A stretch of 64,000 nt of DNA from Mucilaginibacter sabulilitoris (GTDB lineage: Bacteria; Bacteroidota; Bacteroidia; Sphingobacteriales; Sphingobacteriaceae), in contig NZ_CP139558.1 in NCBI RefSeq assembly GCF_034262375.1, positions 5,084,001 to 5,148,000 on the forward strand, in the 5' to 3' direction. Each line of letters begins with the position of its first letter. Within the stretch, counting starts at the first letter, position 1. Shown here in pieces: positions 1-64,000 of this stretch. A program made the translations under genes and the position numbers. Below the pieces are notes generated by a model, which was not told the origin of the DNA, did no database searches, and worked only from the letters and a program-made list of their open reading frames with translations.

Positions 1-71
1 GTAACAAGTTCATTCAAAATTGCTTCTAAAGTTTTGCCATGAAGGGGGTCTTTGCTCTGTTGCTGCATCAT
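1..71 (-). CDS. VF530 (DUF2132) family protein, N-terminal part only
   Basis: An open frame begins with two Met codons at 71 and 68 and runs off the left edge of the window. Its 23 visible residues include KDPLHGKTLEAILNEL, which matches the conserved start of the small VF530 DNA-binding-like family (usually about 70-90 residues; function not settled). An in-frame stop lies just upstream at 90-92, so the start is confined to this spot. Only about a quarter to a third of the protein is visible; the family call rests on this one motif. Confidence 0.68.
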   Translation of the reverse strand, partial: MMQQQSKDPLHGKTLEAILNELV

Positions 72-322
72 GTAAAAGTACAGCTTGATTTAACAGATTG
101 CTTAAAATTTAAACCACAATGCCAATAACTTTTCAAACACGTTGTTTTACAATTAGTTAAATTCAATTTAACCGAATCATAACCAAATTTCTTATTAATA
201 CGTTTAAATAACTATTCGGAATTATGTAAATTTTTAAGAGTTATTTGCTAAATTTAGTAATTAACATATTAACCTGATAATGTACTATTACTGAACTACC
301 ATTTTGTAATTTATCTGATATA

Positions 323-3300
323 ATGAACGGCGCTAAGTTTTATTTTCTTCTATTTTTTCAAGCTTTATCATTATATGTATCTGCACAAGATTATCCCCTT
401 CATTTTCAGCGCATAGGCAGCAGGGCCAACTTATCAGAGCTTAATGTAAACACCATTATGCAGGATAATCGTGGGTTTATATGGGTAGGCACACGTGATG
501 GTTTAAACCGCTTTGATGGCAATAAGTTTAAAATTTTCAGAAATGACATTACCGATAGTACAAGCATTGGCAACAACTATGTTAACCATATTATTGAAGA
601 TAAAAACGGCGACCTCTGGATAGCTACTATTGGCGGTGGTTTAAATAGATATGATCGTAAAAAAAATCGTTTTCATAAGTATTTGCACAGTAACAGTAAC
701 CCAAATAGTATTTCCAGTAATTTTATAATAAAGTTAGCTTTTGATAAAAACGGCAACTTATGGATAGCTAATCAGAAAGAGGGTCTTGACGAATTTATTA
801 TCAGCGAAAACAGGTTTATACACTATAAATACGATCTCAATAATCCGCAAAGCATCAGCGATAATTATTTAAGGGCACTTTGTGTAGACAGGCAAAATAA
901 TTTATGGATTGGCACTACTGATGGCGGTTTAGACAAGTTTAATATTAAAACCAAAAAATTCACCATTTTCAGGCGTAACGAAAAGGATGATACTTCTATA
1001 TCATCTGATAAGATAAATACCATTTTTGAAGATAGCAGTTATCGCTTATGGATAGGGACCGAAGGCGGTGGGGTTAACTTATACAACAGTAACAACGATA
1101 CTTTTAAGCATTTTAAAAACGACCCAAACAACAGCAATTCACTTTGTTACAACGACATACAATGCATAACAGAAGACAGCAGCAATAATTTATGGATAGG
1201 TACCGAAAATGGCGGCTTAAGTGTTTTTAATGTTGCCCGAGGCAAGTTCAACACTTTCCACCAGGATGATGTTGACAACAGCAGTATTGCCAGCAATTCA
1301 ATTGATGTTATATACAGGGATAATGTTGGTAATATGTGGATCGGTGCTTTTGCATCGGGTATTAGCTTATATAAAAAGATAAAAGAAAACTTTGTTCATT
1401 ACAAACACAGCTCAGATCCTAATAGTTTATCGAGCAATTATGTTTTGGGCTTTTATGAGGACAAAAACAACAATATATGGGTAGGAACCGATGGCGGCGG
1501 GTTAAATCTTTTTGATCCTGTAAAAGGCAGCTTTATTACTTATAAACACAAACAAAATGATAAAACCAGTATTGCCGGCAATTATATATTATCGATAAAG
1601 GAAGACCATCAGGATAATTTGTGGATTGGAACGTGGGGTGATGGCTTAAGTGTTATGGATGCTAATACTCATAAATTCAAGTCATATAAACATGACCCAA
1701 AAGACAGCACCAGCCTAAGCGGTAATAATATATATGCCATAACCACTACGCCTGATCATAAAATATGGATAGGCTCTTTAGGCAACGGACTTAATTTGTA
1801 CAATCCCGGGACAAATAATTTTACACGTTTTAAGCATAGCGCCAAAGATCCTAATAGCCTGAGCAGCGATAATATCAACTCCTTACTATGCGACTCGAAA
1901 GGAAATCTTTGGGTAGGTACAAATGATGGCGGACTTAACCTTTTCAACCCAAAAACCAATTCATTCACCAGTTATAAGCATAATGATTCGGAGAACAGCA
2001 TAAGTAACAATACCACCCTTGATCTGCTTGAAGATAAAACGGGCAATATATGGATATGCACTTTTGATGGTTTAAACTGCTTTAATCCTCAAACAGGTAA
2101 GTTTACCAGTTATAAAACCCGGGATGGATTACCTAATAACTATACTTATGCTATTAAACAAGATAGCAAAGGTAACCTGTGGATAAGTACCAACAACGGC
2201 ATATCAAAATTTAACCCGGTTACAAAATCCTTTAAAAACTTTACGGTTGATGATGGTTTGCAGGCCGATGAATTTAAGCCACACGCCGCTTTAAAAAGCA
2301 GTGATGGCAAATTATACTTTGGGGGGGTTAACGGCTTTAATGTATTTGATCCGGATAAAATAACGGAAACAATTTATAATCCGCCTTTAGTTTTAACCGA
2401 CTTTCAAATTTTCACCAAAACCGTTCCGGTTGCAAATAGTAATGATGATTCATCGCCATTAAAGCAGGATATTACAGTTACTAAATCTATCACCTTAACA
2501 CATGACCAGTCGGTAATTTCATTTGAGTTTGTTTCGTTAGATTATGCCTTAACAAACAGAACAGTTTACGCTTATCAGCTGATTGGTTTTGATAAAGGGT
2601 GGAATTATGTAGGGCGTAAAAATACTGCTACCTACACCAACCTGCCGCCAGGCTATTACATATTTAAGGTTAAAAGCCAAAATAGCGACGGTAAATGGTC
2701 AAACCATGAATTGAGTGTAGAACTCACTATTTTGCCTCCCTTTTGGCTTACATGGTGGTTTATGGCGCTATCAATTGTATTTATTTTGGGCGTTGTTTAT
2801 GGCTTGTATCGCTTAAAGGTAAATTCCATCATCGCTCAAAAAGCCCTGTTAGAAAAACAGGTATCAGAGCGCACTGAAAAAGTTTTACAGCAAACAGAAG
2901 AGCTAAAAAAACAAGCTGCCGATCTTCAGCAATTAAACTCCGACTTAAAATCGCTCAACGAAGAGCTGCTATCACAATCAGAAGAGTTAGAGCTGCAACG
3001 CTTGCAGGAACAGCAAGCCCGCGAAGAGGCAGATAAAGCTAATCAGGCCAAAAGCATATTTTTGGCTACCATGAGCCATGAAATAAGGACTCCAATGAAT
3101 GGTGTGATAGGTATGGCTTCGCTTTTAGGTGAAACCGATCTGAACAACGAACAGCGCGAGTATACCGATACTATTATAGCCTGCGGCGATAGCCTGGTGA
3201 ACGTGATTAATGACATCCTTGATTTTTCAAAAATTGAATCAGGAAAAATGGAAGTGGAACAGGAAGATTTTGACCTGCGCCATTGCATTGAGGAGGTAAT

Positions 3301-4600
3301 GGACCTTTTTGCGCCAAAAGCAGCCCAGCAGGACCTTGAGCTGGTTTACCAGATTGACACTGCCCTCCCCCAGCAAATTGTTGGTGATAGCTTACGCCTT
3401 AAACAAGTAATAACAAACTTAACCGGCAACGCCTTAAAATTTACACTTAAAGGCGAAGTATTTATCAAGGTATTTCTGTCTAAAAGTTTTGATAACGGTG
3501 AAATTGAAATAGGCTTTAGTGTAATGGATACCGGTATAGGTATACCAGAAGAAAAAGTGCCCGAACTATTTAATGCTTTTTCGCAAGTTGATTCATCAAC
3601 TACGCGCAAATATGGCGGTACCGGATTAGGACTTGTGATAAGCCAGCGATTGGTAAACCTGATGGGTGGGCATATTTGGGTAGAAAGTGTTTTTAACGAG
3701 GGATCTGTCTTTGTATTTACCATAAGGGCGGCCATCAGCAAAAAACAATCGAAACATGTACCGGTAGAGTTTAATCCGACCGAAATGGAAGGCAAGAAAA
3801 TACTGATAGTTGATGACAACCAAACCAACAGATTTATACTCCAAATACAATTGGAACTTTGGGGCTTATTACCGGTAACAGCATCTTCGGCTATAGAAGC
3901 ACTACACCTGCTCGAGATTGATTCGAGAATCAATTTGGTTATAACAGATATGGAGATGCCCGATATGAACGGCATTGAGCTGGCAAGGGCAATTAAAAAT
4001 AATTACAAGGGGCTTCCGGTTATTATGCTGAGCTCCGTAGGCGACGGCTCAAAGAAAAAGTATCCGGGCCTTTTTTCGGCCATTTTAACTAAACCGGTTA
4101 AACAAAATCAGCTGGGCAAAAGTATCCAGACCGAATTACAAAATCTCAAACCGGTATCCTTTAATGAAGATAAGTCATCGGGCGTATTTGATGAGAAATT
4201 CTCCATCCAATATCCGCTGCGTATTTTAGTGGCCGAAGATAACCAGGTAAATCAAAAATTGATTGACCGGATGCTGACCAAACTTGGTTATGATTTTAAA
4301 ATGGCACAAAATGGCCATGAAGCACTGGACAGGTTAAAGCTGATTCCGTTTGATGTAATTTTCATGGATATTCAAATGCCAGAAATGGACGGGTTCGAAG
4401 CCACGCGCCATATACGTAAATACGCCTTTAAACAACCTTACATTATCGCCATGACCGCCAACGCCGGCCCTGACGACCGTGATTTGTGCCTTAGTGAAGG
4501 TATGGACGATTATATTGCCAAACCTATGAAAACGGATACGCTGGTTGAAATACTAAAAAAAGCATTCGAATCTATAAACAAAGGAAAAGAAGTTGTCTAA
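323..4600 (+). CDS. Hybrid two-component sensor kinase with reporter propeller, two receivers, no DNA-binding domain
   Basis: The 1425-residue protein senses an unknown periplasmic ligand and starts a phosphorelay. A signal peptide (about 1-21, ending in YVSA) is followed by roughly a dozen or more two-component propeller repeats of the form LWIGTxxGGLNxFN (about 45-680), a Y_Y_Y domain (about 720-800), one membrane helix (about 810-832) and a coiled coil rich in Glu and Gln. The HisKA box [11 protein letters not shown] places the phospho-His at 919; the ATPase domain follows with GGTGLGL near 1098. Two receiver domains have phospho-acceptor Asp residues at 1209 and 1349. Unlike classic Bacteroides HTCS proteins there is no C-terminal AraC domain, so the signal probably passes to an HPt protein or response regulator encoded elsewhere. 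No polysaccharide locus is adjacent. Confidence 0.93.
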
Positions 4601-4606
4601 CAACTC

Positions 4607-5260
4607 CTATCCCATCAGTTCCTTCATCAGTTTATCAAAAGCTTCCTTCATTTCGGCAAGGTCCTGCTCCAGTTTGGCCACCCGGGTTTCCAGTCCACTG
4701 CCCGAGCGGGTTCCGGTTTCTTCCGTCTCGTCATCCTCAGGTATTTCGGGTGTCCCGCCTAATAAATGGGCGTACCTTACCTCCTTTTGCCCCGGGCGTT
4801 TTGGTAATTGTACAAGATATGGCATAGCCGGATCAGCCAGTTTTTCGAGCATCTCCTGTACTTCCTCTATCGATTCAAACTCATACAACCTGCCAGAGTT
4901 GGTATTAAGTTCGCCTGGGGTTTGTGGCCCTCGTAGTATCAGCAAACACAGCAAAGCTACTTCGGCCGGTATCACCGGGAAAACAATAGCAAAATTGTGT
5001 TTATATTTTATGTTACGGATAGATCCGCCGGTTACGGTAGATATTAGTCCGCGTCTCTTCAGGGTATTTAATGCCTCAGTAACTGTCCCGTCGTCATAAT
5101 TCACAACAGGTTTACGCGATGTTTTTTGATTACAGGCCGCAGTTAAACCATTAAGTGTCATTGGGTAATAATCGGGCGTGGTTTTACTTTTCTCCATCAG
5201 CGAGCCCAGTACACGCAGTTCAACGGCGTCAAGTACAGGTAAAGTTTTAGGTGAATCCAT
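4607..5260 (-). CDS. YceH/UPF0502 (DUF480) family protein
   Basis: A 217-residue cytoplasmic protein of the DUF480 family, which folds as tandem winged-helix domains; its cellular role is not established. Family hallmarks are the LPVLDAVELRVLGSLMEK start, YYPMTLNGLTAACNQK and the following SRKPVV region, then a second winged helix with LLILRGPQTPGEL. The C-terminus (about 175-215) is an acidic stretch followed by a short coiled coil. I chose the ATG at 5260 because conservation begins there; the frame extends 19 codons further, but that extension looks unrelated. It ends 6 bases from the hybrid kinase gene in convergent orientation. Confidence 0.85.
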   Translation of the reverse strand: MDSPKTLPVLDAVELRVLGSLMEKSKTTPDYYPMTLNGLTAACNQKTSRKPVVNYDDGTVTEALNTLKRRGLISTVTGGSIRNIKYKHNFAIVFPVIPAEVALLCLLILRGPQTPGELNTNSGRLYEFESIEEVQEMLEKLADPAMPYLVQLPKRPGQKEVRYAHLLGGTPEIPEDDETEETGTRSGSGLETRVAKLEQDLAEMKEAFDKLMKELMG

Positions 5261-5368
5261 GGCTAAATATAAGCAGGTTTTTATAGCCTCAAAATAATAG
5301 CAGTTATTTTTAAACACTTCATGTTAATGAATGGTAAAATTTAGCTTAAATGTGTTACTTTGTATTAC

Positions 5369-6187
5369 ATGTCTTTATTCATAACATCACTAAATTCGGG
5401 AAGTAATGGCAATTGCTATTACGTGGGTAACGAGCGGGAGGCTATATTGGTTGATGCCGGCATATCATGCCGGGAAACTGAAAAACGGATGGCCCGGCTT
5501 GGTTTATCCATGCAAAAAGTAAAGGCCATTTTTGTATCGCATGAACATTCCGACCATATCAGGGGCATACCTGTGCTGGCCAAAAAATTCAATTTACCGG
5601 TATATATTACTCCGGGAACGCTGCTCCATTTAGGTAGTAGTCTGGATATGCAATATGTTCATCACCTGCGTGAGTTTGAAACGGTAAACATCGGTGAATT
5701 GCAGGTAACCTCCTTTCCTAAGGAGCATGATGCATCGGAGCCGCACAGTTTTATCATCAGCTGTCGTGATATTAACGTGGGCGTCTTTACTGATATAGGT
5801 ATTGTATGCGACAGGCTTATCCGCTACTTTAGCCAATGTCATGCCGCATTTCTGGAAGCTAATTATGATGATGAAATGCTAGATAACGGCGGTTACCCTT
5901 ATCACTTAAAAAGACGTATCCGTGGTGGAAAAGGTCACTTATCAAACAAACAGGCGTTAACCCTTTTTACAACACACAGGCCGGCGCACATGACCCACCT
6001 GCTACTCTCCCACTTGTCGCATAACAATAATAACCCGCAATTGGTCGAAGAGCTTTTTACAGCCTGCGCCGATGGTATAAATATAGTGGTAGCCTCGCGC
6101 TTTCAGGAAACCCCGGTTTTCCATATTGGCCACTCCGGACAAACCAGTACTTTAGTGGGTCAACTTGACCTTGGTTTTAATTTATAG
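5369..6187 (+). CDS. MBL-fold metallo-hydrolase, YycJ/WalJ-like
   Basis: A 272-residue cytoplasmic metallo-beta-lactamase-fold hydrolase. The opening FITSLNSGSNGNCYYV is characteristic of the YycJ/WalJ branch, whose Gram-positive members are linked to DNA repair and cell-wall control. The metal-binding motif is intact as H58-E-H60-S-D62-H63. Later ligands are probably in FPKEHDASEPHSF, VFTDIG and the LLSHLSHNN region near the C-terminus. The ATG at 5369 is preferred over a TTG nine bases upstream. It is divergent from the YceH gene. The substrate cannot be told from sequence; a nuclease or phosphodiesterase activity is an inference from the family. Confidence 0.85.
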   Translation: MSLFITSLNSGSNGNCYYVGNEREAILVDAGISCRETEKRMARLGLSMQKVKAIFVSHEHSDHIRGIPVLAKKFNLPVYITPGTLLHLGSSLDMQYVHHLREFETVNIGELQVTSFPKEHDASEPHSFIISCRDINVGVFTDIGIVCDRLIRYFSQCHAAFLEANYDDEMLDNGGYPYHLKRRIRGGKGHLSNKQALTLFTTHRPAHMTHLLLSHLSHNNNNPQLVEELFTACADGINIVVASRFQETPVFHIGHSGQTSTLVGQLDLGFNL

Positions 6188-6203
6188 TTTAGTATCAAGT
6201 AGT

Positions 6204-6276
6204 TAGTATCAGGTATCAAGACTAAAATCTTTGGTTAGGTGACTAACATCCAAAAAATACTTAATACCTGACACTA
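6204..6276. repeat. Intergenic imperfect palindrome (REP-like) overlapping a stop codon
   Basis: Two 17-base arms, 6204-6220 (tagtatcaggtatcaag) and 6260-6276 (cttaatacctgacacta), pair with two mismatches across a 39-base centre that itself holds a short inverted repeat (gttag/ctaac near 6234-6246). It lies between two convergent genes, and the right arm contains the stop codon of the minus-strand peptidase. A partial extra copy (agtatcaag at 6191-6199) sits just before the left arm. It could be a bidirectional terminator or a dispersed repeat unit. Confidence 0.5.
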
Positions 6277-7050
6277 AAAAGCCTTACCCTGCATAAATAT
6301 CCTATTGAGCATCGTGTATAACTCCGGATGCTTATGTTTAAACTCATCGGGTTTCTGAAAAAAGTATTCGGCTGCTACGGCAAAAAATTCAGCCTCACTG
6401 GTAGCGGCGTATGGGTTAATGTCCGAGTGACCTTCCTCAATTTTTCTGATCTCCTGGTGAATCATTTTTAACCAGGGAATTACATACTCGTGCGCCAGTA
6501 GGTTTTCGGGGATCCCGTCCGTTGCCCCATCTGATTTATCAAGCAGGTGAACAAACTCATGTATAGCGGTATTTTCTTTACCTGGCGACTGTGAGAACCC
6601 TTTAATTAGTGCCGCACGCGACAATATCATTTGGCCGTTCATATAACCATTACCCACCATACCCAATATATTCCGGTTTTCACCCTCAAACTGGAACTCA
6701 CTATCAAAAGTATCCGGATATAAAATCACATTTGTTAAATTCGTGTATTTCCAATTCTTAAATCCAAATACCGGTATAACAGCGCTCGCAGCTATCATGA
6801 CCCGGTCTGTATCTTCAACCACAGTGCCCACTCCTTCTATCGTGATACCAGCCAAAAAACTTGCGGTCTTTTGCTCAAACAGAAATTTTGCTTCAGTATC
6901 CAGATTTTGGTAAAACGGAATATGTTGCGCCAAAAGTGATTTATAAATATTGCCGGAGGCAGTGGTGCGGACCTTTGCTTTACGCCGGAGTAGCCAAAAA
7001 TAGTAGGCGGATACGATGAATATGATACCAAGAATAAGGATTAAAGCCAT
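6274..7050 (-). CDS. M90 (MtfA-like) zinc metallopeptidase, membrane-anchored
   Basis: A 258-residue peptidase of the M90/MtfA family. One hydrophobic helix (about residues 2-20) anchors it, with basic residues just after, so the catalytic part is probably cytosolic. The zinc motif H164-E-F-V-H168 lies in TAIHEFVHLLDKSDG, the family signature. MtfA of E. coli is a soluble aminopeptidase that sequesters the Mlc repressor; here the membrane anchor and lack of a PTS context make the same role unlikely. The gene follows the DUF92 gene by 19 bases on the same strand and is probably cotranscribed. Its stop codon is part of an inverted repeat. Confidence 0.85.
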   Translation of the reverse strand: MALILILGIIFIVSAYYFWLLRRKAKVRTTASGNIYKSLLAQHIPFYQNLDTEAKFLFEQKTASFLAGITIEGVGTVVEDTDRVMIAASAVIPVFGFKNWKYTNLTNVILYPDTFDSEFQFEGENRNILGMVGNGYMNGQMILSRAALIKGFSQSPGKENTAIHEFVHLLDKSDGATDGIPENLLAHEYVIPWLKMIHQEIRKIEEGHSDINPYAATSEAEFFAVAAEYFFQKPDEFKHKHPELYTMLNRIFMQGKAF

Positions 7051-7069
7051 AGCAGTTCAAATATCGGCA

Positions 7070-7780
7070 TTAAGTAAAGTAAATCAACAGTGCGGTTAGG
7101 GCAGCTATTAGTGTATTTAAAAAGTTCACCATGTTGTTGCCGATGATCATTTGTCGCTCCAGCGTCGCACCTAACACCGAATCGGCTAAATTCCCCACTG
7201 TGCCGGCTATCACAATAACCATTATACTCGTGTCCCACCCAAAACCTATGGCATAAATCACGGCTATGATCAAACTCCCGCCAATGCCAATCAATGTACC
7301 TTCGAGGCTAATCACACCATCGAGCCCGCGCTGATCGGGTTTCCAGCTGATGATATTAAAAAAACGGCGCCCGTATACAGTCCCCAATTCTGACGACAAC
7401 GTATCGGCAGTAGCCGAAGCAAAACCGGCAGCCATCATCAGTTGCCATAAATGAGTTGAGTTTGGTATTAGTAAAACCATTATGCCAATTATAGCCGCGA
7501 TACCGGCATTGGCTAAAACCTGTCCGGGTGTGCGCCCCTTTTTGTGTTCTTCGGCGGTAGCAAAATTTTGTTTTTTGCTTTTTTGCCATGATGTGGCAGA
7601 TGAACCCAATATAAAAAAGGTAGTCATCATAGCTACCCCGGTATATCCCGCCCCTGCAAAAACCAGGCAGGCCACCGCGGCACCAGTCAATGCGGCCAAA
7701 AATGTAAGCTTGCGGGCCAATAAACTATAGGCGATACCAGAAACCAAAATAAGGGCCAATAAGCCATAATGTGCAAGCAT
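7070..7780 (-). CDS. DUF92 family integral membrane protein
   Basis: A 236-residue polytopic membrane protein of the DUF92 family. About six to seven hydrophobic segments are visible. The conserved loop ASATADTLSSELGTVYGR and the later GTVGNLADSVLGATLER match the family. Plant VTE6, a phytyl-phosphate kinase, belongs to it, and bacterial members may phosphorylate an isoprenoid alcohol phosphate; that function is only inferred here. The ATG at 7780 is chosen over a TTG three codons upstream. It appears to head a two-gene operon with the M90 peptidase gene. Confidence 0.82.
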   Translation of the reverse strand: MLAHYGLLALILVSGIAYSLLARKLTFLAALTGAAVACLVFAGAGYTGVAMMTTFFILGSSATSWQKSKKQNFATAEEHKKGRTPGQVLANAGIAAIIGIMVLLIPNSTHLWQLMMAAGFASATADTLSSELGTVYGRRFFNIISWKPDQRGLDGVISLEGTLIGIGGSLIIAVIYAIGFGWDTSIMVIVIAGTVGNLADSVLGATLERQMIIGNNMVNFLNTLIAALTALLIYFT

Positions 7781-7850
7781 AATAACCAAAGGTATTTATT
7801 GCCGGGATAATAATTAAATTAAGCAGTCAATTCATACTTTTGAAGCTACT

Positions 7851-8540
7851 ATGAAAGATATATTAGGACAGGCCATACACGATCATTATTACAAAAAGCC
7901 AAAGCATAAGTTATGGATCAATAATCAATACGGCCCCAAAGAAGAAATGCCCATTGACATTTATTTTCGGGATGAAGATGATATGCCCGATATAGAATGG
8001 CTGGCATTAAACGAGTGCCGCGGCGAGGTTCTTGATATTGGCGCAGGCGCGGGAAGCCATGCGTTGCTGTTGCAGGAACGGGGCTTTGATGTTACCGCGC
8101 TGGATATATCAGTCTTAGCTTCGGAAGTGTTGAAAGCCCGCGGAGTTAATAAAATAATCACTGCCGACATATTTGAATATCAGGAGCAAAAGTTTGATAC
8201 CTTACTATTGCTCATGAACGGCATTGGCCTTACAGGTACTTTACTTAACCTGAAAACCTTTTTACAGCATGCCAAACTGTTGCTCCATAAAGGTGGCCAG
8301 CTTTTGTTCGACTCGTCAGACATAGCTTATTTGTATGAAGGCAAGCTACCTGATAACGGCCGGTATTATGGCGAAATCCAATATCAGTATCAATATCATC
8401 AGCAAAAAACAGATTGGTTCCCCTGGCTTTATGCAGATGAGAATACGCTTGCTGCCATTGCCGATGAAATGGGTTACAACATGGAGGTTTTACTGGAAGA
8501 TGAATACAAACAATACCTGGTACGCCTAACGCTTAAATAA
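7851..8540 (+). CDS. Class I SAM-dependent methyltransferase
   Basis: A 229-residue cytoplasmic methyltransferase. The SAM-binding motif I is VLDIGAGAGSHALLLQERG (about 61-79), followed by the acidic end of strand 2 (VTALDIS) and motif IV-like DTLLLLMNGIGLTG. The substrate is unknown. The N-terminus (about 1-45) is family-specific and includes KHKLWINNQYG. The gene is followed after 6 bases by the pirin gene, so the two are probably cotranscribed. A TAnnTTTG-like box lies at 7835-7842, very close to the start and without a clear upstream partner. Confidence 0.85.
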   Translation: MKDILGQAIHDHYYKKPKHKLWINNQYGPKEEMPIDIYFRDEDDMPDIEWLALNECRGEVLDIGAGAGSHALLLQERGFDVTALDISVLASEVLKARGVNKIITADIFEYQEQKFDTLLLLMNGIGLTGTLLNLKTFLQHAKLLLHKGGQLLFDSSDIAYLYEGKLPDNGRYYGEIQYQYQYHQQKTDWFPWLYADENTLAAIADEMGYNMEVLLEDEYKQYLVRLTLK

Positions 8541-8546
8541 ACTGTC

Positions 8547-9401
8547 ATGAAAAAAACCATTGAATATATACTGGAAGGTCGTGAGAAAAAGATAACTGAA
8601 GATGATGTGGTAAGGCAGCCTTTACCGCATCAAAAGTTCAGGTTTGCCAATCCTTTTATTGTTTTGCACCACATGGGTCCGGTAGTTATTCAACCAGGAC
8701 AATTGTCAAGGATACATCCGCACCCGCATCGTGGTTTTAGTCCCTACACCTTTATGCTGCAGGGTGAAGGTTACCATCGCGATAATGCAGGCAATGATAA
8801 AGTACTTAAAGCCGGTGGCGTACAATGGATGTTTGCCGGCCGCGGTATTTTACATAGTGAAGGCCCAACCGATGAGCTATTAAAACATGGCGGCACACAG
8901 GAAATTATACAACTTTGGATAAACGCGCCCAAGGCCCATAAATGGGACGAACCATTTTACCAGGCCGCAACACGCGAACAATTACCATTGGTGCTACAGG
9001 GAGATGGCTTGAATTTCAGGCTCGCCAGCGGCGATTACGAAGACAAAACAGGACCTATTAAAAACTTCACTCCTGTTATTTCCATTATAGGCGAAATTAC
9101 CACCGGAAAAACCGCCAGTTTCACGGCTACTCCGGGCTACTGGACCTTATTATATATTACACGTGGCGATGTGGTAGTAAACGGTGAAACTATTGCAGCT
9201 CATAACCTTATTGTGTTCAGTAAGGAAAATGAAGATATTGCCGTGACAGCTACAACGGATGCCCAGGTACTTTATCTCTCGGCCCAACCACTTGAAGAAC
9301 CGGTTGCCGCTAAAGATAATTTTGTAATGAATACCCCCGAAGAGAATGAACAGGCCATTTCTGATTATAAAAATGGCCTGTTCGGGAGTTTGAGTTTTTA
9401 A
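8547..9401 (+). CDS. Pirin family protein
   Basis: A 284-residue bicupin of the pirin family, a cytoplasmic metal-binding fold; some members have quercetin dioxygenase activity and others act as regulators. The metal ligands are visible in IHPHPHRGFSP (about 52-62) and in the Glu/His pair of GRGILHSEGP (about 97-106). The C-terminal cupin (about 170-260) is present and the length is typical. The bacterial substrate is generally unknown. It is coupled to the preceding methyltransferase gene and ends 12 bases before the convergent DUF4097 gene. Confidence 0.9.
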   Translation: MKKTIEYILEGREKKITEDDVVRQPLPHQKFRFANPFIVLHHMGPVVIQPGQLSRIHPHPHRGFSPYTFMLQGEGYHRDNAGNDKVLKAGGVQWMFAGRGILHSEGPTDELLKHGGTQEIIQLWINAPKAHKWDEPFYQAATREQLPLVLQGDGLNFRLASGDYEDKTGPIKNFTPVISIIGEITTGKTASFTATPGYWTLLYITRGDVVVNGETIAAHNLIVFSKENEDIAVTATTDAQVLYLSAQPLEEPVAAKDNFVMNTPEENEQAISDYKNGLFGSLSF

Positions 9402-9413
9402 AATAACGAAGTG

Positions 9414-10250
9414 TTACTTTGTTTTGCGGATGTAAATATTTCCGTTCATATTCTTCATCATCATCTCGGGGCCGCCGCCTTCAATTTTGCCGTATACCCA
9501 GTCATCAATTTTCAGGCTGTACATACCGGCTTTATTGTTGCGCGAAACCGCGGGTTTTTGCTGGGTGTTGGTAACCACATCAAAATCGGTATAAATATCA
9601 CCACGGTCTGATTTTAGCTTCACGTTAGCTTTTAATGTAGCCGGGAAGGTTACATCAACATTTCCGTTCAGAGTAGAGAAAGCCATGGCGGCTTTGGGGT
9701 CGATGGCCTTAAATTTCACATTAACCTCCCCATTAACGGTGTTGGCTACAACCGAACCTGAAACATTGTTCAGTTTTATGGAGCCATTCACATTGGTTAC
9801 TTCCAGTTCGCCGCTCACATTGCTCACATTAATGTCGCCATTGTTCACCGTATTGAGTTTTAATTTAACATCGTTTCGCGGAACCTTAATGGTCAAATTG
9901 ATATTCTTATTGCCCATGCTGCTGTGGATATTAACCTGGTTGTTATTTTCTTCGGCAGTTACATCCAGACTATTAGCCGGACTTAAACGTCGCATGCCGA
10001 TAGCAGCCTCCTTAACACGTCCACTCTTTTCATCTCCCGATTGTGCGTCAATAAGTATATCTTTCCCCTCATAGCTTACCAATGTAATAGATCCGCTTAC
10101 TAAATGGGCATTCAATTTATATGGCTTACCCGGATCGCTTAATGGTACCACCAATTGTTCTGAATTGCTACTTTGCGCCCAAATACGCGTACTGAGCAAC
10201 AGAATAAGTATTAATACACCTCCAATTTTTATGGTTTTTGTCCTTTTCAT
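9414..10250 (-). CDS. DUF4097 beta-solenoid protein, exported (second copy)
   Basis: A 278-residue exported protein with a signal peptide (about 1-25, ending IWAQ). The rest is the DUF4097 right-handed beta pattern: short strands such as VNNGDINVSNVSGELEVTN followed by SIKLNNVSG repeat with a period of about 17-20 residues. It is the last gene of a four-gene operon with a sigma factor, an anti-sigma protein and a DUF4097 paralogue. The C-terminal ending NMNGNIYIRK is shared with that paralogue, so the two probably arose by duplication. A role in envelope sensing or as a product of the stress regulon is an inference. Confidence 0.82.
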   Translation of the reverse strand: MKRTKTIKIGGVLILILLLSTRIWAQSSNSEQLVVPLSDPGKPYKLNAHLVSGSITLVSYEGKDILIDAQSGDEKSGRVKEAAIGMRRLSPANSLDVTAEENNNQVNIHSSMGNKNINLTIKVPRNDVKLKLNTVNNGDINVSNVSGELEVTNVNGSIKLNNVSGSVVANTVNGEVNVKFKAIDPKAAMAFSTLNGNVDVTFPATLKANVKLKSDRGDIYTDFDVVTNTQQKPAVSRNNKAGMYSLKIDDWVYGKIEGGGPEMMMKNMNGNIYIRKTK

Positions 10251-10263
10251 ATCGTAACCTTTA

Positions 10264-11112
10264 TTATTGTTTTTTTATGTAAATATCCCCGTTAAGGGTT
10301 TCAAATTTGAATATTTTGCCACCCGCCCCAATCCGCACATCCGAGTTTTTACTGAGTTTGTAAACGGTGCCACTATTATTTTTTGATTGTGTTTTAACCA
10401 CTTTGCCAGGCATTACCTCAGCATTAGGGAAATCGGTATAGAACTGGCCGTTCATGCTTTTAAATTCCAGGTCGGCAGCTAAACTTGCCGGGTAAGTTAC
10501 CTTCACTTCTCCGTTGATAGTTTTGTAAGATGAGGCATCAGCTGGGATTTTTAGATAATTAGCGGTTACCGCGCCATTAACAGTATGCGCCTCGGTAGTA
10601 CTCTTGGCATTCACAATATCTATCGGACCGTTCACATTATTTACTTTTAGCACACCATAAACATCCTTAACCGTAATGCGCCCATTGTTGACTGTTGATA
10701 CGCGCAAATCCAAACCAAAAGGCACTTTCACGTTAAACTCCAGGTTGTATCCGTAGTGAATGCGCCTGTCATCATCTCTGTTACGCCAGCTATGTGGCCT
10801 TGAATCATAAGGTTCGGCAATATAAGCCATCACGGTGTCCTGTTTCTGATCAAAGGCAAGCTTAAATTCCTTTTTACCCTGCTCCAATGTGGCCTGATCA
10901 TCTGCAGAAATGGTTTCGTCAATTTCCATGATCACCTTGTCGCCGGCATAACCCTGTACATTAATGGAACCGCTGATATTATAAATAGCCACCACACCTT
11001 TTTGCAGGGTAAATTGCTTACTGATATGTTGCTTAAACTCCTGTGCTGAGGCCGAAATCTGGACAAAGCACAGCCCCACGCCCGCCAAAACGGGTATTAA
11101 TGATCTTTTCAT
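10264..11112 (-). CDS. DUF4097 beta-solenoid protein, exported (first copy)
   Basis: A 282-residue exported protein with a signal peptide (about 1-23, ending ASAQ). It shows the same repeating beta pattern as its downstream neighbour: VSTVNNGRITVKDVYG, then VNNVNGPIDIVN and KTINGEVKVTYP, and ends LNGDIYIKKQ. A DUF4097 region with an insert rich in Arg and Asp (RPHSWRNRDDDRR, near 105-117) is visible. Cotranscribed with the anti-sigma gene upstream (10-base gap) and the second DUF4097 gene downstream (13-base gap). Function unknown; the pairing with a sigma/anti-sigma unit is common in Bacteroidota. Confidence 0.82.
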   Translation of the reverse strand: MKRSLIPVLAGVGLCFVQISASAQEFKQHISKQFTLQKGVVAIYNISGSINVQGYAGDKVIMEIDETISADDQATLEQGKKEFKLAFDQKQDTVMAYIAEPYDSRPHSWRNRDDDRRIHYGYNLEFNVKVPFGLDLRVSTVNNGRITVKDVYGVLKVNNVNGPIDIVNAKSTTEAHTVNGAVTANYLKIPADASSYKTINGEVKVTYPASLAADLEFKSMNGQFYTDFPNAEVMPGKVVKTQSKNNSGTVYKLSKNSDVRIGAGGKIFKFETLNGDIYIKKQ

Positions 11113-11122
11113 ATTTTGTTTT

Positions 11123-11941
11123 TTAAATTAGCTGGGTTATGGTTTCGTTGATCTTTTCACGTACACCGTGATCAAGATTTTTTTGTTTCAATAGTTCTTT
11201 AAATGACTTCACTGATCGTTTTTCCTGTAGTTTCAACATAACATCGGCGATGGCCGATTGCATTAAAGGCGAATCCTGCTGTACAATTGACTCAATTAGC
11301 CCTGCCCTCACCTCCGGATGACTGGCTAAATGAGCTAAGGCATCAAGCGTACTCAGGCGCACATTTACATTAGGGTCGTTATTTAGCGTAGCCAGCAACG
11401 CATCAATAACCTGTTTGTCTGCATGTTTTATTTCGCTGGTATAACTTACCCCCCTCATCCGCTCTGATGCCGATGGGTTCTCCAATAAGGCCAGCATCAT
11501 GGTTTGCCGTAGTTCATGCACCTGCGTGGTAAGTGCCTGTAGTTGTTGCTCCTGGTTATCACTCCGGCTATTGTGAAAAACCCAATATCCGCAACCAAAA
11601 CTCATTAGTATTATTATAATAGTATAAGCCAGAGGCCATCTTGGCTGTAACTGCCAGAGCTTGTTCCAGCTATCATGAATGTTATTCAAAAAACTTTTTT
11701 TGTCATTAACTGATGCAGTGTAAGTATCCAGCATAGTATAAAACCTGACCTTTACATTTACTGAAGGCTCCGGCGTTTCCATCTCACCCATCTTATCCCA
11801 TAATGTTTTCATAATAACCACATCTTCCCGGCAGTTATTACAACCTTCTATATGCTTTTCCAGTTCTTCCTGCGTGGCAGGCGGCAACTGTTTGTTCATA
11901 TAATCTGTAAACAGATCCTGGTATTGCTCACATTTCATCAT
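11123..11941 (-). CDS. Zinc-finger anti-sigma protein with HEAT-like repeats
   Basis: A 272-residue inner-membrane protein. The N-terminal 45 residues form a zf-HC2 anti-sigma zinc finger (CEQYQDLF, then HIEGCNNC), expected to bind the ECF sigma factor encoded directly upstream. A single membrane helix (about 100-121) is followed by a periplasmic part whose last 110 residues read as HEAT-like helical repeats (NVRLSTLDALAHLASHPEV and the following helices). The periplasmic helical domain may receive the signal that releases the sigma factor. The gap to the sigma gene is 8 bases. The finger and its position make the anti-sigma role likely; the signal is unknown. Confidence 0.82.
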   Translation of the reverse strand: MMKCEQYQDLFTDYMNKQLPPATQEELEKHIEGCNNCREDVVIMKTLWDKMGEMETPEPSVNVKVRFYTMLDTYTASVNDKKSFLNNIHDSWNKLWQLQPRWPLAYTIIIILMSFGCGYWVFHNSRSDNQEQQLQALTTQVHELRQTMMLALLENPSASERMRGVSYTSEIKHADKQVIDALLATLNNDPNVNVRLSTLDALAHLASHPEVRAGLIESIVQQDSPLMQSAIADVMLKLQEKRSVKSFKELLKQKNLDHGVREKINETITQLI

Positions 11942-11949
11942 ATTTCTGT

Positions 11950-12501
11950 TTAACGTTTCCTTTTTAAATACACATTTTTCAACTCCTGCATAGCCCTGTG
12001 TACCCTAACCTTTACCGCCCCTTCGGTAACCTGCAGTATTTGTGCTATTTCCTGGTGCTTAAGCTCCTGAAACCTGCTCATAATTAAAACCTCCCGGTAA
12101 TCACTGCTTAAATTTTCCATTGCTCCATGAAGTTCTGACCGGGTTTGCTTTATTTCAAGTTGCTCATCTGCTGCTGTACCTCCATCAAGTCTGTCGGCAA
12201 ACTCTTCTACATCATAGTGCCTGGCTTGCTGCGCTATTTTTTTATAGCTGTCTTTTAATATGTTGCGCGCAATCTGGTACATCCATGCTGTAAATTCACC
12301 GTCTCCGGTAAAGGTGTTCCGGTATTTAAGCATCTTATAAAAAGTGGTTTGTACCATATCTTCGCTGCCCTCCCTGTTATACGTCATGTGAAACAAAAAG
12401 CCATACAAAGACCGGTGATGCCGCTCAAAAAGCAACCCCATTTTTTCCAGGTCCCCGGCCTTTATCCGGAGCATGATGGCATTATCAGTTAGTGTATTCA
12501 A
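11950..12501 (-). CDS. ECF-type RNA polymerase sigma factor
   Basis: A 183-residue sigma-70 family factor with region 2 (LLFERHHRSLYGFLFHM through MYQIARNIL) and region 4 (SSDYREVLIMSRFQELKHQ and the recognition helix IAQILQVTEGAVKVRVHRA). It directs transcription of its own regulon, probably including this operon, when released by the downstream anti-sigma protein. The frame opens with TTG at 12501; an ATG nine codons in (12474) is the alternative, but the intervening residues TDNAIMLRIKAGD resemble homologues, so I kept the TTG. It is the first gene of the four-gene operon. Confidence 0.88.
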   Translation of the reverse strand: MNTLTDNAIMLRIKAGDLEKMGLLFERHHRSLYGFLFHMTYNREGSEDMVQTTFYKMLKYRNTFTGDGEFTAWMYQIARNILKDSYKKIAQQARHYDVEEFADRLDGGTAADEQLEIKQTRSELHGAMENLSSDYREVLIMSRFQELKHQEIAQILQVTEGAVKVRVHRAMQELKNVYLKRKR

Positions 12502-12638
12502 ACAGGTTTGGTTATCTTATTTATACTGGAGACTTCAGCAAAATAAAATGGTTACAGAAAATTTAAGAAATAATTCAATTTGTTTAGCAGCTATTTGAAA
12601 TTACCTCATCGTTGGTATTCCCTGCATAAAGGTATTAT

Positions 12639-12673
12639 AAAAAAGAAGGCCCTCATTGTTAAATGCTGGCCTT
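12639..12673 (-). terminator. Weak hairpin terminator after the TapB-like gene
   Basis: Arms ggcctt/aaggcc (12668-12673 and 12646-12651) flank a 16-base loop and are followed on the minus strand by six T residues (12644-12639). The long loop makes it weak. It sits about 70 bases beyond the minus-strand gene ending at 12743. Confidence 0.35.
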
Positions 12674-12742
12674 GCTCTTTCATGATAAGGTGTGTTAATA
12701 TTTGTTGGGGTTAGGTTAGGTTTGATTTTATATAAAGGGGTA

Positions 12743-13435
12743 TTAATTTATAGCATCAAGTATCATAGTGCCCATTAGCTTTGACTTTTTATCATAGGTT
12801 TCTGACTTTACAAAACGGCCCAGCTTTGGGGCAAACCATTCGGCTGCTTTGATGTGCACCGGAATACCTATGCCCATCATTTTTATTTTCATTGTAGCAT
12901 CGTACGTAATGCGATAACAGTCAAAACTACCGGCGTTGGTATTTACGGTTTCAGCCTTATCAACCATGCGGTTGGTAATATCCATTTGTATTTGCGACAT
13001 CGGCTGCCCGTTATTGCTCATGTCAATAGTTACCGCCCCATCATCCAATTTTTGCCCGGCGCTCAAATTAAGCGGGTAAGCCAGGTATTTGGCTTCACCC
13101 GTCATTTGCATATTACTGAACTGTTTCATGGAAGATGCGGGCACAAAGGCTTTCATATCAATTTTAATAGCATCGCCACTGCATATCATTTCAGAATCAC
13201 CCCCTCCTACTGATTTTCCATTTTTATCGAAAACCTCACTATGAACACTTACGGTTGAGGCATCTTTTTTTGTAGCGGTATATATCAGCTTGCCTTGTGC
13301 GTTGCCTTTAGCATCCTGGTTTAAATAAATCAGCTTTTTCCCATTTACGGTACCTACAAACTGATTGCAGTTTTGAGCATTAACAAACTGATTACAAAAA
13401 ATAAACAGAACAACTAATATAAATAGCTTTTTCAT
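12743..13435 (-). CDS. TapB/DUF3108-like exported protein
   Basis: A 230-residue exported protein with a signal peptide (about 1-20, ending FVNAQ). The mature part looks like an all-beta domain similar to the DUF3108/TapB-like proteins of Bacteroidota: a GKLIYTATKKDA strand, then FDCYRITYD and a final AEWFAPKLGRFVKSETYDK. Such proteins are predicted to sit in the periplasm; no enzyme motif is visible. It stands alone: 241 bases separate it from the sigma gene downstream and 127 bases from the lyase gene upstream on the same strand. The family assignment is moderate. Confidence 0.6.
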   Translation of the reverse strand: MKKLFILVVLFIFCNQFVNAQNCNQFVGTVNGKKLIYLNQDAKGNAQGKLIYTATKKDASTVSVHSEVFDKNGKSVGGGDSEMICSGDAIKIDMKAFVPASSMKQFSNMQMTGEAKYLAYPLNLSAGQKLDDGAVTIDMSNNGQPMSQIQMDITNRMVDKAETVNTNAGSFDCYRITYDATMKIKMMGIGIPVHIKAAEWFAPKLGRFVKSETYDKKSKLMGTMILDAIN

Positions 13436-13562
13436 CCAGAGGTTATTTATACAAGTAAAAGTAAACTTGTAATTAACTGTTTACAATAGTATGAACACGC
13501 GTTCAACCTTCGGGTTTTACGCATTTTACCACGTCATTCGCCCGATGAAAACAATATATTAC

Positions 13563-14657
13563 TTATTTATCTGGAGGAGATATCATTACCTGATTAAGCG
13601 CCAGCTGTAAGTTAAAATTTGGCTGCTCGGTATTACTTGTTACGTTATTTATATAAGTATGATTAAAATAAGCTGCAAGCGAGAGGGTGTATATGCCTTG
13701 AACCGGAGAGAACAAAGTACCCGCCTCATAACCTTTTTCATGATTTGCAGCCCGGGCTTTATCAAAACCCACCTTACTGTTTACAAATTCCGGATGAGTT
13801 TTAGCCCCGGTTACAAAAGGCACTAAAAAATCAACTGATTTTTGAATAGATGCTCCGTTTTCAGATTGATATACAAAATAGTTTTTCCCGGTTGCCCGGT
13901 AAATAACCATACAGGTTCTCAACAATGGTTCAAGCGTATAGGTATGGTAATGCAATGCATCCCTTTCTAAAAAGTCAAAACTTGTTCCGTCGGGATTAAG
14001 ATCTTTGGCAATCTGTTTCTCCAGTGCATGGTAAATCGGTTGTACATAACTGGTATCATGCAATGTAAAAGTAGCCAGCGTAATAATCTTAATGCGGTGT
14101 GAATTCCAGTTGTTGAAACATGTTGTTTTACCGGGTTTCGCCGATGTGCTGTTAAGTTCGGCTTTGACAATACTTAATAACCAACTATCAATCTCAGTTC
14201 TGGCATCAGCAGCAACATCATTTCTTAGCAAATCGTACCCGGTAATCATATCCTCTAACTTGGTTTCATTAATAGGATCGCCGTTGGGTTTGTTGGTTCG
14301 CGCCCAGGCTAACAGATATTCCTGTGCTTTTTCCAAATATTGCTTTTGCCCATACAGCCTGTAGCATATAGCTAACGCATAAGCTTTGTTGCCATCCTTC
14401 AGTGATTTAAGACTGGCTGTTTTTGCAGGGTTTCCGGCAAGTACCCCCTGCGACACAATTGTTTCAATAGGATTTGGCTGTTCATCCATTGCCTTTGCAG
14501 CAGTTTGTCGATAAAGGTCAAAAACCTTCCGAACAGCTGCATTGGTTTCAATATTTCCCTTCAGCGCCTTAATTTCTGCAGCAGTTGAACTTACGTACTG
14601 TGCTTGTACATGCAACGCTGCAATATGGAAGGCGGCCAACAATAACATCCTTTTCAT
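13563..14657 (-). CDS. Alginate-lyase-family (alpha/alpha-toroid) polysaccharide lyase, exported
   Basis: A 364-residue exported protein with a signal peptide (about 1-19, ending HVQAQ). It matches the alginate lyase superfamily (PF05426-like) in an all-helical toroid pattern. The likely catalytic segment is CFNNWNSHRIK (about 180-190), where Asn and His correspond to the Asn/His of PL5-type lyases; DALHYHTYTLEPLL adds further conserved His and Tyr. It would cut a uronate-containing polymer by beta-elimination, giving 4,5-unsaturated ends for the GH88 protein encoded 8 bases upstream. A GCAAACGTT core resembling the LacI site overlaps its start. The exact polymer is unknown. Confidence 0.75.
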   Translation of the reverse strand: MKRMLLLAAFHIAALHVQAQYVSSTAAEIKALKGNIETNAAVRKVFDLYRQTAAKAMDEQPNPIETIVSQGVLAGNPAKTASLKSLKDGNKAYALAICYRLYGQKQYLEKAQEYLLAWARTNKPNGDPINETKLEDMITGYDLLRNDVAADARTEIDSWLLSIVKAELNSTSAKPGKTTCFNNWNSHRIKIITLATFTLHDTSYVQPIYHALEKQIAKDLNPDGTSFDFLERDALHYHTYTLEPLLRTCMVIYRATGKNYFVYQSENGASIQKSVDFLVPFVTGAKTHPEFVNSKVGFDKARAANHEKGYEAGTLFSPVQGIYTLSLAAYFNHTYINNVTSNTEQPNFNLQLALNQVMISPPDK

Positions 14658-14665
14658 TGCAAACG

Positions 14666-15880
14666 TTAAAAGTGGCTAATTACCTGTTGACCTTTATTTA
14701 GACGTTGTTTACGTAACAGCGCTTCCAGGAAATAATAATCGGCGTAAATGATCGGTACGTCTATCTCGCTGTGGTTTGGTTTATGACCGGTACTATGCAA
14801 TAATAAAAACCCCATATTGCTCCCGGCCGGCGCTTCATAACGCGTGCTTAGTATATTGATGATCTTATCGGCCTTTGACCTGTAATCTTTACCATTTTTG
14901 CTATAAGTGCTCAACTCATACAATGCTGACGCAGTTATTGCCGCCGCCGAAACATCGCGGGGTACATTGGGTATAGCCGGATCATTATAATCCCAGTATG
15001 GCACCAGGTCGGCAGGTAAATTAGGATTGCTAAAAATGAACCGTGCAATATGCTCGGCCTGTTGCAAATAAACTTTGTTATGTGTTTCCCTATAACACAT
15101 AGTATAACCATATAATCCCCAGGCCTGCCCCCGGGCCCATGCCGATTCATCTGCATAACCCTGATGGGTTTGCTTATGCAGCACCTTGCCTGTTTCCGGA
15201 TCATAATCCACCACATGATAAGAACTATAATCGGCCCTGAAATGATTTTTCATGGCTGTATTGGCATGTGCTACCGCAATTTTAAAATAGCTTGAATCGC
15301 CGGTTAAGCGGGTAGCTTCAAATAATAGTTCGAGGTTGAGCATATTATCAATAATAACCGGAAACTTCCATTGCGGACGGTTGTCCCATGATTTAATGGA
15401 ACCAACAACAGGGTTAAACCTGGTTGAAAGTGTTTTGGCAGCCTCAATAATAACCTCCTTATAATGAGAGTCATTTGTTAAACGATAGCCATTGCCTATG
15501 CTATTATATACCTTAAAACCCATGTCATGGGTAATACCATTGGTTTTTTCCTTTTCAATATTGGCGCTGAACTTTTTGGCAAGCTCCATCCAGGTTTTGT
15601 CTTTTGAATATTCATACAAAAACCACAGTTCGCCCGGGAAAAAACCACTGCACCAGTCTTTAGAAGCTACCATCACCAATTTACCATCAGCACTCAAGGT
15701 ACGTGGAGATACCAGCATAGATTTATCGGGATCGGCTTTTTTAATACTATCAACTTCTTTAAGCATTAGCGCCATCTGTTTTTGAGCAAAGGAAAAGGCC
15801 TGAGCCACATCGGTTTGCGAAAAGGCATTAAAAGCCAATAAATTCAGCACAAAAAAGGTAATAAAATATTTGGTTCTCAT
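14666..15880 (-). CDS. GH88 unsaturated glucuronyl hydrolase
   Basis: A 404-residue exported enzyme with a signal peptide (about 1-21, ending AFNAFS). It removes 4,5-unsaturated uronic acids from oligosaccharides made by polysaccharide lyases. The two acidic residues known from Bacillus GH88 enzymes are in THDMGFKVY and VIIDNMLNLELLF; RGQAWGLYGY is also conserved. The ATG at 15880 directly precedes a typical signal peptide; an in-frame ATG seven codons upstream is less likely. First gene of a two-gene operon with the lyase downstream, divergent from the LacI regulator gene, with an operator-like site between them. Confidence 0.9.
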   Translation of the reverse strand: MRTKYFITFFVLNLLAFNAFSQTDVAQAFSFAQKQMALMLKEVDSIKKADPDKSMLVSPRTLSADGKLVMVASKDWCSGFFPGELWFLYEYSKDKTWMELAKKFSANIEKEKTNGITHDMGFKVYNSIGNGYRLTNDSHYKEVIIEAAKTLSTRFNPVVGSIKSWDNRPQWKFPVIIDNMLNLELLFEATRLTGDSSYFKIAVAHANTAMKNHFRADYSSYHVVDYDPETGKVLHKQTHQGYADESAWARGQAWGLYGYTMCYRETHNKVYLQQAEHIARFIFSNPNLPADLVPYWDYNDPAIPNVPRDVSAAAITASALYELSTYSKNGKDYRSKADKIINILSTRYEAPAGSNMGFLLLHSTGHKPNHSEIDVPIIYADYYFLEALLRKQRLNKGQQVISHF

Positions 15881-16188
15881 ATAGGTTATACAAAGGTTCA
15901 TAATCGGTTTATCGTCTAAAACCCGGGGTTGGTTATGGGCGATGATGGTCGGCTCAATATTACAACGTATTCCTGCTAAATTGAAAGCATAGTGAGTTAA
16001 TTTTTACGCAAACGTTTTAGTTGACTTATTTATTTACAAAGTATAGTGTTATAAAATCAACTGAAAAGTCCATTTGAATTTCAAAATGCGTTTAAACACA
16101 CCCCGGTTTAAAGTTTTTTATCTATTTTTATGAAAAAGCCGGCTGTGTTGTTATTTATTTTTGTTGATTTGTCGGTGAAAAGCCAATT
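15881..16188. other. Divergent intergenic region between GH88 and LacI genes
   Basis: This 308-base stretch has no gene. It holds the operator-like site at 16003-16020 and must contain the promoters of both arms. A TATTTTTG sequence at 16156-16163 fits the Bacteroidota -7 box for the LacI gene but lacks a TTG at the right spacing upstream. Confidence 0.6.
16003..16020. promoter_or_regulatory. Probable LacI-family operator, site A
   Basis: The sequence tttacgcaaacgttttag has an AACGTT centre typical of LacI-family operators. Its near-identical twin (16 of 18 positions, inverted) lies in front of the GH2 gene at 17253-17270. It sits midway between the GH88 gene and the LacI gene, about 125 bases from the GH88 start. 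Confidence 0.6.
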
Positions 16189-17229
16189 ATGAATTTTGAT
16201 GCCATCACTATAAGAGATATTGCCAGAGAATTACAACTATCGGTATCAACAGTATCCAAAGCGTTGAGAGACAGTTATGAGATTAGTGAAAAAACAAAAA
16301 AACTGGTACTTGAATATGCAAAAGAAAATAATTATCGGCCAAACCCGATGGCGCAAAGCCTCAAAAAAGGCCATAGCAAATCTATAGGCATTGTAGTTTC
16401 AAGTATTGATAACCAATTTTTCTCGCAGGTGATTAATGGAATGGAGTCTGAAGCTTATAGCCAGGGTTATAATGTGATTATTACCCAAAGCCATGAATCG
16501 TATGATCTTGAGGTACAAAATGTAAGTCACCTTATTCACCGCGCCATTGACGGGCTTTTAATTTCCATCGCTACCGAAACCGCCGATGTAGAGCACCTCA
16601 GAAGGCTACAGCAACAAGGTTTACCTATTGTTTTTTTTGATCGGGTTAGCAGTGAAATAGATACGCACAAAGTGATAGTTGACAACCTTGGTGGCTCTTA
16701 CCAGGCTACTATACATCTGATCGACTCAGGCTATAAAAACATTGCCCATATCACAAGTTCGGTAACATCATCAGTTACTACCCAACGGCTATCAGGTTAT
16801 GTGCAGGCACTGGTTGAACGGGGCATAGAAGTAAATGACCAATATATCAAATACTGCGCCCATGGCGGCCTTAACCTGGAGGAGCTTGAACAGGCAGTAG
16901 ATGAATTGTTGCAATCATCTACCCCACCAGATGCCATACTAACGGCGTCTGACCGGATCACGACATCAACTATGACCCTGCTTCATAAAAAAAATATAAG
17001 GATACCACAAGATGTGGCTCTTGTTGGTTTTTCAAACACGGTACTGGCCGATGTACTAAATCCCTCGCTTACATCGGTGCACCAGCCGGCCTTTGAAATT
17101 GGCAAAAAAGCAACCGAAATGTTGTTGAGCATCATTAACAGCAAACGTCCTGTTACCGAGTTTGAAAATGTGATATTGCCAACAGAACTGTTTATTCGTA
17201 ATTCTTCATTAAAAGTAGCTCCTGAATAG
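16189..17229 (+). CDS. LacI-family transcriptional regulator of the uronide locus
   Basis: A 346-residue regulator. The N-terminal helix-turn-helix and hinge are typical: ITIRDIARELQLSVSTVSKAL then NNYRPNPMAQSLKKGHSKSIG. The periplasmic-binding-protein-like effector domain follows (about 62-340), including VVFFDRV and the VALVGFSN motif. It probably binds an oligosaccharide breakdown product and controls the flanking GH88/lyase and GH2/lyase genes; this comes from position and from the twin operator-like sites. It stands between the two arms, divergent from one and reading toward the other. Confidence 0.92.
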   Translation: MNFDAITIRDIARELQLSVSTVSKALRDSYEISEKTKKLVLEYAKENNYRPNPMAQSLKKGHSKSIGIVVSSIDNQFFSQVINGMESEAYSQGYNVIITQSHESYDLEVQNVSHLIHRAIDGLLISIATETADVEHLRRLQQQGLPIVFFDRVSSEIDTHKVIVDNLGGSYQATIHLIDSGYKNIAHITSSVTSSVTTQRLSGYVQALVERGIEVNDQYIKYCAHGGLNLEELEQAVDELLQSSTPPDAILTASDRITTSTMTLLHKKNIRIPQDVALVGFSNTVLADVLNPSLTSVHQPAFEIGKKATEMLLSIINSKRPVTEFENVILPTELFIRNSSLKVAPE

Positions 17230-17252
17230 CATCTTCTCAACTCCGCCCGCAT

Positions 17253-17270
17253 CGAAAACGATTGCGTAAA
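17253..17270. promoter_or_regulatory. Probable LacI-family operator, site B
   Basis: The sequence cgaaaacgattgcgtaaa, read on the minus strand, matches site A (16003-16020) at 16 of 18 positions. It lies 23 bases after the LacI stop codon and 125 bases before the GH2 start. A TATTTTTG -7-like box lies between it and the gene at 17311-17318. Confidence 0.6.
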
Positions 17271-17394
17271 TAAAGCTGCCTTAATTTTCAAGACGATTAC
17301 ATTTAGTATATATTTTTGAAGCGTACCCCTTTGGTAGCAAACTGCTACTTATAAACCAAAACATTGCGGCAGCTTAGCGGATTTTGATATACCT

Positions 17395-19854
17395 ATGAAA
17401 AGATCAGTACTATTATTATCAGTTTTTATTTGCACCTCTGTTGGCTTTAGCTATGCTCAGCAAAAAACGAGGCTCACAAACAATTGGGAATTTTTAAAAC
17501 AAGATATCGGCGGCATATGGGAAGCAGTACGCCCGGTTACTCCGGGCAATCCTGAAAGTGTACCGGTATGGCAAAAGGTAAATCTGCCCCATTGTTTTAA
17601 TGCCCGCGACGCGGTTGACCCCGATGTAAACTACTATCAAGGCCCCGGCTGGTACCGTACCCAACTGGATATTCAAAACCCTTATGCTGGTGGCCATACA
17701 TTATTGCATTTTGAGGGGGCCGGGCAAAAAACGGATGTATATGTATATACTACCAAAGTAGGCTCACACTTAGGTGGCTATGATGAATGGACAGTTGATA
17801 TAACCCAGGCTGTTGAAGATTTTAAAAAGACAGATATATATCAGAAACGCTTTAAAGGTCATATACCCATCGAAATTAGGTGTGACAACTCACGCGACCT
17901 GGAAACCATCCCTTCGCAACTGTCAGACTTTAATGTTTATGGTGGACTTTATCGCTACCTGAACCTGGTTTATGCGCCCGCACTTTCTTTAGACAAGATA
18001 TTTGCGTCCGCACAGGTTGATAAAGACGATAAACAGGGTGATCTACAGATTAAGGCCCGCTTTTACAACCCAGCCGGTAAAACCGCTGCCGAAGGTACAG
18101 TGAGGCTTATCGATCCTCAGGGTAAATTGATCATGCAAAAAAACTATAGCGTGAATGATTTGAAAAGTGATGCGGCGATTGGCACATTCCAGATTAAAAA
18201 GCCAAAAGCATGGTCGCCGCTTAGTCCGGCTTTGTATACGGTAGAGGTCTCTGTTAAATCGGATGACCAGGTTTATGTTCAAATCGAAAAAGTGGGTTTC
18301 CGCAATTTTGAATTTGCCGATAACGGCCCGTTTTATTTAAATGGCAAACGATTACTGCTGCGTGGCACCCATCGCCATGAAGATCAAGCCGGTGTAGCTG
18401 AAGCTATGACTGATAATATGATGCGGCAGGAAATGCAAATGATGAAAGACATGGGCGTCAATTTTATCAGACTCGGCCATTACCAGCAATCGCGAACTAT
18501 CCTTAATCTGTGCGATAGCCTGGGTATACTGGTTTGGGAAGAAGAGCCGTGGTGCCGCGGTGGTTTGGGTGGCGAAGGCTATCAAGCCCAGGCTAAACAA
18601 ATGATGACCAATATGATTGAGCAGCATTATAATCATCCGGCTATTATTTTATGGGGATTGGGTAATGAAAATGACTGGGAGGGCGATTTTCCGGTGTATG
18701 ATAAGGAAAAGATCAGGACATTTATGAAGACGCAGAACGATCTGGCGCACAGTCTTGATCCGTCACGTAAAACCACTATCAGACGCTGCGATTTTTGTAA
18801 AGATATACCGGATGTGTACTCCCCTTCTATTTGGGCCGGCTGGTACAGGGGCCTGTTCACCGAATATAGAGCTACCTCCGAGGAGGAATTTAAAAAAGTA
18901 AAGCACTTTTTCCATGCCGAATGGGGCGGCGACAGCCATGCCCTGCGCCATTCTGAAAACCCAGACAAGGCACTAAGCAACATCAAAAGCGGTAGCGGTA
19001 CCGATGAACGTTTGGGCGATGCTTCGTTATACGGGGGCGCGGCCCGTGCATCCAAAGATGGCGACTGGAGTGAAAGCTATATCTGTAACCTGTTCGACTG
19101 GCACCTGAAAGAGCAGGAAACCATGCCATGGCTTACCGGTGCGGCTTTTTGGATATTTAAAGATTTTTCGACACCTATTCGCCCTGATAATCCTATTCCG
19201 TATATGAACCAAAAGGGTGTTGTGGAGCGCGATCTTACGCCAAAGGAATCGTACTATGTTTTCCAATCGTACTGGACAGATAAGCCGATGGCCCACATCT
19301 ATGGCCATACCTGGCCGGTACGCTGGGGCGATGCCGGCGAACAAAAAATGATTAAGGTATACTCCAACTGCGATAATGCCGAGCTTTTTGTGAACGGCAA
19401 AAGCTATGGTATAAAAAAACGTAACAGCCAGGATTTTCCTGCGGCCGGCCTCCGCTGGATGGTTGTTTTCCAGGCCGGGAATAATGATATTAAAGTAATT
19501 GCCCACAAAGGTAAACAAACTGTTACCGATCAGATCAGTCAGCAATACCAGACCGAAAAGTGGGATAAACCAGCTAAGCTACAAATAGAAAAAATTAAGG
19601 ATGAAAACGGCGAATCCACTGTACAGGTAAAACTGGTTGACAGCAAGGGCGTACCCTGCCTTGATGCCGTTAACTGGATCAACTTCTCATTAAGCGGTGA
19701 CGGTACACTAATTGACGACCTCGGCACCTCTCGCGGATCACGTAAGGTACAGGCTTATAACGGCAGGGCTTTAATCAGCGTAAAAAACAATAAAGGTAAA
19801 AGTGTAGTTGGCGTGCAATCGCCTGGTTTAGAAACGATATTTATAAACCTATGA
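17395..19854 (+). CDS. Glycoside hydrolase family 2, exported
   Basis: An 819-residue exported enzyme with a signal peptide (about 1-21, ending SYAQ). Domains in order are the sugar-binding jelly roll (about 25-200), an Ig-like domain (about 205-305), the TIM barrel (about 308-610), and a C-terminal region with one or two Ig-like domains, the last being LQIEKIKDENGESTVQVKL. The acid/base residue is E425 in WGLGNENDW and the nucleophile is probably E509 in FHAEWGGDSH. It could be a beta-galactosidase or beta-glucuronidase; next to two lyases and a GH88 the latter is attractive but unproven. It overlaps the next gene by four bases (ATGA), so the two are translationally coupled. Confidence 0.88.
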   Translation: MKRSVLLLSVFICTSVGFSYAQQKTRLTNNWEFLKQDIGGIWEAVRPVTPGNPESVPVWQKVNLPHCFNARDAVDPDVNYYQGPGWYRTQLDIQNPYAGGHTLLHFEGAGQKTDVYVYTTKVGSHLGGYDEWTVDITQAVEDFKKTDIYQKRFKGHIPIEIRCDNSRDLETIPSQLSDFNVYGGLYRYLNLVYAPALSLDKIFASAQVDKDDKQGDLQIKARFYNPAGKTAAEGTVRLIDPQGKLIMQKNYSVNDLKSDAAIGTFQIKKPKAWSPLSPALYTVEVSVKSDDQVYVQIEKVGFRNFEFADNGPFYLNGKRLLLRGTHRHEDQAGVAEAMTDNMMRQEMQMMKDMGVNFIRLGHYQQSRTILNLCDSLGILVWEEEPWCRGGLGGEGYQAQAKQMMTNMIEQHYNHPAIILWGLGNENDWEGDFPVYDKEKIRTFMKTQNDLAHSLDPSRKTTIRRCDFCKDIPDVYSPSIWAGWYRGLFTEYRATSEEEFKKVKHFFHAEWGGDSHALRHSENPDKALSNIKSGSGTDERLGDASLYGGAARASKDGDWSESYICNLFDWHLKEQETMPWLTGAAFWIFKDFSTPIRPDNPIPYMNQKGVVERDLTPKESYYVFQSYWTDKPMAHIYGHTWPVRWGDAGEQKMIKVYSNCDNAELFVNGKSYGIKKRNSQDFPAAGLRWMVVFQAGNNDIKVIAHKGKQTVTDQISQQYQTEKWDKPAKLQIEKIKDENGESTVQVKLVDSKGVPCLDAVNWINFSLSGDGTLIDDLGTSRGSRKVQAYNGRALISVKNNKGKSVVGVQSPGLETIFINL

Positions 19855-21032
19855 TCATGAAGTTCAAAATACGTTATATTTTATTCTTTTTACCCTTGCT
19901 GCTCATCAGCTGGCAAACCGGTACCCCTCCCGATGTTAAACAGGTGGTGACCTTAACCTTAAAGCAGGACATTCTTAAAGAAGCAGCCTGGGCCATGCAG
20001 CAAAAGCCCGTTACGGTTACCGCCGAAACGTGCCCGCGCAGCAACGGGGGCAAACATGATTTTTATTCTGAAGGTGATTATTGGTGGCCCAACCCACAGG
20101 ACCCAGACGGTCCTTATATTCAAAAGGACGGTTTAACAAATCCGCAGAATTTTGTAGCCCACCGGCTGGCCATGGTCCGTTTTAGCCGTATAATGGGCGC
20201 ACTCGCATCAGCCTATAAAATTACCGGCGATAGCAAATATGTTAAGCAGGCGGTGTGGCACCTTAAAGCATGGTTCATAAACCCCGAAACCTTGATGAAC
20301 CCCAACCTGCAATACGCCCAGGCTATTAAAGGTGTGGCTACTGGCCGGGGCATCGGTATAATTGATACCATACAATTAATGGAGGTTGTGCAGGGATTGG
20401 AAGCTATGCAAAACTCACCATTGATAGATAAGCAAACTATTGAGGCTGTAAAGAGCTGGTTTAGCCAATACCTTACCTGGCTTACAACGCACCAATATGG
20501 TAAAGATGAAATGAATGCCAAAAACAATCATGGCACCTGCTGGGTAATGCAGGCTGCCTGCTTTGCAAAGTTTACCGAAAATAAAGAGATATTGGATTTT
20601 TGCCGTAATCGTTTCAAAGAGGTTTTACTGCCCAGTCAAATTGCTGCAGATGGCAGTTTCCCGCTGGAGTTAAAACGGACAAAACCCTATGGTTATTCTA
20701 TATTTAACCTGGATGCCATGACTACCATATGCCAGCTGCTGAGCAACAAACAGGATAACTTATGGACCTATGAAACTCCAGATGGCCGTTCGATAAAAAA
20801 AGGGATTGCGTTTTTGTTTCCGTACCTAAAGGATAAAAACACATGGCCCTACCCGCATGATGTCATGCACTGGGAAAGCTGGCCGGTTGCCCAACCCTCG
20901 CTGGTTTTTGGTGCAGCGGCATACAACAATGCCGATTGGCTAAACACATGGAAAAGCCTGGAACATTATCCTAAAGATGAGGAGGTCATCAGGAATTTGC
21001 CTGTAAGGCACCCGCTGATCTGGTTAAATTAA
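19851..21032 (+). CDS. Alginate-lyase-family polysaccharide lyase (PL38-like), exported
   Basis: A 393-residue exported protein. The N-terminal hydrophobic segment (about 6-20, LFFLPLLLISW) is a signal sequence. The family is the alpha/alpha-toroid alginate lyase type, with YSEGDYWWPNPQDPDGPY (about 72-89) and the catalytic-type NNHGTCW near 225; this pair resembles PL38-like proteins, some of which are glucuronan lyases. The start overlaps the GH2 stop; an ATG two codons later (19857) is an alternative. It is distinct from the lyase on the other arm, which has NNWNSH instead, so the locus may carry two different lyase specificities. The polymer cannot be deduced. Confidence 0.78.
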   Translation: MIMKFKIRYILFFLPLLLISWQTGTPPDVKQVVTLTLKQDILKEAAWAMQQKPVTVTAETCPRSNGGKHDFYSEGDYWWPNPQDPDGPYIQKDGLTNPQNFVAHRLAMVRFSRIMGALASAYKITGDSKYVKQAVWHLKAWFINPETLMNPNLQYAQAIKGVATGRGIGIIDTIQLMEVVQGLEAMQNSPLIDKQTIEAVKSWFSQYLTWLTTHQYGKDEMNAKNNHGTCWVMQAACFAKFTENKEILDFCRNRFKEVLLPSQIAADGSFPLELKRTKPYGYSIFNLDAMTTICQLLSNKQDNLWTYETPDGRSIKKGIAFLFPYLKDKNTWPYPHDVMHWESWPVAQPSLVFGAAAYNNADWLNTWKSLEHYPKDEEVIRNLPVRHPLIWLN

Positions 21033-21246
21033 AGATCACATAAAAAAGATCCGTTAATATTAAGAGGGCACTGAAAAAGTAGTGCAATAAAACGAATTAC
21101 GAAAAGCGATCAAGAGAAAAGGCAACTTTTACTTGGTCGCTTTTTTGTTCTGATTGCTTTTGTGTGGGTGATTTAATGTGGATAATACGGGCCTATAGGA
21201 GTTTGGGGAGTGCAAAAAACGGCTAAATACCTCTTTTTATTGTTTT

Positions 21247-22698
21247 TTAGGCGATCAGTTTGATGATCCTTTTCAGATTGACAGTAAAGATGGCCAATGC
21301 GCCCTGCATCTGCATGTTTTCGATACCATAAGCTATCGCCCGGTCATAACCATGAACGTTTTTTAGTTCACTGTTTTTGGCTTCGATCTTATACCTGTGT
21401 TTGATGCTTTCCTTATATTGTGTCGTTTCCTGAAAAGCCATCTGTTGTTGGTGCAGGTCTGACTTTATGCTTACAGAATAGGTCTTGGTTTTTGCCCCAG
21501 GTTTGTAGCAACCCTCCCTAAATGGGCAGATTTTGCATTTTTCAACATCAAAGTAATACGTGTCTGTCTGATTTGTTCCAACGTTCTTTTTTCCCTGTCT
21601 TGATTTTCGTATCGACAAATGCCCTGCAGGGCAAACGAACATATCAGCGTCTTTGTTATAATTGAACTTATCTTCTTCTTTTCTAAACCCCTGGGTAATG
21701 GTTGGGTTTAGTTTGGCTACCACCTTAATATCCTGTCCGTTCATTAACGCAAGGTTCTCTTTTCCTGAATAAGCCGAATCGCCGATGATCCTTTCTACTT
21801 CAATGCCGTTGTTCTGACTGATCTCCAGAAGCTTGGGAAGTTCCGGCCCATCGCCTTTTTCTCCCGAAGTGACCACCGCAGCGGTAATAATCCGTTCCTC
21901 CGTCATCGCCAAATGCGTCTTATAACCAAAGAAGGAACTATCTGCAGATTTATGGCCTGTTTTAGCATCCTTGTCTTTGGATAGCGTATAGTGCTCCTGA
22001 GTATCTGCTACTGTCTCTTTCAATAGATTCAGTTTTTCTTTTACCGCAGGTATCTGGCTTAACGTTTGATCAGCTTCGATGTGCTTTTCCAGCGCGCTGC
22101 AATAAGCCAGTTCCTTTTCCAGTTCGTCAGTTGTGTTCTTTTCAGGCATACCGGCCTTCATGTCTTCATCGATAGCATATACCGCTTTGCGGAGCAGTTT
22201 CGAGCGTTCCCGCAATACTTCCAATGCTGAATATGGGTTTGACCGTGACAGGGAATGCGTAGCATCAACAATGATGGATCTGGACCGGATGACCCCTTTT
22301 TCAATAGCGATAGCGACCGTTTTACCAATGAGCAGGTTTAACAGATCATTATCCTTTAGCCGCAGCTTTCTGAACTTTGTTAATGAACTGGGATCAATAA
22401 CTTCTTCTTCAGGCGACATATCAAGGAAATATTTGAAAGACATATCATACTGCGAACGCTCAACCACATCAACGTCTGAAACCGTATAAACCGTTTTCAA
22501 CAACAGATACTTGAACATCCGTACAGGGCTTTCTGCTGCCCGGCCGTTAGTAATGCTGTATTTGCTGATCAGTTCATCATAGATAAAGGTAAAATCTACC
22601 AGGTCATTGATCTTCCGCAGAAGATTGTCTTTAGGAACGATCAGGTCATATAAGCCCGAAAACGCGCTAAAATGGATCTTTTGTTGTTGAACGAGCAT
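21247..22698 (-). CDS. IS1182-family transposase
   Basis: A 483-residue DDE transposase. The N-terminal helical region (FSGLYDLIVPKDNLLRKI, then SPVRMFKYLLLKTVY) and the catalytic domain are typical of IS1182. Probable DDE residues are the Asp of RSIIVDATHS, the Asp of IIGDSAYSG and the Glu of KHRYKIEAKNSELK. A Cys-rich stretch CKICPFREGC is also a family feature. I chose the ATG at 22698: the TTG at 22734 falls in the T-run of a terminator. No frameshift or stop is seen, so it is probably functional. Confidence 0.92.
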   Translation of the reverse strand: MLVQQQKIHFSAFSGLYDLIVPKDNLLRKINDLVDFTFIYDELISKYSITNGRAAESPVRMFKYLLLKTVYTVSDVDVVERSQYDMSFKYFLDMSPEEEVIDPSSLTKFRKLRLKDNDLLNLLIGKTVAIAIEKGVIRSRSIIVDATHSLSRSNPYSALEVLRERSKLLRKAVYAIDEDMKAGMPEKNTTDELEKELAYCSALEKHIEADQTLSQIPAVKEKLNLLKETVADTQEHYTLSKDKDAKTGHKSADSSFFGYKTHLAMTEERIITAAVVTSGEKGDGPELPKLLEISQNNGIEVERIIGDSAYSGKENLALMNGQDIKVVAKLNPTITQGFRKEEDKFNYNKDADMFVCPAGHLSIRKSRQGKKNVGTNQTDTYYFDVEKCKICPFREGCYKPGAKTKTYSVSIKSDLHQQQMAFQETTQYKESIKHRYKIEAKNSELKNVHGYDRAIAYGIENMQMQGALAIFTVNLKRIIKLIA

Positions 22699-22732
22699 CT
22701 TGTAGTGGCTTTCTTTTGACACTTCAAGATAC

Positions 22733-22768
22733 AAAAAACGGGGTTGAAAAACTGATTTTTCAACCCCG
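22733..22768 (-). terminator. Hairpin terminator inside the IS, upstream of the transposase
   Basis: A perfect 13-base inverted repeat (22739-22751 and 22756-22768; arm cggggttgaaaaa) with a 4-base loop is followed on the minus strand by six T residues. It stands about 35 bases before the transposase ATG. It would stop transcripts entering from outside, a known way for IS elements to avoid activation by neighbouring promoters. Confidence 0.72.
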
Positions 22769-22853
22769 TTTAGCCTATTTAGACTTTTTCAGTGCCCTCA
22801 ATATTAACGGGTCTTTTTTATGTTCCCTCAATCTTTTTAATTAAAATAGCTAT

Positions 22854-23324
22854 TCAGTCGGGTAATTCCCTGGTAAATTTGATTTGGGTTAACACAGGGC
22901 CATCAGCGGGGTAAGTGATGTAATTTAACATTAAAAAAGAGCCGTTAATACTATAGGTTGCTTTCTCATATAATTGAATATTGCTTTGCGTTTTAACTGC
23001 CGGGCTATTTCCGTGCTGTTCAGATGTTTCTTTGATAGTAACCTTTAAGCTATCGCCCTTAATGAAATAAGTACCTGAAAACGAAGTTATTGATACATCA
23101 CCATTATTGTGATATGTAAATGCCGTCATAAACGAGCCGTCGCTTCCAAAATATAAACGCCGCTCATAATTTGCTTCGACAGGAACAGCATTCCAGCCAC
23201 CTAACAAGGTTTTAACAGGATCGGTTACTTGTCTCTTTTCTTTTTTGCATGCCGTGGTGATTAACGTGGCACCGATAAGCACGGTAAGTGATAAGCTGAT
23301 AAAGTTTGATTTTAGTGATATCAT
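22854..23324 (-). CDS. Hypothetical lipoprotein, lipocalin-like
   Basis: A 156-residue lipoprotein. The signal peptide ends in LITTACKKEK, where the Cys is the probable lipidation site. The mature part (about 35-155) is rich in beta strands: LLGGWNAVPV at the start, FGSDGSFMTAFTYHNNGDV in the middle and QIKFTRELPD at the end. This pattern resembles small lipocalin-like lipoproteins of Bacteroidota, whose ligands are unknown. I chose the ATG at 23324; the 12 upstream codons do not extend the signal peptide sensibly. It reads toward the IS and so probably used the split terminator. Confidence 0.62.
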   Translation of the reverse strand: MISLKSNFISLSLTVLIGATLITTACKKEKRQVTDPVKTLLGGWNAVPVEANYERRLYFGSDGSFMTAFTYHNNGDVSITSFSGTYFIKGDSLKVTIKETSEQHGNSPAVKTQSNIQLYEKATYSINGSFLMLNYITYPADGPVLTQIKFTRELPD

Positions 23325-23393
23325 AAAAATGCAGGTTTTATAAACATTACGGCTTACCAATATATTTTGCTACAATCAATTACAACTTAATAA

Positions 23394-24203
23394 TTATTTA
23401 ATAAGTGAATGATTATAGCGTTCGACGGATGAATAAAAAACGTCCTTCGCAATGTTTTTTAAATTTTGCCATTCAAACCCACCATATATCGTGTCGAAAT
23501 CAATTTTATCCACCCGCCGAATTACCTCTTTCAGCACCTTTGCCGGTAGCGGAATACAATTTGGATAGCTATACATAAATGCCAGGTGTTTTTTACTTTT
23601 CGCCACGTAAATACTATCTCCTGTTAACAGTGCTGCACCTGCCGACAAGCCCTGCACCCTCAGCACACTGCTGCCCGGAAAATGCCCTCCGGTATTGATG
23701 ATAGAAATACCATCCCACAGTATTTGTTCAGCGCCTTCCCAAAACCTTATCATTTGCCCTTTATTAAACATCCATTGCTCATCGGCCTGGTGAATATAAA
23801 CCGGGCAGTTAAAAGCAGTTGCCCATTCGTTTACGTTGCTGTAGAAATGCGGATGCGAAAAGGCTATTGCCTTTATCCCACCTTTCGACCGGATGAAATC
23901 GACTACATCCTGGTTAAGCAACGGTATACAATCCCATAAAATGTTACCTCCCGGCGAAAGCACCAACAAGGCTCGCTGGCCGAGGGCAAATGCCGGTGTT
24001 ACCTGCAATGCATAAAGCCAGGGAGTTAATTCAGTAATACTTACCCCATGACTGGCTGCAACTTCGCTTGAATTGGTCCACACCTGCCCATCCTCGGTAA
24101 AGTATTGGCGGTCATCATTGCAAACGGGGCAGATATCAGCTGATAGTCTATTAGCTGGATATTGCGTGCCGCAGGTACGGCAGGTGTTTTTTATTTGTTC
24201 CAT
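23394..24203 (-). CDS. MBL-fold protein with N-terminal zinc ribbon and altered metal motif
   Basis: A 269-residue cytoplasmic protein. The first 35 residues hold a zinc ribbon of two Cys pairs (CRTCG and CPVC). A metallo-beta-lactamase-like domain follows (about 55-255), but the usual HxHxDH motif reads SHPHFYSN (about 115-122), keeping two His and losing the Asp-His. A later INTGGHFPGSSVL and LLTGDSIYV supply possible further ligands. Such SHPH-type proteins form a recognised branch with no settled function. It lies between the efflux operon and the lipoprotein gene, all on the minus strand. Upstream at 24226-24234 is tgattaaat, which equals one half of the TetR operator. Confidence 0.75.
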   Translation of the reverse strand: MEQIKNTCRTCGTQYPANRLSADICPVCNDDRQYFTEDGQVWTNSSEVAASHGVSITELTPWLYALQVTPAFALGQRALLVLSPGGNILWDCIPLLNQDVVDFIRSKGGIKAIAFSHPHFYSNVNEWATAFNCPVYIHQADEQWMFNKGQMIRFWEGAEQILWDGISIINTGGHFPGSSVLRVQGLSAGAALLTGDSIYVAKSKKHLAFMYSYPNCIPLPAKVLKEVIRRVDKIDFDTIYGGFEWQNLKNIAKDVFYSSVERYNHSLIK

Positions 24204-24266
24204 TTAAATTACTGTTTAAGTGATCTGATTAAATTTCTTTAATGAGCATCTAATTTCAGCCATTAT

Positions 24267-24310
24267 TGGACCATTTGATTAGTCCAGCTTTAACAAAGCA
24301 ATTAGTCCAG
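24267..24310. promoter_or_regulatory. Imperfect palindrome and repeated half-sites before the MBL gene
   Basis: The 20-base stretch 24267-24286 (tggaccatttgattagtcca) has matching outer arms tggac/gtcca. The half attagtccag, at 24279-24288, recurs at 24301-24310, 22 bases away. It lies in the 155-base gap between the permease gene end and the MBL gene start, so it could be an operator for the MBL gene or a weak terminator for the permease operon. Confidence 0.35.
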
Positions 24311-24358
24311 ATTTATTTGAAAGCATGGACTTTATTCAACAATGGAACAGGATTTACA

Positions 24359-25477
24359 TCAGCTGGTTTTCTTATAGTTAAAAATAGCCCAGCTATTGAG
24401 CACAACGGCAAACAAGGCGATAATGCCTAATTGCCTCGTTATATCTTTAAAACCACTCCCCTTCAGAATTATCATCCGCATTACTTCAATAAGATAGCTG
24501 ACCGGGTTAAATTTGGTAACCTCCTTTGCCCAATCGGGCATGCTATCGATAGAGGTAAACAGGCCGCCCATCAGTATGAAAACCATCATAAAGAAAAACA
24601 TAATGAACATGGCTTGTTGCTGGGTATCACAAAAGGTTGAAATCAGCAATCCAAAACCCAAAACAGCCAGCAGGTAAACAGATACAAAGCTATACAGCAA
24701 AAAAATATTCCCTGCCGGTATAATGCCATAAATAAACCAGGCTACAATAAGCCCGAGCGTAAATACTACATTACCCAATACCCAGAACGGAATAAGTTTA
24801 CCCAGTATAAAGTGATGCTTTTTAATGGGTGTTACATTGATTTGTTCAATGGTGCCAACCTCCTTCTCTTTTACAATATTAAGTGCAGTTAAAAAGCCCC
24901 CGATCATGGTTACCAGTATGGCCAAAATACCGGGAACCATAAATACATGGTAATTCAGGAATGGATTGAACCAGTTAGACGATGCGATATCAATTGCCGG
25001 TGCACGGTTAAACTTTGTGGGCGATATTAATTGCAGCCGTACTTCGCCGTTGTAATCTTTTATAATGCTGGTGAGATAAACGCCGCCCAAATTGGCCTTA
25101 GTGCCATTGATGGCATTTACAGCGATGAACAGTTTTTGTTCGTTCTCCCGCACCAGGTTGCGCTCAAAATCGTGCGGTATTTCCAGAATCAGATCGGCAT
25201 CATCTGTTTCAATCAACCGGAATGCTTCTTTAAATGAAAAGTTGTAACCGGTGAGTTTAAAATAACCTGATGAGGTGATCTTGGAAATCAGTTTTTGCGA
25301 ATATGACGAATGATCGTTATCAATTACCGCGATGTTGATATTCTTCACCTCATAATTGGCAGCGAGCGGCAATATTAGCAGCTGTATTACCGGCATCACA
25401 ATAACCATGGCCAGGATGGCCCTGTTACGGAATATTTGCCTGAATTCCTTTTGCAGTAAAAATCTGACAGTTCTCAT
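24359..25477 (-). CDS. ABC-2 type efflux permease (distal)
   Basis: A 372-residue inner-membrane permease of the ABC2_membrane_3/YhhJ type. One N-terminal helix (about 22-42), a large periplasmic domain (about 45-175) and a C-terminal group of five helices (about 180-370) are visible. The cytoplasmic loop NIVKEKEVGTIEQINVTPIK is the conserved EExxG-like coupling motif. It overlaps the upstream permease gene by four bases (ATGA) and ends the efflux operon. The two permeases probably form a heterodimer served by the two ATPases. Confidence 0.88.
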   Translation of the reverse strand: MRTVRFLLQKEFRQIFRNRAILAMVIVMPVIQLLILPLAANYEVKNINIAVIDNDHSSYSQKLISKITSSGYFKLTGYNFSFKEAFRLIETDDADLILEIPHDFERNLVRENEQKLFIAVNAINGTKANLGGVYLTSIIKDYNGEVRLQLISPTKFNRAPAIDIASSNWFNPFLNYHVFMVPGILAILVTMIGGFLTALNIVKEKEVGTIEQINVTPIKKHHFILGKLIPFWVLGNVVFTLGLIVAWFIYGIIPAGNIFLLYSFVSVYLLAVLGFGLLISTFCDTQQQAMFIMFFFMMVFILMGGLFTSIDSMPDWAKEVTKFNPVSYLIEVMRMIILKGSGFKDITRQLGIIALFAVVLNSWAIFNYKKTS

Positions 25478-26580
25478 GATAAACGTATCTTAAAGCTTTT
25501 TAAACTTATTATCAGCAGAAAAACGGTTATGCCCGATAGTATGAGCGTTTCTTTCCATATCGCGCTAAAACCTAACCCTTTAATCATGATGGCTTTTACA
25601 ATAATGTAATACCATTTTGCAGGGATAATATTGGAAAACACCTGCAGGGCTACCGGCATATTTTCAATAGGGAACATAAACCCGCTGAACAGGATGGTTG
25701 GCAACAGCATACCCATTAGGGAAATGAGCATGGCCACTTGCTGTGAACTCGTTTTAACCGAAATGAAAATACCCAGCGTAAGGCAGGTTATAATAAACAA
25801 TGTGCTCTCTGCAAAGAGCAGAAAAACATTTCCGTTTACCGGCACATCGAGTACAAAAACGCTCAGCAATAAAATGGATGCCACATTAACGAGTGACAGT
25901 ATAAGATATGGTACCGCCTTTGATGTTATTACCAGTAACGGTTTAAAGGGTGAAACCAGTAAAATTTCCATGGTACCGGTTTCTTTTTCTTTAACTATAG
26001 AAACAGCGGTCATCATCACACAAACCAGCATGAGCACTAACGCCATTACCCCCGGGACAAAACTGGGCGCCCCCTTGAGCTGGGGATTATACAACATCCG
26101 GATTTCGGGTACGATACGGTAAGGTGCACTGGTAGTTTTATTAACTGCGGCAAGATAATCCTGAATTATGGATGTTACATAACTGGTTAACGTAGTTGCA
26201 TTATTGGGGTCAGACGCGTCAGCAATTACCTGTATTTTTACGCCGTTCTGGTGCAGCAGCTCATTATTAAAATTGGCCGGAAAAATAACAGCTAGCCGTA
26301 TGCTTCCTTGCTTGAAGGCCTCCTCCATTTGTTTGGGGTTCATCACCGCTATCTCCGTTTCAAAATATTTGCTGGCCTCTATTTGGGTAATAAGCTGGTG
26401 CGAAGCAGGGTCATTAGCTTGGTCTAAAATAGCAATCCGGGCATTCTTCACCTCATTGGTGAGCGCAAATCCAAATATCAATATCTGTACAACAGGCATC
26501 CCGAACAGGATGAGCAATGTTTTACGGTCTCGCAACACATGCGCAAACTCCTTTTTTATAAATATTAAAAATTGTTTCAT
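25474..26580 (-). CDS. ABC-2 type efflux permease (proximal)
   Basis: A 368-residue permease paralogous to its downstream neighbour, with the same one plus five helix plan and the loop SIVKEKETGTMEILLVSPFK. I chose the ATG at 26580, giving MKQFLIFIKKEFAHVLRDR, because this matches the paralogue's N-terminus and sits 10 bases after the ATPase gene; the frame extends 25 codons upstream into the ATPase gene without resemblance to the family. It acts with the neighbouring ATPases, fusion protein and TolC. Confidence 0.88.
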   Translation of the reverse strand: MKQFLIFIKKEFAHVLRDRKTLLILFGMPVVQILIFGFALTNEVKNARIAILDQANDPASHQLITQIEASKYFETEIAVMNPKQMEEAFKQGSIRLAVIFPANFNNELLHQNGVKIQVIADASDPNNATTLTSYVTSIIQDYLAAVNKTTSAPYRIVPEIRMLYNPQLKGAPSFVPGVMALVLMLVCVMMTAVSIVKEKETGTMEILLVSPFKPLLVITSKAVPYLILSLVNVASILLLSVFVLDVPVNGNVFLLFAESTLFIITCLTLGIFISVKTSSQQVAMLISLMGMLLPTILFSGFMFPIENMPVALQVFSNIIPAKWYYIIVKAIMIKGLGFSAIWKETLILSGITVFLLIISLKSFKIRLS

Positions 26581-26590
26581 CGCCAAATGT

Positions 26591-27331
26591 TTAATCGCTT
26601 CGTTTTGCGCCGCGGGCCAGTTCATAAAATACTTCGTCCATAGAGCCAACGCCAAAGCTGCTTTTTAGGTTAGCCGGGCTATCCAGTGCTTTAATTTTAC
26701 CATCTACCATGATAGATATACGGTTACAATATTCGGCCTCGTCCATGTAGTGAGTGGTTACAAAAATGGTTACCCCATCATCAGCGGCGTTATATATCAA
26801 ATCCCAGAACTGCCTGCGGGTTACCGGATCAACACCGCCTGTAGGTTCATCCAAAAAAACAATTTTGGGCCCGTGCAGAATAGCCACCGAGAACGAGAGC
26901 TTTTGTTTCCAACCCAAAGGAAGTGAAGCAACCAGTTTCTTTGCCTCGCTTTGCAACCCAAGTTTGTCTATCAATTCTTCGCTCTTAGTTTTCAGCTGTT
27001 GGTCAGACAAGCCATAAATGCCTCCAAAAAACCTGATGTTTTCCAGCACGGTTAAGTCCTCATAAAGCGAGAACTTCTGGCTCATATAACCTATGTTCTT
27101 TTTAATCTGCTCAGTTTGTTTATACACATCAAAGCCTGCAATGGTAGCCTGCCCCGATGATGGAATGGACAAACCGCATAGCATGCGCATGGCGGTAGTT
27201 TTACCAGCACCGTTAGCCCCTAGGAAACCAAATATTTCGCCCTGATCTACCGTGAAGGTGATCTCGTTGGTTGCGATAAAATCGCCGAAACGTTTGGTTA
27301 ACTTATCTGTTTTTATAACCGGCTCGCTCAT
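26591..27331 (-). CDS. ABC transporter ATP-binding protein (with permeases)
   Basis: A 246-residue ATPase. Walker A is GANGAGKTT (about 35-43), Walker B is IVFLDEPTGGVDP, and the signature is the variant LPLGWKQKLS in place of LSGGQ, a variant seen in one ATPase of YbhF-type pairs. It powers drug or metabolite export with the permeases. The gap to the upstream ATPase gene is 2 bases. The second ATPase has a canonical signature, so the pair may be catalytically asymmetric. Confidence 0.9.
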   Translation of the reverse strand: MSEPVIKTDKLTKRFGDFIATNEITFTVDQGEIFGFLGANGAGKTTAMRMLCGLSIPSSGQATIAGFDVYKQTEQIKKNIGYMSQKFSLYEDLTVLENIRFFGGIYGLSDQQLKTKSEELIDKLGLQSEAKKLVASLPLGWKQKLSFSVAILHGPKIVFLDEPTGGVDPVTRRQFWDLIYNAADDGVTIFVTTHYMDEAEYCNRISIMVDGKIKALDSPANLKSSFGVGSMDEVFYELARGAKRSD

Positions 27332-27333
27332 GG

Positions 27334-28245
27334 TTAATTTTTTAATAGTTTAATAAAACTGTCCTCAATGGTTACCTCGGTCTTTTTCAGGTCTATAGCG
27401 GTAAGGCCCTGTTGTTTCAGATGACTTTTAATTTTTTTAAAATCGGGTTGTTTGTCCTTAAAAGCCACATGTGCATATTCGCCGAAGGCATAACTGTCAA
27501 GCACCTGGTCGTATTGGCGCAATGTTTTTAAAAGCGCATGCATGTTTTCGGCCTTTATCGCGTAGAGTTCTTCGGGATAAGACCTTACAATATTAGCCGG
27601 GGTATCGACAGACAATATTTTACCCGACTGGATCAGGGCGATATGGTCGCACAAATTGGCCTCGTCCATATATGGGGTAGATACTACTATGCTGATGTTT
27701 TGAGCCTTTAGTTGTTTCAGCATCTCCCAAAACTCCTTACGCGAAACCGGGTCGACCCCAGTGGTGGGTTCATCCAAAAACAACACCGATGGTTTATGGA
27801 TCAGGGCGCAGCATAATGCCAGTTTCTGTTTCATGCCGCCCGATAGTTTACCGGCGCGGCGGGTTTTAAAGGGTTCCAGCTGGATATAAATATCTTTGAT
27901 CAGGTGATAATTTGCTTCAACAGTAGTATTAAAAATGGTAGCGAAGAAATTGAGGTTTTCTTCAACGCTCAGGTCCTGATACAGAGAAAATTTGCCGGGC
28001 ATATAACCTACCCTATCCCTGATCTGTTTGTAATCTTTCACCACATCAAAACCATCCACCGCAGCCGAGCCCCCATCCGGAAGCAATAAAGTGGTGAGCA
28101 TACGAAAAATGCTGGTTTTCCCGGCGCCATCCGGTCCTATTAAACCAAATATCTCGCCCTGGTTTACCGAAAATGAAACTGCGTCAACAGCCGTTTTATC
28201 CTTGTCATAAACCTTGCTTAAACCCTTTACAACTACAGCTTCCAT
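27334..28245 (-). CDS. ABC transporter ATP-binding protein (canonical signature)
   Basis: A 303-residue ATPase with Walker A GPDGAGKTS (about 36-44), signature LSGGMKQKLA, Walker B VLFLDEPTTGVDP and a switch region STPYMDEANLCD. A C-terminal extension (about 225-303) resembles the accessory domain of drug-export ATPases. In E. coli the comparable YbhF protein fuses two ATPase units; here they are separate genes 2 bases apart. Confidence 0.9.
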   Translation of the reverse strand: MEAVVVKGLSKVYDKDKTAVDAVSFSVNQGEIFGLIGPDGAGKTSIFRMLTTLLLPDGGSAAVDGFDVVKDYKQIRDRVGYMPGKFSLYQDLSVEENLNFFATIFNTTVEANYHLIKDIYIQLEPFKTRRAGKLSGGMKQKLALCCALIHKPSVLFLDEPTTGVDPVSRKEFWEMLKQLKAQNISIVVSTPYMDEANLCDHIALIQSGKILSVDTPANIVRSYPEELYAIKAENMHALLKTLRQYDQVLDSYAFGEYAHVAFKDKQPDFKKIKSHLKQQGLTAIDLKKTEVTIEDSFIKLLKN

Positions 28246-28247
28246 GA

Positions 28248-29138
28248 TTATAATTTTACTTCTCCGTACATACCTATTTTCAGATAGCCATCATTCTTTA
28301 CCCTGATCTTAACGGCGTAAACCAGGTTGGCGCGTTCATCTTTGGTTTGAATGGTTTTTGGGGTAAATTCCGCTTTGTCACTCACCCACTCTACTGTACC
28401 TGCATAGGTTTTATAGGTATCTTTAGTATCATCAACCAATACTTTTACTTGCTGACCAACCTTTACATGCGATATCTGGTCGCCGGTGATGTAGGCCCTT
28501 AGCTTTATAAAATCAAGCGCGGCTATCTTGTATATGGGTTTACCATCGGTGGTAACTTCATTTACCTCAGCATATTTGGTTAGTACCATACCATTTACCT
28601 CATTTACGATCCTGCATTTTTCAAGCTGATCGTTGATCTGTTGTATCTGCACATTCAAAGGTGCGGTTTGCTCATTCAGGTTGGCCGACGTAATACCTAA
28701 TGATGATTGCGTTGCCGCGATTTGTTTTTTTACAACCACTACCTGCGTATTGGCATCATCCAGCTGTTTTTGTGTGGCGGCATCAGCTTTTAACAGGTTG
28801 GTAATACGCCTTTGTTCCCGCTCGGCCTGGCGCAGTTGCTCCTGTAACGAGGCTGTTTGCACGGCTATATCAGGTTTACTGCTCAATACTGTTGTTATCT
28901 GCGCCTGTAGTTGCTTCTTTTTTAAGTACAGCTGCACGCTATCGATATAACCTACTACATGGCCAGCCTCTAACACCTGCCCTTCTTCCAAATTAAGTGC
29001 TTTGATGGTGCCTGATGCTTCTGCAGAAACAATGGTTTCTACCGCCTCAAACGTTCCCGATGCGTCATATTTTTCTTTATTGTTATTACATGCCGTTAAA
29101 GCTGTCAAAATCAAAACTGATAGTGATAATGTTTTCAT
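28248..29138 (-). CDS. HlyD-family membrane fusion lipoprotein
   Basis: A 296-residue periplasmic adaptor. The N-terminus ends in a lipobox (LTALTACNNN), so it is probably lipid-anchored to the inner membrane. A biotinyl-lipoyl half (ASGTIKALNLEEGQVLEAG, about 41-59), a long helical hairpin (about 70-175) and a beta-barrel region (VGQQVKVLVDDTKD) follow in the usual order. It bridges the ABC permeases to the TolC protein encoded 14 bases upstream. The gap to the downstream ATPase gene is 2 bases. Confidence 0.9.
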   Translation of the reverse strand: MKTLSLSVLILTALTACNNNKEKYDASGTFEAVETIVSAEASGTIKALNLEEGQVLEAGHVVGYIDSVQLYLKKKQLQAQITTVLSSKPDIAVQTASLQEQLRQAEREQRRITNLLKADAATQKQLDDANTQVVVVKKQIAATQSSLGITSANLNEQTAPLNVQIQQINDQLEKCRIVNEVNGMVLTKYAEVNEVTTDGKPIYKIAALDFIKLRAYITGDQISHVKVGQQVKVLVDDTKDTYKTYAGTVEWVSDKAEFTPKTIQTKDERANLVYAVKIRVKNDGYLKIGMYGEVKL

Positions 29139-29152
29139 GATATACCTTTATT

Positions 29153-30418
29153 TTAATTACCTGTTGTTGTTTTTTGATTGTATTGTGCCATTAATAATTG
29201 TATCTCGTGCAGTATCTTGTTCTGCCTTGCCTGGTCTTCTGCATTTACCTCGCTTAAAAAGTCGTTGCCGTTTATTACGCCGTTTTCCAGTTGTGCCATG
29301 GCGCTTGTCTTTACCTTATCGCGCAGGTCAATTATCTCATTATCTGAGGCCAGCAGTTGCTGATATTTATCAATCTCGCCATCCTGCTGCTTTACCGTTA
29401 AGCTGGTGTTGAACAGAAAAGTTTCCTTTTGCACGCCTAAATTTTTACGAGAGATATTGATAATGGCCCTTTCTTTTTTGACGGTATAAAAAGCAGAAGG
29501 TGACCATGTCAGCTTAATTCCTCCAATATAATAAGCATCGGCGCCACCGCTGAGCATATTGAGCGCCGGCCTGCCCATCCCACCCTGAAAAAACGCGTTA
29601 AGTTTTGGCAGAGCTTTTGCCGTGATCATTTTATTCTGCACATCAAGGTTTTTGGCTTGCTCGTCATAAACCTGCAACTCAGGCCGGTTAATCTGTTTGG
29701 AGGCTATCACCCCATCTGGTTTAGCCAGGATGGTTTGACTGTCAATAGTTTTCCCGGTGAAAAGGCCCAGCATATCGGTATAGGCTTTGCGCGAGGCCTG
29801 CAACTCAATAGTATGCTGTTTTGTTTTTAAAAGATCGGCCCTGATCACATCCCCATTACTTTTAAAGGCGGTACCGTTTTTTATAGAAGCCTGCACCTTA
29901 TTAAGCCCTAATTGCAGGTTTTTTATCAGTAATTCATTTTGCTTTACCTGCTCATCAATAAGCAACACACCAAAATACAGCTGATTAATGCGCTCTTTTA
30001 ACTGATATAATGTTGTTTCTAATTGCTGTTGCTCAATAGCGGCATTACCTTTCTCCAGTTGTTTTTGCTGGCCCAGTACGCCACCATCATATACCACCTG
30101 GTTAATTTCCCCGTAAAACTTATACTGATCTTTACTGATAACAGGGATATTGGCATTTGGTAATTTGATAGGTATCTCGGTAACCGCTGATTGATAAGTA
30201 GCCTGACCATTGATATTCAGTTGAGGCAGGTAGCCTTTCTGTATATTGTCAATGGTGTAGTCGGCAGTTTTGGCAATCAGTTCCCTTTGCTGTATTAAGG
30301 GATAATTTTGCTTTGCCAGTGTATAACAATCATTTAAGCTAAGCTGACTGACTGATTGTGCCCGGCTATAAGAAATAGCCAGCAGCTGAAATACACATAA
30401 AAAGAATAGCTTGTTCAT
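29153..30418 (-). CDS. TolC-family outer membrane efflux protein
   Basis: A 421-residue outer membrane channel protein. A signal peptide (about 1-20, ending SRAQS) precedes two repeated TolC-type halves with long helices such as LEKGNAAIEQQQLETTLYQL. Strand segments include LNINGQATYQS. The conserved start LSLNDCYTLAKQNYPLIQQ is clear. It is the first structural gene of the efflux operon; the TetR gene lies 64 bases upstream on the same strand, with an operator-like palindrome in the gap. Confidence 0.9.
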   Translation of the reverse strand: MNKLFFLCVFQLLAISYSRAQSVSQLSLNDCYTLAKQNYPLIQQRELIAKTADYTIDNIQKGYLPQLNINGQATYQSAVTEIPIKLPNANIPVISKDQYKFYGEINQVVYDGGVLGQQKQLEKGNAAIEQQQLETTLYQLKERINQLYFGVLLIDEQVKQNELLIKNLQLGLNKVQASIKNGTAFKSNGDVIRADLLKTKQHTIELQASRKAYTDMLGLFTGKTIDSQTILAKPDGVIASKQINRPELQVYDEQAKNLDVQNKMITAKALPKLNAFFQGGMGRPALNMLSGGADAYYIGGIKLTWSPSAFYTVKKERAIINISRKNLGVQKETFLFNTSLTVKQQDGEIDKYQQLLASDNEIIDLRDKVKTSAMAQLENGVINGNDFLSEVNAEDQARQNKILHEIQLLMAQYNQKTTTGN

Positions 30419-30444
30419 GGTTAATCAATTTATTTATTATTTTG

Positions 30445-30464
30445 ATTTAGTCATTTGATTAAAT
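30445..30464. promoter_or_regulatory. TetR operator-like palindrome, pump side
   Basis: The 20-base palindrome atttagtcatttgattaaat has half-sites ATTTAGTCA and TGATTAAAT. It lies 27 bases upstream of the tolC-like start and matches the site upstream of the TetR gene (31151-31170) at 18 of 20 positions in opposite reading. Two copies at the two expected places suggest one regulator binding both. Confidence 0.68.
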
Positions 30465-30482
30465 TACAGTCAAAAAAAATGC

Positions 30483-31100
30483 TTATTCAAGCATCATTTT
30501 TATCCATTTGGGAATCAATAGTTTACGTTCATTCATTAAATGTTTAAATGCAGCCTCATTAACAGCTCCAGTGGTTTCAAATACGGGTTTGGTGATAAAT
30601 GGAAATACCATCATACCTAAAAAACTCAGAAACAATTGTATAGGGTTAACATTTTTATTCTTTTCGGCCAGTTGTCTTATAAAATGCGATTTTAAAACAT
30701 AGGTGTCTAATTGTACTGTTTTTCCAAAACGCTCCGGGTTATTTCTGATCTCACTCAGAACAAAAATAGGCAGATCTGGATTTTTCAGCAACATATCAAT
30801 ATAGTTTGTGGCTATCCAATCAATTTTTTCCTCAAGTGTGTTATCAGGGTTATTAAGAGCGGGCGCTATAAATGAAAAAAGTTGCTGCACCTTCTCCATC
30901 ATAATTATTTCAAAAAGCTTTTCCTTGCTGCGAAAATAATAATGAAAAAGCGCAAGGTTTAAACCCGCTTCTTCGGCAATATCCCTGGTTTTTGTGGCGG
31001 CATAGCCTTTTTTTGTAAATACTATACGCGCCGCCTCTTTTAGTTTTTCTTCGGTCGAAAGATTATTTTCTTCAGCCAACTGCTCTTTTGCGTCTGTCAT
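30483..31100 (-). CDS. TetR/AcrR-family regulator of the efflux operon
   Basis: A 205-residue regulator. The helix-turn-helix TRDIAEEAGLNLALFHYYF (about 39-57) is typical and is followed by the KEKLFEII motif. The C-terminal domain (about 75-200) is the variable ligand-binding part. It probably represses its own gene and the pump genes through the two palindromes at 30445 and 31151; this is inferred from their placement. It stands first in the gene order and a promoter can be read upstream of it. Confidence 0.9.
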   Translation of the reverse strand: MTDAKEQLAEENNLSTEEKLKEAARIVFTKKGYAATKTRDIAEEAGLNLALFHYYFRSKEKLFEIIMMEKVQQLFSFIAPALNNPDNTLEEKIDWIATNYIDMLLKNPDLPIFVLSEIRNNPERFGKTVQLDTYVLKSHFIRQLAEKNKNVNPIQLFLSFLGMMVFPFITKPVFETTGAVNEAAFKHLMNERKLLIPKWIKMMLE

Positions 31101-31117
31101 TTTTGTTAAATAATGTG

Positions 31118-31148
31118 CAAACGTAAAACAATTTTTAATTTAATCAAA
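31118..31148 (-). promoter_or_regulatory. Bacteroidota-type promoter for the TetR gene
   Basis: On the minus strand a TTTG (31148-31145) and TACGTTTG (31125-31118) are 19 bases apart, fitting the TTG-N17-23-TAnnTTTG rule. The -7 box is about 18 bases from the ATG at 31100. The TetR palindrome begins two bases beyond the -33 box. Confidence 0.55.
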
Positions 31149-31150
31149 AT

Positions 31151-31170
31151 ATTTAATCATTTGACTAAAT
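31151..31170. promoter_or_regulatory. TetR operator-like palindrome, regulator side
   Basis: The sequence atttaatcatttgactaaat is the inverted counterpart of 30445-30464 with identical spacing of half-sites. It abuts the -33 box of the TetR promoter, a suitable place for autorepression. Confidence 0.65.
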
Positions 31171-31211
31171 TTATATTTCAACAATTATCCTCCTAAATAT
31201 CTTGTCAAATA

Positions 31212-32426
31212 TTAATCTATTGCATGATCTGTCTCGATATCCTGCCCTTTCCATATCTTTTTGGACGTCCAGTCTTCGTCGGGCTTTTGCCACAGCTCAT
31301 CAGATGACGGCAAACCCAAAATCAAAAACGCTTCAGAACAAAGGTAAAGGCTGCCTGTAGATATATATCCTTCGCCAATGCCGGGCTGATGCCCATAAAG
31401 CCCTATTTGCAGCCAACCTTTGTCATCAAAAGTCCCCGGAGCTTCCAATTGTCTTTTAATAATGGTATACAAAGCTGCCCTCACCTGTTGTGGTTTTATT
31501 TGTGCAGGAAGCGCCTTCATTAACGCTATCTTTGATAACAACTGAAAAGCGCCAAAACGATAAGCCAGCGAGCGGCCAACTGGCGGGTACGTGCCCTCCG
31601 GCGATATCAGCCTTTCCTGAACCGCCGCATAACGTTGCGCATGTTTAAGTGCTGTTTCGTAGGTTATGCTTGTTTTTTTATCAGCATCCTGCAGGGTTTG
31701 CAATACCTCCAACAACATGGGCTGAATAACAAAACTGTTGTAAAAATCCCAGTGAAAATTCGGGCCGTCGCCATATATCCCATCTCCTTTATACCATAGC
31801 TGATGCTGTTTTATGGCATAGTCAATACGCATCCTGTCGCCATAATTATCAAATTTTAGCAAGGCAGCTTCTATAGAGGCGCTAAACAACAGCCAATTAG
31901 AATAGCCAGGGGTTATAACCCTTGATGATTTGAGCGCGACTATAACATTAGCTTTGGTAGCTGCATCCAAAGGATCCCATAGCTGGTGCGGTGCGCGCAA
32001 TAATGCCTGCGCCAGAAAGGCGGCATCAACCACCGGCTGACCGCCCTTATTAAAATTCATAAAATCGGGACTATTAGGGTCTGTAGCATTGTGGAGCCCT
32101 ATCCTGGCCAGTTCAATATATTTTTGCCTCAACTGCCCTTCGGGAGTTTGGTCAGGCCCTAATTCAAGCCAGGGTGCCATGCCGGCCAGCAAACGTCCGA
32201 AAGCCTCCAGGTAAGTATAATTTCCGCGATCATTGGTTTTAGCCTCAATCGGCATTAATTGTTTTAACTGATTTTTACTGAGCGATGTCAATACCGGATC
32301 GGCGATGCGCGACAATGATTTAACCAGGTAAGCCCGTTCTTTCAGGCCGGCATCGTTTTGTGATTGAGCCATTGCCATTGTCGACAATGGCAATACGAGT
32401 ATTAAACCAAGGATCTTTTTTCGCAT
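31212..32426 (-). CDS. DUF2264 family protein, exported
   Basis: A 404-residue exported protein with a signal peptide (about 1-20, ending AMAQS). DUF2264 proteins fold as alpha/alpha toroids and often sit with polysaccharide-degrading genes; the activity is unsettled. Visible family features are YTYLEAFGRLLAGMAPWLEL (about 71-90), YGDGPNFHWDFYNSF and the later PEGTYPPVGRSLAYR. The upstream sulfatase gene is 53 bases away on the same strand, so they are probably one operon, perhaps acting on a sulfated glycan. No lyase, SusC or SusD gene is adjacent. Confidence 0.82.
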   Translation of the reverse strand: MRKKILGLILVLPLSTMAMAQSQNDAGLKERAYLVKSLSRIADPVLTSLSKNQLKQLMPIEAKTNDRGNYTYLEAFGRLLAGMAPWLELGPDQTPEGQLRQKYIELARIGLHNATDPNSPDFMNFNKGGQPVVDAAFLAQALLRAPHQLWDPLDAATKANVIVALKSSRVITPGYSNWLLFSASIEAALLKFDNYGDRMRIDYAIKQHQLWYKGDGIYGDGPNFHWDFYNSFVIQPMLLEVLQTLQDADKKTSITYETALKHAQRYAAVQERLISPEGTYPPVGRSLAYRFGAFQLLSKIALMKALPAQIKPQQVRAALYTIIKRQLEAPGTFDDKGWLQIGLYGHQPGIGEGYISTGSLYLCSEAFLILGLPSSDELWQKPDEDWTSKKIWKGQDIETDHAID

Positions 32427-32479
32427 TACAGGGATAACTATTTTTTACTAATTAGATTCTATTACCAGTTTGTATGATC

Positions 32480-33859
32480 TTAATTCTCCGTTTTACCGGG
32501 GAATTTATCAAACAGGGTCTTCATTTGCTTAGCCATATCAGGATAATCGTTAATTACATTGGTTCGTTCACTCGGGTCATAAGCCAGGTTAAATAACTCT
32601 GTCTTCGAGTCCTGGGCGTGATTGGTTACTCCCCTATCGCTATTACTTGCTTTTACTTCCCGGTACTTCCAGTCGCCCAGCCGTACCGCTTCACAAATGC
32701 CATTATTTACATAATATATTTCCCGGTGCGCGGGATGTGCCGGAGCTTTTCCTAATAATACATCCGAGATCGATTGCCCGTCGAGCGTGCGCCCTTTTGG
32801 CAGCGGGGCATTTGTCCATTGGGCAAGGGTTGGTAATATATCAAGGTTACTTACCATACTGGTTACCGAAGCACCTACAGGTGTATGATTTTTCCAGTAA
32901 ACAATAAACGGTTCGCGTACGCCACCTTCATAGCTTTGCCCCTTGCTGCCACGAAACATCCCCGCTGTACCTGCATCCCAGTGTTTTGTAGCGCCATCAC
33001 CCGACATACGCGACGGAAATTCTATCCATGGGCCATTATCGCTCGAAAACATGAATATGGTATTATCTGCCAAACCTTGTTTTTCAACGGCATTCCAAAC
33101 CTCCGCTAAACTCGCGTCCAGTTGTTCCACAACATCGCCAAGGTGCCCGCCATCTGACCGGCCTTTATTTTTTTGTGACGAAGCAAATGCCACCGGTAAA
33201 TGCGGCACATTATGTGCCAGGTACAAGAAAAACGGCTGGCCTTTCTTCTGCCCCTTTATATATTTTATCGCTTCGTTCTTATACAGATCAATAAGTGATG
33301 AATCTGCCGGTTTAATAACTTCCGGTTTATGCCCTCTGAATATTTTTAAGGTAGTATCTGTTTGTACATAGGGAGCCCGGTAATCATGACTGTACAACAA
33401 CCCGTAATAAGAATCAAACCCTTGTGCCATCGGGTGGTTGTAAGGCTTATGGTCGCCCAAATGCCATTTCCCTATCATAGCTGTTTTATAACCGACGGCC
33501 TTTAGCATTTCGGCAATGGTCACTTCCTGATCAGGCAAACCCAGTTCTGATCCCGGTCCAATTGGATAAGGCAAATTCATGCGGGAGGCGTAACGGCCGG
33601 TTAATAATGAAGCCCTTGATGGCGTGCAAGTTGGGCTGGCCACCACGTAATTTGTTTCTCGAATACCTTTTTGCGCCATTTTATCTAAAAAAGGCGTTTT
33701 AATAACCGGGTTTCCATAACAACTCAAATCTGAATATCCCAAATCATCGGCTAAAACAAAAATAATATTGGGGCGTTGCTGCGCACGGGCACTAAAAGAG
33801 ATCAATAGCAAAGCCAGGAATACAAGCTTAACCGAGCGCTTATCCGTAAAAAAGGTCAT
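32480..33859 (-). CDS. Formylglycine-type sulfatase, exported
   Basis: A 459-residue exported arylsulfatase-superfamily enzyme with a signal peptide (about 1-26, ending ARAQ). The metal-binding start [19 protein letters not shown] and the maturation motif C78[11 protein letters not shown] are intact; C78 must be oxidised to formylglycine by a separate enzyme. Further conserved parts are GKWHLGD and FSSDNGPW. It removes sulfate from a carbohydrate or other ester; the substrate cannot be told. It precedes the DUF2264 gene. Confidence 0.92.
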
Positions 33860-34016
33860 ATTGACAGGTTTATATTTCTGTTAAAGTAACCGATTGGTAG
33901 TTTACTTTGCAAGAAATATACGGTTATAATTTTGTTACAAAATTATAAGTCGCTATAAATACATTAGCAGTCAGCGCTATGCGGAAGAATTATCGGGAAA
34001 TAAAGGTGGTAAACAA

Positions 34017-34346
34017 TTACGGAACGAGCCCTGTAACAGTATTGGTTATGAGGTCAAAAACTCCATTTTTAAACTTTTCAGCCTGTATCTCGGCTATTCC
34101 TGCCTGTTTCAAAGCCATCATTTCTATCAGGTCTTTCTGTCCCAATACCAAAAACTCGAAATCTTTTTTAGTTATTTCTCCGTTCGCCAACTGCTGCGTC
34201 CATCTTTCCAGATCATTCTGAAGTGAGTCAATAATAGCCTGGCCATCAGCTGTTGCTGAAGCGATAAAATCTTTCAAGGTACTTTGGGCTAAGTCTTTAA
34301 CACCGCTCTTAAGCGTTGCGAGTATATTTTTAAAATCTAAGGCCAT
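34017..34346 (-). CDS. Hypothetical helical protein
   Basis: A 109-residue protein that I do not recognise. It is almost wholly helical by its pattern, with no signal peptide, no Cys and no catalytic motif. Hydrophobic positions recur with helical spacing across KNILATLKSGVKDL and FLVLGQKDLIEMM, and the C-terminus is a short hydrophobic tail (FDLITNTVTGLVP). It lies 8 bases after the lipoprotein gene upstream, so the two are probably cotranscribed. Confidence 0.55.
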   Translation of the reverse strand: MALDFKNILATLKSGVKDLAQSTLKDFIASATADGQAIIDSLQNDLERWTQQLANGEITKKDFEFLVLGQKDLIEMMALKQAGIAEIQAEKFKNGVFDLITNTVTGLVP

Positions 34347-34354
34347 GATCTTGC

Positions 34355-34798
34355 TTATTGATTTATTGTTACGTCAGATGGTTTTATTTTTTTGCTTTCG
34401 AGCTCGGCTATCTGATCAAAAGCTTTTCCTACCAATTGCTTTTCTTCCTGAATAAAGGTAGCACCACAGGTGCCATCTTTTTTCCACCTTGCCAGAAATC
34501 CGCCAAGCAAATTCCCCTGTGGATTATTCAAAATAGTCCATAGCTTATTTGTAACTTGATTATTAGGGCGGTGCGTATCATATTCAATAGCTTTATCTAT
34601 TTTCAACTGCAGAGTTTTCACTTCCGCTTCATGTGTCGTGTAATTTTCGGTAGCTTTATCCATCACATCAAGTGCATCTACCTTTAAGGATGTAACCTGC
34701 GTGTATGCAGTTTGATCAAATGTTGCTGTGAGTGAATTGCAACCCAGCAGCAGGCATGGGAGCAATATAAGACCGAGGTAAAACCGTGCTTTTTTCAT
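34355..34798 (-). CDS. Hypothetical lipoprotein
   Basis: A 147-residue lipoprotein with a clear lipobox (LLPCLLLGCNS; Cys about 20). The mature part is mostly helical and Lys/Asp-rich, with a second Cys in KKDGTCGATF. I do not recognise a family. It forms a tight pair with the 109-residue protein downstream. The 153-base gap upstream separates it from a divergent methyltransferase gene. Confidence 0.58.
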   Translation of the reverse strand: MKKARFYLGLILLPCLLLGCNSLTATFDQTAYTQVTSLKVDALDVMDKATENYTTHEAEVKTLQLKIDKAIEYDTHRPNNQVTNKLWTILNNPQGNLLGGFLARWKKDGTCGATFIQEEKQLVGKAFDQIAELESKKIKPSDVTINQ

Positions 34799-34951
34799 GA
34801 CTAATGTTTAATTAAAGCTAAATAACTATTTTGATATACCACTCACAATCAGATCATTATTTGAAAATTGAGTATTTTTACGCAAAAAAATCACGTATTT
34901 TATACATAATTTATCATTTAACGACTTTGGTTTAATCAATAAGCAAAATTC

Positions 34952-35554
34952 TTGAACACTTTAACAGATTCAGACGCCATATTTCAGTATCACCGGTACA
35001 TGATCATGTTGCATGGAAACCACGGAACCGCTGCTTTGGGCTGGAGAGATATACAAAGTCAGGCAATCCGTTTTGAGGCCATCAAAGCTCTGGCAGATAT
35101 GAATAAGCATACCGTATTGGACGCAGGCTGTGGCCATGGCGACCTATTTCCATTTCTGCGTAGTTACTACCCGGAAATTTCCTATTGTGGGATAGAACAA
35201 ATACCCGAACTTTTAAATGAAGCCAGACGGCGCTACAGCAAGTGGCCGCAGACATCGTTCATGTGCGGAGATTTTATAAATGGTGTCCTGCCAATTGCAG
35301 ACTATGTTATAGCTTGCGGCTCACTTAACTACCATAATAATGATCCGGAGTTTATATTTAAGGCTATTGCTAAATTATATAGACATAGTAAACTTGGTTT
35401 TGCCTTTAACCTGCTAAGCCACGTAATAACTAATGGTCTTATTGTTGCCTACAATCAGGATGAGATTATGAAGTATTGCCTTTCCCTGAGCAAACAGGTA
35501 ATTTTGAAGAACGATTACAGTGATGAAGATTTTACCATTTTCATGTACCGTTGA
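34952..35554 (+). CDS. Class I SAM-dependent methyltransferase
   Basis: A 200-residue methyltransferase. Motif I is VLDAGCGHGDLFPFL (about 55-69), followed by YCGIEQIPELL with the ribose-binding acidic residue, and DYVIACGSLNYH as the motif IV region. The substrate is unknown. The frame opens with TTG at 34952; an ATG at 35000 is the alternative. The N-terminal residues WRDIQSQAIRFEAIK lie after both starts and belong to the domain. The gene stands alone. Confidence 0.78.
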   Translation: MNTLTDSDAIFQYHRYMIMLHGNHGTAALGWRDIQSQAIRFEAIKALADMNKHTVLDAGCGHGDLFPFLRSYYPEISYCGIEQIPELLNEARRRYSKWPQTSFMCGDFINGVLPIADYVIACGSLNYHNNDPEFIFKAIAKLYRHSKLGFAFNLLSHVITNGLIVAYNQDEIMKYCLSLSKQVILKNDYSDEDFTIFMYR

Positions 35555-35687
35555 ACAGACCTCACACTTTTGGGAATTTATTTACCTTTCCTGAAATTAC
35601 ATGATTTGATAACATCATTTAATTTTAGCTGATAAAATTATATTTACTTTGTTTAAAAAACTACTACACCTTATAAGCTTTTAACAA

Positions 35688-36461
35688 ATGAAACAAGGAT
35701 TATTAATTGATATGGACGGCGTTGTATACAGTGGCGAAGAACTGATATACGGGGCCGATAAGTTCATCAATCATTTATTGAGTAACGACATTCCGTTTGC
35801 CTTTATGACCAACAATAGCCAGCGAACAAGTTTGGAAGTTGTTAGAAAACTGAAGCGCTTAGGTATAACTGTCGAACCCAAACATATATATACAAGCGCC
35901 ATGGCAACCGGTAAGTTCCTGGGCGATCAAAGCCCCAACGGAACGGCTTATGTACTTGGCGAAGGCGGTTTATTAACGAGTTTGCACGAAAATGGTATTA
36001 CCCTGGTTGATACTGATCCTGAATTTGTGGTTTTGGGCGAAGGCCGGAACTTTACACTGGAAATGGTTCAGCGGGCGGTTGATATGATTTTGGCTGGCGC
36101 TAAGTTTATTACCACCAACAGAGACCCCTCCCCTAAAAAACCGAGATGGAACAATTTGGGTATCGCTGCCACAACCGCTATGATTGAGGAAGCTACCGGC
36201 AGAAAAGCGTTTGTAACGGGTAAACCCAGCCCGGTAATGATGAGGTCGGCCAGGAAATTCCTGGGATTGGAAACCGCGGAAACAACAGTGGTTGGCGATA
36301 CTATGGAAACCGATATACAGGGTGGCGTACAAATGGGCTACAAAACCATATTGGTGCTATCAGGTATATCTACCAAAGACCAGCTCAGCCATTATGCATT
36401 TAAACCGGATATGGTTGTTGGCTCGGTTGATAAAATAGAATTTCCATTAAAATGGTGGTAA
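35688..36461 (+). CDS. HAD-IIA family phosphatase (NagD-like)
   Basis: A 257-residue cytoplasmic phosphatase. HAD motif I is LLIDMDGVVYSGEE (Asp at 8 and 10), motif II is FMTNNSQRT, the Lys of motif III lies in VTGKPSPVMM, and motif IV is VVGDTMETDIQGG. The cap insert between motifs II and III is of the C2 type, as in NagD and p-nitrophenyl phosphatases. The substrate is probably a small phospho-sugar or nucleotide. It ends 66 bases from the convergent DUF5689 gene with a shared terminator between. Confidence 0.9.
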   Translation: MKQGLLIDMDGVVYSGEELIYGADKFINHLLSNDIPFAFMTNNSQRTSLEVVRKLKRLGITVEPKHIYTSAMATGKFLGDQSPNGTAYVLGEGGLLTSLHENGITLVDTDPEFVVLGEGRNFTLEMVQRAVDMILAGAKFITTNRDPSPKKPRWNNLGIAATTAMIEEATGRKAFVTGKPSPVMMRSARKFLGLETAETTVVGDTMETDIQGGVQMGYKTILVLSGISTKDQLSHYAFKPDMVVGSVDKIEFPLKWW

Positions 36462-36463
36462 AT

Positions 36464-36505
36464 AAAAACCCCTCTCCTGTAAACATTAACAGTTACAGGA
36501 GAGGG
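36464..36505 (-). terminator. Hairpin terminator between convergent genes
   Basis: Perfect 13-base arms, 36470-36482 and 36493-36505 (ttacaggagaggg), flank a 10-base loop. On the minus strand the hairpin is followed by GG and then five T residues (36468-36464), so it mainly ends the SusC/SusD operon; on the plus strand the T-run is weak. Confidence 0.8.
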
Positions 36506-36527
36506 ATTTAACAGCCGTTGGGCTTAC

Positions 36528-38081
36528 TTAGTTTGACAGCGTTGTTGCATCTGCACCTTTTTCAATCTCATCTATTAATGACGAGGCTGACAGCGTGTAA
36601 TACACATGTGCTCTTGGAGTAATCCATTTTTTATTTGCTACGTCAAAACTACCGCCCAGCTTTATAAATATTCCTGCATCGGCGGGGGTACTATGAGGGA
36701 AGATATAGTTATTTGAACCTTGGAACATAAACGACTGAGCCGCGCCGGTTGAATCAACAGGATTATAATGATCATTTTCCGGAATGCGGTAACCTTTATT
36801 GGTGGTAGCATTGTATATGGTAGTTTTACCGGTACCTCCAAAAAATACCACATCAAGCGGCACCGAGGTTTCAACCACGTCGGTACCTTCAAATATAGCT
36901 ATACCACCAGCATTCCCACTATTTGGCAATAAGCCTGCGCTCATGCTGCCAAAGCCATCCCCATCATTTGTTACATAGGCAATTGCACGTATCCATTTTG
37001 AGGTACTGATATCTGTAGAATTTGGCCCGTTGATTTTCTTGTTACTGCCACCTACATAAAAGAAATCGCCTTTGTTAACAACACCCGATGTAAGGTTGAA
37101 TTTATAAGTGCGGCCACCGCCGGTAGCCCATCCGGCTCCCGGTGCATCGCCTGCATTTGGTGCCGCGGTACCCGCATTAGTACAGGTTACTACAGCCATT
37201 GGCGTTTTTTCAAAATCAATAGTTTGGGTTGCCATAAACTGAAAATACTCATAGTTACCGTCGGCTCCCTTTGTATCATTTATATAACCGGTAATAATAA
37301 CAGCGCCATTACCCAGGCCAGGTCCGGTTGGGTCAACAGGTTTGGTTGTTTCACTAATATCTGAACCATACCGGGGCCAGATGGATAGCGCGGGTTGCCC
37401 GTCATGCTGTCCAACAATTAATATCCCCGCTACAGTGGCGCTTCCCGGCAGTTTTGTATCAGCATAATTCGCCGTTGCCTCGGTATGCATAATAATACTA
37501 TCGGCGCCATTAACCAGGTACCGTTCTCCTGCAAATGTTTCATCTGGCTTTGGGGCCGGAGAAATAGTTGCTGATTTAATTTGCACTAATGTGCTCTCAT
37601 AAGCCCCGGGGTTGGTTTTTATAGCGTAACTGGAAGCCTGCTGCATCTTAACCGGATTATCTGACGATACTTTTTGAATATCAGATTCAGTTAATCCGCT
37701 GATCTGTAACGCACCATCAACCTTTTTCAGCATAGCGCCCTCTACCTTAACTACCAGCGAGTCGCCCGAATGGTAATTTGCGGCCGCGTCGCCCAAAGGG
37801 AGCAAAACACCCCTTGTTACCGAACGCCTGAAATTCTGAAGTACTATCATGTTTTTAGGCACATTTCCGGAGTCGGGATTGGAAATTACTATACCTACAA
37901 TTTGGCTCGCGCCAACCATGTTATCTTTAGTTAAAGTTACATCGCTGCCCTTATAAAGGTCACGCAAATCGCTTACCGCTATAATAGGGCTTAAAGTACC
38001 TGCGGCAAAATCATGTTTTTTACATGCCGTCCACAGCAAAGTGATGCTGCAAAGGGTAATATATATCCATATCTTTTTCAT
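36528..38081 (-). CDS. DUF5689 domain lipoprotein of the SusC/SusD operon
   Basis: A 517-residue lipoprotein with lipobox LLWTACKKH. A DUF5689 domain, predicted to have an OB-like fold, covers about 30-240, with AVSDLRDLYKG and QIVGIVISNPDSGNVPKNM. The C-terminal half (about 260-510) is beta-rich and has VIITGYINDTKGADGNYEYF, a pattern like lamin-tail domains found in secreted nucleases. I chose the ATG at 38081 for its signal peptide. It follows the SusD gene by 23 bases and is probably a surface substrate-binding protein of the system. Confidence 0.75.
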   Translation of the reverse strand: MKKIWIYITLCSITLLWTACKKHDFAAGTLSPIIAVSDLRDLYKGSDVTLTKDNMVGASQIVGIVISNPDSGNVPKNMIVLQNFRRSVTRGVLLPLGDAAANYHSGDSLVVKVEGAMLKKVDGALQISGLTESDIQKVSSDNPVKMQQASSYAIKTNPGAYESTLVQIKSATISPAPKPDETFAGERYLVNGADSIIMHTEATANYADTKLPGSATVAGILIVGQHDGQPALSIWPRYGSDISETTKPVDPTGPGLGNGAVIITGYINDTKGADGNYEYFQFMATQTIDFEKTPMAVVTCTNAGTAAPNAGDAPGAGWATGGGRTYKFNLTSGVVNKGDFFYVGGSNKKINGPNSTDISTSKWIRAIAYVTNDGDGFGSMSAGLLPNSGNAGGIAIFEGTDVVETSVPLDVVFFGGTGKTTIYNATTNKGYRIPENDHYNPVDSTGAAQSFMFQGSNNYIFPHSTPADAGIFIKLGGSFDVANKKWITPRAHVYYTLSASSLIDEIEKGADATTLSN

Positions 38082-38104
38082 AATATCTTTTAGCATTTAA
38101 ATGT

Positions 38105-39553
38105 TTACTGTTTTTGCCACCAAACCTGTGTGCTTATTACATCGGGGCCTTGTGTAGCTACAGCCGCGTTATAATTTTGCCCGTTGGTTGATTGCAGGTA
38201 CACCGGGTAATTTAACCGGGCCGGCATAATCCCGCCGTTTTCTAAACCTGCTCCTTTTGGTAAAACCGGGTGACCTGTACGGCGATATTCAAACCACGAC
38301 TCCAGATCGGTAAAAAACAACGCATAATACTTTTGCTTGTGAATGAGTTCCATCTTTTTATCCAGATCGTAACTTTCATTCCATTTTACCAGATCAAAAT
38401 TCAGGTAATTGGCCGGTAAGGCATATCCCCACATTGATATGGCACTGGTTACACCAGTTTCATAGTAGGTTTGGGCCGGTTTGTTTGTTATCCATCCTTT
38501 TGCTGCCGCTTCGGCCAGTATAAACTGCAATTCGGCATAGTTCATGATATTGCCCAACAGCGGTTCTTTTTGTAAAGGAGTGGTTAATGTAGATTTACCC
38601 TGAGGGGCCTGACCAATTGCATAACCGCTCGGAACCCCTGCATACTCACCATCGAACTGGGTAGCCCATTTACCAATGCGCGGATCGCTCCAGGCATTCA
38701 GGTTATCAACAAAAAAGCTGGCCAGTCTGGGGGTGTACCAGTCGGCGGGCCGCCAGGTTGCAAATGGCGAAACATAAGGCGCCGTGCCCGACCACTTTAA
38801 TATAGCCGAATCATCATTACTTGCCATTATAGGATAGCCTGTAGAGTTGGTGTCAACAATCTCCTTTATCTTGGCAGTCGCGTTCATCTCAGTTTTTGCA
38901 GATACCCTTAGCAATAACCTTAAATAAAGCGAATTGCCAAACTTACGCCAGTTGGCTACATTCCCACCGAAGATGGGGTCGCTTGTACCGGTTACATTGG
39001 CAGCAGTCGCCAGTAACTTATTTGCATTTTCTAACTTGGCAAACAGATCGGTATAAATAGCCTGCTGCTTGTCAAATGCAGGAGTAAATAAATTTTCGTC
39101 TTTTGCCTTAAGTGCGTTGAAATAAGGTATATCGCCATAAGTATCGGTAAGCATAGAGAATACCCAAGCCTGGCATATTAGTGCTATACCTTGATAAGCA
39201 GGGCTATTGGTAGCAACCCCGCCTTCATAAACATCTTTAAAATTAGCCAGTTGCAGGTACCAGTTGTTCCATAAATAATCGGCCTCCGATTTAACAATAT
39301 CATACCTGAATATTTTGCCGTCAGAATCGCCCATGTTTACGGTAACCTGCATCAGTTCGTTGGTAACCCGCTGGCTGCGGCTCATGTTGGCTTCAACCAC
39401 ATTGGCTATAGCGGGAGCCAGTAAGGCCTGCGGCAATGCGTGATCACTGGTGTTCGGATTGGTGTTAAGCTCTTTAAAGTCTTTTTTGCAAGAACTTACA
39501 GATACCAATGTTAACAGCAACACCGTGTTTAAACTATATATAAACTTTTTCAT
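38105..39553 (-). CDS. SusD/RagB-family outer membrane lipoprotein (SusD_2 type)
   Basis: A 482-residue lipoprotein with lipobox SVSSCKKDF. It belongs to the SusD-like group with the start DFKELNTNPNTSDHALPQ and TPR-like helices such as YQGIALICQAWVFSMLTDTYGDIPY. It would sit over the SusC channel and hand over substrate. I chose the ATG at 39553, which opens the signal peptide and lies 16 bases from the SusC stop. Its C-terminus includes WFEYRRTGHPVLP, a common SusD motif. Confidence 0.9.
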   Translation of the reverse strand: MKKFIYSLNTVLLLTLVSVSSCKKDFKELNTNPNTSDHALPQALLAPAIANVVEANMSRSQRVTNELMQVTVNMGDSDGKIFRYDIVKSEADYLWNNWYLQLANFKDVYEGGVATNSPAYQGIALICQAWVFSMLTDTYGDIPYFNALKAKDENLFTPAFDKQQAIYTDLFAKLENANKLLATAANVTGTSDPIFGGNVANWRKFGNSLYLRLLLRVSAKTEMNATAKIKEIVDTNSTGYPIMASNDDSAILKWSGTAPYVSPFATWRPADWYTPRLASFFVDNLNAWSDPRIGKWATQFDGEYAGVPSGYAIGQAPQGKSTLTTPLQKEPLLGNIMNYAELQFILAEAAAKGWITNKPAQTYYETGVTSAISMWGYALPANYLNFDLVKWNESYDLDKKMELIHKQKYYALFFTDLESWFEYRRTGHPVLPKGAGLENGGIMPARLNYPVYLQSTNGQNYNAAVATQGPDVISTQVWWQKQ

Positions 39554-39569
39554 TTTAAATATCTTTTGA

Positions 39570-42500
39570 TTAAATGCCAATGGTTAAGTTGACTCCGTAT
39601 GTTCTGGTTGATGGAAATTGCCCCAGTTCAAAACCCTGACTAATGTAATTGTCATTAAGGGTGCCGAACTCCGGATCAAAGCCCGGCCATTTGGTTATGG
39701 TGATCAGGTCGCGGCCATAAACACCAATAGTTACACGGGTTAAGCCTAAGCGGCGCAGTAACGTTTGGGGTAAGGTATAATCAAATCTGGCTTCCCTAAG
39801 CTTTAGAAAATCGGTTGAGTAGGTTGTACCCTCCACATTATCCTTTCCGTAATGAGCGGTATAATAGGTAGTTAAATCCTGCGCTATCACTGTATTTGGG
39901 CTATAAGTACCATCCGCGTTTTTGACTACGCCATTACCTATAATGCCGTTATAGCGCCCTGGTAAGGTATTTACGCTTTTACCCTGCTCGGCCAATATGG
40001 CCGATGTTAACGAATAGGCAACCGCGCCATGCTGCGCATCAACTAAAAAGCTTAACGAAAAGTTTTTATAGTTAAACTGGTTACCTAAACTGGCTTTCCA
40101 CTTAGGGGTGGTACTGCCAATGTATTTCATATCGTTTGTAATAACGGGATAGCCATTTTCATAAACAATTTGCCCGTCTGGTGAACGCTCATATCCCCTG
40201 CCATACAGATCGCCCATGCCGCCGCCTATGTAAGCTATAATAGCCCCGCGGCTTCCCGGGCCGGTTTGAATGGTTAAATTTTGAAGACTATCAGTTAGTG
40301 ATAATACTTTATTCTTGTTTGCGGAAAAAGTGGCATTTATGCTCCAGTTAAAACCATTTTTCACTTTTATAGGCGATCCATTGACGGCAATTTCAATGCC
40401 CTGGTTCCGCACAGCTCCCGCGTTAATGATAGCCGCGCTTACACCCGATGCCCTGTCGACTGTTGCTGTTAATATCTGATCTTTTGTTTTACTTGTATAT
40501 AATGTTAAGTCAAAACCTAAGCGGCTGTTAAACAGGCGCCATTCGGTACCCAATTCATAACTTGTAGTGTATAATGGCTTAAGATTAATATTGGCCAATT
40601 TTGTAGGATTTGCCAAACCGCCCGGAAAATCGGTAACCGGAGCATAACTGTATGAGGTAAGGTAGGGATCTGTTCTGCCGCTTCCTACACCGGCATAAGA
40701 ACCCCGTACTTTAGCATAGGATATAGCCTCTGGCATTTTAAATATTTCAGATAAGATGGCGCTTCCGTTAACTGACGGATAAAAGAATGATACATTGCTG
40801 GTTGATGTGGGAGAAGCCAGAATACTACTCCAGTCATTTCGTCCAGTAACATCCAGGAACAAATAGTTTTTATAGCTTGCCGCGAACACACCATAAAAAC
40901 TGTTGATGGCATACTTACTTCTTAAAGGAATGGCTGATAATATACCTGCTTTATTGGCTAATGTATAAACACCTGGGTACAGCAAAGAATCGGCCCGCAG
41001 TTCGTCTCTGTTGTAAGTGTTTTTTAACATACTACCGCCGCCGGTCAGGTTCAATTCAATATCCTTACCTATATTTTGTTTGTAATGAATTAAAAAGTCG
41101 TTGGTTATTTCCTGCGAAAACACACTTTGTGTACGGTACATCCCCTTCAAAAACTTCTCGGTATCATACGGGCGCTGTTCTGATCGTTGATCATTGGCAA
41201 AATCTAAAGCGGTACGTACCATTAAACTCAGGTTTTTCGTAAAGTTATAAGTAACCTGTATGTTACCTGTTAAACCATTCCGGTTAAGCTTGTTATTCAT
41301 TTCGTTGGCTATCAGATAAGGATTATCCGGGTAGCTACTAAAAGGAAAACTTTGCTTAATATTGGTTTGGCCAGGCAGCCAGTAGTCTTTTAACCAGCTT
41401 GCGGGCGCATTTGGCTCCCAAAACATGTTCCAGTACATAACCGACTGGTTGTTATACCCGGTAGCCGGCAGGTTATCACTGGTTTTGTTAGTATAGTTTA
41501 TCCGGGTTGAGATCTGTAATTTATCCGATACTTTTTGGTCAACCGCGAGCGCTACCGTGTTACGCTTATACCCGGTATTGGGTATTATCCAGGTATTATC
41601 AACATTAGTTGCCGAAAAACGGGCCGAGGTTTTATCGGTACCGCCATTTAAGGATACGGAATTGGTGAATGTTTTACCGCTGGTAAAAAAATCTTTACGC
41701 GCATTTGGATAAGCTACCCATGGCGTACGCACTGTTGCGCCGGTATGCGTAACCGGGTCATACTGAAAATATGACTGCCCATCAAACTTAGGGCCCCAAG
41801 CAGAGCTTGTACTGCGCGTGCTTGCACCGTCGGCTGTAGCGCCGAAAGAATAATAGTTGGCGCCACCTACACCCTGCCCGTACTCGTACTGAAAATCAGG
41901 CCAGCGTGAAATATCTTCTATAGCCGCGTTCGAGTTAATGGTGACGTTGATCTTCCCATCTTTGGTTTTGCCCGATTTAGTAGTGATAATGATGGCGCCG
42001 TTAGCGCCACGCTGTCCATACAATGCCGCAGCACCGGGACCTTTTAGTACCGTAATATTTTCAATATCGCTCGGATTGATATCATTAAGCCCGCTGCCAA
42101 AATCAACCGGCGAATCGCCATCAAGATAAGAACTGCTGCCGCTGCCTGTGGTACGGCCACTGCCGTTATTAATAACTACTCCATCGACAACAATTAATGC
42201 TTCGTTGTCACCGGAGAGGTTGCTTTCGCCACGCAAAACTATCCTGTTTGAACCAGTTGGCCCAGCGTTAGAACGGATAAGGTTTAACCCTGCTACTTTA
42301 CCAGATAACGCGTCTGTCCAGTTATTGGAAAGATTTTGGGTTAATTGTTCTCCTTTTACAACAGTTGCAGCATACCCCAGCGCCTTTTCATCGCGTTTAA
42401 TACCTAAGGCTGTAACTACTACTTCGTTTAAAGTAGAGTTTGACATACTTAAGGTAATGGTAACGCCTGTAGTAGTTTTATTAAATACTTGATTTTGTGC

Positions 42501-43001
42501 GGCATAACCTACGGTAGAAAAATTAATCGCGGTGCCGCTTGCTACCTGTACAGAAAACTTACCTTCATTTGTGGTAAAAGCCAAAAGCTTTTTGGCGTTG
42601 TCGCTTACAGAAACCCCGGGAAGTGGTGATTTATCATCGGCTGACATTACGGTACCGCTAACCAGAATCATATCGAGCTTTTTAATTACCAGGTTGCCGT
42701 TGATGTTTTTGATACCAATACCGGCCTGCTGCTGCAATACCTGGGCAAGCCCGTCAAACGAAAGCGATTCCTGGGGTAATGTGACCAGGCTACTCATTTT
42801 CACATCAGCTTCAAAAGAAACCTTGTAACCGTATTTGCTTTTCAAGGTGTTTACTATTTCCTGAACACTTGTACGCTTTTTTTCAAAGCTATACTGATCA
42901 GACGGATTAACCTGCGCCTTTACCATTACAGAAAAAAGCAACAGGAGTAAAACCGGAAACAATTTTTTCCGGGTAAAAAGTAAGCGTTTGAGTTGTTTCA
43001 T
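39570..43001 (-). CDS. SusC/RagA-family TonB-linked outer membrane protein with STN domain
   Basis: An 1143-residue outer membrane importer. A signal peptide (about 1-29) is followed by an STN domain (about 40-110) that signals to FecR, a carboxypeptidase-like beta domain (about 112-195, VSGTVMSADDKSPLPG), the plug (about 205-345, with ITVLKGPGAAALYGQRGANG) and a long beta-barrel to the end. The STN domain together with the sigma and FecR genes upstream shows that the importer reports substrate binding. It is 7 bases from the FecR gene. The imported substrate is unknown; nucleic acid parts are one possibility from context. Confidence 0.93.
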   Translation of the reverse strand: MKQLKRLLFTRKKLFPVLLLLLFSVMVKAQVNPSDQYSFEKKRTSVQEIVNTLKSKYGYKVSFEADVKMSSLVTLPQESLSFDGLAQVLQQQAGIGIKNINGNLVIKKLDMILVSGTVMSADDKSPLPGVSVSDNAKKLLAFTTNEGKFSVQVASGTAINFSTVGYAAQNQVFNKTTTGVTITLSMSNSTLNEVVVTALGIKRDEKALGYAATVVKGEQLTQNLSNNWTDALSGKVAGLNLIRSNAGPTGSNRIVLRGESNLSGDNEALIVVDGVVINNGSGRTTGSGSSSYLDGDSPVDFGSGLNDINPSDIENITVLKGPGAAALYGQRGANGAIIITTKSGKTKDGKINVTINSNAAIEDISRWPDFQYEYGQGVGGANYYSFGATADGASTRSTSSAWGPKFDGQSYFQYDPVTHTGATVRTPWVAYPNARKDFFTSGKTFTNSVSLNGGTDKTSARFSATNVDNTWIIPNTGYKRNTVALAVDQKVSDKLQISTRINYTNKTSDNLPATGYNNQSVMYWNMFWEPNAPASWLKDYWLPGQTNIKQSFPFSSYPDNPYLIANEMNNKLNRNGLTGNIQVTYNFTKNLSLMVRTALDFANDQRSEQRPYDTEKFLKGMYRTQSVFSQEITNDFLIHYKQNIGKDIELNLTGGGSMLKNTYNRDELRADSLLYPGVYTLANKAGILSAIPLRSKYAINSFYGVFAASYKNYLFLDVTGRNDWSSILASPTSTSNVSFFYPSVNGSAILSEIFKMPEAISYAKVRGSYAGVGSGRTDPYLTSYSYAPVTDFPGGLANPTKLANINLKPLYTTSYELGTEWRLFNSRLGFDLTLYTSKTKDQILTATVDRASGVSAAIINAGAVRNQGIEIAVNGSPIKVKNGFNWSINATFSANKNKVLSLTDSLQNLTIQTGPGSRGAIIAYIGGGMGDLYGRGYERSPDGQIVYENGYPVITNDMKYIGSTTPKWKASLGNQFNYKNFSLSFLVDAQHGAVAYSLTSAILAEQGKSVNTLPGRYNGIIGNGVVKNADGTYSPNTVIAQDLTTYYTAHYGKDNVEGTTYSTDFLKLREARFDYTLPQTLLRRLGLTRVTIGVYGRDLITITKWPGFDPEFGTLNDNYISQGFELGQFPSTRTYGVNLTIGI

Positions 43002-43008
43002 GTTTTAA

Positions 43009-43977
43009 TTAAAATATTATAACAGTATGTGGGTTTTTATATCGGTAATGCAGACCTGTGGCGTAGCTTAAGCCATGCAGCAAATTATCAATGCCGGTAT
43101 CCTTCATTTCGCCGCTGAAACGCGCCCTTTTCCTGGCCGATTCCTGTACTTCAATTTTAATATTGTACCAGCGCTGTAGTTTTTCGGCTATAGTATCGGC
43201 ACTGTCATCCTTGAAAAACAGGGTTTCATTTTGCAGGGATGAAGCATCACGCGGATTTACTTCTTTAATGATTGTTTTGTGCGTATTTGGCTGATAAATG
43301 AGTTGCTGACCAGCCTTTACATAATGGGTATGATTATTTTCGGTGATACCTACCAATCCCGTAGCCACTTTAACTTCGGTGTTTGTTTTTGGCCGCGAGT
43401 AAACATTGAATGAAGTACCTAATACCGTTACCGCTAAACGGTTGTCTGTGCGTATAATAAAAGGTTTATGCGGATCATGCTTAACATCAAAAAAGGCCTC
43501 CCCTGTTAACTGCACCTCGCGTTTGCCGGTACCAAACGAGTTGCTATAGCTAATTTTGGAATCGGGCGCCATAAATACCTGGGTACCATCGGGCAGGGTA
43601 AGCCGCCCGCCCAAATTTTGCGCGCTTTTTAAAACCTGTGTGGAATTATCGCTCCGGTACCTGGCATTCTGAACGAAAAGCCAGCCTAAAAAACAAAACA
43701 ACAATAAACTGGCAGCAATACCGGTAAGCCAATACGATGTTTTAGTGCCATCTTTGCTTTTTGATTTTGGCAATTCAAAAATCCTGTCGAGCAAACGCAG
43801 CCATTGTTCGTCAATATCAGTTTGCTTTAAGGGTTGTTCAAGCTGCTTTTTTTTCCTTTCGAGATAGGTAAGCAAATAACGGTGTTCGGTTTGCTCGTTG
43901 ATCCATTCTAAAACCTCATAGGTTTCTTCAGGTCCGCTTTCGCCGTTAACATAATTTAGTATTGTTTCCCAGTTCAC
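43009..43977 (-). CDS. FecR-family anti-sigma regulator (first system)
   Basis: A 322-residue inner-membrane regulator. The cytoplasmic N-terminal part (about 1-85) would hold the sigma factor; one membrane helix (about 87-105, LTGIAASLLLFCFLGWLF) leads to the periplasmic FecR domain (about 118-215) and a DUF4974 C-terminal domain (about 250-320) that would meet the STN domain of SusC. The frame starts with GTG at 43977; the family N-terminus is short, so this fits. A 149-base gap separates it from the sigma gene. Confidence 0.9.
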   Translation of the reverse strand: MNWETILNYVNGESGPEETYEVLEWINEQTEHRYLLTYLERKKKQLEQPLKQTDIDEQWLRLLDRIFELPKSKSKDGTKTSYWLTGIAASLLLFCFLGWLFVQNARYRSDNSTQVLKSAQNLGGRLTLPDGTQVFMAPDSKISYSNSFGTGKREVQLTGEAFFDVKHDPHKPFIIRTDNRLAVTVLGTSFNVYSRPKTNTEVKVATGLVGITENNHTHYVKAGQQLIYQPNTHKTIIKEVNPRDASSLQNETLFFKDDSADTIAEKLQRWYNIKIEVQESARKRARFSGEMKDTGIDNLLHGLSYATGLHYRYKNPHTVIIF

Positions 43978-44126
43978 GCTTTTTAATTTTACTTAAAGAG
44001 CATTAAAGGGCAACTTTCCACCTAAAGAAATTATTAATTTTATGTTAATTTAATGTTAAGTTTCAAGAAGTTAAAAGCTTCATGACTTAACATTTAACTA
44101 TGCATATTAAAAAATTGAAAAGGCGA

Positions 44127-44705
44127 TTATATAGTAGTAAAAATAAGATTGATTAGCATTAACCCGCCTGCAATTGTAGCCTGATCAAGATTGCTGTTAC
44201 GTACAGCATGGCCCAACTGCTCAATTGCCTCACGCATATTGTATTCTACTTTTTTCTCGGTAATATCAAGAACCTGGGCTATTTCGGCATTTTTTAAACC
44301 TAACAGCCTCAGTTCAATCATTTCCTTACGGTGTAATGGCAGTCTGCTGATGAGCTCTTCAACAATTTTAATAGACTGTTTTGCCACAAATTTTTCAAAT
44401 GGATTGTACGTATTCTCGGGGATATCAAAAGCATCGTTGGGTAACTGCGCTGTTTGATAACGGGACGAGATTGCTTTTAACGCGCCATTTTTTGCTGCCC
44501 GGAATAAATATGGCCTTAACTCATTGATCTGCAGTTTATCTTTTTGCTGCCATAAGTTCAAAAACAGGTCGGAAAGTATATCTTTTGCCAGGTCTTCATC
44601 ATTTACAATAGACTTTACATAACGGAATAGCGGCGTATAATTATCCTTAAATATACTTTCAAATCCATCTAATGTATGCAATGAGGGCATATTTACTGTT
44701 TTCAT
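44127..44705 (-). CDS. ECF sigma factor (first FecR system)
   Basis: A 192-residue sigma-70 family factor of the Bacteroidota FecR-associated type. Region 2 is visible as FKDNYTPLFRYVKSIV and DILSDLFLNLWQQ, and region 4 as LPLHRKEMIELRLLGLKNAE with VLDITEKKVEYNMREA. The C-terminus is hydrophobic (about 172-192), as in many members. It should transcribe the SusC, SusD and DUF5689 genes when FecR releases it. Confidence 0.9.
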   Translation of the reverse strand: MKTVNMPSLHTLDGFESIFKDNYTPLFRYVKSIVNDEDLAKDILSDLFLNLWQQKDKLQINELRPYLFRAAKNGALKAISSRYQTAQLPNDAFDIPENTYNPFEKFVAKQSIKIVEELISRLPLHRKEMIELRLLGLKNAEIAQVLDITEKKVEYNMREAIEQLGHAVRNSNLDQATIAGGLMLINLIFTTI

Positions 44706-44856
44706 AATAGGATTGCAAATTAAGGTCAGGTATATTTAGATAACAAAATACCAGGGTTAAATTTATATTAAAAAATTTCAGTATTCAATCTTATTACCAT
44801 CAATTAATTTACAATAGTATTTTATTTAAACCACCAACGCTGCAAATATTCTGTTA

Positions 44857-45192
44857 CTATTTCGAATTATTTTTGTCAATATCTTCGGCTGAAAGTAAGG
44901 CCATAACCTCATTTTTTAAAGTATCGGGAATAAGTATAATACTTTGTGAAACCTGCGCAGTATGTTTATATGCCGACTGGATTTCGGTTACTGGAGGGCA
45001 ATATCCTTTGAGCACGAAACACCCTTTTTGGCTTTCGTACATAACGGTTATCCTCAACTCAGTAAGCAGATATATATCGCGATACACCGTACGGGTACTG
45101 ATGTGGAACTTTTCCTTTAAATAATCAACGGTTACCACCTTTTTAGTTTGTAAAACCGCCAGCACTTCCAAAAGCCTGTCAACCCTGTTCAT
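44857..45192 (-). CDS. Short HTH_11 (YafY-like) regulator lacking the WYL domain
   Basis: A 111-residue protein. Residues 1-58 form a DeoR/YafY-type helix-turn-helix (RVDRLLEVLAVLQTKKVV, then KFHISTRTVYRDIYLLTE). Longer relatives carry a WYL domain after it; here only about 50 residues follow and no WYL motif is seen. The tail may be a dimerisation segment. It sits 151 bases upstream of the sigma gene on the same strand and may affect this locus, which is inference only. Confidence 0.72.
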   Translation of the reverse strand: MNRVDRLLEVLAVLQTKKVVTVDYLKEKFHISTRTVYRDIYLLTELRITVMYESQKGCFVLKGYCPPVTEIQSAYKHTAQVSQSIILIPDTLKNEVMALLSAEDIDKNNSK

Positions 45193-45270
45193 TTATTAAT
45201 ACTATTAAATTGCATATAAAAGTGCGGCAGCATATTGACAACTGTATGTCAGCACAAAAAATTATAATGA

Positions 45271-45311
45271 AACAACAAAGCCGGCTTTTCGTAAGAGCCG
45301 GCTTTGTTGTT
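45271..45311. terminator. Strong bidirectional hairpin terminator after the endonuclease gene
   Basis: Perfect 16-base arms (45271-45286 and 45296-45311; agccggctttgttgtt) enclose a 9-base loop. It lies 19 bases beyond the minus-strand stop of the endonuclease gene and separates it from the HTH gene. The T-rich arm makes it symmetric in both directions. Confidence 0.8.
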
Positions 45312-45330
45312 TGTAAGTTTATTTGTAAGA

Positions 45331-46806
45331 TCAGGCTCCGGGAATACCGGCGTCAAGCTTCACTTCCAAAGCAGCCCTTACATTAGCCGGCAGGCTCGAT
45401 AATAAGGTATAACCGGTGGCAGTTTCAATATCCTTTACGGTTACAATATACTTTGTCCAATCGCTGTTAATATTGTTGACGTTTGGCGTATTAACTGCGA
45501 TAACCCTTGTAGAGGCAGTTACCCTGCTCAGGTCACCATTTCCTGCGGGAATAATCACCGCCACCTTCCAAACATTGCTTGGAACATTGATATGACCATT
45601 ATCAATTGTATTTGCAGCACCGTTTTTACCGGTACCTCCGGTACCATAGCTACCCATGATAATATAAATTTCATTTCCCTCTACCACCTGTTCACGCAAA
45701 TAATTTTCCATGTTCGCCCAGGTATGTTCGTTGTTATTTGGGGCCTGTGGTATTATATTAGTCATTAAAAATGTAGCATCATTGGCACCTGTGGAGCTTG
45801 TACGGTCGGCCGAAGGACAATTATGTCCCCTGTCGAACCCGCTGTTTGTATAATTGGCTGTAACAACCATATACATGCTTGAGGGTAAACCTGCCCAGCC
45901 GGCAAAGTCATCTCCACGCGGGCTCGCATTTGTAGTATTTGTAGCATCCAGATGCCAGCTTACCCAGTTAGGCTCGCCTTTGGTAGCGTTATATGATTCG
46001 GTATAATATTTCTGGTCGATGAGGTAATTGTCCGAAGATGCAATATTGTTTTGAGCGTTTGACGGATTGCCAAACAGCAAATTGCTGTTATCGCCACTGG
46101 CCGGCGGAGCATCAGCACCGGCAGTTACATCACGCGGCGCAGAGCCGGACGGATTTCCGCTGTCACTATCACCGTCACCGCTGCCGTCATCAGGCGTACC
46201 TACAACAATACCCGGATCGCCTGTACCCTTAAAGGTAATATCGTCAATATTTATACGGTCGGTGGTGGTACCTACCTTTTTAATCTCAAAACGAACCTTG
46301 CCGGTAGTACTTACCTTAAATGAGTCGGTAACCAGTGTAGTATTGGTTTCGTTAATATCGCTGCCAACCTGGGTGTAGGTTTTACCACCATCTGCCGACA
46401 TTAATAACTGCCAGGCCGATGGCTTGTCGGCACCCGTATATTTGCCATGTTTAATATACAAAGTAGTAAGGCCATTAATATCAAAGTTCATGGCAATATC
46501 ACCAGCACGTAAACGTACCGATTTAAGACCGTCTTTTAGGTCGGCAGCAAGATTACCTATTACAGCGTCGTTAAAATTCCAACTACCGGTACTTAACGTT
46601 ACATCGGCCGCGGCATAGGCCGTTTTTGTTCCCTGCTCAAAATCTTCGGTAATGGAATAAGGAGCAGGTGCCGGCGGCGGGTTAACCGGTGGGGTTTTCG
46701 TTGTATCGGTTGGAGGAGTAACTGATGGTTCACTAAGATCTTTTTTTGAACAGCCGGCAATGGTTAATATTAAACCAATACCCAGCAATAGGTTTTTAAT
46801 TTTCAT
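45331..46806 (-). CDS. Secreted DNA/RNA non-specific endonuclease lipoprotein
   Basis: A 491-residue lipoprotein with lipobox LTIAGCSKKD. A Pro/Thr-rich linker is followed by a beta-sandwich domain (about 50-195, ITEDFEQGTKTAYAA to INIDDITFKG), a low-complexity Asp/Gly/Ser linker, and a NUC1-type endonuclease domain (about 250-485). The active-site DRGH is seen in FDRGHNCPSADR, with TNIIPQAPNNNEHTWANME supplying the metal-binding Asn region. It would cut DNA and RNA outside the cell or in the periplasm. It lies upstream of the sigma/FecR/SusC set on the same strand, but a terminator and the HTH gene separate them. Confidence 0.9.
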   Translation of the reverse strand: MKIKNLLLGIGLILTIAGCSKKDLSEPSVTPPTDTTKTPPVNPPPAPAPYSITEDFEQGTKTAYAAADVTLSTGSWNFNDAVIGNLAADLKDGLKSVRLRAGDIAMNFDINGLTTLYIKHGKYTGADKPSAWQLLMSADGGKTYTQVGSDINETNTTLVTDSFKVSTTGKVRFEIKKVGTTTDRINIDDITFKGTGDPGIVVGTPDDGSGDGDSDSGNPSGSAPRDVTAGADAPPASGDNSNLLFGNPSNAQNNIASSDNYLIDQKYYTESYNATKGEPNWVSWHLDATNTTNASPRGDDFAGWAGLPSSMYMVVTANYTNSGFDRGHNCPSADRTSSTGANDATFLMTNIIPQAPNNNEHTWANMENYLREQVVEGNEIYIIMGSYGTGGTGKNGAANTIDNGHINVPSNVWKVAVIIPAGNGDLSRVTASTRVIAVNTPNVNNINSDWTKYIVTVKDIETATGYTLLSSLPANVRAALEVKLDAGIPGA

Positions 46807-46945
46807 GATATTTTTTTAAGAAAGATGAATAAAGGACAAAGCAACAGCGTGCAACACGCTGTGCAAAAAGCTTAAAAAGGATAAGGTTTAGGGATAAAAG
46901 TAATACAGGAGCGTAATTAAGCTATGCTCCTGTATTAACTAATAA

Positions 46946-48064
46946 TTATTTCTCAGGTACGAAAACCTTAAAAATAGAGCCATCATAGGTAAATGTTTTG
47001 GCTACGTTAGAAGTTTTACCGAAGCTGTAAACAGTGTAAGTAACTATAAATTTTTGATCGGTAATAGCAGTGCTTTTAAACTTATTTGTTAAAACTGCAA
47101 TTAGTGCGGCGTTAAGATCATCATCGCTCCAATAAGTAGCATCATCTGGGCTGCTAATGTTAAAATCAGGATATTGTGCAACATTTGCCCTTGCAGCATC
47201 CGAACCAGCCTTGGTTTGCGTACCAATGTAAGTGTAATCGTCTTTAACGAGTGTGTAATTCACAGAAACATCTAAAATCCATTTACCACCGCTTTTGCTA
47301 AATGAAAGAGAACCTGTAGTTGGTGTCGCAACCCAGTTTGTGCCGTCAAATGTCATTCCGGCTATCCGTTGAAAGTTTTTACCGCCGTAATATTTATAAC
47401 TTACATATTGAATATTTCCAGCAGCCGAATTTGAAGAAACCACTATGTCATTTTTTAATATTAAATTAAAGTATGTTGCGAGTTTAGCGTCATCTGTTGA
47501 TGAAAAGTCATTATAGGGATGCCCGGTACTGGCGTATTGAGCGGCGGTAAGTGTATAACATTTCACCCAGGCACCATTAAGATAAATGAACGTATCTGTT
47601 TGATTTGGTATAGCCGATGGTGTAACACCAGACTCGAAATAAATATAAGTTAAAAACGACAGCTGGTTGGGCTGAGGATTTGGGTATTTAATACCTAAAA
47701 AGCTAATAACCTGTGCCGAAGTAAACTCCAGGTACTTTGGATTAGGTCCAAGAACAGTTGCATAATCAGCAGGAGTAACTGTATAAGATATATCTGTAAG
47801 TAAACTATCTGCTGGTTTTACAGAAACAGGCGATAATGTAAAAGTTACCGTTGCACTCGAACCATTATCTAATTGTGGGTATTTAGCGTCTAAAATACCA
47901 GGTATCTTAGTTTTGGCATCATCAGTTGACGTAAATGTAGTTGTTGTGGGCAATGTTATAGCCATACCTTTTTTAGTATAACCCTGCGGGGCAACATTTG
48001 GCTGCTTTTGGCAGGCGGTAAAAGCCATAGCTACAAAAGCTAATAAATAATATATCTTTTTCAT
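46946..48064 (-). CDS. Hypothetical lipoprotein paired with the STN TonB receptor
   Basis: A 372-residue lipoprotein with lipobox MAFTACQKQP. I do not recognise a domain. The mature protein contains two similar segments with a SxDDA core (TSTDDAKTKIPGILDAKYPQ and FSSTDDAKLATYFNLILKN, and a third SSPDDATYWSDDDLNAALI), suggesting about three repeated units of 100-130 residues. Its place, 10 bases after the TonB receptor gene, is the place a SusD would take. A surface-exposed substrate-binding role is inferred from that position. Confidence 0.6.
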   Translation of the reverse strand: MKKIYYLLAFVAMAFTACQKQPNVAPQGYTKKGMAITLPTTTTFTSTDDAKTKIPGILDAKYPQLDNGSSATVTFTLSPVSVKPADSLLTDISYTVTPADYATVLGPNPKYLEFTSAQVISFLGIKYPNPQPNQLSFLTYIYFESGVTPSAIPNQTDTFIYLNGAWVKCYTLTAAQYASTGHPYNDFSSTDDAKLATYFNLILKNDIVVSSNSAAGNIQYVSYKYYGGKNFQRIAGMTFDGTNWVATPTTGSLSFSKSGGKWILDVSVNYTLVKDDYTYIGTQTKAGSDAARANVAQYPDFNISSPDDATYWSDDDLNAALIAVLTNKFKSTAITDQKFIVTYTVYSFGKTSNVAKTFTYDGSIFKVFVPEK

Positions 48065-48074
48065 GTAGTTATTT

Positions 48075-50933
48075 TTAAAATTTAACTTTTATACCTGTAG
48101 TGAATGTTCTGCCCAAACCATAATATACGTTGAGGTTTGCAGGATCACCTGTTGCACTTGCATCAAAACCATCTGATATAAATTTGGTATTCAGCAGGTT
48201 ATTTACATTACCAATAAGTGATGCGTCAAGCCCTGCCAGTTTAAATTTGAATTTCGCATTTAGGTTCCAGGTAGAGTAATTCGGCAATTTATATGGGTGG
48301 ATGCCTGGCACTGTAATATTGGCAAAGCTGAAGCTTGAATAGTAATTACCAAAGAAATTATAGTTTGTACCTAATCTTAAATCAGGCAAAACGTTAATAT
48401 CAAGGCCGAACGCCGCAGTGGTTTGTGCAGCGTCGCCTACTTTAACTCCCTTTACCAAAGCCGCTTTAACGGATCCTATTTGTTCATGCTGATCGTTAAA
48501 TACGGTAGCCGGACCGGTATTTTTGGTATAATACCAATCGCCATAAGAGAACATACCATTTAAGGTAATGGCTTTAATTGGCTGGTAATGTAATTCCAGT
48601 TCAGCTCCCTGGTGCATTTCGCTAACACCTGAAATATTTACGCTATATATCTGGTTAGTAGTATTATCTGTATATGAGTTTGAAAACGATTGGTCCATGT
48701 ATGAACTGCGGTAAAGGTTCAGTTTGGCTACTAAGCCCGATGTTTTAAATTGGTAACCTAATTCATAGCTAAACAATTTTTCGTCTACAGTTCCGGTATT
48801 GATACTGTTTGTGAACTTCTGGAACACATTATCAAAATAAGGCGGTTTAGTGATGTAACCAATATTGGCAAACACGTTCATCTGATCATTGATGTTATAG
48901 TTTGCACCACCTTTAGCCTGGTACGTGAAAAAATTCACATACTTACTTGACTGATTTGGATCGTTGTTCAGATAGTTATAAAGGTCGACACGTTTATCGC
49001 CGGTTCCTGAACCTGATAAGGTGATAAAGGCAGAAAAATCATCCTTAGCGTACTCAGCCTGGGCAAATACGCCTCCGGATTCCACGTAATCTTTATTGTA
49101 ATAATCTATCTTATCGCCAACTACCGCACGGTGATTCGGGTTATTGATATCACCTGATCTGCTTCCGGCAGCATTACCGGCAGTATACTGATCAAATACA
49201 TAATCGGCACCTAACAAATCTGTAACCTCTTCATAATGGGTACCTTTATAATACCTGAGGTCAAAACCTGCAGACACATTAAGATACCTGGCGACAGTAG
49301 TATTATAGGTACTTCTTAAACCATACCAGGCATGATCATTATGTGAGGCATAAAGATAGGTTGAAGCAGAGCCATCAGGATTAGCCGCATTGGCTTTTTG
49401 AACCGCGTCAAAGTCAAATGGTGAATAAGCATTACTTACCCTTGGTGGAATAGTTGAGCCACCAACTGGCGCACCAATTGAGCCACCACCGCCCGTACCG
49501 TAAGTAGCATACAACACGGTCGACAGACTTGAATTGTCGTTAATAACCCAGTTATGGTTTAGTGAAAATACAGGTTTGCTGAAAAAGTTGTTATACGGAT
49601 TGAATTGTTTACCATCCTTAACGCTCAGATAGTAGTTCCATTTAATGTCCTGAGGGGCATTTTGATATTCAGCTATAGAGCGCTCAGGTCTTTGCCCGTG
49701 TTTTTGTGTTGCTCCCATTACGGAGAAAGAGATGGTTTGTTTTGGACTTATTACTTTAGACAAGTTGAAAAAGTAGTTATAACCTAAAAAGTTGAGTCCA
49801 TCGGCAAATCCGTCACCTTTGGTCCGGCCACCCTGGAACGTTGCCGCCCAGCCATTTTCAGTTAGCCCGGTTGATACTAATACTGAGGTTTTTTCATAAC
49901 CGTCGCTGCCTATGGTTTGTGAAATATAACCACCTTTTTGAGTGTCGGTGTTGCGTGTAGTGATATTGATAGTACCACCAAATGATGGGATAATGATTTT
50001 TGACGCACCTAAACCACGTTGTACCTGCAATGAAGTGGTAACATCGGTAAGACCCGACCAGTTTGACCAGAAGATTGATCCGTTTTCCATATCATTAACC
50101 GGGATACCGTTAATAGTTAAGGCTACGTTACCTTTTTTTGAACCGCTTGAAAAACCACGGATGCTGATACGTGAGTCGCCAAACCCACCGCCTTGCGCTG
50201 TAGCCATGATACCCGGCGTGCTCTGCAATAACTGCGGGATATCACCTGTTCCTAATTTTTCTTCAATAAACTGCTGATTTATGGTTGAAACCGCGATTGG
50301 CGTTTTACGATCAACTGCAACGTCGCCGGTTACCACAACTTCGCTCATGGCATTGGCGCTTGCTTTAAGTTGAATTTCGCCAAGGTCGGCATTGCCCGAA
50401 AGAGTAATTTCTTTGGTTACATAACCTATATAAGAGATAACCAGCACTGTACCGGCATCCGTGCCTAAATTTAATTTAAAAGCACCGTTTAACCCGGTCG
50501 AGGTAGCTTTGCCCCCGCCCTTTACACCTACCGAAGCTCCGATAAGGGGCTCTTTAGTATCAGCATCAATAACCTTACCTATATAAACTGGAGCCAGCAT
50601 TGTTTGCGTATTTGCACCGGTAGCTGTTTTATCCTGCTTTTCTTTAACCACAATGGTATGGCCAACAATGGCATACGTTACGGGCTGTCCTTTAAATACT
50701 TTTTCAAGCACTTTTGTTAAAGGTTGCTGCTTAACGTTTACCGATACCTTGTTACTGCCGGCAACCAGTTCTGTTTGCATAAAAATGTCATAGCCGCTTT
50801 GTTGTTCAATTTTATTTAAAACAGTTTCGAGGCTTACATTTTTTTCGGCAAGGGTAATATTCTGGCTAAAACTTGCGGCACTAAGATGAAGGCATACTGC
50901 AAATAATAAAGCTGCGATAAGTTTAATGCGCAT
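48075..50933 (-). CDS. TonB-dependent receptor with STN domain (second system)
   Basis: A 952-residue outer membrane receptor. The signal peptide (about 1-24, LIAALLFAVCLHLSAASFSQ) is followed by an STN domain (about 30-85), a carboxypeptidase-like domain (about 105-185, YIGKVIDADTKEPLIGASVG), the plug (about 205-330, with SIRGFSSGSKKGNVALTING) and the barrel, ending GLGRTFTTGIKVKF. The STN domain suits signalling through the FecR protein encoded upstream. I chose the ATG at 50933; an in-frame ATG at 51047 would add 38 residues, and such extensions occur in FecR-linked receptors, so it stays possible. Confidence 0.9.
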   Translation of the reverse strand: MRIKLIAALLFAVCLHLSAASFSQNITLAEKNVSLETVLNKIEQQSGYDIFMQTELVAGSNKVSVNVKQQPLTKVLEKVFKGQPVTYAIVGHTIVVKEKQDKTATGANTQTMLAPVYIGKVIDADTKEPLIGASVGVKGGGKATSTGLNGAFKLNLGTDAGTVLVISYIGYVTKEITLSGNADLGEIQLKASANAMSEVVVTGDVAVDRKTPIAVSTINQQFIEEKLGTGDIPQLLQSTPGIMATAQGGGFGDSRISIRGFSSGSKKGNVALTINGIPVNDMENGSIFWSNWSGLTDVTTSLQVQRGLGASKIIIPSFGGTINITTRNTDTQKGGYISQTIGSDGYEKTSVLVSTGLTENGWAATFQGGRTKGDGFADGLNFLGYNYFFNLSKVISPKQTISFSVMGATQKHGQRPERSIAEYQNAPQDIKWNYYLSVKDGKQFNPYNNFFSKPVFSLNHNWVINDNSSLSTVLYATYGTGGGGSIGAPVGGSTIPPRVSNAYSPFDFDAVQKANAANPDGSASTYLYASHNDHAWYGLRSTYNTTVARYLNVSAGFDLRYYKGTHYEEVTDLLGADYVFDQYTAGNAAGSRSGDINNPNHRAVVGDKIDYYNKDYVESGGVFAQAEYAKDDFSAFITLSGSGTGDKRVDLYNYLNNDPNQSSKYVNFFTYQAKGGANYNINDQMNVFANIGYITKPPYFDNVFQKFTNSINTGTVDEKLFSYELGYQFKTSGLVAKLNLYRSSYMDQSFSNSYTDNTTNQIYSVNISGVSEMHQGAELELHYQPIKAITLNGMFSYGDWYYTKNTGPATVFNDQHEQIGSVKAALVKGVKVGDAAQTTAAFGLDINVLPDLRLGTNYNFFGNYYSSFSFANITVPGIHPYKLPNYSTWNLNAKFKFKLAGLDASLIGNVNNLLNTKFISDGFDASATGDPANLNVYYGLGRTFTTGIKVKF

Positions 50934-51117
50934 AATAAATTTCCTTTTTGTAGCCGGATTTATCCGGGAAAAACAATTGGTAATCTTATTAAATGTATTT
51001 ACCCGCCTGCTTTCACATACAGGCGCTGGAAATGTAGAAAAATCCATATTTTTGTTTGGGTTGTTTAGTAAAAAGTGTATTAGTCAATATGATTTATATT
51101 GTCAGCCCAATATTTAG

Positions 51118-51152
51118 CCGGAGGAGTGCTCGCAACACTTTCCGGTTTTTTT
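51118..51152 (+). terminator. Plus-strand hairpin terminator in a minus-strand operon gap
   Basis: A stem of about ten pairs (51118-51128 with 51136-51145, two G-U pairs and one bulge) is followed on the plus strand by seven T residues (51146-51152). On the minus strand there is no T-run. All genes around it are on the minus strand, so it does not end any gene I can see. Confidence 0.5.
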
Positions 51153-51202
51153 GTGGGCCAAACCTGACAACCGGCCTTGCGGGCTGCCATAATTGGTTCG
51201 TT

Positions 51203-52408
51203 TTATGATTTTACAATAATTTTCCTCCCGTTAATTGTGAAGTTTATACCGCTTGTTTTAAGTATTTCAAATATTTCTGAAACAGGCACATCTCTGGATA
51301 TGCGCCCCCTGTAATGCTTTTGAGCCACATTACCCTGGTATTCCACATCCACATCATACCATCTCGACAACTGGCGCATAATGGGGCGCAGCTCGGTATT
51401 GCGGAATAGGAACTTGCCATTTTTCCAGGATACGGCCTCGTCCAAATCCGCACCTTCCTTTACGTTAATAGCATTTATGGTGTTTATTGATTGCTCACCC
51501 GGTTTAAGTTTGATGGTTGCTCCGCTGGTGCTGCTCATTACTTTTACACTGCCTTCGAGCAGGGTGGTTTTTGTAACTGCCTCATCCGCGTAACTGTTAA
51601 TATTAAAGTGTGTACCTAAAACCGTTACTGTTTGGGTCGCTGTTTTTACAAAAAATGGTTTAAGCGCGTTTTTGCTCACTTCAAAATAAGCTTCGCCGGT
51701 TAACTCGACCTTACGCTCATTGCCAGTAAACGCGGTGGGGTATTTTAATGACGAAGCCGCATTTAACCAAACCCGTGTACCATCTGGTAAAACAACCTCA
51801 TATTGCCCGCCACGCGGGGTAGTTAAAGTGTTCATGGCAACAAGCTGGGCTACTACCGGAACCTGGTCCGCCTGGCTGCTGGCCGTAACGTCATAAATCA
51901 CTTTTCCACTCTGGGTTTTGTTAATGATTACGTTTCGCTGGCTGGCAATTTTACCGTTTTTGGTATCATCAAGAATTATTTGTGAGCCATCGGCCAGGGT
52001 TAATACAGCTTTGCTGCCACCCGGTAAAAGATCTTTTTGCTGATGGGCTAAAACTTTTTGCTCATCACCCTTTTTATACTTGCTCAGGGTAATTCCCAGG
52101 GCCAGCAGTACAGCTATAGCGGCAGCGTAACCCAACAACCTTCCGGTTATCTTTGGTTTATCTTCAGCACTTTTAAATCCTGTTTTTTTAACAATATTTT
52201 TCCAGGCTTTGTCTTTATTGGTTGCCGAAAGCAGCTCCAATTCATTGTTAATATTAGCTTCATCAATTAGCTTTCTGAATAATTCCTGGTTGCGCTCATC
52301 TGACTGGAGCCATTGCTCCAGTTCGTTTTTTTCCTGTGCTGTGAGCTCGTTGCGCAGGTATTTTGCGATCAGACTACCCAGGTCAAAGTATGGTTTATAA
52401 TTACTCAT
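51203..52408 (-). CDS. FecR-family anti-sigma regulator (second system)
   Basis: A 401-residue regulator. The cytoplasmic part (about 1-90) includes LIAKYLRNELTAQEKNELEQ; the membrane helix is about 93-112 (YAAAIAVLLALGITLSKY). The periplasmic FecR domain (about 195-295, TPRGGQYEVVLPDGTRVWLN) and the C-terminal DUF4974 domain (about 330-400) are complete. I chose the ATG at 52408; the frame extends 11 codons further without family support. It lies upstream of the STN receptor but 2.0 kb from its presumed sigma gene. Confidence 0.9.
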   Translation of the reverse strand: MSNYKPYFDLGSLIAKYLRNELTAQEKNELEQWLQSDERNQELFRKLIDEANINNELELLSATNKDKAWKNIVKKTGFKSAEDKPKITGRLLGYAAAIAVLLALGITLSKYKKGDEQKVLAHQQKDLLPGGSKAVLTLADGSQIILDDTKNGKIASQRNVIINKTQSGKVIYDVTASSQADQVPVVAQLVAMNTLTTPRGGQYEVVLPDGTRVWLNAASSLKYPTAFTGNERKVELTGEAYFEVSKNALKPFFVKTATQTVTVLGTHFNINSYADEAVTKTTLLEGSVKVMSSTSGATIKLKPGEQSINTINAINVKEGADLDEAVSWKNGKFLFRNTELRPIMRQLSRWYDVDVEYQGNVAQKHYRGRISRDVPVSEIFEILKTSGINFTINGRKIIVKS

Positions 52409-52856
52409 AGTTGCTTTTCGTACATAAAGACACCTTACCATTAAAAAAGGATAAAGTGATGTGCATTTTTTTTAAGTTTTTGTGTGTGTTATTTTTGAGC
52501 TTCTAATACACAGCTTTTTTTGTATTAAGTTCCTTTCATTTTATGAAACATTATTCACAAACGAACAGGTAATGTATTGGAAACGGACAGTTTATTAAAT
52601 CAATTCATTTAATAATTAACTCAATAACAACAACTTAAATGATTGGCATTGAGATTGTAAATTTATGGGTGGCTGGTAAATAATTGTTTTACCCTTAGCT
52701 GGGGTTGTTATGATATGACGAGATCAGTTCCCCAAAAGGAGGTTAAGCTTCACCGGGCATATTGATAAAGTTTTTACGAAACGGTAACATTTTAAAACAA
52801 AGAACTTTCAAACTAATTCACACTGAATAAAAATGTTTTTTTTTTAAACAAACGTT
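52409..52856. other. Divergent intergenic region between FecR and serine hydrolase genes
   Basis: I see no gene in these 448 bases. The stretch is AT-rich and must contain both divergent promoters. A TATTTTTG at 52490-52497 fits the -7 rule on the plus strand but has no suitable upstream TTG and is far from the start. A run of ten T lies at 52836-52845, just before the serine hydrolase. Confidence 0.55.
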
Positions 52857-54359
52857 TTGTTAACCTGTCTGGTGTCTTCCTTGCTAATGTTGGCAACTGC
52901 CAGTGCAATGGCCCAAAACATATCGGGCAAACTGGATAGTTTGTTCATCGATCTTGTTAAAAACAACGAGTTTAACGGAAACGTATTGGCAGCCGAAAAT
53001 GCCAGGGTTATATATCAGCGTTCATTTGGGTATGCTGATGCAGAACACCAGTTACCCAACACCAGGCAAACCACATTTAACCTGGCATCTGTCTCCAAAA
53101 TTTTTACAGCGGTAGCAATTCTTCAGCTCAAACAGAAAGGTAAATTAAGTTTTGATGATCCTTATGTTAAGTACTTTCCTGATTTTCCCTGGCCGGCAAT
53201 CACTATACGGCAGCTCCTATCGCATACCTCTGGCCTGCCCGACAATCAGATATTTGAAAAACCTTATCAGGAAAATCCGAATAAGATATACGACCTGAAT
53301 GACCTTATCCCTGCTTTTAAAAACGATAAAAGAGGATTGCTCTTTAAACCTGGCGAAAAATTCGGCTATTCCAATACCGGGTTCGGGCTTCTCGCGCTTT
53401 TGGTAGAGAAGCGCAGCGGATTGAAATTTCAGGATTATTTAAAAAAATACATTTTCCGGCCAGCCGGGATGGTTCACACCTATATAGAAACGCCGCTTGT
53501 TCCCGTCGCCGATCCTGGCAGAGCCGTTCGCTACGAATTTCTCAGTTATGAGCCGGATCGTTTAAAAAGGGTTGATTCAGTAAAAAAGGACCGAATTCAG
53601 GCGGTCATTCTGGGTGCCATCTTAGGGCCCGATTGTGTGGTAAGTACTACACACGATTTGCTAAAATTCGATCAGGCCTTATATGGCAATAAATTGCTCA
53701 AGCCCCAAATATTGCAACAAGCCTTTGAACCGGCGGTTTTGAATAACGGAGAAAAGGCCATCATGGGCTGGGCCAATACAAACTCCTATTATGGTTTGGG
53801 CTGGATGATACTCTGTGATAGTACCTATGGAAAAGTTGTCTGGCATTCGGGCGGAGATCCGGGAGAAGTTACTGTTTTTTTAAGAAATATTACCCGAAAG
53901 CAAACTGTTATAGTTTTGGATAATGTAACGCACCGGAGCCTGCATCCACAAGGAGTCAATGCTTATTATTTATTAAACGACGGCCCTGTGCTGACCTTTA
54001 AAAAATCACTTACGCGGGCTTATGCCGATCGGCTGGTGAAAAAAGGTGCTGATGCAGCCGCAGTACTTTTTAACGAATTCAAAACAGATACCGCACATTA
54101 TTACCCGATGAATGAAAAGGAACTGAACGCTATCTGTTACGATATGCTTGATGATGGTTATAAGACAGAAGCATTGGAGGCCTTAAAGCTCAACACCTTT
54201 TTATTTCCCGATAGCTGGAATGCCTACGATAGTTATGGCGAAGCATTGGCAAGAGCAGGAAAAAAAGAGGAAGCTATGATGATGTATAAAAAATCAATAG
54301 CCATCAACCCTGGTAATACCGGAGGTAAAAATGCACTAAAACGATTGGAAATTAAATAG
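52857..54359 (+). CDS. Serine hydrolase (beta-lactamase fold) with C-terminal TPR
   Basis: A 500-residue exported protein of the class C beta-lactamase/DD-peptidase superfamily. S78-V-S-K81 is the nucleophile motif, Y171-S-N173 the second, and VWHSGGDPGE supplies the third (HSGG). After the catalytic domain (about 25-385) comes a helical tail with a TPR-like repeat (SYGEALARAGKKEEAMMMYK). The signal peptide begins at a TTG at 52857; an upstream in-frame ATG (52833) is blocked by a stop at 52845-52847. Thus the signal peptide lacks the usual Lys-rich start. It lies between a sigma gene and its FecR gene on the opposite strand. Confidence 0.86.
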   Translation: MLTCLVSSLLMLATASAMAQNISGKLDSLFIDLVKNNEFNGNVLAAENARVIYQRSFGYADAEHQLPNTRQTTFNLASVSKIFTAVAILQLKQKGKLSFDDPYVKYFPDFPWPAITIRQLLSHTSGLPDNQIFEKPYQENPNKIYDLNDLIPAFKNDKRGLLFKPGEKFGYSNTGFGLLALLVEKRSGLKFQDYLKKYIFRPAGMVHTYIETPLVPVADPGRAVRYEFLSYEPDRLKRVDSVKKDRIQAVILGAILGPDCVVSTTHDLLKFDQALYGNKLLKPQILQQAFEPAVLNNGEKAIMGWANTNSYYGLGWMILCDSTYGKVVWHSGGDPGEVTVFLRNITRKQTVIVLDNVTHRSLHPQGVNAYYLLNDGPVLTFKKSLTRAYADRLVKKGADAAAVLFNEFKTDTAHYYPMNEKELNAICYDMLDDGYKTEALEALKLNTFLFPDSWNAYDSYGEALARAGKKEEAMMMYKKSIAINPGNTGGKNALKRLEIK

Positions 54360-54426
54360 TATCTAAAATGTCGAATAATTTAGTTCTGAAGGGGCGGTTA
54401 TGATAATGTTTAGCGATAGGAGCCGC

Positions 54427-55017
54427 TTACTTTAACAGAGCAAGGGTAAGCATCAGGAACCAGGTAAACATTTCGGGGGTAAGTTTCATCCTGAGTAACT
54501 GCAACGCTCTTTGCTTTTGCTTTTTTACCGTATTTATTGACATATCTAGTTCTTCGGCAATTTCATGGTTCTTTTTACCATCAAAAAAACCCATAACAGA
54601 TATTGTCTTATAGTTGGCAGGCAGCGCATGAACGGCCGAATGAATTTCGGCAATCGCTTCGGCAGTAATTATTGCTTCAATTACAGGAGGTTCTTCAGGC
54701 TCAGTACCACCTTGCTGCTGTATATAGCCTTCTACAACTTTATTATGCCTTATAGTATTAAGACTCGCGTTACGAACGGTGCTGTACAAAAAGTTTTTTA
54801 TGGCTATTTTATCCTGCATCACCATTTCGCGCTGGTTCCAGTATTTTATAAACGCGTCCTGAACAATGTCTTCGGCCTGGTCTTTATCCCTTATCAGTTG
54901 TAAAGAGAAATAAACCAACCTGTCGTAATATTCCTTAAAAAGTGCATCGAGATCAATATTTTCAACTGATCCGTCTGCATTACTTTTGTGCGTAAATATT
55001 CCTTTTACAATGCTCAT
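54427..55017 (-). CDS. ECF sigma factor (second FecR system)
   Basis: A 196-residue sigma-70 family factor with region 2 (LFKEYYDRLVYFSLQLIRD, then AEDIVQDAFIKYWNQ) and region 4 (ALPANYKTISVMGFFDGKKN, then ELDMSINTVKKQKQRAL). The C-terminus is hydrophobic (FTWFLMLTLALL), as in FecR-associated sigma factors. Its FecR partner is probably the protein encoded at 51203-52408, since no other FecR gene is close; the intervening serine hydrolase is on the other strand. Confidence 0.88.
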   Translation of the reverse strand: MSIVKGIFTHKSNADGSVENIDLDALFKEYYDRLVYFSLQLIRDKDQAEDIVQDAFIKYWNQREMVMQDKIAIKNFLYSTVRNASLNTIRHNKVVEGYIQQQGGTEPEEPPVIEAIITAEAIAEIHSAVHALPANYKTISVMGFFDGKKNHEIAEELDMSINTVKKQKQRALQLLRMKLTPEMFTWFLMLTLALLK

Positions 55018-55235
55018 CTATCCTTTGCAGAAATAATTAATTGAGCATTATGCGCAGCATTATTGGTGATGCATAAATACCCGCCTCAAAATTGAAGTTT
55101 ACGTGTTCAATTTAAGTTAATTCAGGATTAATAAATAACACTTAAGAAGTAACTTTTCAGTTGCAAAACAAAGGGCAAAATGAACAGCTATTACCTGCAG
55201 CAAACTTCGGCCATTTAATAAGGCATTTACAATAG

Positions 55236-55263
55236 TAAAAAAGGAAGAAATAATATTTCTTCC
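55236..55263. terminator. Bidirectional terminator after the 81-residue protein gene
   Basis: The near-perfect palindrome ggaagaaataatatttcttcc (55243-55263) is bordered by seven A residues on the left and a T-run (55265-55270) on the right. It lies 10 bases beyond the stop of the minus-strand small gene. Confidence 0.75.
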
Positions 55264-55273
55264 CTTTTTTAAA

Positions 55274-55519
55274 TTAATAGTCGAGCACTTCGCACCGGTA
55301 GCCGCAATCATTAAGCAGTATAATGATACTTTGCGGCTGTATGTATTCTCCTTCAACCCGCAAAACCTTATCGCAGTCTTCCAGGTCAAAATTCACGCAA
55401 CTACCTGGTATGTGCTCCTTTAATTTCCGGATAAGCAGTGCCGACTGTTTAATATCCTGAACATCCGTTTTAAAAACTTCAACCATTTTATTAAACTTTA
55501 CTGTTGTTAACTTTTTCAT
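55274..55519 (-). CDS. Small hypothetical protein, possible HMA-like fold
   Basis: An 81-residue cytoplasmic protein. The pattern strand-helix-strand-strand-helix-strand can be read, with a central helix IKQSALLIRKLKEHIPG, a strand SCVNFDLEDCDKVLRV and a final helix SIIILLNDCGYRCEVL. It resembles heavy-metal-associated ferredoxin-like domains but lacks the CxxC site, having three isolated Cys. It follows the barrel protein gene by 5 bases, so they are one operon. Function unknown. Confidence 0.6.
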   Translation of the reverse strand: MKKLTTVKFNKMVEVFKTDVQDIKQSALLIRKLKEHIPGSCVNFDLEDCDKVLRVEGEYIQPQSIIILLNDCGYRCEVLDY

Positions 55520-55524
55520 TGTTG

Positions 55525-56469
55525 TTAAAACCGGTAATTAATACCCGTTTGCACCGCGATGCCTGTTTTCTTCAATTCGGCCAAGGGAACTCTTTTATTT
55601 ATATCATTAAACGGTACCCAGTTTACCTTTTGATCTTTTGAGTACAGGTCAAGCTGTTGTGTAAAGTTATACCCCGCCGCTATCTCAACCGAGAAGTTTT
55701 TGGCCAGCATGTAATTATAGAATAGCGTACTTTTAAATTGTTGCACCTGGAAATAGTCGGAATTCATTTTCTTCGACAGGCGGTAAGAGCCCCCTCCTAT
55801 ACCAAGATCCCAATTTATGCCCATCGAACTTTTACCTGATAGCTGGTATTTTAATTTCTCGGAAATAGGCAACGTACCGCTAAAACTAAGCTTATCGCTG
55901 ATGTTCCAGTCTATACCAACTATTGGCACCAGTACAGTCCCGAAAAATTGCTTTGAGAACGCCGCGCCTACAGAATAAGAGAATTTATCGGAAGTTCTGA
56001 TTTTTAGCATCGCTGCGCCCGAATAAAGTATGTCCTCGCCCGAAATATCCTTCAGATCTGAAGATAACGTTGGCACGACAGAAACCAACAAGGCATATTT
56101 GGGCGAAAATGCTTTTTGAAAAGTAAGCGGTACCGAAATGGCATGAAATTTAGTGCCGCCATACTGGGAACCTGCACCAGAAAGAAACAGACCGCTGTAC
56201 CCAACGCCGGCAAGAAAAAAATCAAGCTTACCATTTTGCATTTTTTTATATACGGGCAGCGTAAGTGCGCCATTTACCTGTTGTATATTCATTTTTTTAC
56301 CGTTAACGGTAAATGGAGAGTAAGTATAATCGGCTTCGAACGAGCCTAACTGAATGGATGCCGGCGCTGGAGCGCTTTGCTCTACCGGTGTATTTTGCTG
56401 GGCCTGTGCAGATAATTTAAAAGATAATAAAGCTATTACTACGATTAAATACAAGATTCCTTTTTTCAT
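55525..56469 (-). CDS. DUF6268-like outer membrane beta-barrel protein
   Basis: A 314-residue exported protein with a signal peptide (about 1-23, ending SAQAQ). The mature part alternates polar and hydrophobic residues in many strands such as FEADYTYSPFTVNGKK and ends in the aromatic YRF typical of outer membrane barrels. It resembles the DUF6268 family. No enzymatic motif is seen. It is followed by the 81-residue gene. Confidence 0.72.
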   Translation of the reverse strand: MKKGILYLIVVIALLSFKLSAQAQQNTPVEQSAPAPASIQLGSFEADYTYSPFTVNGKKMNIQQVNGALTLPVYKKMQNGKLDFFLAGVGYSGLFLSGAGSQYGGTKFHAISVPLTFQKAFSPKYALLVSVVPTLSSDLKDISGEDILYSGAAMLKIRTSDKFSYSVGAAFSKQFFGTVLVPIVGIDWNISDKLSFSGTLPISEKLKYQLSGKSSMGINWDLGIGGGSYRLSKKMNSDYFQVQQFKSTLFYNYMLAKNFSVEIAAGYNFTQQLDLYSKDQKVNWVPFNDINKRVPLAELKKTGIAVQTGINYRF

Positions 56470-56890
56470 AATGTGTTGTGGAGTTATTTTTTTGTTATTT
56501 TCCCCTTAGAACACATTAATCCTGAATTACCCTGACTCCTATTTTAAAAAATATTTTTTGGATAGCCCTAATGTCATTATTTGCAGTCTATAATGTCCTT
56601 TATTTATAGTTAATCATACGTTTTTTAGAAGATGTTAGAAATCAGGAAGCTATATTAATTGGCAAAAGTTCACTTTTACGCTACGGGTTACAATCTATCT
56701 ATATTTCGTAGGATAGGTCCAGGAAAATCGTTCTCATTGCAAAGCCGGTAAACAGGAGCTCCCGTGCAGCATTTCGAAACTCTGCTTGAGCGGGATTGCC
56801 ATTGCTGGCCGAGTATGATAATGAAATGCCTATCAGCATGAAAGCTCAACAATATTTGATTAGATAACCGTTAACACAATTCGCCTACCG
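56470..56890. other. Intergenic region, no convincing gene
   Basis: This stretch must contain the promoter of the barrel gene (minus strand). A 46-codon frame at 56699-56839 on the minus strand, encoding SYSASNGNPAQAEF among others, is open and a little richer in G and C than its surroundings; it might be a small protein or the remnant of a gene. I cannot support it as a gene. Confidence 0.45.
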
Positions 56891-57949
56891 TTATTTGACT
56901 TTTATTGCATTCAATTCTTTTTCTCTTTGCGCCTGCAAATTTTCCAGGTATTTTCTCGGATGTTCATCTTTGGCAGATGCCAACATGTCTTTAATTATCG
57001 CCACCTCAGCCACCAGCAATGCTTGTTCCTTAGAGCTAACGATGTCAGGCTGCACCCCTCTGCCTTCCCAGTCTGTATGTGTGACTGGATTGATCGAATA
57101 ACTGAAGGGAATACTCGCGCTAAAATGATTGCCGATGCGGTAAGGCCGTGTGCCGTGTGCACCTCCGCCAGTGGCTTCGCCAATGACAATTGCTCTTTTC
57201 TGTGCCTGCATATTGTAAGCAAAGTCTTCACCAGCCGAAAATGTATCATGGCTAACCAGAAGGTAAAGCTTTTTGTCGGCCAACCGATTACCGGGTACAG
57301 TAGGGAGTGTCCAATATTGGCGCATCGTATGCTCGTCATTGTTAACCTGATCGGTCATGTGTGTCTCTTCTTTAAAAAAGTAGCTTTCAACCAGTATCAC
57401 GCCGTCGGGCGCAAAGCCGTGATTATCGCGCAGGTCGAGGATGATGGCATCGGAATTTGCAAGCATCGCCATTGCGCCTGCCGCCGTTTCCTTAATCCAA
57501 TCCCCCGGCCAAAAAATATTGAGCCTGAGGTAACCGATATTGCCGTCAAGTATCTCCAATTTACGAAAGGCAAAGTTATCATTGGCGCCTTGCCTGCGAA
57601 AATCGTCAATGACCTGCTGCGATGGTGGTGCGCCCGGCTTCTCATTCGGAATAACATCAACAGAATATTCCACCCCAAGGTGCCCATCATGGCTGATCGA
57701 ATGGAGATCTTCGGTAAGCATTTTTGCCAGTACGGGACCGCTGCTAACAGTGTCATAAACGTGTGCCCGCATCCGCCTACGGACGGCATCAGTCATCTTT
57801 TTTGCGACATCCGGATACACATAATGGTTTTCGATTCGGGTAAGTAGCGTATCAATAGTAGACCTTTTATCGGCGGGGCTTACCTGTTGTTGTGCATATA
57901 CTACTGATAAGTTCAAAATCATAAAGATTATAAATGAAAAAGTTTTCAT
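56891..57949 (-). CDS. S41 family peptidase (tail-specific protease-like), exported
   Basis: A 352-residue exported peptidase with a signal peptide (about 1-19, ending VYAQ). The helical N-terminal domain (about 25-125) resembles retinoid-binding-protein-like S41 members, and the catalytic domain covers about 130-325. The catalytic Ser lies in VSHDTFSAGEDFAY; GEATGGGAHG follows. There is no PDZ domain, which fits the IRBP-like subgroup. It is on the same strand as the truncated serine hydrolase upstream, 86 bases away. Substrate unknown. Confidence 0.87.
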   Translation of the reverse strand: MKTFSFIIFMILNLSVVYAQQQVSPADKRSTIDTLLTRIENHYVYPDVAKKMTDAVRRRMRAHVYDTVSSGPVLAKMLTEDLHSISHDGHLGVEYSVDVIPNEKPGAPPSQQVIDDFRRQGANDNFAFRKLEILDGNIGYLRLNIFWPGDWIKETAAGAMAMLANSDAIILDLRDNHGFAPDGVILVESYFFKEETHMTDQVNNDEHTMRQYWTLPTVPGNRLADKKLYLLVSHDTFSAGEDFAYNMQAQKRAIVIGEATGGGAHGTRPYRIGNHFSASIPFSYSINPVTHTDWEGRGVQPDIVSSKEQALLVAEVAIIKDMLASAKDEHPRKYLENLQAQREKELNAIKVK

Positions 57950-58035
57950 GCAACAGTGATTACAAGGTTAAAAATGCATAGTTCATGGGTAATTGGATGT
58001 AAAATTTAAAAAGCATTTACAATCAAATACAATGA

Positions 58036-58689
58036 TTAAGCTTTTCCATTTAAAATGTTTATTCCGCTGCCACCTGTCATTAAAGCCAGGTTATGCGTCC
58101 ATTCCTTCCAGTCATTCAACGTATCCATTAGCTGCAGCTTCGTTTCGTAATGGTTATTGTACTGATAGTTTTTTGTGCGACGGGGTTGCAGCTTTTGTGA
58201 CAAAGAGGTTTGGATATAGCTGTTATTCATCCCGGCCGGTAAAAAAATATGATCGCGCGTATAGGCAGCAAGCGTTTGACCACTTACTTTTTCGACAAGT
58301 AAGGCCAAAAAATGATAGCCCAAACTGGAATAAGACCATTTTTCACCTGGACGGGAAGGCAAAATGTGCCCATGGCTATAAAGAATAACTAAACCCTTCT
58401 CCTTGAGTTGCAAAACCACGGTAACAGTAAATAGCTTGGATACGGAAGCGAGTTCGAACTGGGTCTCGGCATCATTGGGTACTTTAGCGGCCATATCACG
58501 GTAACCAAATGATTGCTGGTAGAAGATATGGTCATTCTGCGCCGCCAGCACATTTCCATTCATCTCATAATCGGCTTGTAAAGCGGAATAATAGCGCTCT
58601 AGTGTTTTACTTATAGGCTGGACAGAAACGGAGGTACAGTATATGAGCACCCCAATAACAACGGCAAAAAGGATAATTGGCTTACGCAT
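58036..58689 (-). pseudogene. Decayed serine hydrolase (beta-lactamase fold), truncated and internally deleted
   Basis: A 217-residue frame is similar to the intact hydrolase at 52857: both have NGNVLAA, FELASVSK or FNLASVSK, and LALLVEK. Compared with that protein it lacks about 65 residues between LQLKEKGL and PGEKWSYSS (the region that normally has LLSHTSGLP), the second motif reads Y120-S-S in place of YSN, and it stops before the HSGG motif at about half the length. The N-terminus with a signal anchor (about 5-18) remains. It could still be expressed but should not be active. I call it a pseudogene from these losses. Confidence 0.75.
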
Positions 58690-58839
58690 AAATGATCAGG
58701 CTGATATTATAAACCTACGAAATCAATGCCGCAACCCTAAAACACTGTAATTCAAATATATAATAAAAAATTCAACATACGGATATGTTCGTAAATGATA
58801 CACCTGCCGCACGGAAATATTACATTAGCAATATTATAG

Positions 58840-58867
58840 AAACAGCCACCTTTTGGAGTGGCTGTTT
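58840..58867 (-). terminator. Hairpin terminator after the sugar isomerase gene
   Basis: Perfect ten-base arms aaacagccac and gtggctgttt (58840-58849, 58858-58867) with an 8-base loop lie 4 bases beyond the minus-strand stop at 58872. A T-run follows more clearly on the plus strand (ttttgtttt), so it may work in both directions. Confidence 0.65.
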
Positions 58868-58871
58868 TGTT

Positions 58872-59840
58872 TTAACTCAGCGCGTCTGCCGCAAATTGCC
58901 TGCATATTTTTACCTCTTTTATGGCGTCGGAACCATCGGGTATTTTATACTCCTGTTCTATAGTAACCGGAAATTTATAGCGATTCTTTTTTACGATCTG
59001 TAACACTTCTTTTATAGGAGTATCGCCCTGCCCCCATGGCTCATTCGGGCCATCGTGGAATTTGCGGTCCTTTAAATGCATGCTGGTAATGCGGTCATGG
59101 TATTTTTCAATAAAAGGAATAGGGCTGCTGCTGGTGCCTGCTACATAATGGCCAATATCCAGATTTATTCCGTTGTATTTCGACTGGCTAAGAGCGATAT
59201 CCCACAATGTTGGGGTAGCTTGCGTATGCGCGTGATAGCCCACCATCATTTTATGCTTGGCAGCTATATCACCAAGCCTTTTGGTTTGGGCTTCATCGGG
59301 CAGCTCAACGGTAACATGGGTTACACCAAGCGCCTTACCAGCGTTAAAGGCATAATCAATTTCGGCATCACTGTTGCGGGCGCCAAGTGCATTCGGTTTC
59401 CAGGCATAAATGGTTATTCCTGCGTCATTATACTTTTTGCGCAGCGCTTTAAACTTATCCATTGGGGCATTAGCGCGCCATTCGGCGATCTGCTTATTAA
59501 AAGCTTCTGCCGCGGTCTTTTCCTCAGGAGTTTGTGGTCTGCCGTAACCGCCGCCTTGTCTTGTTGGGGCTCCGGCATAAGCTTCGGCGGCATCGCCCAT
59601 CAGCTCAATAGCATTTATATTACAGTCGATACAGTATTTAAGCAGATCTTCGGCGGTAGAAGGCATGCTGCGGAACGAATAGGTGATCACCCCTATCTGC
59701 ACCCCATTAATAAGGGAATTAGGTTTATCAGCCTTGTTAAAACCCTCAGCGAATACCGATTTTGAAAACAATAAAAGGCTAGTTGCGGCAATGGCGCTGC
59801 TGCCAATAAACTGGCGCCTTGATAGGTTATGTTTTTCCAT
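58872..59840 (-). CDS. Sugar phosphate isomerase/epimerase-like TIM-barrel protein, Tat-exported
   Basis: A 322-residue protein of the AP endonuclease 2/xylose-isomerase-like TIM barrel group. A twin-Arg signal (SRRQFIGSSAIAATSLLLF, about 7-25) shows export after folding. The barrel (about 45-320) has metal-ligand candidates in VTVELPDEAQ, MVGYHAHTQ, GINLDIGHYV, ITSMHLKDRK and FPVTIEQEY. Members with Tat signals are common in Bacteroidota and may act on sugars in the periplasm; the substrate is unknown. A good promoter lies upstream and a hairpin downstream, so it is probably monocistronic. Confidence 0.85.
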   Translation of the reverse strand: MEKHNLSRRQFIGSSAIAATSLLLFSKSVFAEGFNKADKPNSLINGVQIGVITYSFRSMPSTAEDLLKYCIDCNINAIELMGDAAEAYAGAPTRQGGGYGRPQTPEEKTAAEAFNKQIAEWRANAPMDKFKALRKKYNDAGITIYAWKPNALGARNSDAEIDYAFNAGKALGVTHVTVELPDEAQTKRLGDIAAKHKMMVGYHAHTQATPTLWDIALSQSKYNGINLDIGHYVAGTSSSPIPFIEKYHDRITSMHLKDRKFHDGPNEPWGQGDTPIKEVLQIVKKNRYKFPVTIEQEYKIPDGSDAIKEVKICRQFAADALS

Positions 59841-60148
59841 ACTATGTTTTTCGTGGTTTACTAATAAATTGGTTTATACCAAAGTTATTAATTTATTGAA
59901 CCTCGCAAATTTTGTATTGAAACTGTTACCAGAAGCTCATACAAATAATAAACCATACCTTCCAAATAGTTATTAATCACGGCTGTTTACTTTTCGCAAA
60001 ATGGAAATAAAACGAAATGATATATGATATTTTATGAAAGCAGAAAACATATATTTATCCAGTGGAATGATATTTGCAGTTTTTGTTTTATCAAGACTTA
60101 AACCCTAAGCTGGCAAACCTGAAATATCGATACTTGATTATTTAATTA
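59841..60148. other. Divergent intergenic region between isomerase and SIR2-like genes
   Basis: These 308 bases are AT-rich and hold no gene. The isomerase promoter lies at 59880-59909, next to a 14-base imperfect inverted repeat ttggtttataccaa (59869-59882). For the SIR2-like gene I see no convincing promoter box. Confidence 0.6.
59880..59909 (-). promoter_or_regulatory. Bacteroidota-type promoter for the isomerase gene
   Basis: On the minus strand TTTG (59909-59906) and TAACTTTG (59887-59880) are 18 bases apart, fitting TTG-N17-23-TAnnTTTG. The -7 box is about 40 bases from the ATG at 59840. Confidence 0.55.
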
Positions 60149-61033
60149 ATGAAAAGACCCTTTTTATTGGTAGGCAATGGTGTAAATAATGTTTTACAGG
60201 ATTATAAATGGCAAAACCTGATCGATAACCTCATTGATCATATTGGCGCAAAAGGGCTTTTTAATACCCCAAATAAACCATTTCCGCTATTGTACGAAGA
60301 GATATTTGTGGAGGCTATTAAAAACCGTGACTACACCGAACTTGCATTGAAAGAATTTATTTCTGCGGAGGTTTTAAGGCTGAATCCCAGCAAAATACAT
60401 CATGAAATATTAACATTAAAACCTCTTCATCTGCTTACTACCAATTATGATTTCACATTTGAAAAAGCATTGGACCCCGGGTTCAAAGAACCGAAAAACG
60501 AGGGAGCTGTAAAAGAAACCGTGTACAATATTTTCAGGCATCACAAAACTGGCGATATAAACCTTTGGCACATTCACGGCAGTGCAAATAATCCCTCATC
60601 GCTAACACTTGGTTATGAGCACTATAGTGGCTACTTACAACAAATGCGAAATTATATTGTAACAGGTACCGGTACATCATATAAGCAACGGTTTGAATCA
60701 TTGATAAGAAGGCTTTCCAGGCCACTAAAGGAAAACCTCAGCTGGCTTGATTTTTTCTTTACCGAAGATGTGCATATTATTGGCCTGACGCTCGACTTTA
60801 TAGAAATTCACTTATGGTGGATATTTACCTTCAGGCAAAGAGCTATCTTAACAAAGAAAATAAACATCCGGAATAAGATAGTTTACTACTATCCTACTGA
60901 TCTTGAAACCTCCATCAGGAACAAGCTTGACTTGATGAAAAGTATGGGAATTAAAACACAACCTATACCATCAGATACAGCCAACAAAGCTATATTTTAC
61001 ACAAGGGTTGTTGATCATATCAGAAATCAATAA
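60149..61033 (+). CDS. SIR2-like domain protein (SIR2_2 type), possible NADase
   Basis: A 294-residue cytoplasmic protein filled by a SIR2-like Rossmann fold. The start FLLVGNGVNN is the nucleotide-binding loop; LLTTNYDFTFEKAL (about 94-107) holds the Asn and Asp usual in the NAD site; WHIHGSANNPSSL (about 138-150) has the catalytic-type His; and HIIGLTLDF (about 208-216) is the closing motif. Proteins of this type occur as NAD-depleting effectors in several anti-phage systems, but others are of unknown role. It has no adjacent known defence partner. The following gene lies 64 bases downstream on the same strand but encodes an exported protein. Confidence 0.8.
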   Translation: MKRPFLLVGNGVNNVLQDYKWQNLIDNLIDHIGAKGLFNTPNKPFPLLYEEIFVEAIKNRDYTELALKEFISAEVLRLNPSKIHHEILTLKPLHLLTTNYDFTFEKALDPGFKEPKNEGAVKETVYNIFRHHKTGDINLWHIHGSANNPSSLTLGYEHYSGYLQQMRNYIVTGTGTSYKQRFESLIRRLSRPLKENLSWLDFFFTEDVHIIGLTLDFIEIHLWWIFTFRQRAILTKKINIRNKIVYYYPTDLETSIRNKLDLMKSMGIKTQPIPSDTANKAIFYTRVVDHIRNQ

Positions 61034-61097
61034 AGAGTTATTTATAGTAATAAATATATTTAATTTGCGTATATTTATTATACCGATTATTTAGCCA

Positions 61098-62291
61098 ATG
61101 TGTAGGTTTATTAAATATCTTGTTGTTGTATTGATGCTGACCGCCAATAATTTATACGGGCAAGACAGCAGCAGGAGGTTTTCCTTTGAGTTTTATGAAG
61201 GAACATTTAATACAGCGGCAGATACATCTATTATTATAAACTCATCATTAAAATTTTCATCTGCCGGTATCAATGCATTTTATAACAGGTTAAACGCAGG
61301 TAAATACCAGTCGGTGATAAATGACCTTTTAAATTTCAAAGAAAAATATCAGCTGAATGACTGGTTGTACTATCAGTTAATTCGTAGAACAGCGCAGCAA
61401 ATAAGCCCGAAAGAAGATAATTATGGTAATTATACCATGTATAAATGGTTTCTGCTTTCCAAATCAGGGTATGATGCAAGGCTGGCTTTAACAACAGATA
61501 AAATCATATTTTATGTGTATAACAATGAGGATATTTCTGATATCCCATTTTTTATGATAGATGGTAAAAAGTATATGTGCCTAAACATACATGATTACCC
61601 CAATACCAATTTAAACCAGGATCCGCCTGTTCCGGTAAACATCAACATGCCCGAGGCTAAAAAGGCATTTTCATACAAAGTAACACGGATGCCCGATTTT
61701 ACTCCCGAAAATTACATTGAAAAGGAACTGCAGTTTACTTACAGGCATAAAGTTTATTATTTTAATATAAAGCTTAACCCGGATGTGGAACGCATTTTTA
61801 CAAACTACCCCGGCGTTGATTTTGAATCGTATTTTAACATTCCGTTAAGTAAAGAAACTTATGGCTCACTTATTCCATTGCTAAAAAAAAATACTGCAAA
61901 AATGAGTCAAAAAAAGGGGGTTGATTACCTGATGCATTTTACCCGCTATGCTTTTTTATATGAGGATGATAACGCAAATTTCGGAAAAGAAAAACGGCTG
62001 TCGCCTGAGGAAACCCTGTTTTCCAAATACAGCGATTGTGATGACAGGGCAGCTTTGTTCTTTTATCTGGTAAAAGAAATTTACAATTTACCTATGATAG
62101 CCTTATTATATCCTACTCATATTGGCATGGCTGTCCAATTTGATAAACCTGTTGGCAATACCATTATTTACAAAGGCAAAACGTATTCTTATTGTGAACC
62201 AACCCCACAACAAAAGGACCTGCAAATCGGGCAGATTTCTGCTAAACTGAAAAAAATACCCTACCAGGTTGTTTATCAGTATAATCCTTAA
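61098..62291 (+). CDS. Exported transglutaminase-like protein
   Basis: A 397-residue exported protein with a signal peptide (about 1-21, ending LYGQD). The N-terminal and central parts (about 25-260) are unassigned. The C-terminal part carries a transglutaminase-like core: the Cys of SDCDDRAALFFYLVKEI (about 313-329) and the His of PTHIGMAVQF (about 337-346); the third acidic residue may be the Glu of YCEPTP. Such domains can be peptidases or scaffold proteins. It ends 24 bases from the convergent ArsR gene. Function unknown. Confidence 0.68.
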   Translation: MCRFIKYLVVVLMLTANNLYGQDSSRRFSFEFYEGTFNTAADTSIIINSSLKFSSAGINAFYNRLNAGKYQSVINDLLNFKEKYQLNDWLYYQLIRRTAQQISPKEDNYGNYTMYKWFLLSKSGYDARLALTTDKIIFYVYNNEDISDIPFFMIDGKKYMCLNIHDYPNTNLNQDPPVPVNINMPEAKKAFSYKVTRMPDFTPENYIEKELQFTYRHKVYYFNIKLNPDVERIFTNYPGVDFESYFNIPLSKETYGSLIPLLKKNTAKMSQKKGVDYLMHFTRYAFLYEDDNANFGKEKRLSPEETLFSKYSDCDDRAALFFYLVKEIYNLPMIALLYPTHIGMAVQFDKPVGNTIIYKGKTYSYCEPTPQQKDLQIGQISAKLKKIPYQVVYQYNP

Positions 62292-62315
62292 AAATACGAC
62301 AATGTTAAAGAATTG

Positions 62316-62636
62316 TTATGAAGCCTTACTCATGGTTGCAATAAGCAAATCAAGCTCTTGTGTATAAATATTCCAGCTATTCCAGTTAACGTTATACAAA
62401 GATCTTTTACCGTCAATAGCAACGGTGATCAATTCTGAATCCAACAATTCTTTTAAATGATGGGAAACCGTGGGCTGGGCTAAAGGTAAAACACCTACAA
62501 TTTCACCACAGGTAAAGTGTTTGTTTTGCGCCAAAATACGGAGTATAGCTATCCTGGCAGGATGCGAAAGTGCTTTTGCAACTGCTGATATATGTTGATC
62601 TGTTGATGCGAATTCCCGCTTTTTGTGATTAGCCAT
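62316..62636 (-). CDS. ArsR-family winged-helix regulator
   Basis: A 106-residue DNA-binding protein. The family signature is complete: ALSHPARIAILRIL (about 22-35), CGEIVGVLPLAQPTVSHHLK as the recognition region, and the wing ITVAIDGKRSLYNV. The only Cys is in the FTCGEI segment, so the classic CxC metal site is missing and metal sensing is doubtful. A TATCTTTG box lies at 62658-62651 on the minus strand, 15 bases upstream. It is divergent from the TonB receptor gene, which it may regulate. Confidence 0.88.
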   Translation of the reverse strand: MANHKKREFASTDQHISAVAKALSHPARIAILRILAQNKHFTCGEIVGVLPLAQPTVSHHLKELLDSELITVAIDGKRSLYNVNWNSWNIYTQELDLLIATMSKAS

Positions 62637-62835
62637 ACTCAGATAATTGGCAAAGATAGAAGCTATAAGCTATCAGTGTCTGAGTTGCAAATTTTCTTCA
62701 TAAAATCTTCATTTTTCTCAGAATAAGACCTTTAATTAATTATCAAATTTAACATCTAAGATATTCGATTTGATAATCTTCTATTAACATAGAATTAATG
62801 ACGTCGGGATAATTTTGCCTCATCATTAAATTATT

Positions 62836-64000
62836 ATGTTGAAAATAAAACATTTACTCTTTTTAGCTTTTCCTGTCCTTTTAATTAATTCAAAGCTCTT
62901 TGCACAAAGCGGCGGAAAAATTGCGGGCAAGATAATTGACCAGAAAACAAGCGAAACCCTAATCGGTGCAACGGTTGGCTTACAGGGTTCAACCAAAGGC
63001 GCGGCTACTAATGTTGACGGAAGATATGTACTTACCGATCTTCAACCGGGTACATATGTAGTTGTTGTAAAATACATTGGATACCAAACCAAATCAATCT
63101 CAGATATTGTGGTTAAAGCAGGCGCGGTGACCAATCTCGACATAGTAATGTCAGAGGCAACTACAACAGCCCTAAAAGAGGTAGTGGTTAAAGCAACTTA
63201 TCGCCAGGCATCGGTGGCATCATTATATGCTATTCAAAAAAACAGTGTCGTTATATCTGATGGTATTTCTTCCGAACTAATCAAAAAATCACCTGACAGA
63301 AGCACAAGTGATGTTTTAAAAAGGGTAAGCGGTACTACCATTCAGGATAATAAATTCGTGGTGGTACGTGGTCTTAGCGATCGTTATAATACTGCATCGC
63401 TCGATGGTACTCCCCTGCCCAGTACCGAGCCTAACCGTAAAGCATTTTCATTTGATATTGTTCCAGCCAACCTGATCGAAAATATCATCATCAGTAAAAC
63501 AGCAACGCCAGATCTCTCTGCCGATTTTGCGGGAGGTAATATCCAAATATTAACTAAAGATATACCCGATCAGAACTTCATTAACCTGGGAGCCGGTTAT
63601 AGTTATAATTCACAAAGCACATTCAAAAATTTTCAAAGTGGCTACCGCAATACGAGCGATTACTTTGGCTTTGACGGTGGCGCCAGAACACTGGTTGATA
63701 ACTTTCCTACTACTGCTCAGATCATTGGCCCACCAAGATTAACGCCAAAACAAAATCTGCAGTCAATACAATCCCTAAACAACGATTTTACTGTATATAA
63801 TAAAAATGCGTTTTTAGGTCAAAGCTATCAGTTTACCCTTGGTAACGTACAGGAAATAGGCAAAAACAAAAATCGTTTCGGTACTACAATCGCATTAACC
63901 TATCGTAATGCCGAAACCACCATTCCTGATCTGGTAAGGCAATATAACAACTTTAACTTCAAGGAAAACCAATACAAGTTTTCAACCAATATTGGAGCCC
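62836..64000 (+). CDS. TonB-dependent receptor, 5' part (runs off the window)
   Basis: An open frame from the ATG at 62836 continues to the window edge (388 codons visible). It has a signal peptide (about 1-24, ending KLFAQ), a carboxypeptidase-like domain (about 28-115, with IIDQKTSETLIGATVGLQG) and a TonB plug (from about 120: STSDVLKRVSGTTIQD, VVVRGLSDRYN, and ISKTATPDLSADFAGGNIQI). There is no STN domain, so it is probably not part of a FecR signalling set. A TAATTTTG box lies at 62810-62817, 18 bases before the start. The substrate is unknown. Confidence 0.88.
   Translation, partial: MLKIKHLLFLAFPVLLINSKLFAQSGGKIAGKIIDQKTSETLIGATVGLQGSTKGAATNVDGRYVLTDLQPGTYVVVVKYIGYQTKSISDIVVKAGAVTNLDIVMSEATTTALKEVVVKATYRQASVASLYAIQKNSVVISDGISSELIKKSPDRSTSDVLKRVSGTTIQDNKFVVVRGLSDRYNTASLDGTPLPSTEPNRKAFSFDIVPANLIENIIISKTATPDLSADFAGGNIQILTKDIPDQNFINLGAGYSYNSQSTFKNFQSGYRNTSDYFGFDGGARTLVDNFPTTAQIIGPPRLTPKQNLQSIQSLNNDFTVYNKNAFLGQSYQFTLGNVQEIGKNKNRFGTTIALTYRNAETTIPDLVRQYNNFNFKENQYKFSTNIGA

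Follow-up and report, generated by a model that had tools for sequence, protein, structure and literature searches.

In the 64,000-nucleotide stretch of the Mucilaginibacter sabulilitoris genome analysed here (the window), a SusC/RagA receptor gene is followed by a SusD-family lipoprotein gene, the arrangement of a SusC/SusD importer, and a DUF5689 lipoprotein gene comes third (Table 1). Genes for an ECF sigma factor and a FecR anti-sigma factor adjoin the importer. FecR is the first gene of the unit after a Pho-like repeat and is separated from SusC by 7 bp, the gap between sigma and FecR measures 149 bp, and the reading frames from FecR to DUF5689 are all long and open. The positions and families that the initial annotation had assigned to the nuclease, sigma, FecR, SusC, SusD and DUF5689 genes were confirmed by sequence and Pfam; the Pho-like repeat and the second receptor set listed in Table 1 had not figured in it. 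By a quick tree method, the window SusD was placed with Mucilaginibacter agri L159 and with L164 (support 98). Scans for sigma-70 promoters and terminators returned nothing useful beyond chance.

Table 1 Features of the importer unit and of the adjacent nuclease set.
Feature	Position	Strand	Evidence or remark
DUF5689 surface lipoprotein, 522 aa	36528..38096	-	Pfam PF18942, E 4.5e-22
SusD-like_2 surface lipoprotein	38105..39580	-	PF12771, E 3.5e-106
SusC/RagA TonB-linked outer-membrane receptor	39570..43001	-	TIGR04056, above curated cut-off
FecR anti-sigma factor	43009..43977	-	PF04773, PF16344
-7-like element TAATTTCT	44026..44033	-	8-bp spacing; 4/6 fixed bases of TAnnTTTG
Pho-like box TTAACAT-N4-TTAACAT, zero mismatches	44042..44059	-	82 bp upstream of FecR
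ECF sigma factor	44127..44705	-	PF04542, PF08281
HTH_11 regulator between nuclease and sigma	44857..45192	-	Pfam
Secreted lipoprotein nuclease (Endonuclease_NS) with N-terminal module	45331..46806	-	PF01223, E 1.1e-44
Lipoprotein, partner of the receptor	46946..48064	-	no Pfam family
TonB-dependent receptor of the nuclease set	48075..51047	-	Pfam
FecR of the receptor-lipoprotein-nuclease set	51203..52441	-	155 bp before receptor

SusC-SusD-DUF5689 is a conserved triad in which DUF5689 stands third in relatives, and the type is widespread in Mucilaginibacter, Pedobacter, Sphingobacterium and Chitinophaga. Of 80 named Bacteroidota loci, 71 have glycerophosphodiester or glycerol-phosphate genes beside the triad and 68 have a GpdQ-like phosphoesterase; the other recurrent neighbours, named by Pfam, are GDPD, glpT/K/D/F/R and a GDSL lipase, and the GlpT and GlpK neighbours also pass NCBIfam cut-offs. 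Across 121 genomes of the same family, MetallophosC was found within 10 kb of DUF5689 at 38 of 107 places, compared with ~0.6 expected by chance (three rows under the cut-off were dropped). The modelled fold of the relatives' linked phosphoesterase is closest to the glycerophosphodiesterase GpdQ (2dxl, 3d03; Foldseek E 2.1e-8; Z 22.1), from which the enzyme differs by additional domains at both termini (PF16371, PF16370) and with which it shares ~15% identity.

The box at 44059-44042 scores 27.6 on a matrix made from Pit promoters only, for which the control 95th percentile is 7.2. We read this repeat as a predicted Pho box because like repeats, in many cases with TAnnTTTG 8 bp downstream, are found upstream not only of most DUF5689 clusters but also of the PhoU_div/Pit phosphate-transporter genes of relatives (7 of 11 genomes examined), so that tandem 7-bp repeats with an 11-bp period are common to the locus and to phosphate-transport promoters. 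Such repeats, chiefly with the 11-bp period, lie no more than 230 bp from the first gene at 48 of 72 clusters and in 7 of 243 control upstream regions, an enrichment that is partly circular since the repeat was first spotted at triad loci; allowing two mismatches, it is absent from 24 of the 72. The Pit-only matrix reached an AUC of 0.92, and among promoters with a site the 8-bp spacing to TAnnTTTG is present in 6/7 Pit and 25/58 cluster promoters. The window's -7-like element is imperfect and its sigma promoter scores at control level, and sigma promoters of several congeners lack the 8-bp spacing. The open literature that we searched showed no published consensus for this pattern, and the accessible part of PMC3547664 showed no Bacteroidota Pho consensus.

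Neither a phosphoesterase nor a glp gene is present in the window locus itself, and MetallophosC has no match in the whole genome. The substrate is therefore argued from relatives. Ten congener loci carry the phosphoesterase gene between sigma and FecR, where the window has only the 149-bp gap; this gap resembles the relatives' flanks mainly at the repeat, and no phosphoesterase remnant was detected in the window by tblastn. A clean deletion of the gene from this gap is likely, judged from the sequence. At the nearest relative, L164, the phosphoesterase gene is also missing, and a downstream propeller-domain gene is cut by the contig end; four propeller-phosphoesterases like that of L173 are encoded elsewhere in the M. 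sabulilitoris genome (56-71% identity). The genome also holds five GDPD matches elsewhere, some of them beside other SusC/SusD pairs.

The initial annotation had made the secreted nuclease part of the SusC/SusD locus, a placement that did not survive comparison. The enzyme keeps the DRGH motif (residue 325) of the Endonuclease_NS catalytic domain, and by sequence the nearest solved structure is 1zm8 (labelled 'Nuclease', E 3.7e-58), which we take to be Anabaena NucA; it differs from such enzymes in being a lipoprotein, in its extra N-terminal module and in its place behind a TonB receptor. Its gene lies 139 bp behind a lipoprotein gene that itself follows the receptor by 10 bp, and the HTH_11 gene, which was the best match of no reading frame in 60 other regions compared, separates it from sigma. 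The nuclease is thus the final gene of an upstream receptor-lipoprotein-nuclease set, outside the SusC/SusD unit. There are faint signs that this set may be a conserved unit: its full order was found only in the window and in genome G048 (L091), G006 and G108 have the receptor-lipoprotein region without the nuclease, and the lipoprotein is present in 4 of 121 genomes. A farther sigma gene (54427-55017) lies 1985 bp from the FecR gene at 51203, so its membership of the set is unsure.

A lack of conserved proximity between nuclease and importer in other genomes was one of two outcomes that the initial annotation had named as refuting its proposal, and this outcome was observed: just one of 15 nuclease places (12 genomes with both genes; nuclease within 10 kb of DUF5689) shows it, that one being the window, and a full-length nuclease occurs in none of the 80 named triad loci. 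Membership of the nuclease in the SusC/SusD locus was rejected on this missing linkage; the nuclease would neighbour the glycerophosphodiester importer in this genome only. The linkage count drew on the top 31 nuclease rows (E at or below 1.7e-88). All weaker rows, in which the match was confined to the N-terminal module, to a short terminal fragment or to a remotely related catalytic domain, were left out; some of them do sit at DUF5689 genes, which counts against the rejection. Stand-alone N-module proteins adjoin DUF5689 in G110 and G105 (~190 residues) and occur at the DUF5689 locus L161 (205 residues), while in G050, G077, G120 and others the module is C-terminal of DUF5689 in a single protein. 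The N-terminal module of the nuclease is therefore shared with these DUF5689 loci, and its catalytic part is not.

Taken with the neighbours of the triad and the promoter repeats, the unit FecR-SusC-SusD-DUF5689 (43977-36528) is quite probably an outer-membrane importer, induced by phosphate starvation, that takes up glycerophosphodiesters or their polymers. This upholds the earlier proposal of a SusC/SusD importer that regulates itself and has a third surface protein, and also its tie to phosphate. At low phosphate, PhoB would bind TTAACAT-N4-TTAACAT and transcription would start, with substrate sensing by SusC, relayed through FecR to the ECF sigma factor, providing added induction. DUF5689 and SusD would capture the phosphodiester at the cell surface, and SusC, working inward as we infer, would import it on TonB energy. 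In relatives, the GpdQ-like phosphoesterase and GDPD would then free glycerol-3-phosphate for uptake by GlpT; M. sabulilitoris, in which the phosphoesterase is missing from its usual sigma-FecR place, would have to rely on other enzymes, such as those behind its GDPD matches. A bolder version, conjectural and on balance unlikely, holds that SusC-SusD-DUF5689 systems as a family import whole phosphodiester polymers under Pho control: the tandem OB folds of DUF5689, which resemble DNA-binding ones, would grip the backbone, normally of poly(glycerol phosphate) such as the teichoic acid of Gram-positive neighbours, SusC would pull in oligomers for GDPD and the GpdQ-like enzyme to digest, the DUF5689 domain would have been adapted to DNA in an uptake pair of Riemerella, and TTAAYAT-N4-TTAAYAT-N8-TAnnTTTG would be the Pho promoter of this bacterial order.

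The scavenging of phosphate from nucleic acids, as first proposed for the locus, stands in its phosphate part and falls short in its substrate, since the triad's partners are glycerophosphodiester and glycerol-phosphate genes. In that reading, which we regard as improbable, DUF5689 OB folds would bind extracellular DNA or RNA, the nuclease would trim it, and SusC/SusD would import oligonucleotides for phosphate or nucleosides. The AlphaFold model of the DUF5689 protein (pLDDT 87.9, pTM 0.57) does bear out the OB-like domain claimed earlier, with predicted tandem OB folds at residues ~34-257 and a lamin-tail/DUF4876-like C-terminal part; the latter makes the suggested lamin-tail-like region plausible, as 4q1z, a DUF4876 protein, is matched by residues 264-513 (Z 9.6, rmsd 4.0, 189 aligned), although Pfam found neither a lamin-tail nor a DUF5017 domain in the protein. 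The best Foldseek matches of the tandem folds are dsDNA-binding HIN-domain structures (E 6.8e-6), but these are loose (TMq ~0.2, rmsd 7-15), the single folds lie nearest tRNA-synthetase anticodon domains (Z 10.4), and OB folds bind many kinds of ligand. A VIA-align comparison covered mainly residues 149-257, so family absences there carry no weight. As to the nuclease, promoters of its orthologues reach spacing scores of 17-19 in 7 of 19 relatives (L082-L088), all seven congeners' loci having Pho-like promoters, with 12 at or below 15 and the window at 12, and just 3 of the 19 exceed the control 95th percentile on the Pit-only matrix; the enzyme may thus meet the same phosphate need from elsewhere. 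Against a nucleic-acid cargo stand the unlinked nuclease and a survey of 50 unassigned neighbours, whose 25 most frequent families include no nucleotidase and no nuclease. In its favour, besides the HIN-like folds and the orthologue promoters, is a DUF5689 protein (RA0C_RS04920) of Riemerella anatipestifer with a neighbouring outer-membrane protein gene: in the accessible text of PMC8459023 it is needed for natural transformation. Its second domain is DUF5017, its partner is annotated as carboxypeptidase-regulatory-like and its function is DNA uptake, whereas the window partner is a SusC/SusD pair.

The nearest described systems are PUSI and PUSII of Flavobacterium johnsoniae (PMC8115612, Lidbury et al.), which, in the accessible part of that paper, combine a SusC/SusD-like pair with phosphodiesterases or a phosphatase, sigma or FecR regulators and induction by phosphate depletion; low phosphate also induces extracellular nucleases there, which favours the nucleic-acid reading, and lipid headgroups and nucleic acids are the targets that its authors propose. 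The window locus has no phosphodiesterase or phosphatase gene, whereas 71 of the 80 relatives' loci join SusC/SusD to such genes; PusD1 and PusD2 carry pf07980/pf14322 where the window SusD is SusD-like_2; and induction, demonstrated for PUSI/PUSII, is predicted here from the Pho-like promoter. Outside its reference list, the same accessible text mentions neither glycerol, GDPD or teichoic acid nor a Pho box or promoter. A conventional polysaccharide utilisation locus, its glycerol-phosphate neighbours being incidental, would likewise have an outer-membrane importer with a TonB receptor and a surface lipoprotein under sigma/FecR control, the usual plan of such loci, and single glycoside hydrolases (GH2, GH36, GH43, others) do adjoin a few triad loci; this is nevertheless very improbable given the Pho-like promoters and a phosphoesterase in 68 of 80 loci, compared with no recurrent carbohydrate-enzyme family among the 50 unassigned neighbours, where those listed match one member each. 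Scarcely more probable is a decaying remnant, its enzyme gone and its importer without a defined role: the missing MetallophosC, the short sigma-FecR gap and a congener locus (L062) that has lost SusC and the SusD start would fit, but the long, open frames and the exact Pho-like box speak against decay, and the GDPD matches elsewhere could supply hydrolysis.

SusC/SusD importers have mostly been studied for sugar import. One widespread type now points, by its neighbours and promoter, to organic phosphorus; most likely, such an importer lets a soil-type bacterium scavenge phosphorus at low phosphate from glycerol-phosphate compounds, for example broken-down membrane lipids. With the promoter pattern, genes that respond to phosphate starvation could be listed directly from the genomes of this bacterial order, and DUF5689, named in just one paper of the literature searched, gains a testable role.

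All genes listed in the initial annotation were recovered in the window (5084001-5148000 of the single 7.55-Mb contig, G000, of M. sabulilitoris), where their reading frames are long and open. The gap sizes of 7, -11 and 8 bp make FecR-SusC-SusD-DUF5689 one tight unit, and the 10-bp gap makes receptor-lipoprotein another.

Features of the window and the distances between adjacent genes
Feature	Position	Strand	Gap
FecR (upstream set)	51203-52441	-	155 bp to TonB receptor
TonB receptor	48075-51047	-	10 bp to lipoprotein
Lipoprotein	46946-48064	-	139 bp to nuclease
Nuclease	45331-46806	-	138 bp to HTH_11
HTH_11	44857-45192	-	151 bp to sigma
Sigma	44127-44705	-	149 bp to FecR
Pho-like repeat	44059-44042	-	
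FecR	43009-43977	-	7 bp to SusC
SusC	39570-43001	-	-11 bp to SusD
SusD	38105-39580	-	8 bp to DUF5689
DUF5689	36528-38096	-	

The SusC/SusD/DUF5689 triad recurs in 38 further DUF5689 loci from the same family genomes, with neighbours that fall by Pfam into MetallophosN/C phosphoesterase, GDPD, DAO (glycerol-3-phosphate dehydrogenase-like), FGGY kinase, MIP channel, MFS transporter, DeoR regulator, GDSL lipase and PLDc_2, with the transporter and the kinase reaching the NCBIfam cut-offs for GlpT and GlpK, respectively. Using profiles built from this first locus set, genes were assigned in 80 named loci (the best 80 of 254 relatives, overlapping the first set, e.g., L138 from G106), identifying phosphoesterase in 68, GDPD in 27, GlpD and GDSL in 16 each, GlpR and GlpK in 14 each, GlpF in 13, GlpT in 11 and PLD in two. 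At least one of these glycerophosphodiester/glp families was present in 71 loci; of the nine without any, two have other phosphoesterases, PF04185 at a distance of two genes in L173 and PF00149 adjoining DUF5689 in L178. Genome-wide, 38 of the 107 places with MetallophosC have a DUF5689 place no more than 10 kb away, vs. ~0.6 expected from random placement in 4.5-Mb genomes, and the 25 commonest families of 50 unassigned neighbours (from 89 candidates) included no nuclease or nucleotidase. The predicted structure of the relatives' phosphoesterase (pLDDT 83.4, pTM 0.85) had the glycerophosphodiesterase GpdQ as top match in both structure-comparison programs, with other metallophosphoesterases close behind. 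In Mucilaginibacter sp. 44-25 (L062/L138) the copy is broken: DUF5689 is present, but SusD is truncated and SusC missing, and two adjacent reading frames look transposase-like by eye; G026 has 12 DUF5689-protein matches over several contigs, mostly C22, several in tandem; and a Bacteroidota-type locus (L206) sits in a record titled Williamsia, an actinomycete, on a probably mis-binned contig.

Ten congener loci carry the phosphoesterase gene between sigma and FecR, where the window holds 149 bp only, and MetallophosC had no match anywhere in the M. sabulilitoris genome. GDPD has five matches elsewhere in it, several adjoining other SusC/SusD pairs. A region at 6.84 Mb (L210, 6465-14464), likely a second organophosphate locus, combines another SusC/SusD-like_2 pair with a PF01663 phosphodiesterase-like gene, GDPD and a calcineurin-like phosphoesterase, and further SusC/SusD-like pairs adjoin GDPD genes at 6.01 (L207) and 2.81 Mb (L209), one with a sulfatase.

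Comparison of the sigma-FecR gap with relatives revealed the repeat TTAACAT-TAAA-TTAACAT. The form TTAAYAT-N4-TTAAYAT occurs at eight sites in the M. sabulilitoris genome (reversed control: 1) and at 39 in ten relatives (control: 7); one of the eight is flanked on one side by a histidine kinase gene and on the other by PhoU_div plus a PHO4 phosphate transporter, a placement also seen in at least six of the ten relatives (30 of 39 sites inspected). With up to two mismatches, the repeat precedes the first gene in 48/72 named clusters vs. 7/243 controls; periods other than 11 bp gave 0 to 7. In order to limit circularity, a matrix was trained on seven phosphate-transporter (Pit) sites alone, and it placed 57 of the 72 cluster promoters above the control 95th percentile (AUC 0.92). 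The repeat stands exactly 8 bp from TAnnTTTG, which we take to be the Bacteroidota -7 element, in 6/7 Pit promoters and in 25 of the 58 cluster promoters having a site. A composite score (repeats, spacing and TAnnTTTG) of at least 17 was reached by 34/72 clusters vs. 2/271 controls, and the FecR promoter of the window scored 18. Two other sites in this genome, both exact repeats, precede orphan TonB receptors, by 52 bp at 1.93 Mb (L215) and by 84 bp at 2.74 Mb (L216). These promoter sequences suggest that PhoB would control the cluster via the candidate box.

The nuclease had been proposed to act with the importer in nucleic-acid scavenging, which predicted conserved proximity; across 121 same-family genomes (120 drawn plus the window's own) this did not hold. 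Matches to DUF5689 occurred in 51 genomes, to the nuclease in 54 (many partial only) and to the lipoprotein in four. Fifteen of 31 strong nuclease places fall in the 12 genomes also carrying DUF5689, and a single one, that of the window, lies within 10 kb of it; the two genes share a contig in G111 and G106, 95 and 218 kb apart, respectively, and elsewhere are on separate contigs or farther apart. The nuclease is no conserved partner of the triad. Its order with receptor and lipoprotein (45331-51047) is retained in G048 (L091, 5387-10683), where the receptor gene is preceded at 106 bp by an exact Pho-like repeat, and this set may be a second TonB system importing nuclease products. The N-terminal module of the nuclease also occurs (45-51% identity) fused to a DUF4350-like part in another M. 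sabulilitoris protein (L101, 9623-11236; 3.42 Mb).

The nuclease may nonetheless have a phosphate role: stand-alone orthologues in seven congeners (L082-L088) have a composite promoter 52-63 bp upstream (scores 17-19), only 2/7 of which pass the Pit-only matrix, and the window copy has no composite promoter upstream. Low phosphate induces extracellular nucleases in F. johnsoniae (PMC8115612). The OB-like assignment of DUF5689 was borne out by its structure model, in which two OB folds are followed by a C-terminal part rich in beta strands that matches a DUF4876 protein by structure. Foldseek ranked HIN dsDNA-binding domains first for the whole model, at low overall TM, and single OB folds best matched tRNA-synthetase anticodon domains. 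A ligand is not deducible from an OB fold; with these matches and a DUF5689-DUF5017 protein needed for transformation in Riemerella (PMC8459023), DUF5689 may have a nucleic-acid or polyanion role.

The adjoining nuclease set is independent of the SusC/SusD/DUF5689 unit, and the window locus would be a phosphate-utilisation system of the SusC/SusD type that differs from those already known, with glycerophosphodiesters as its probable substrate.
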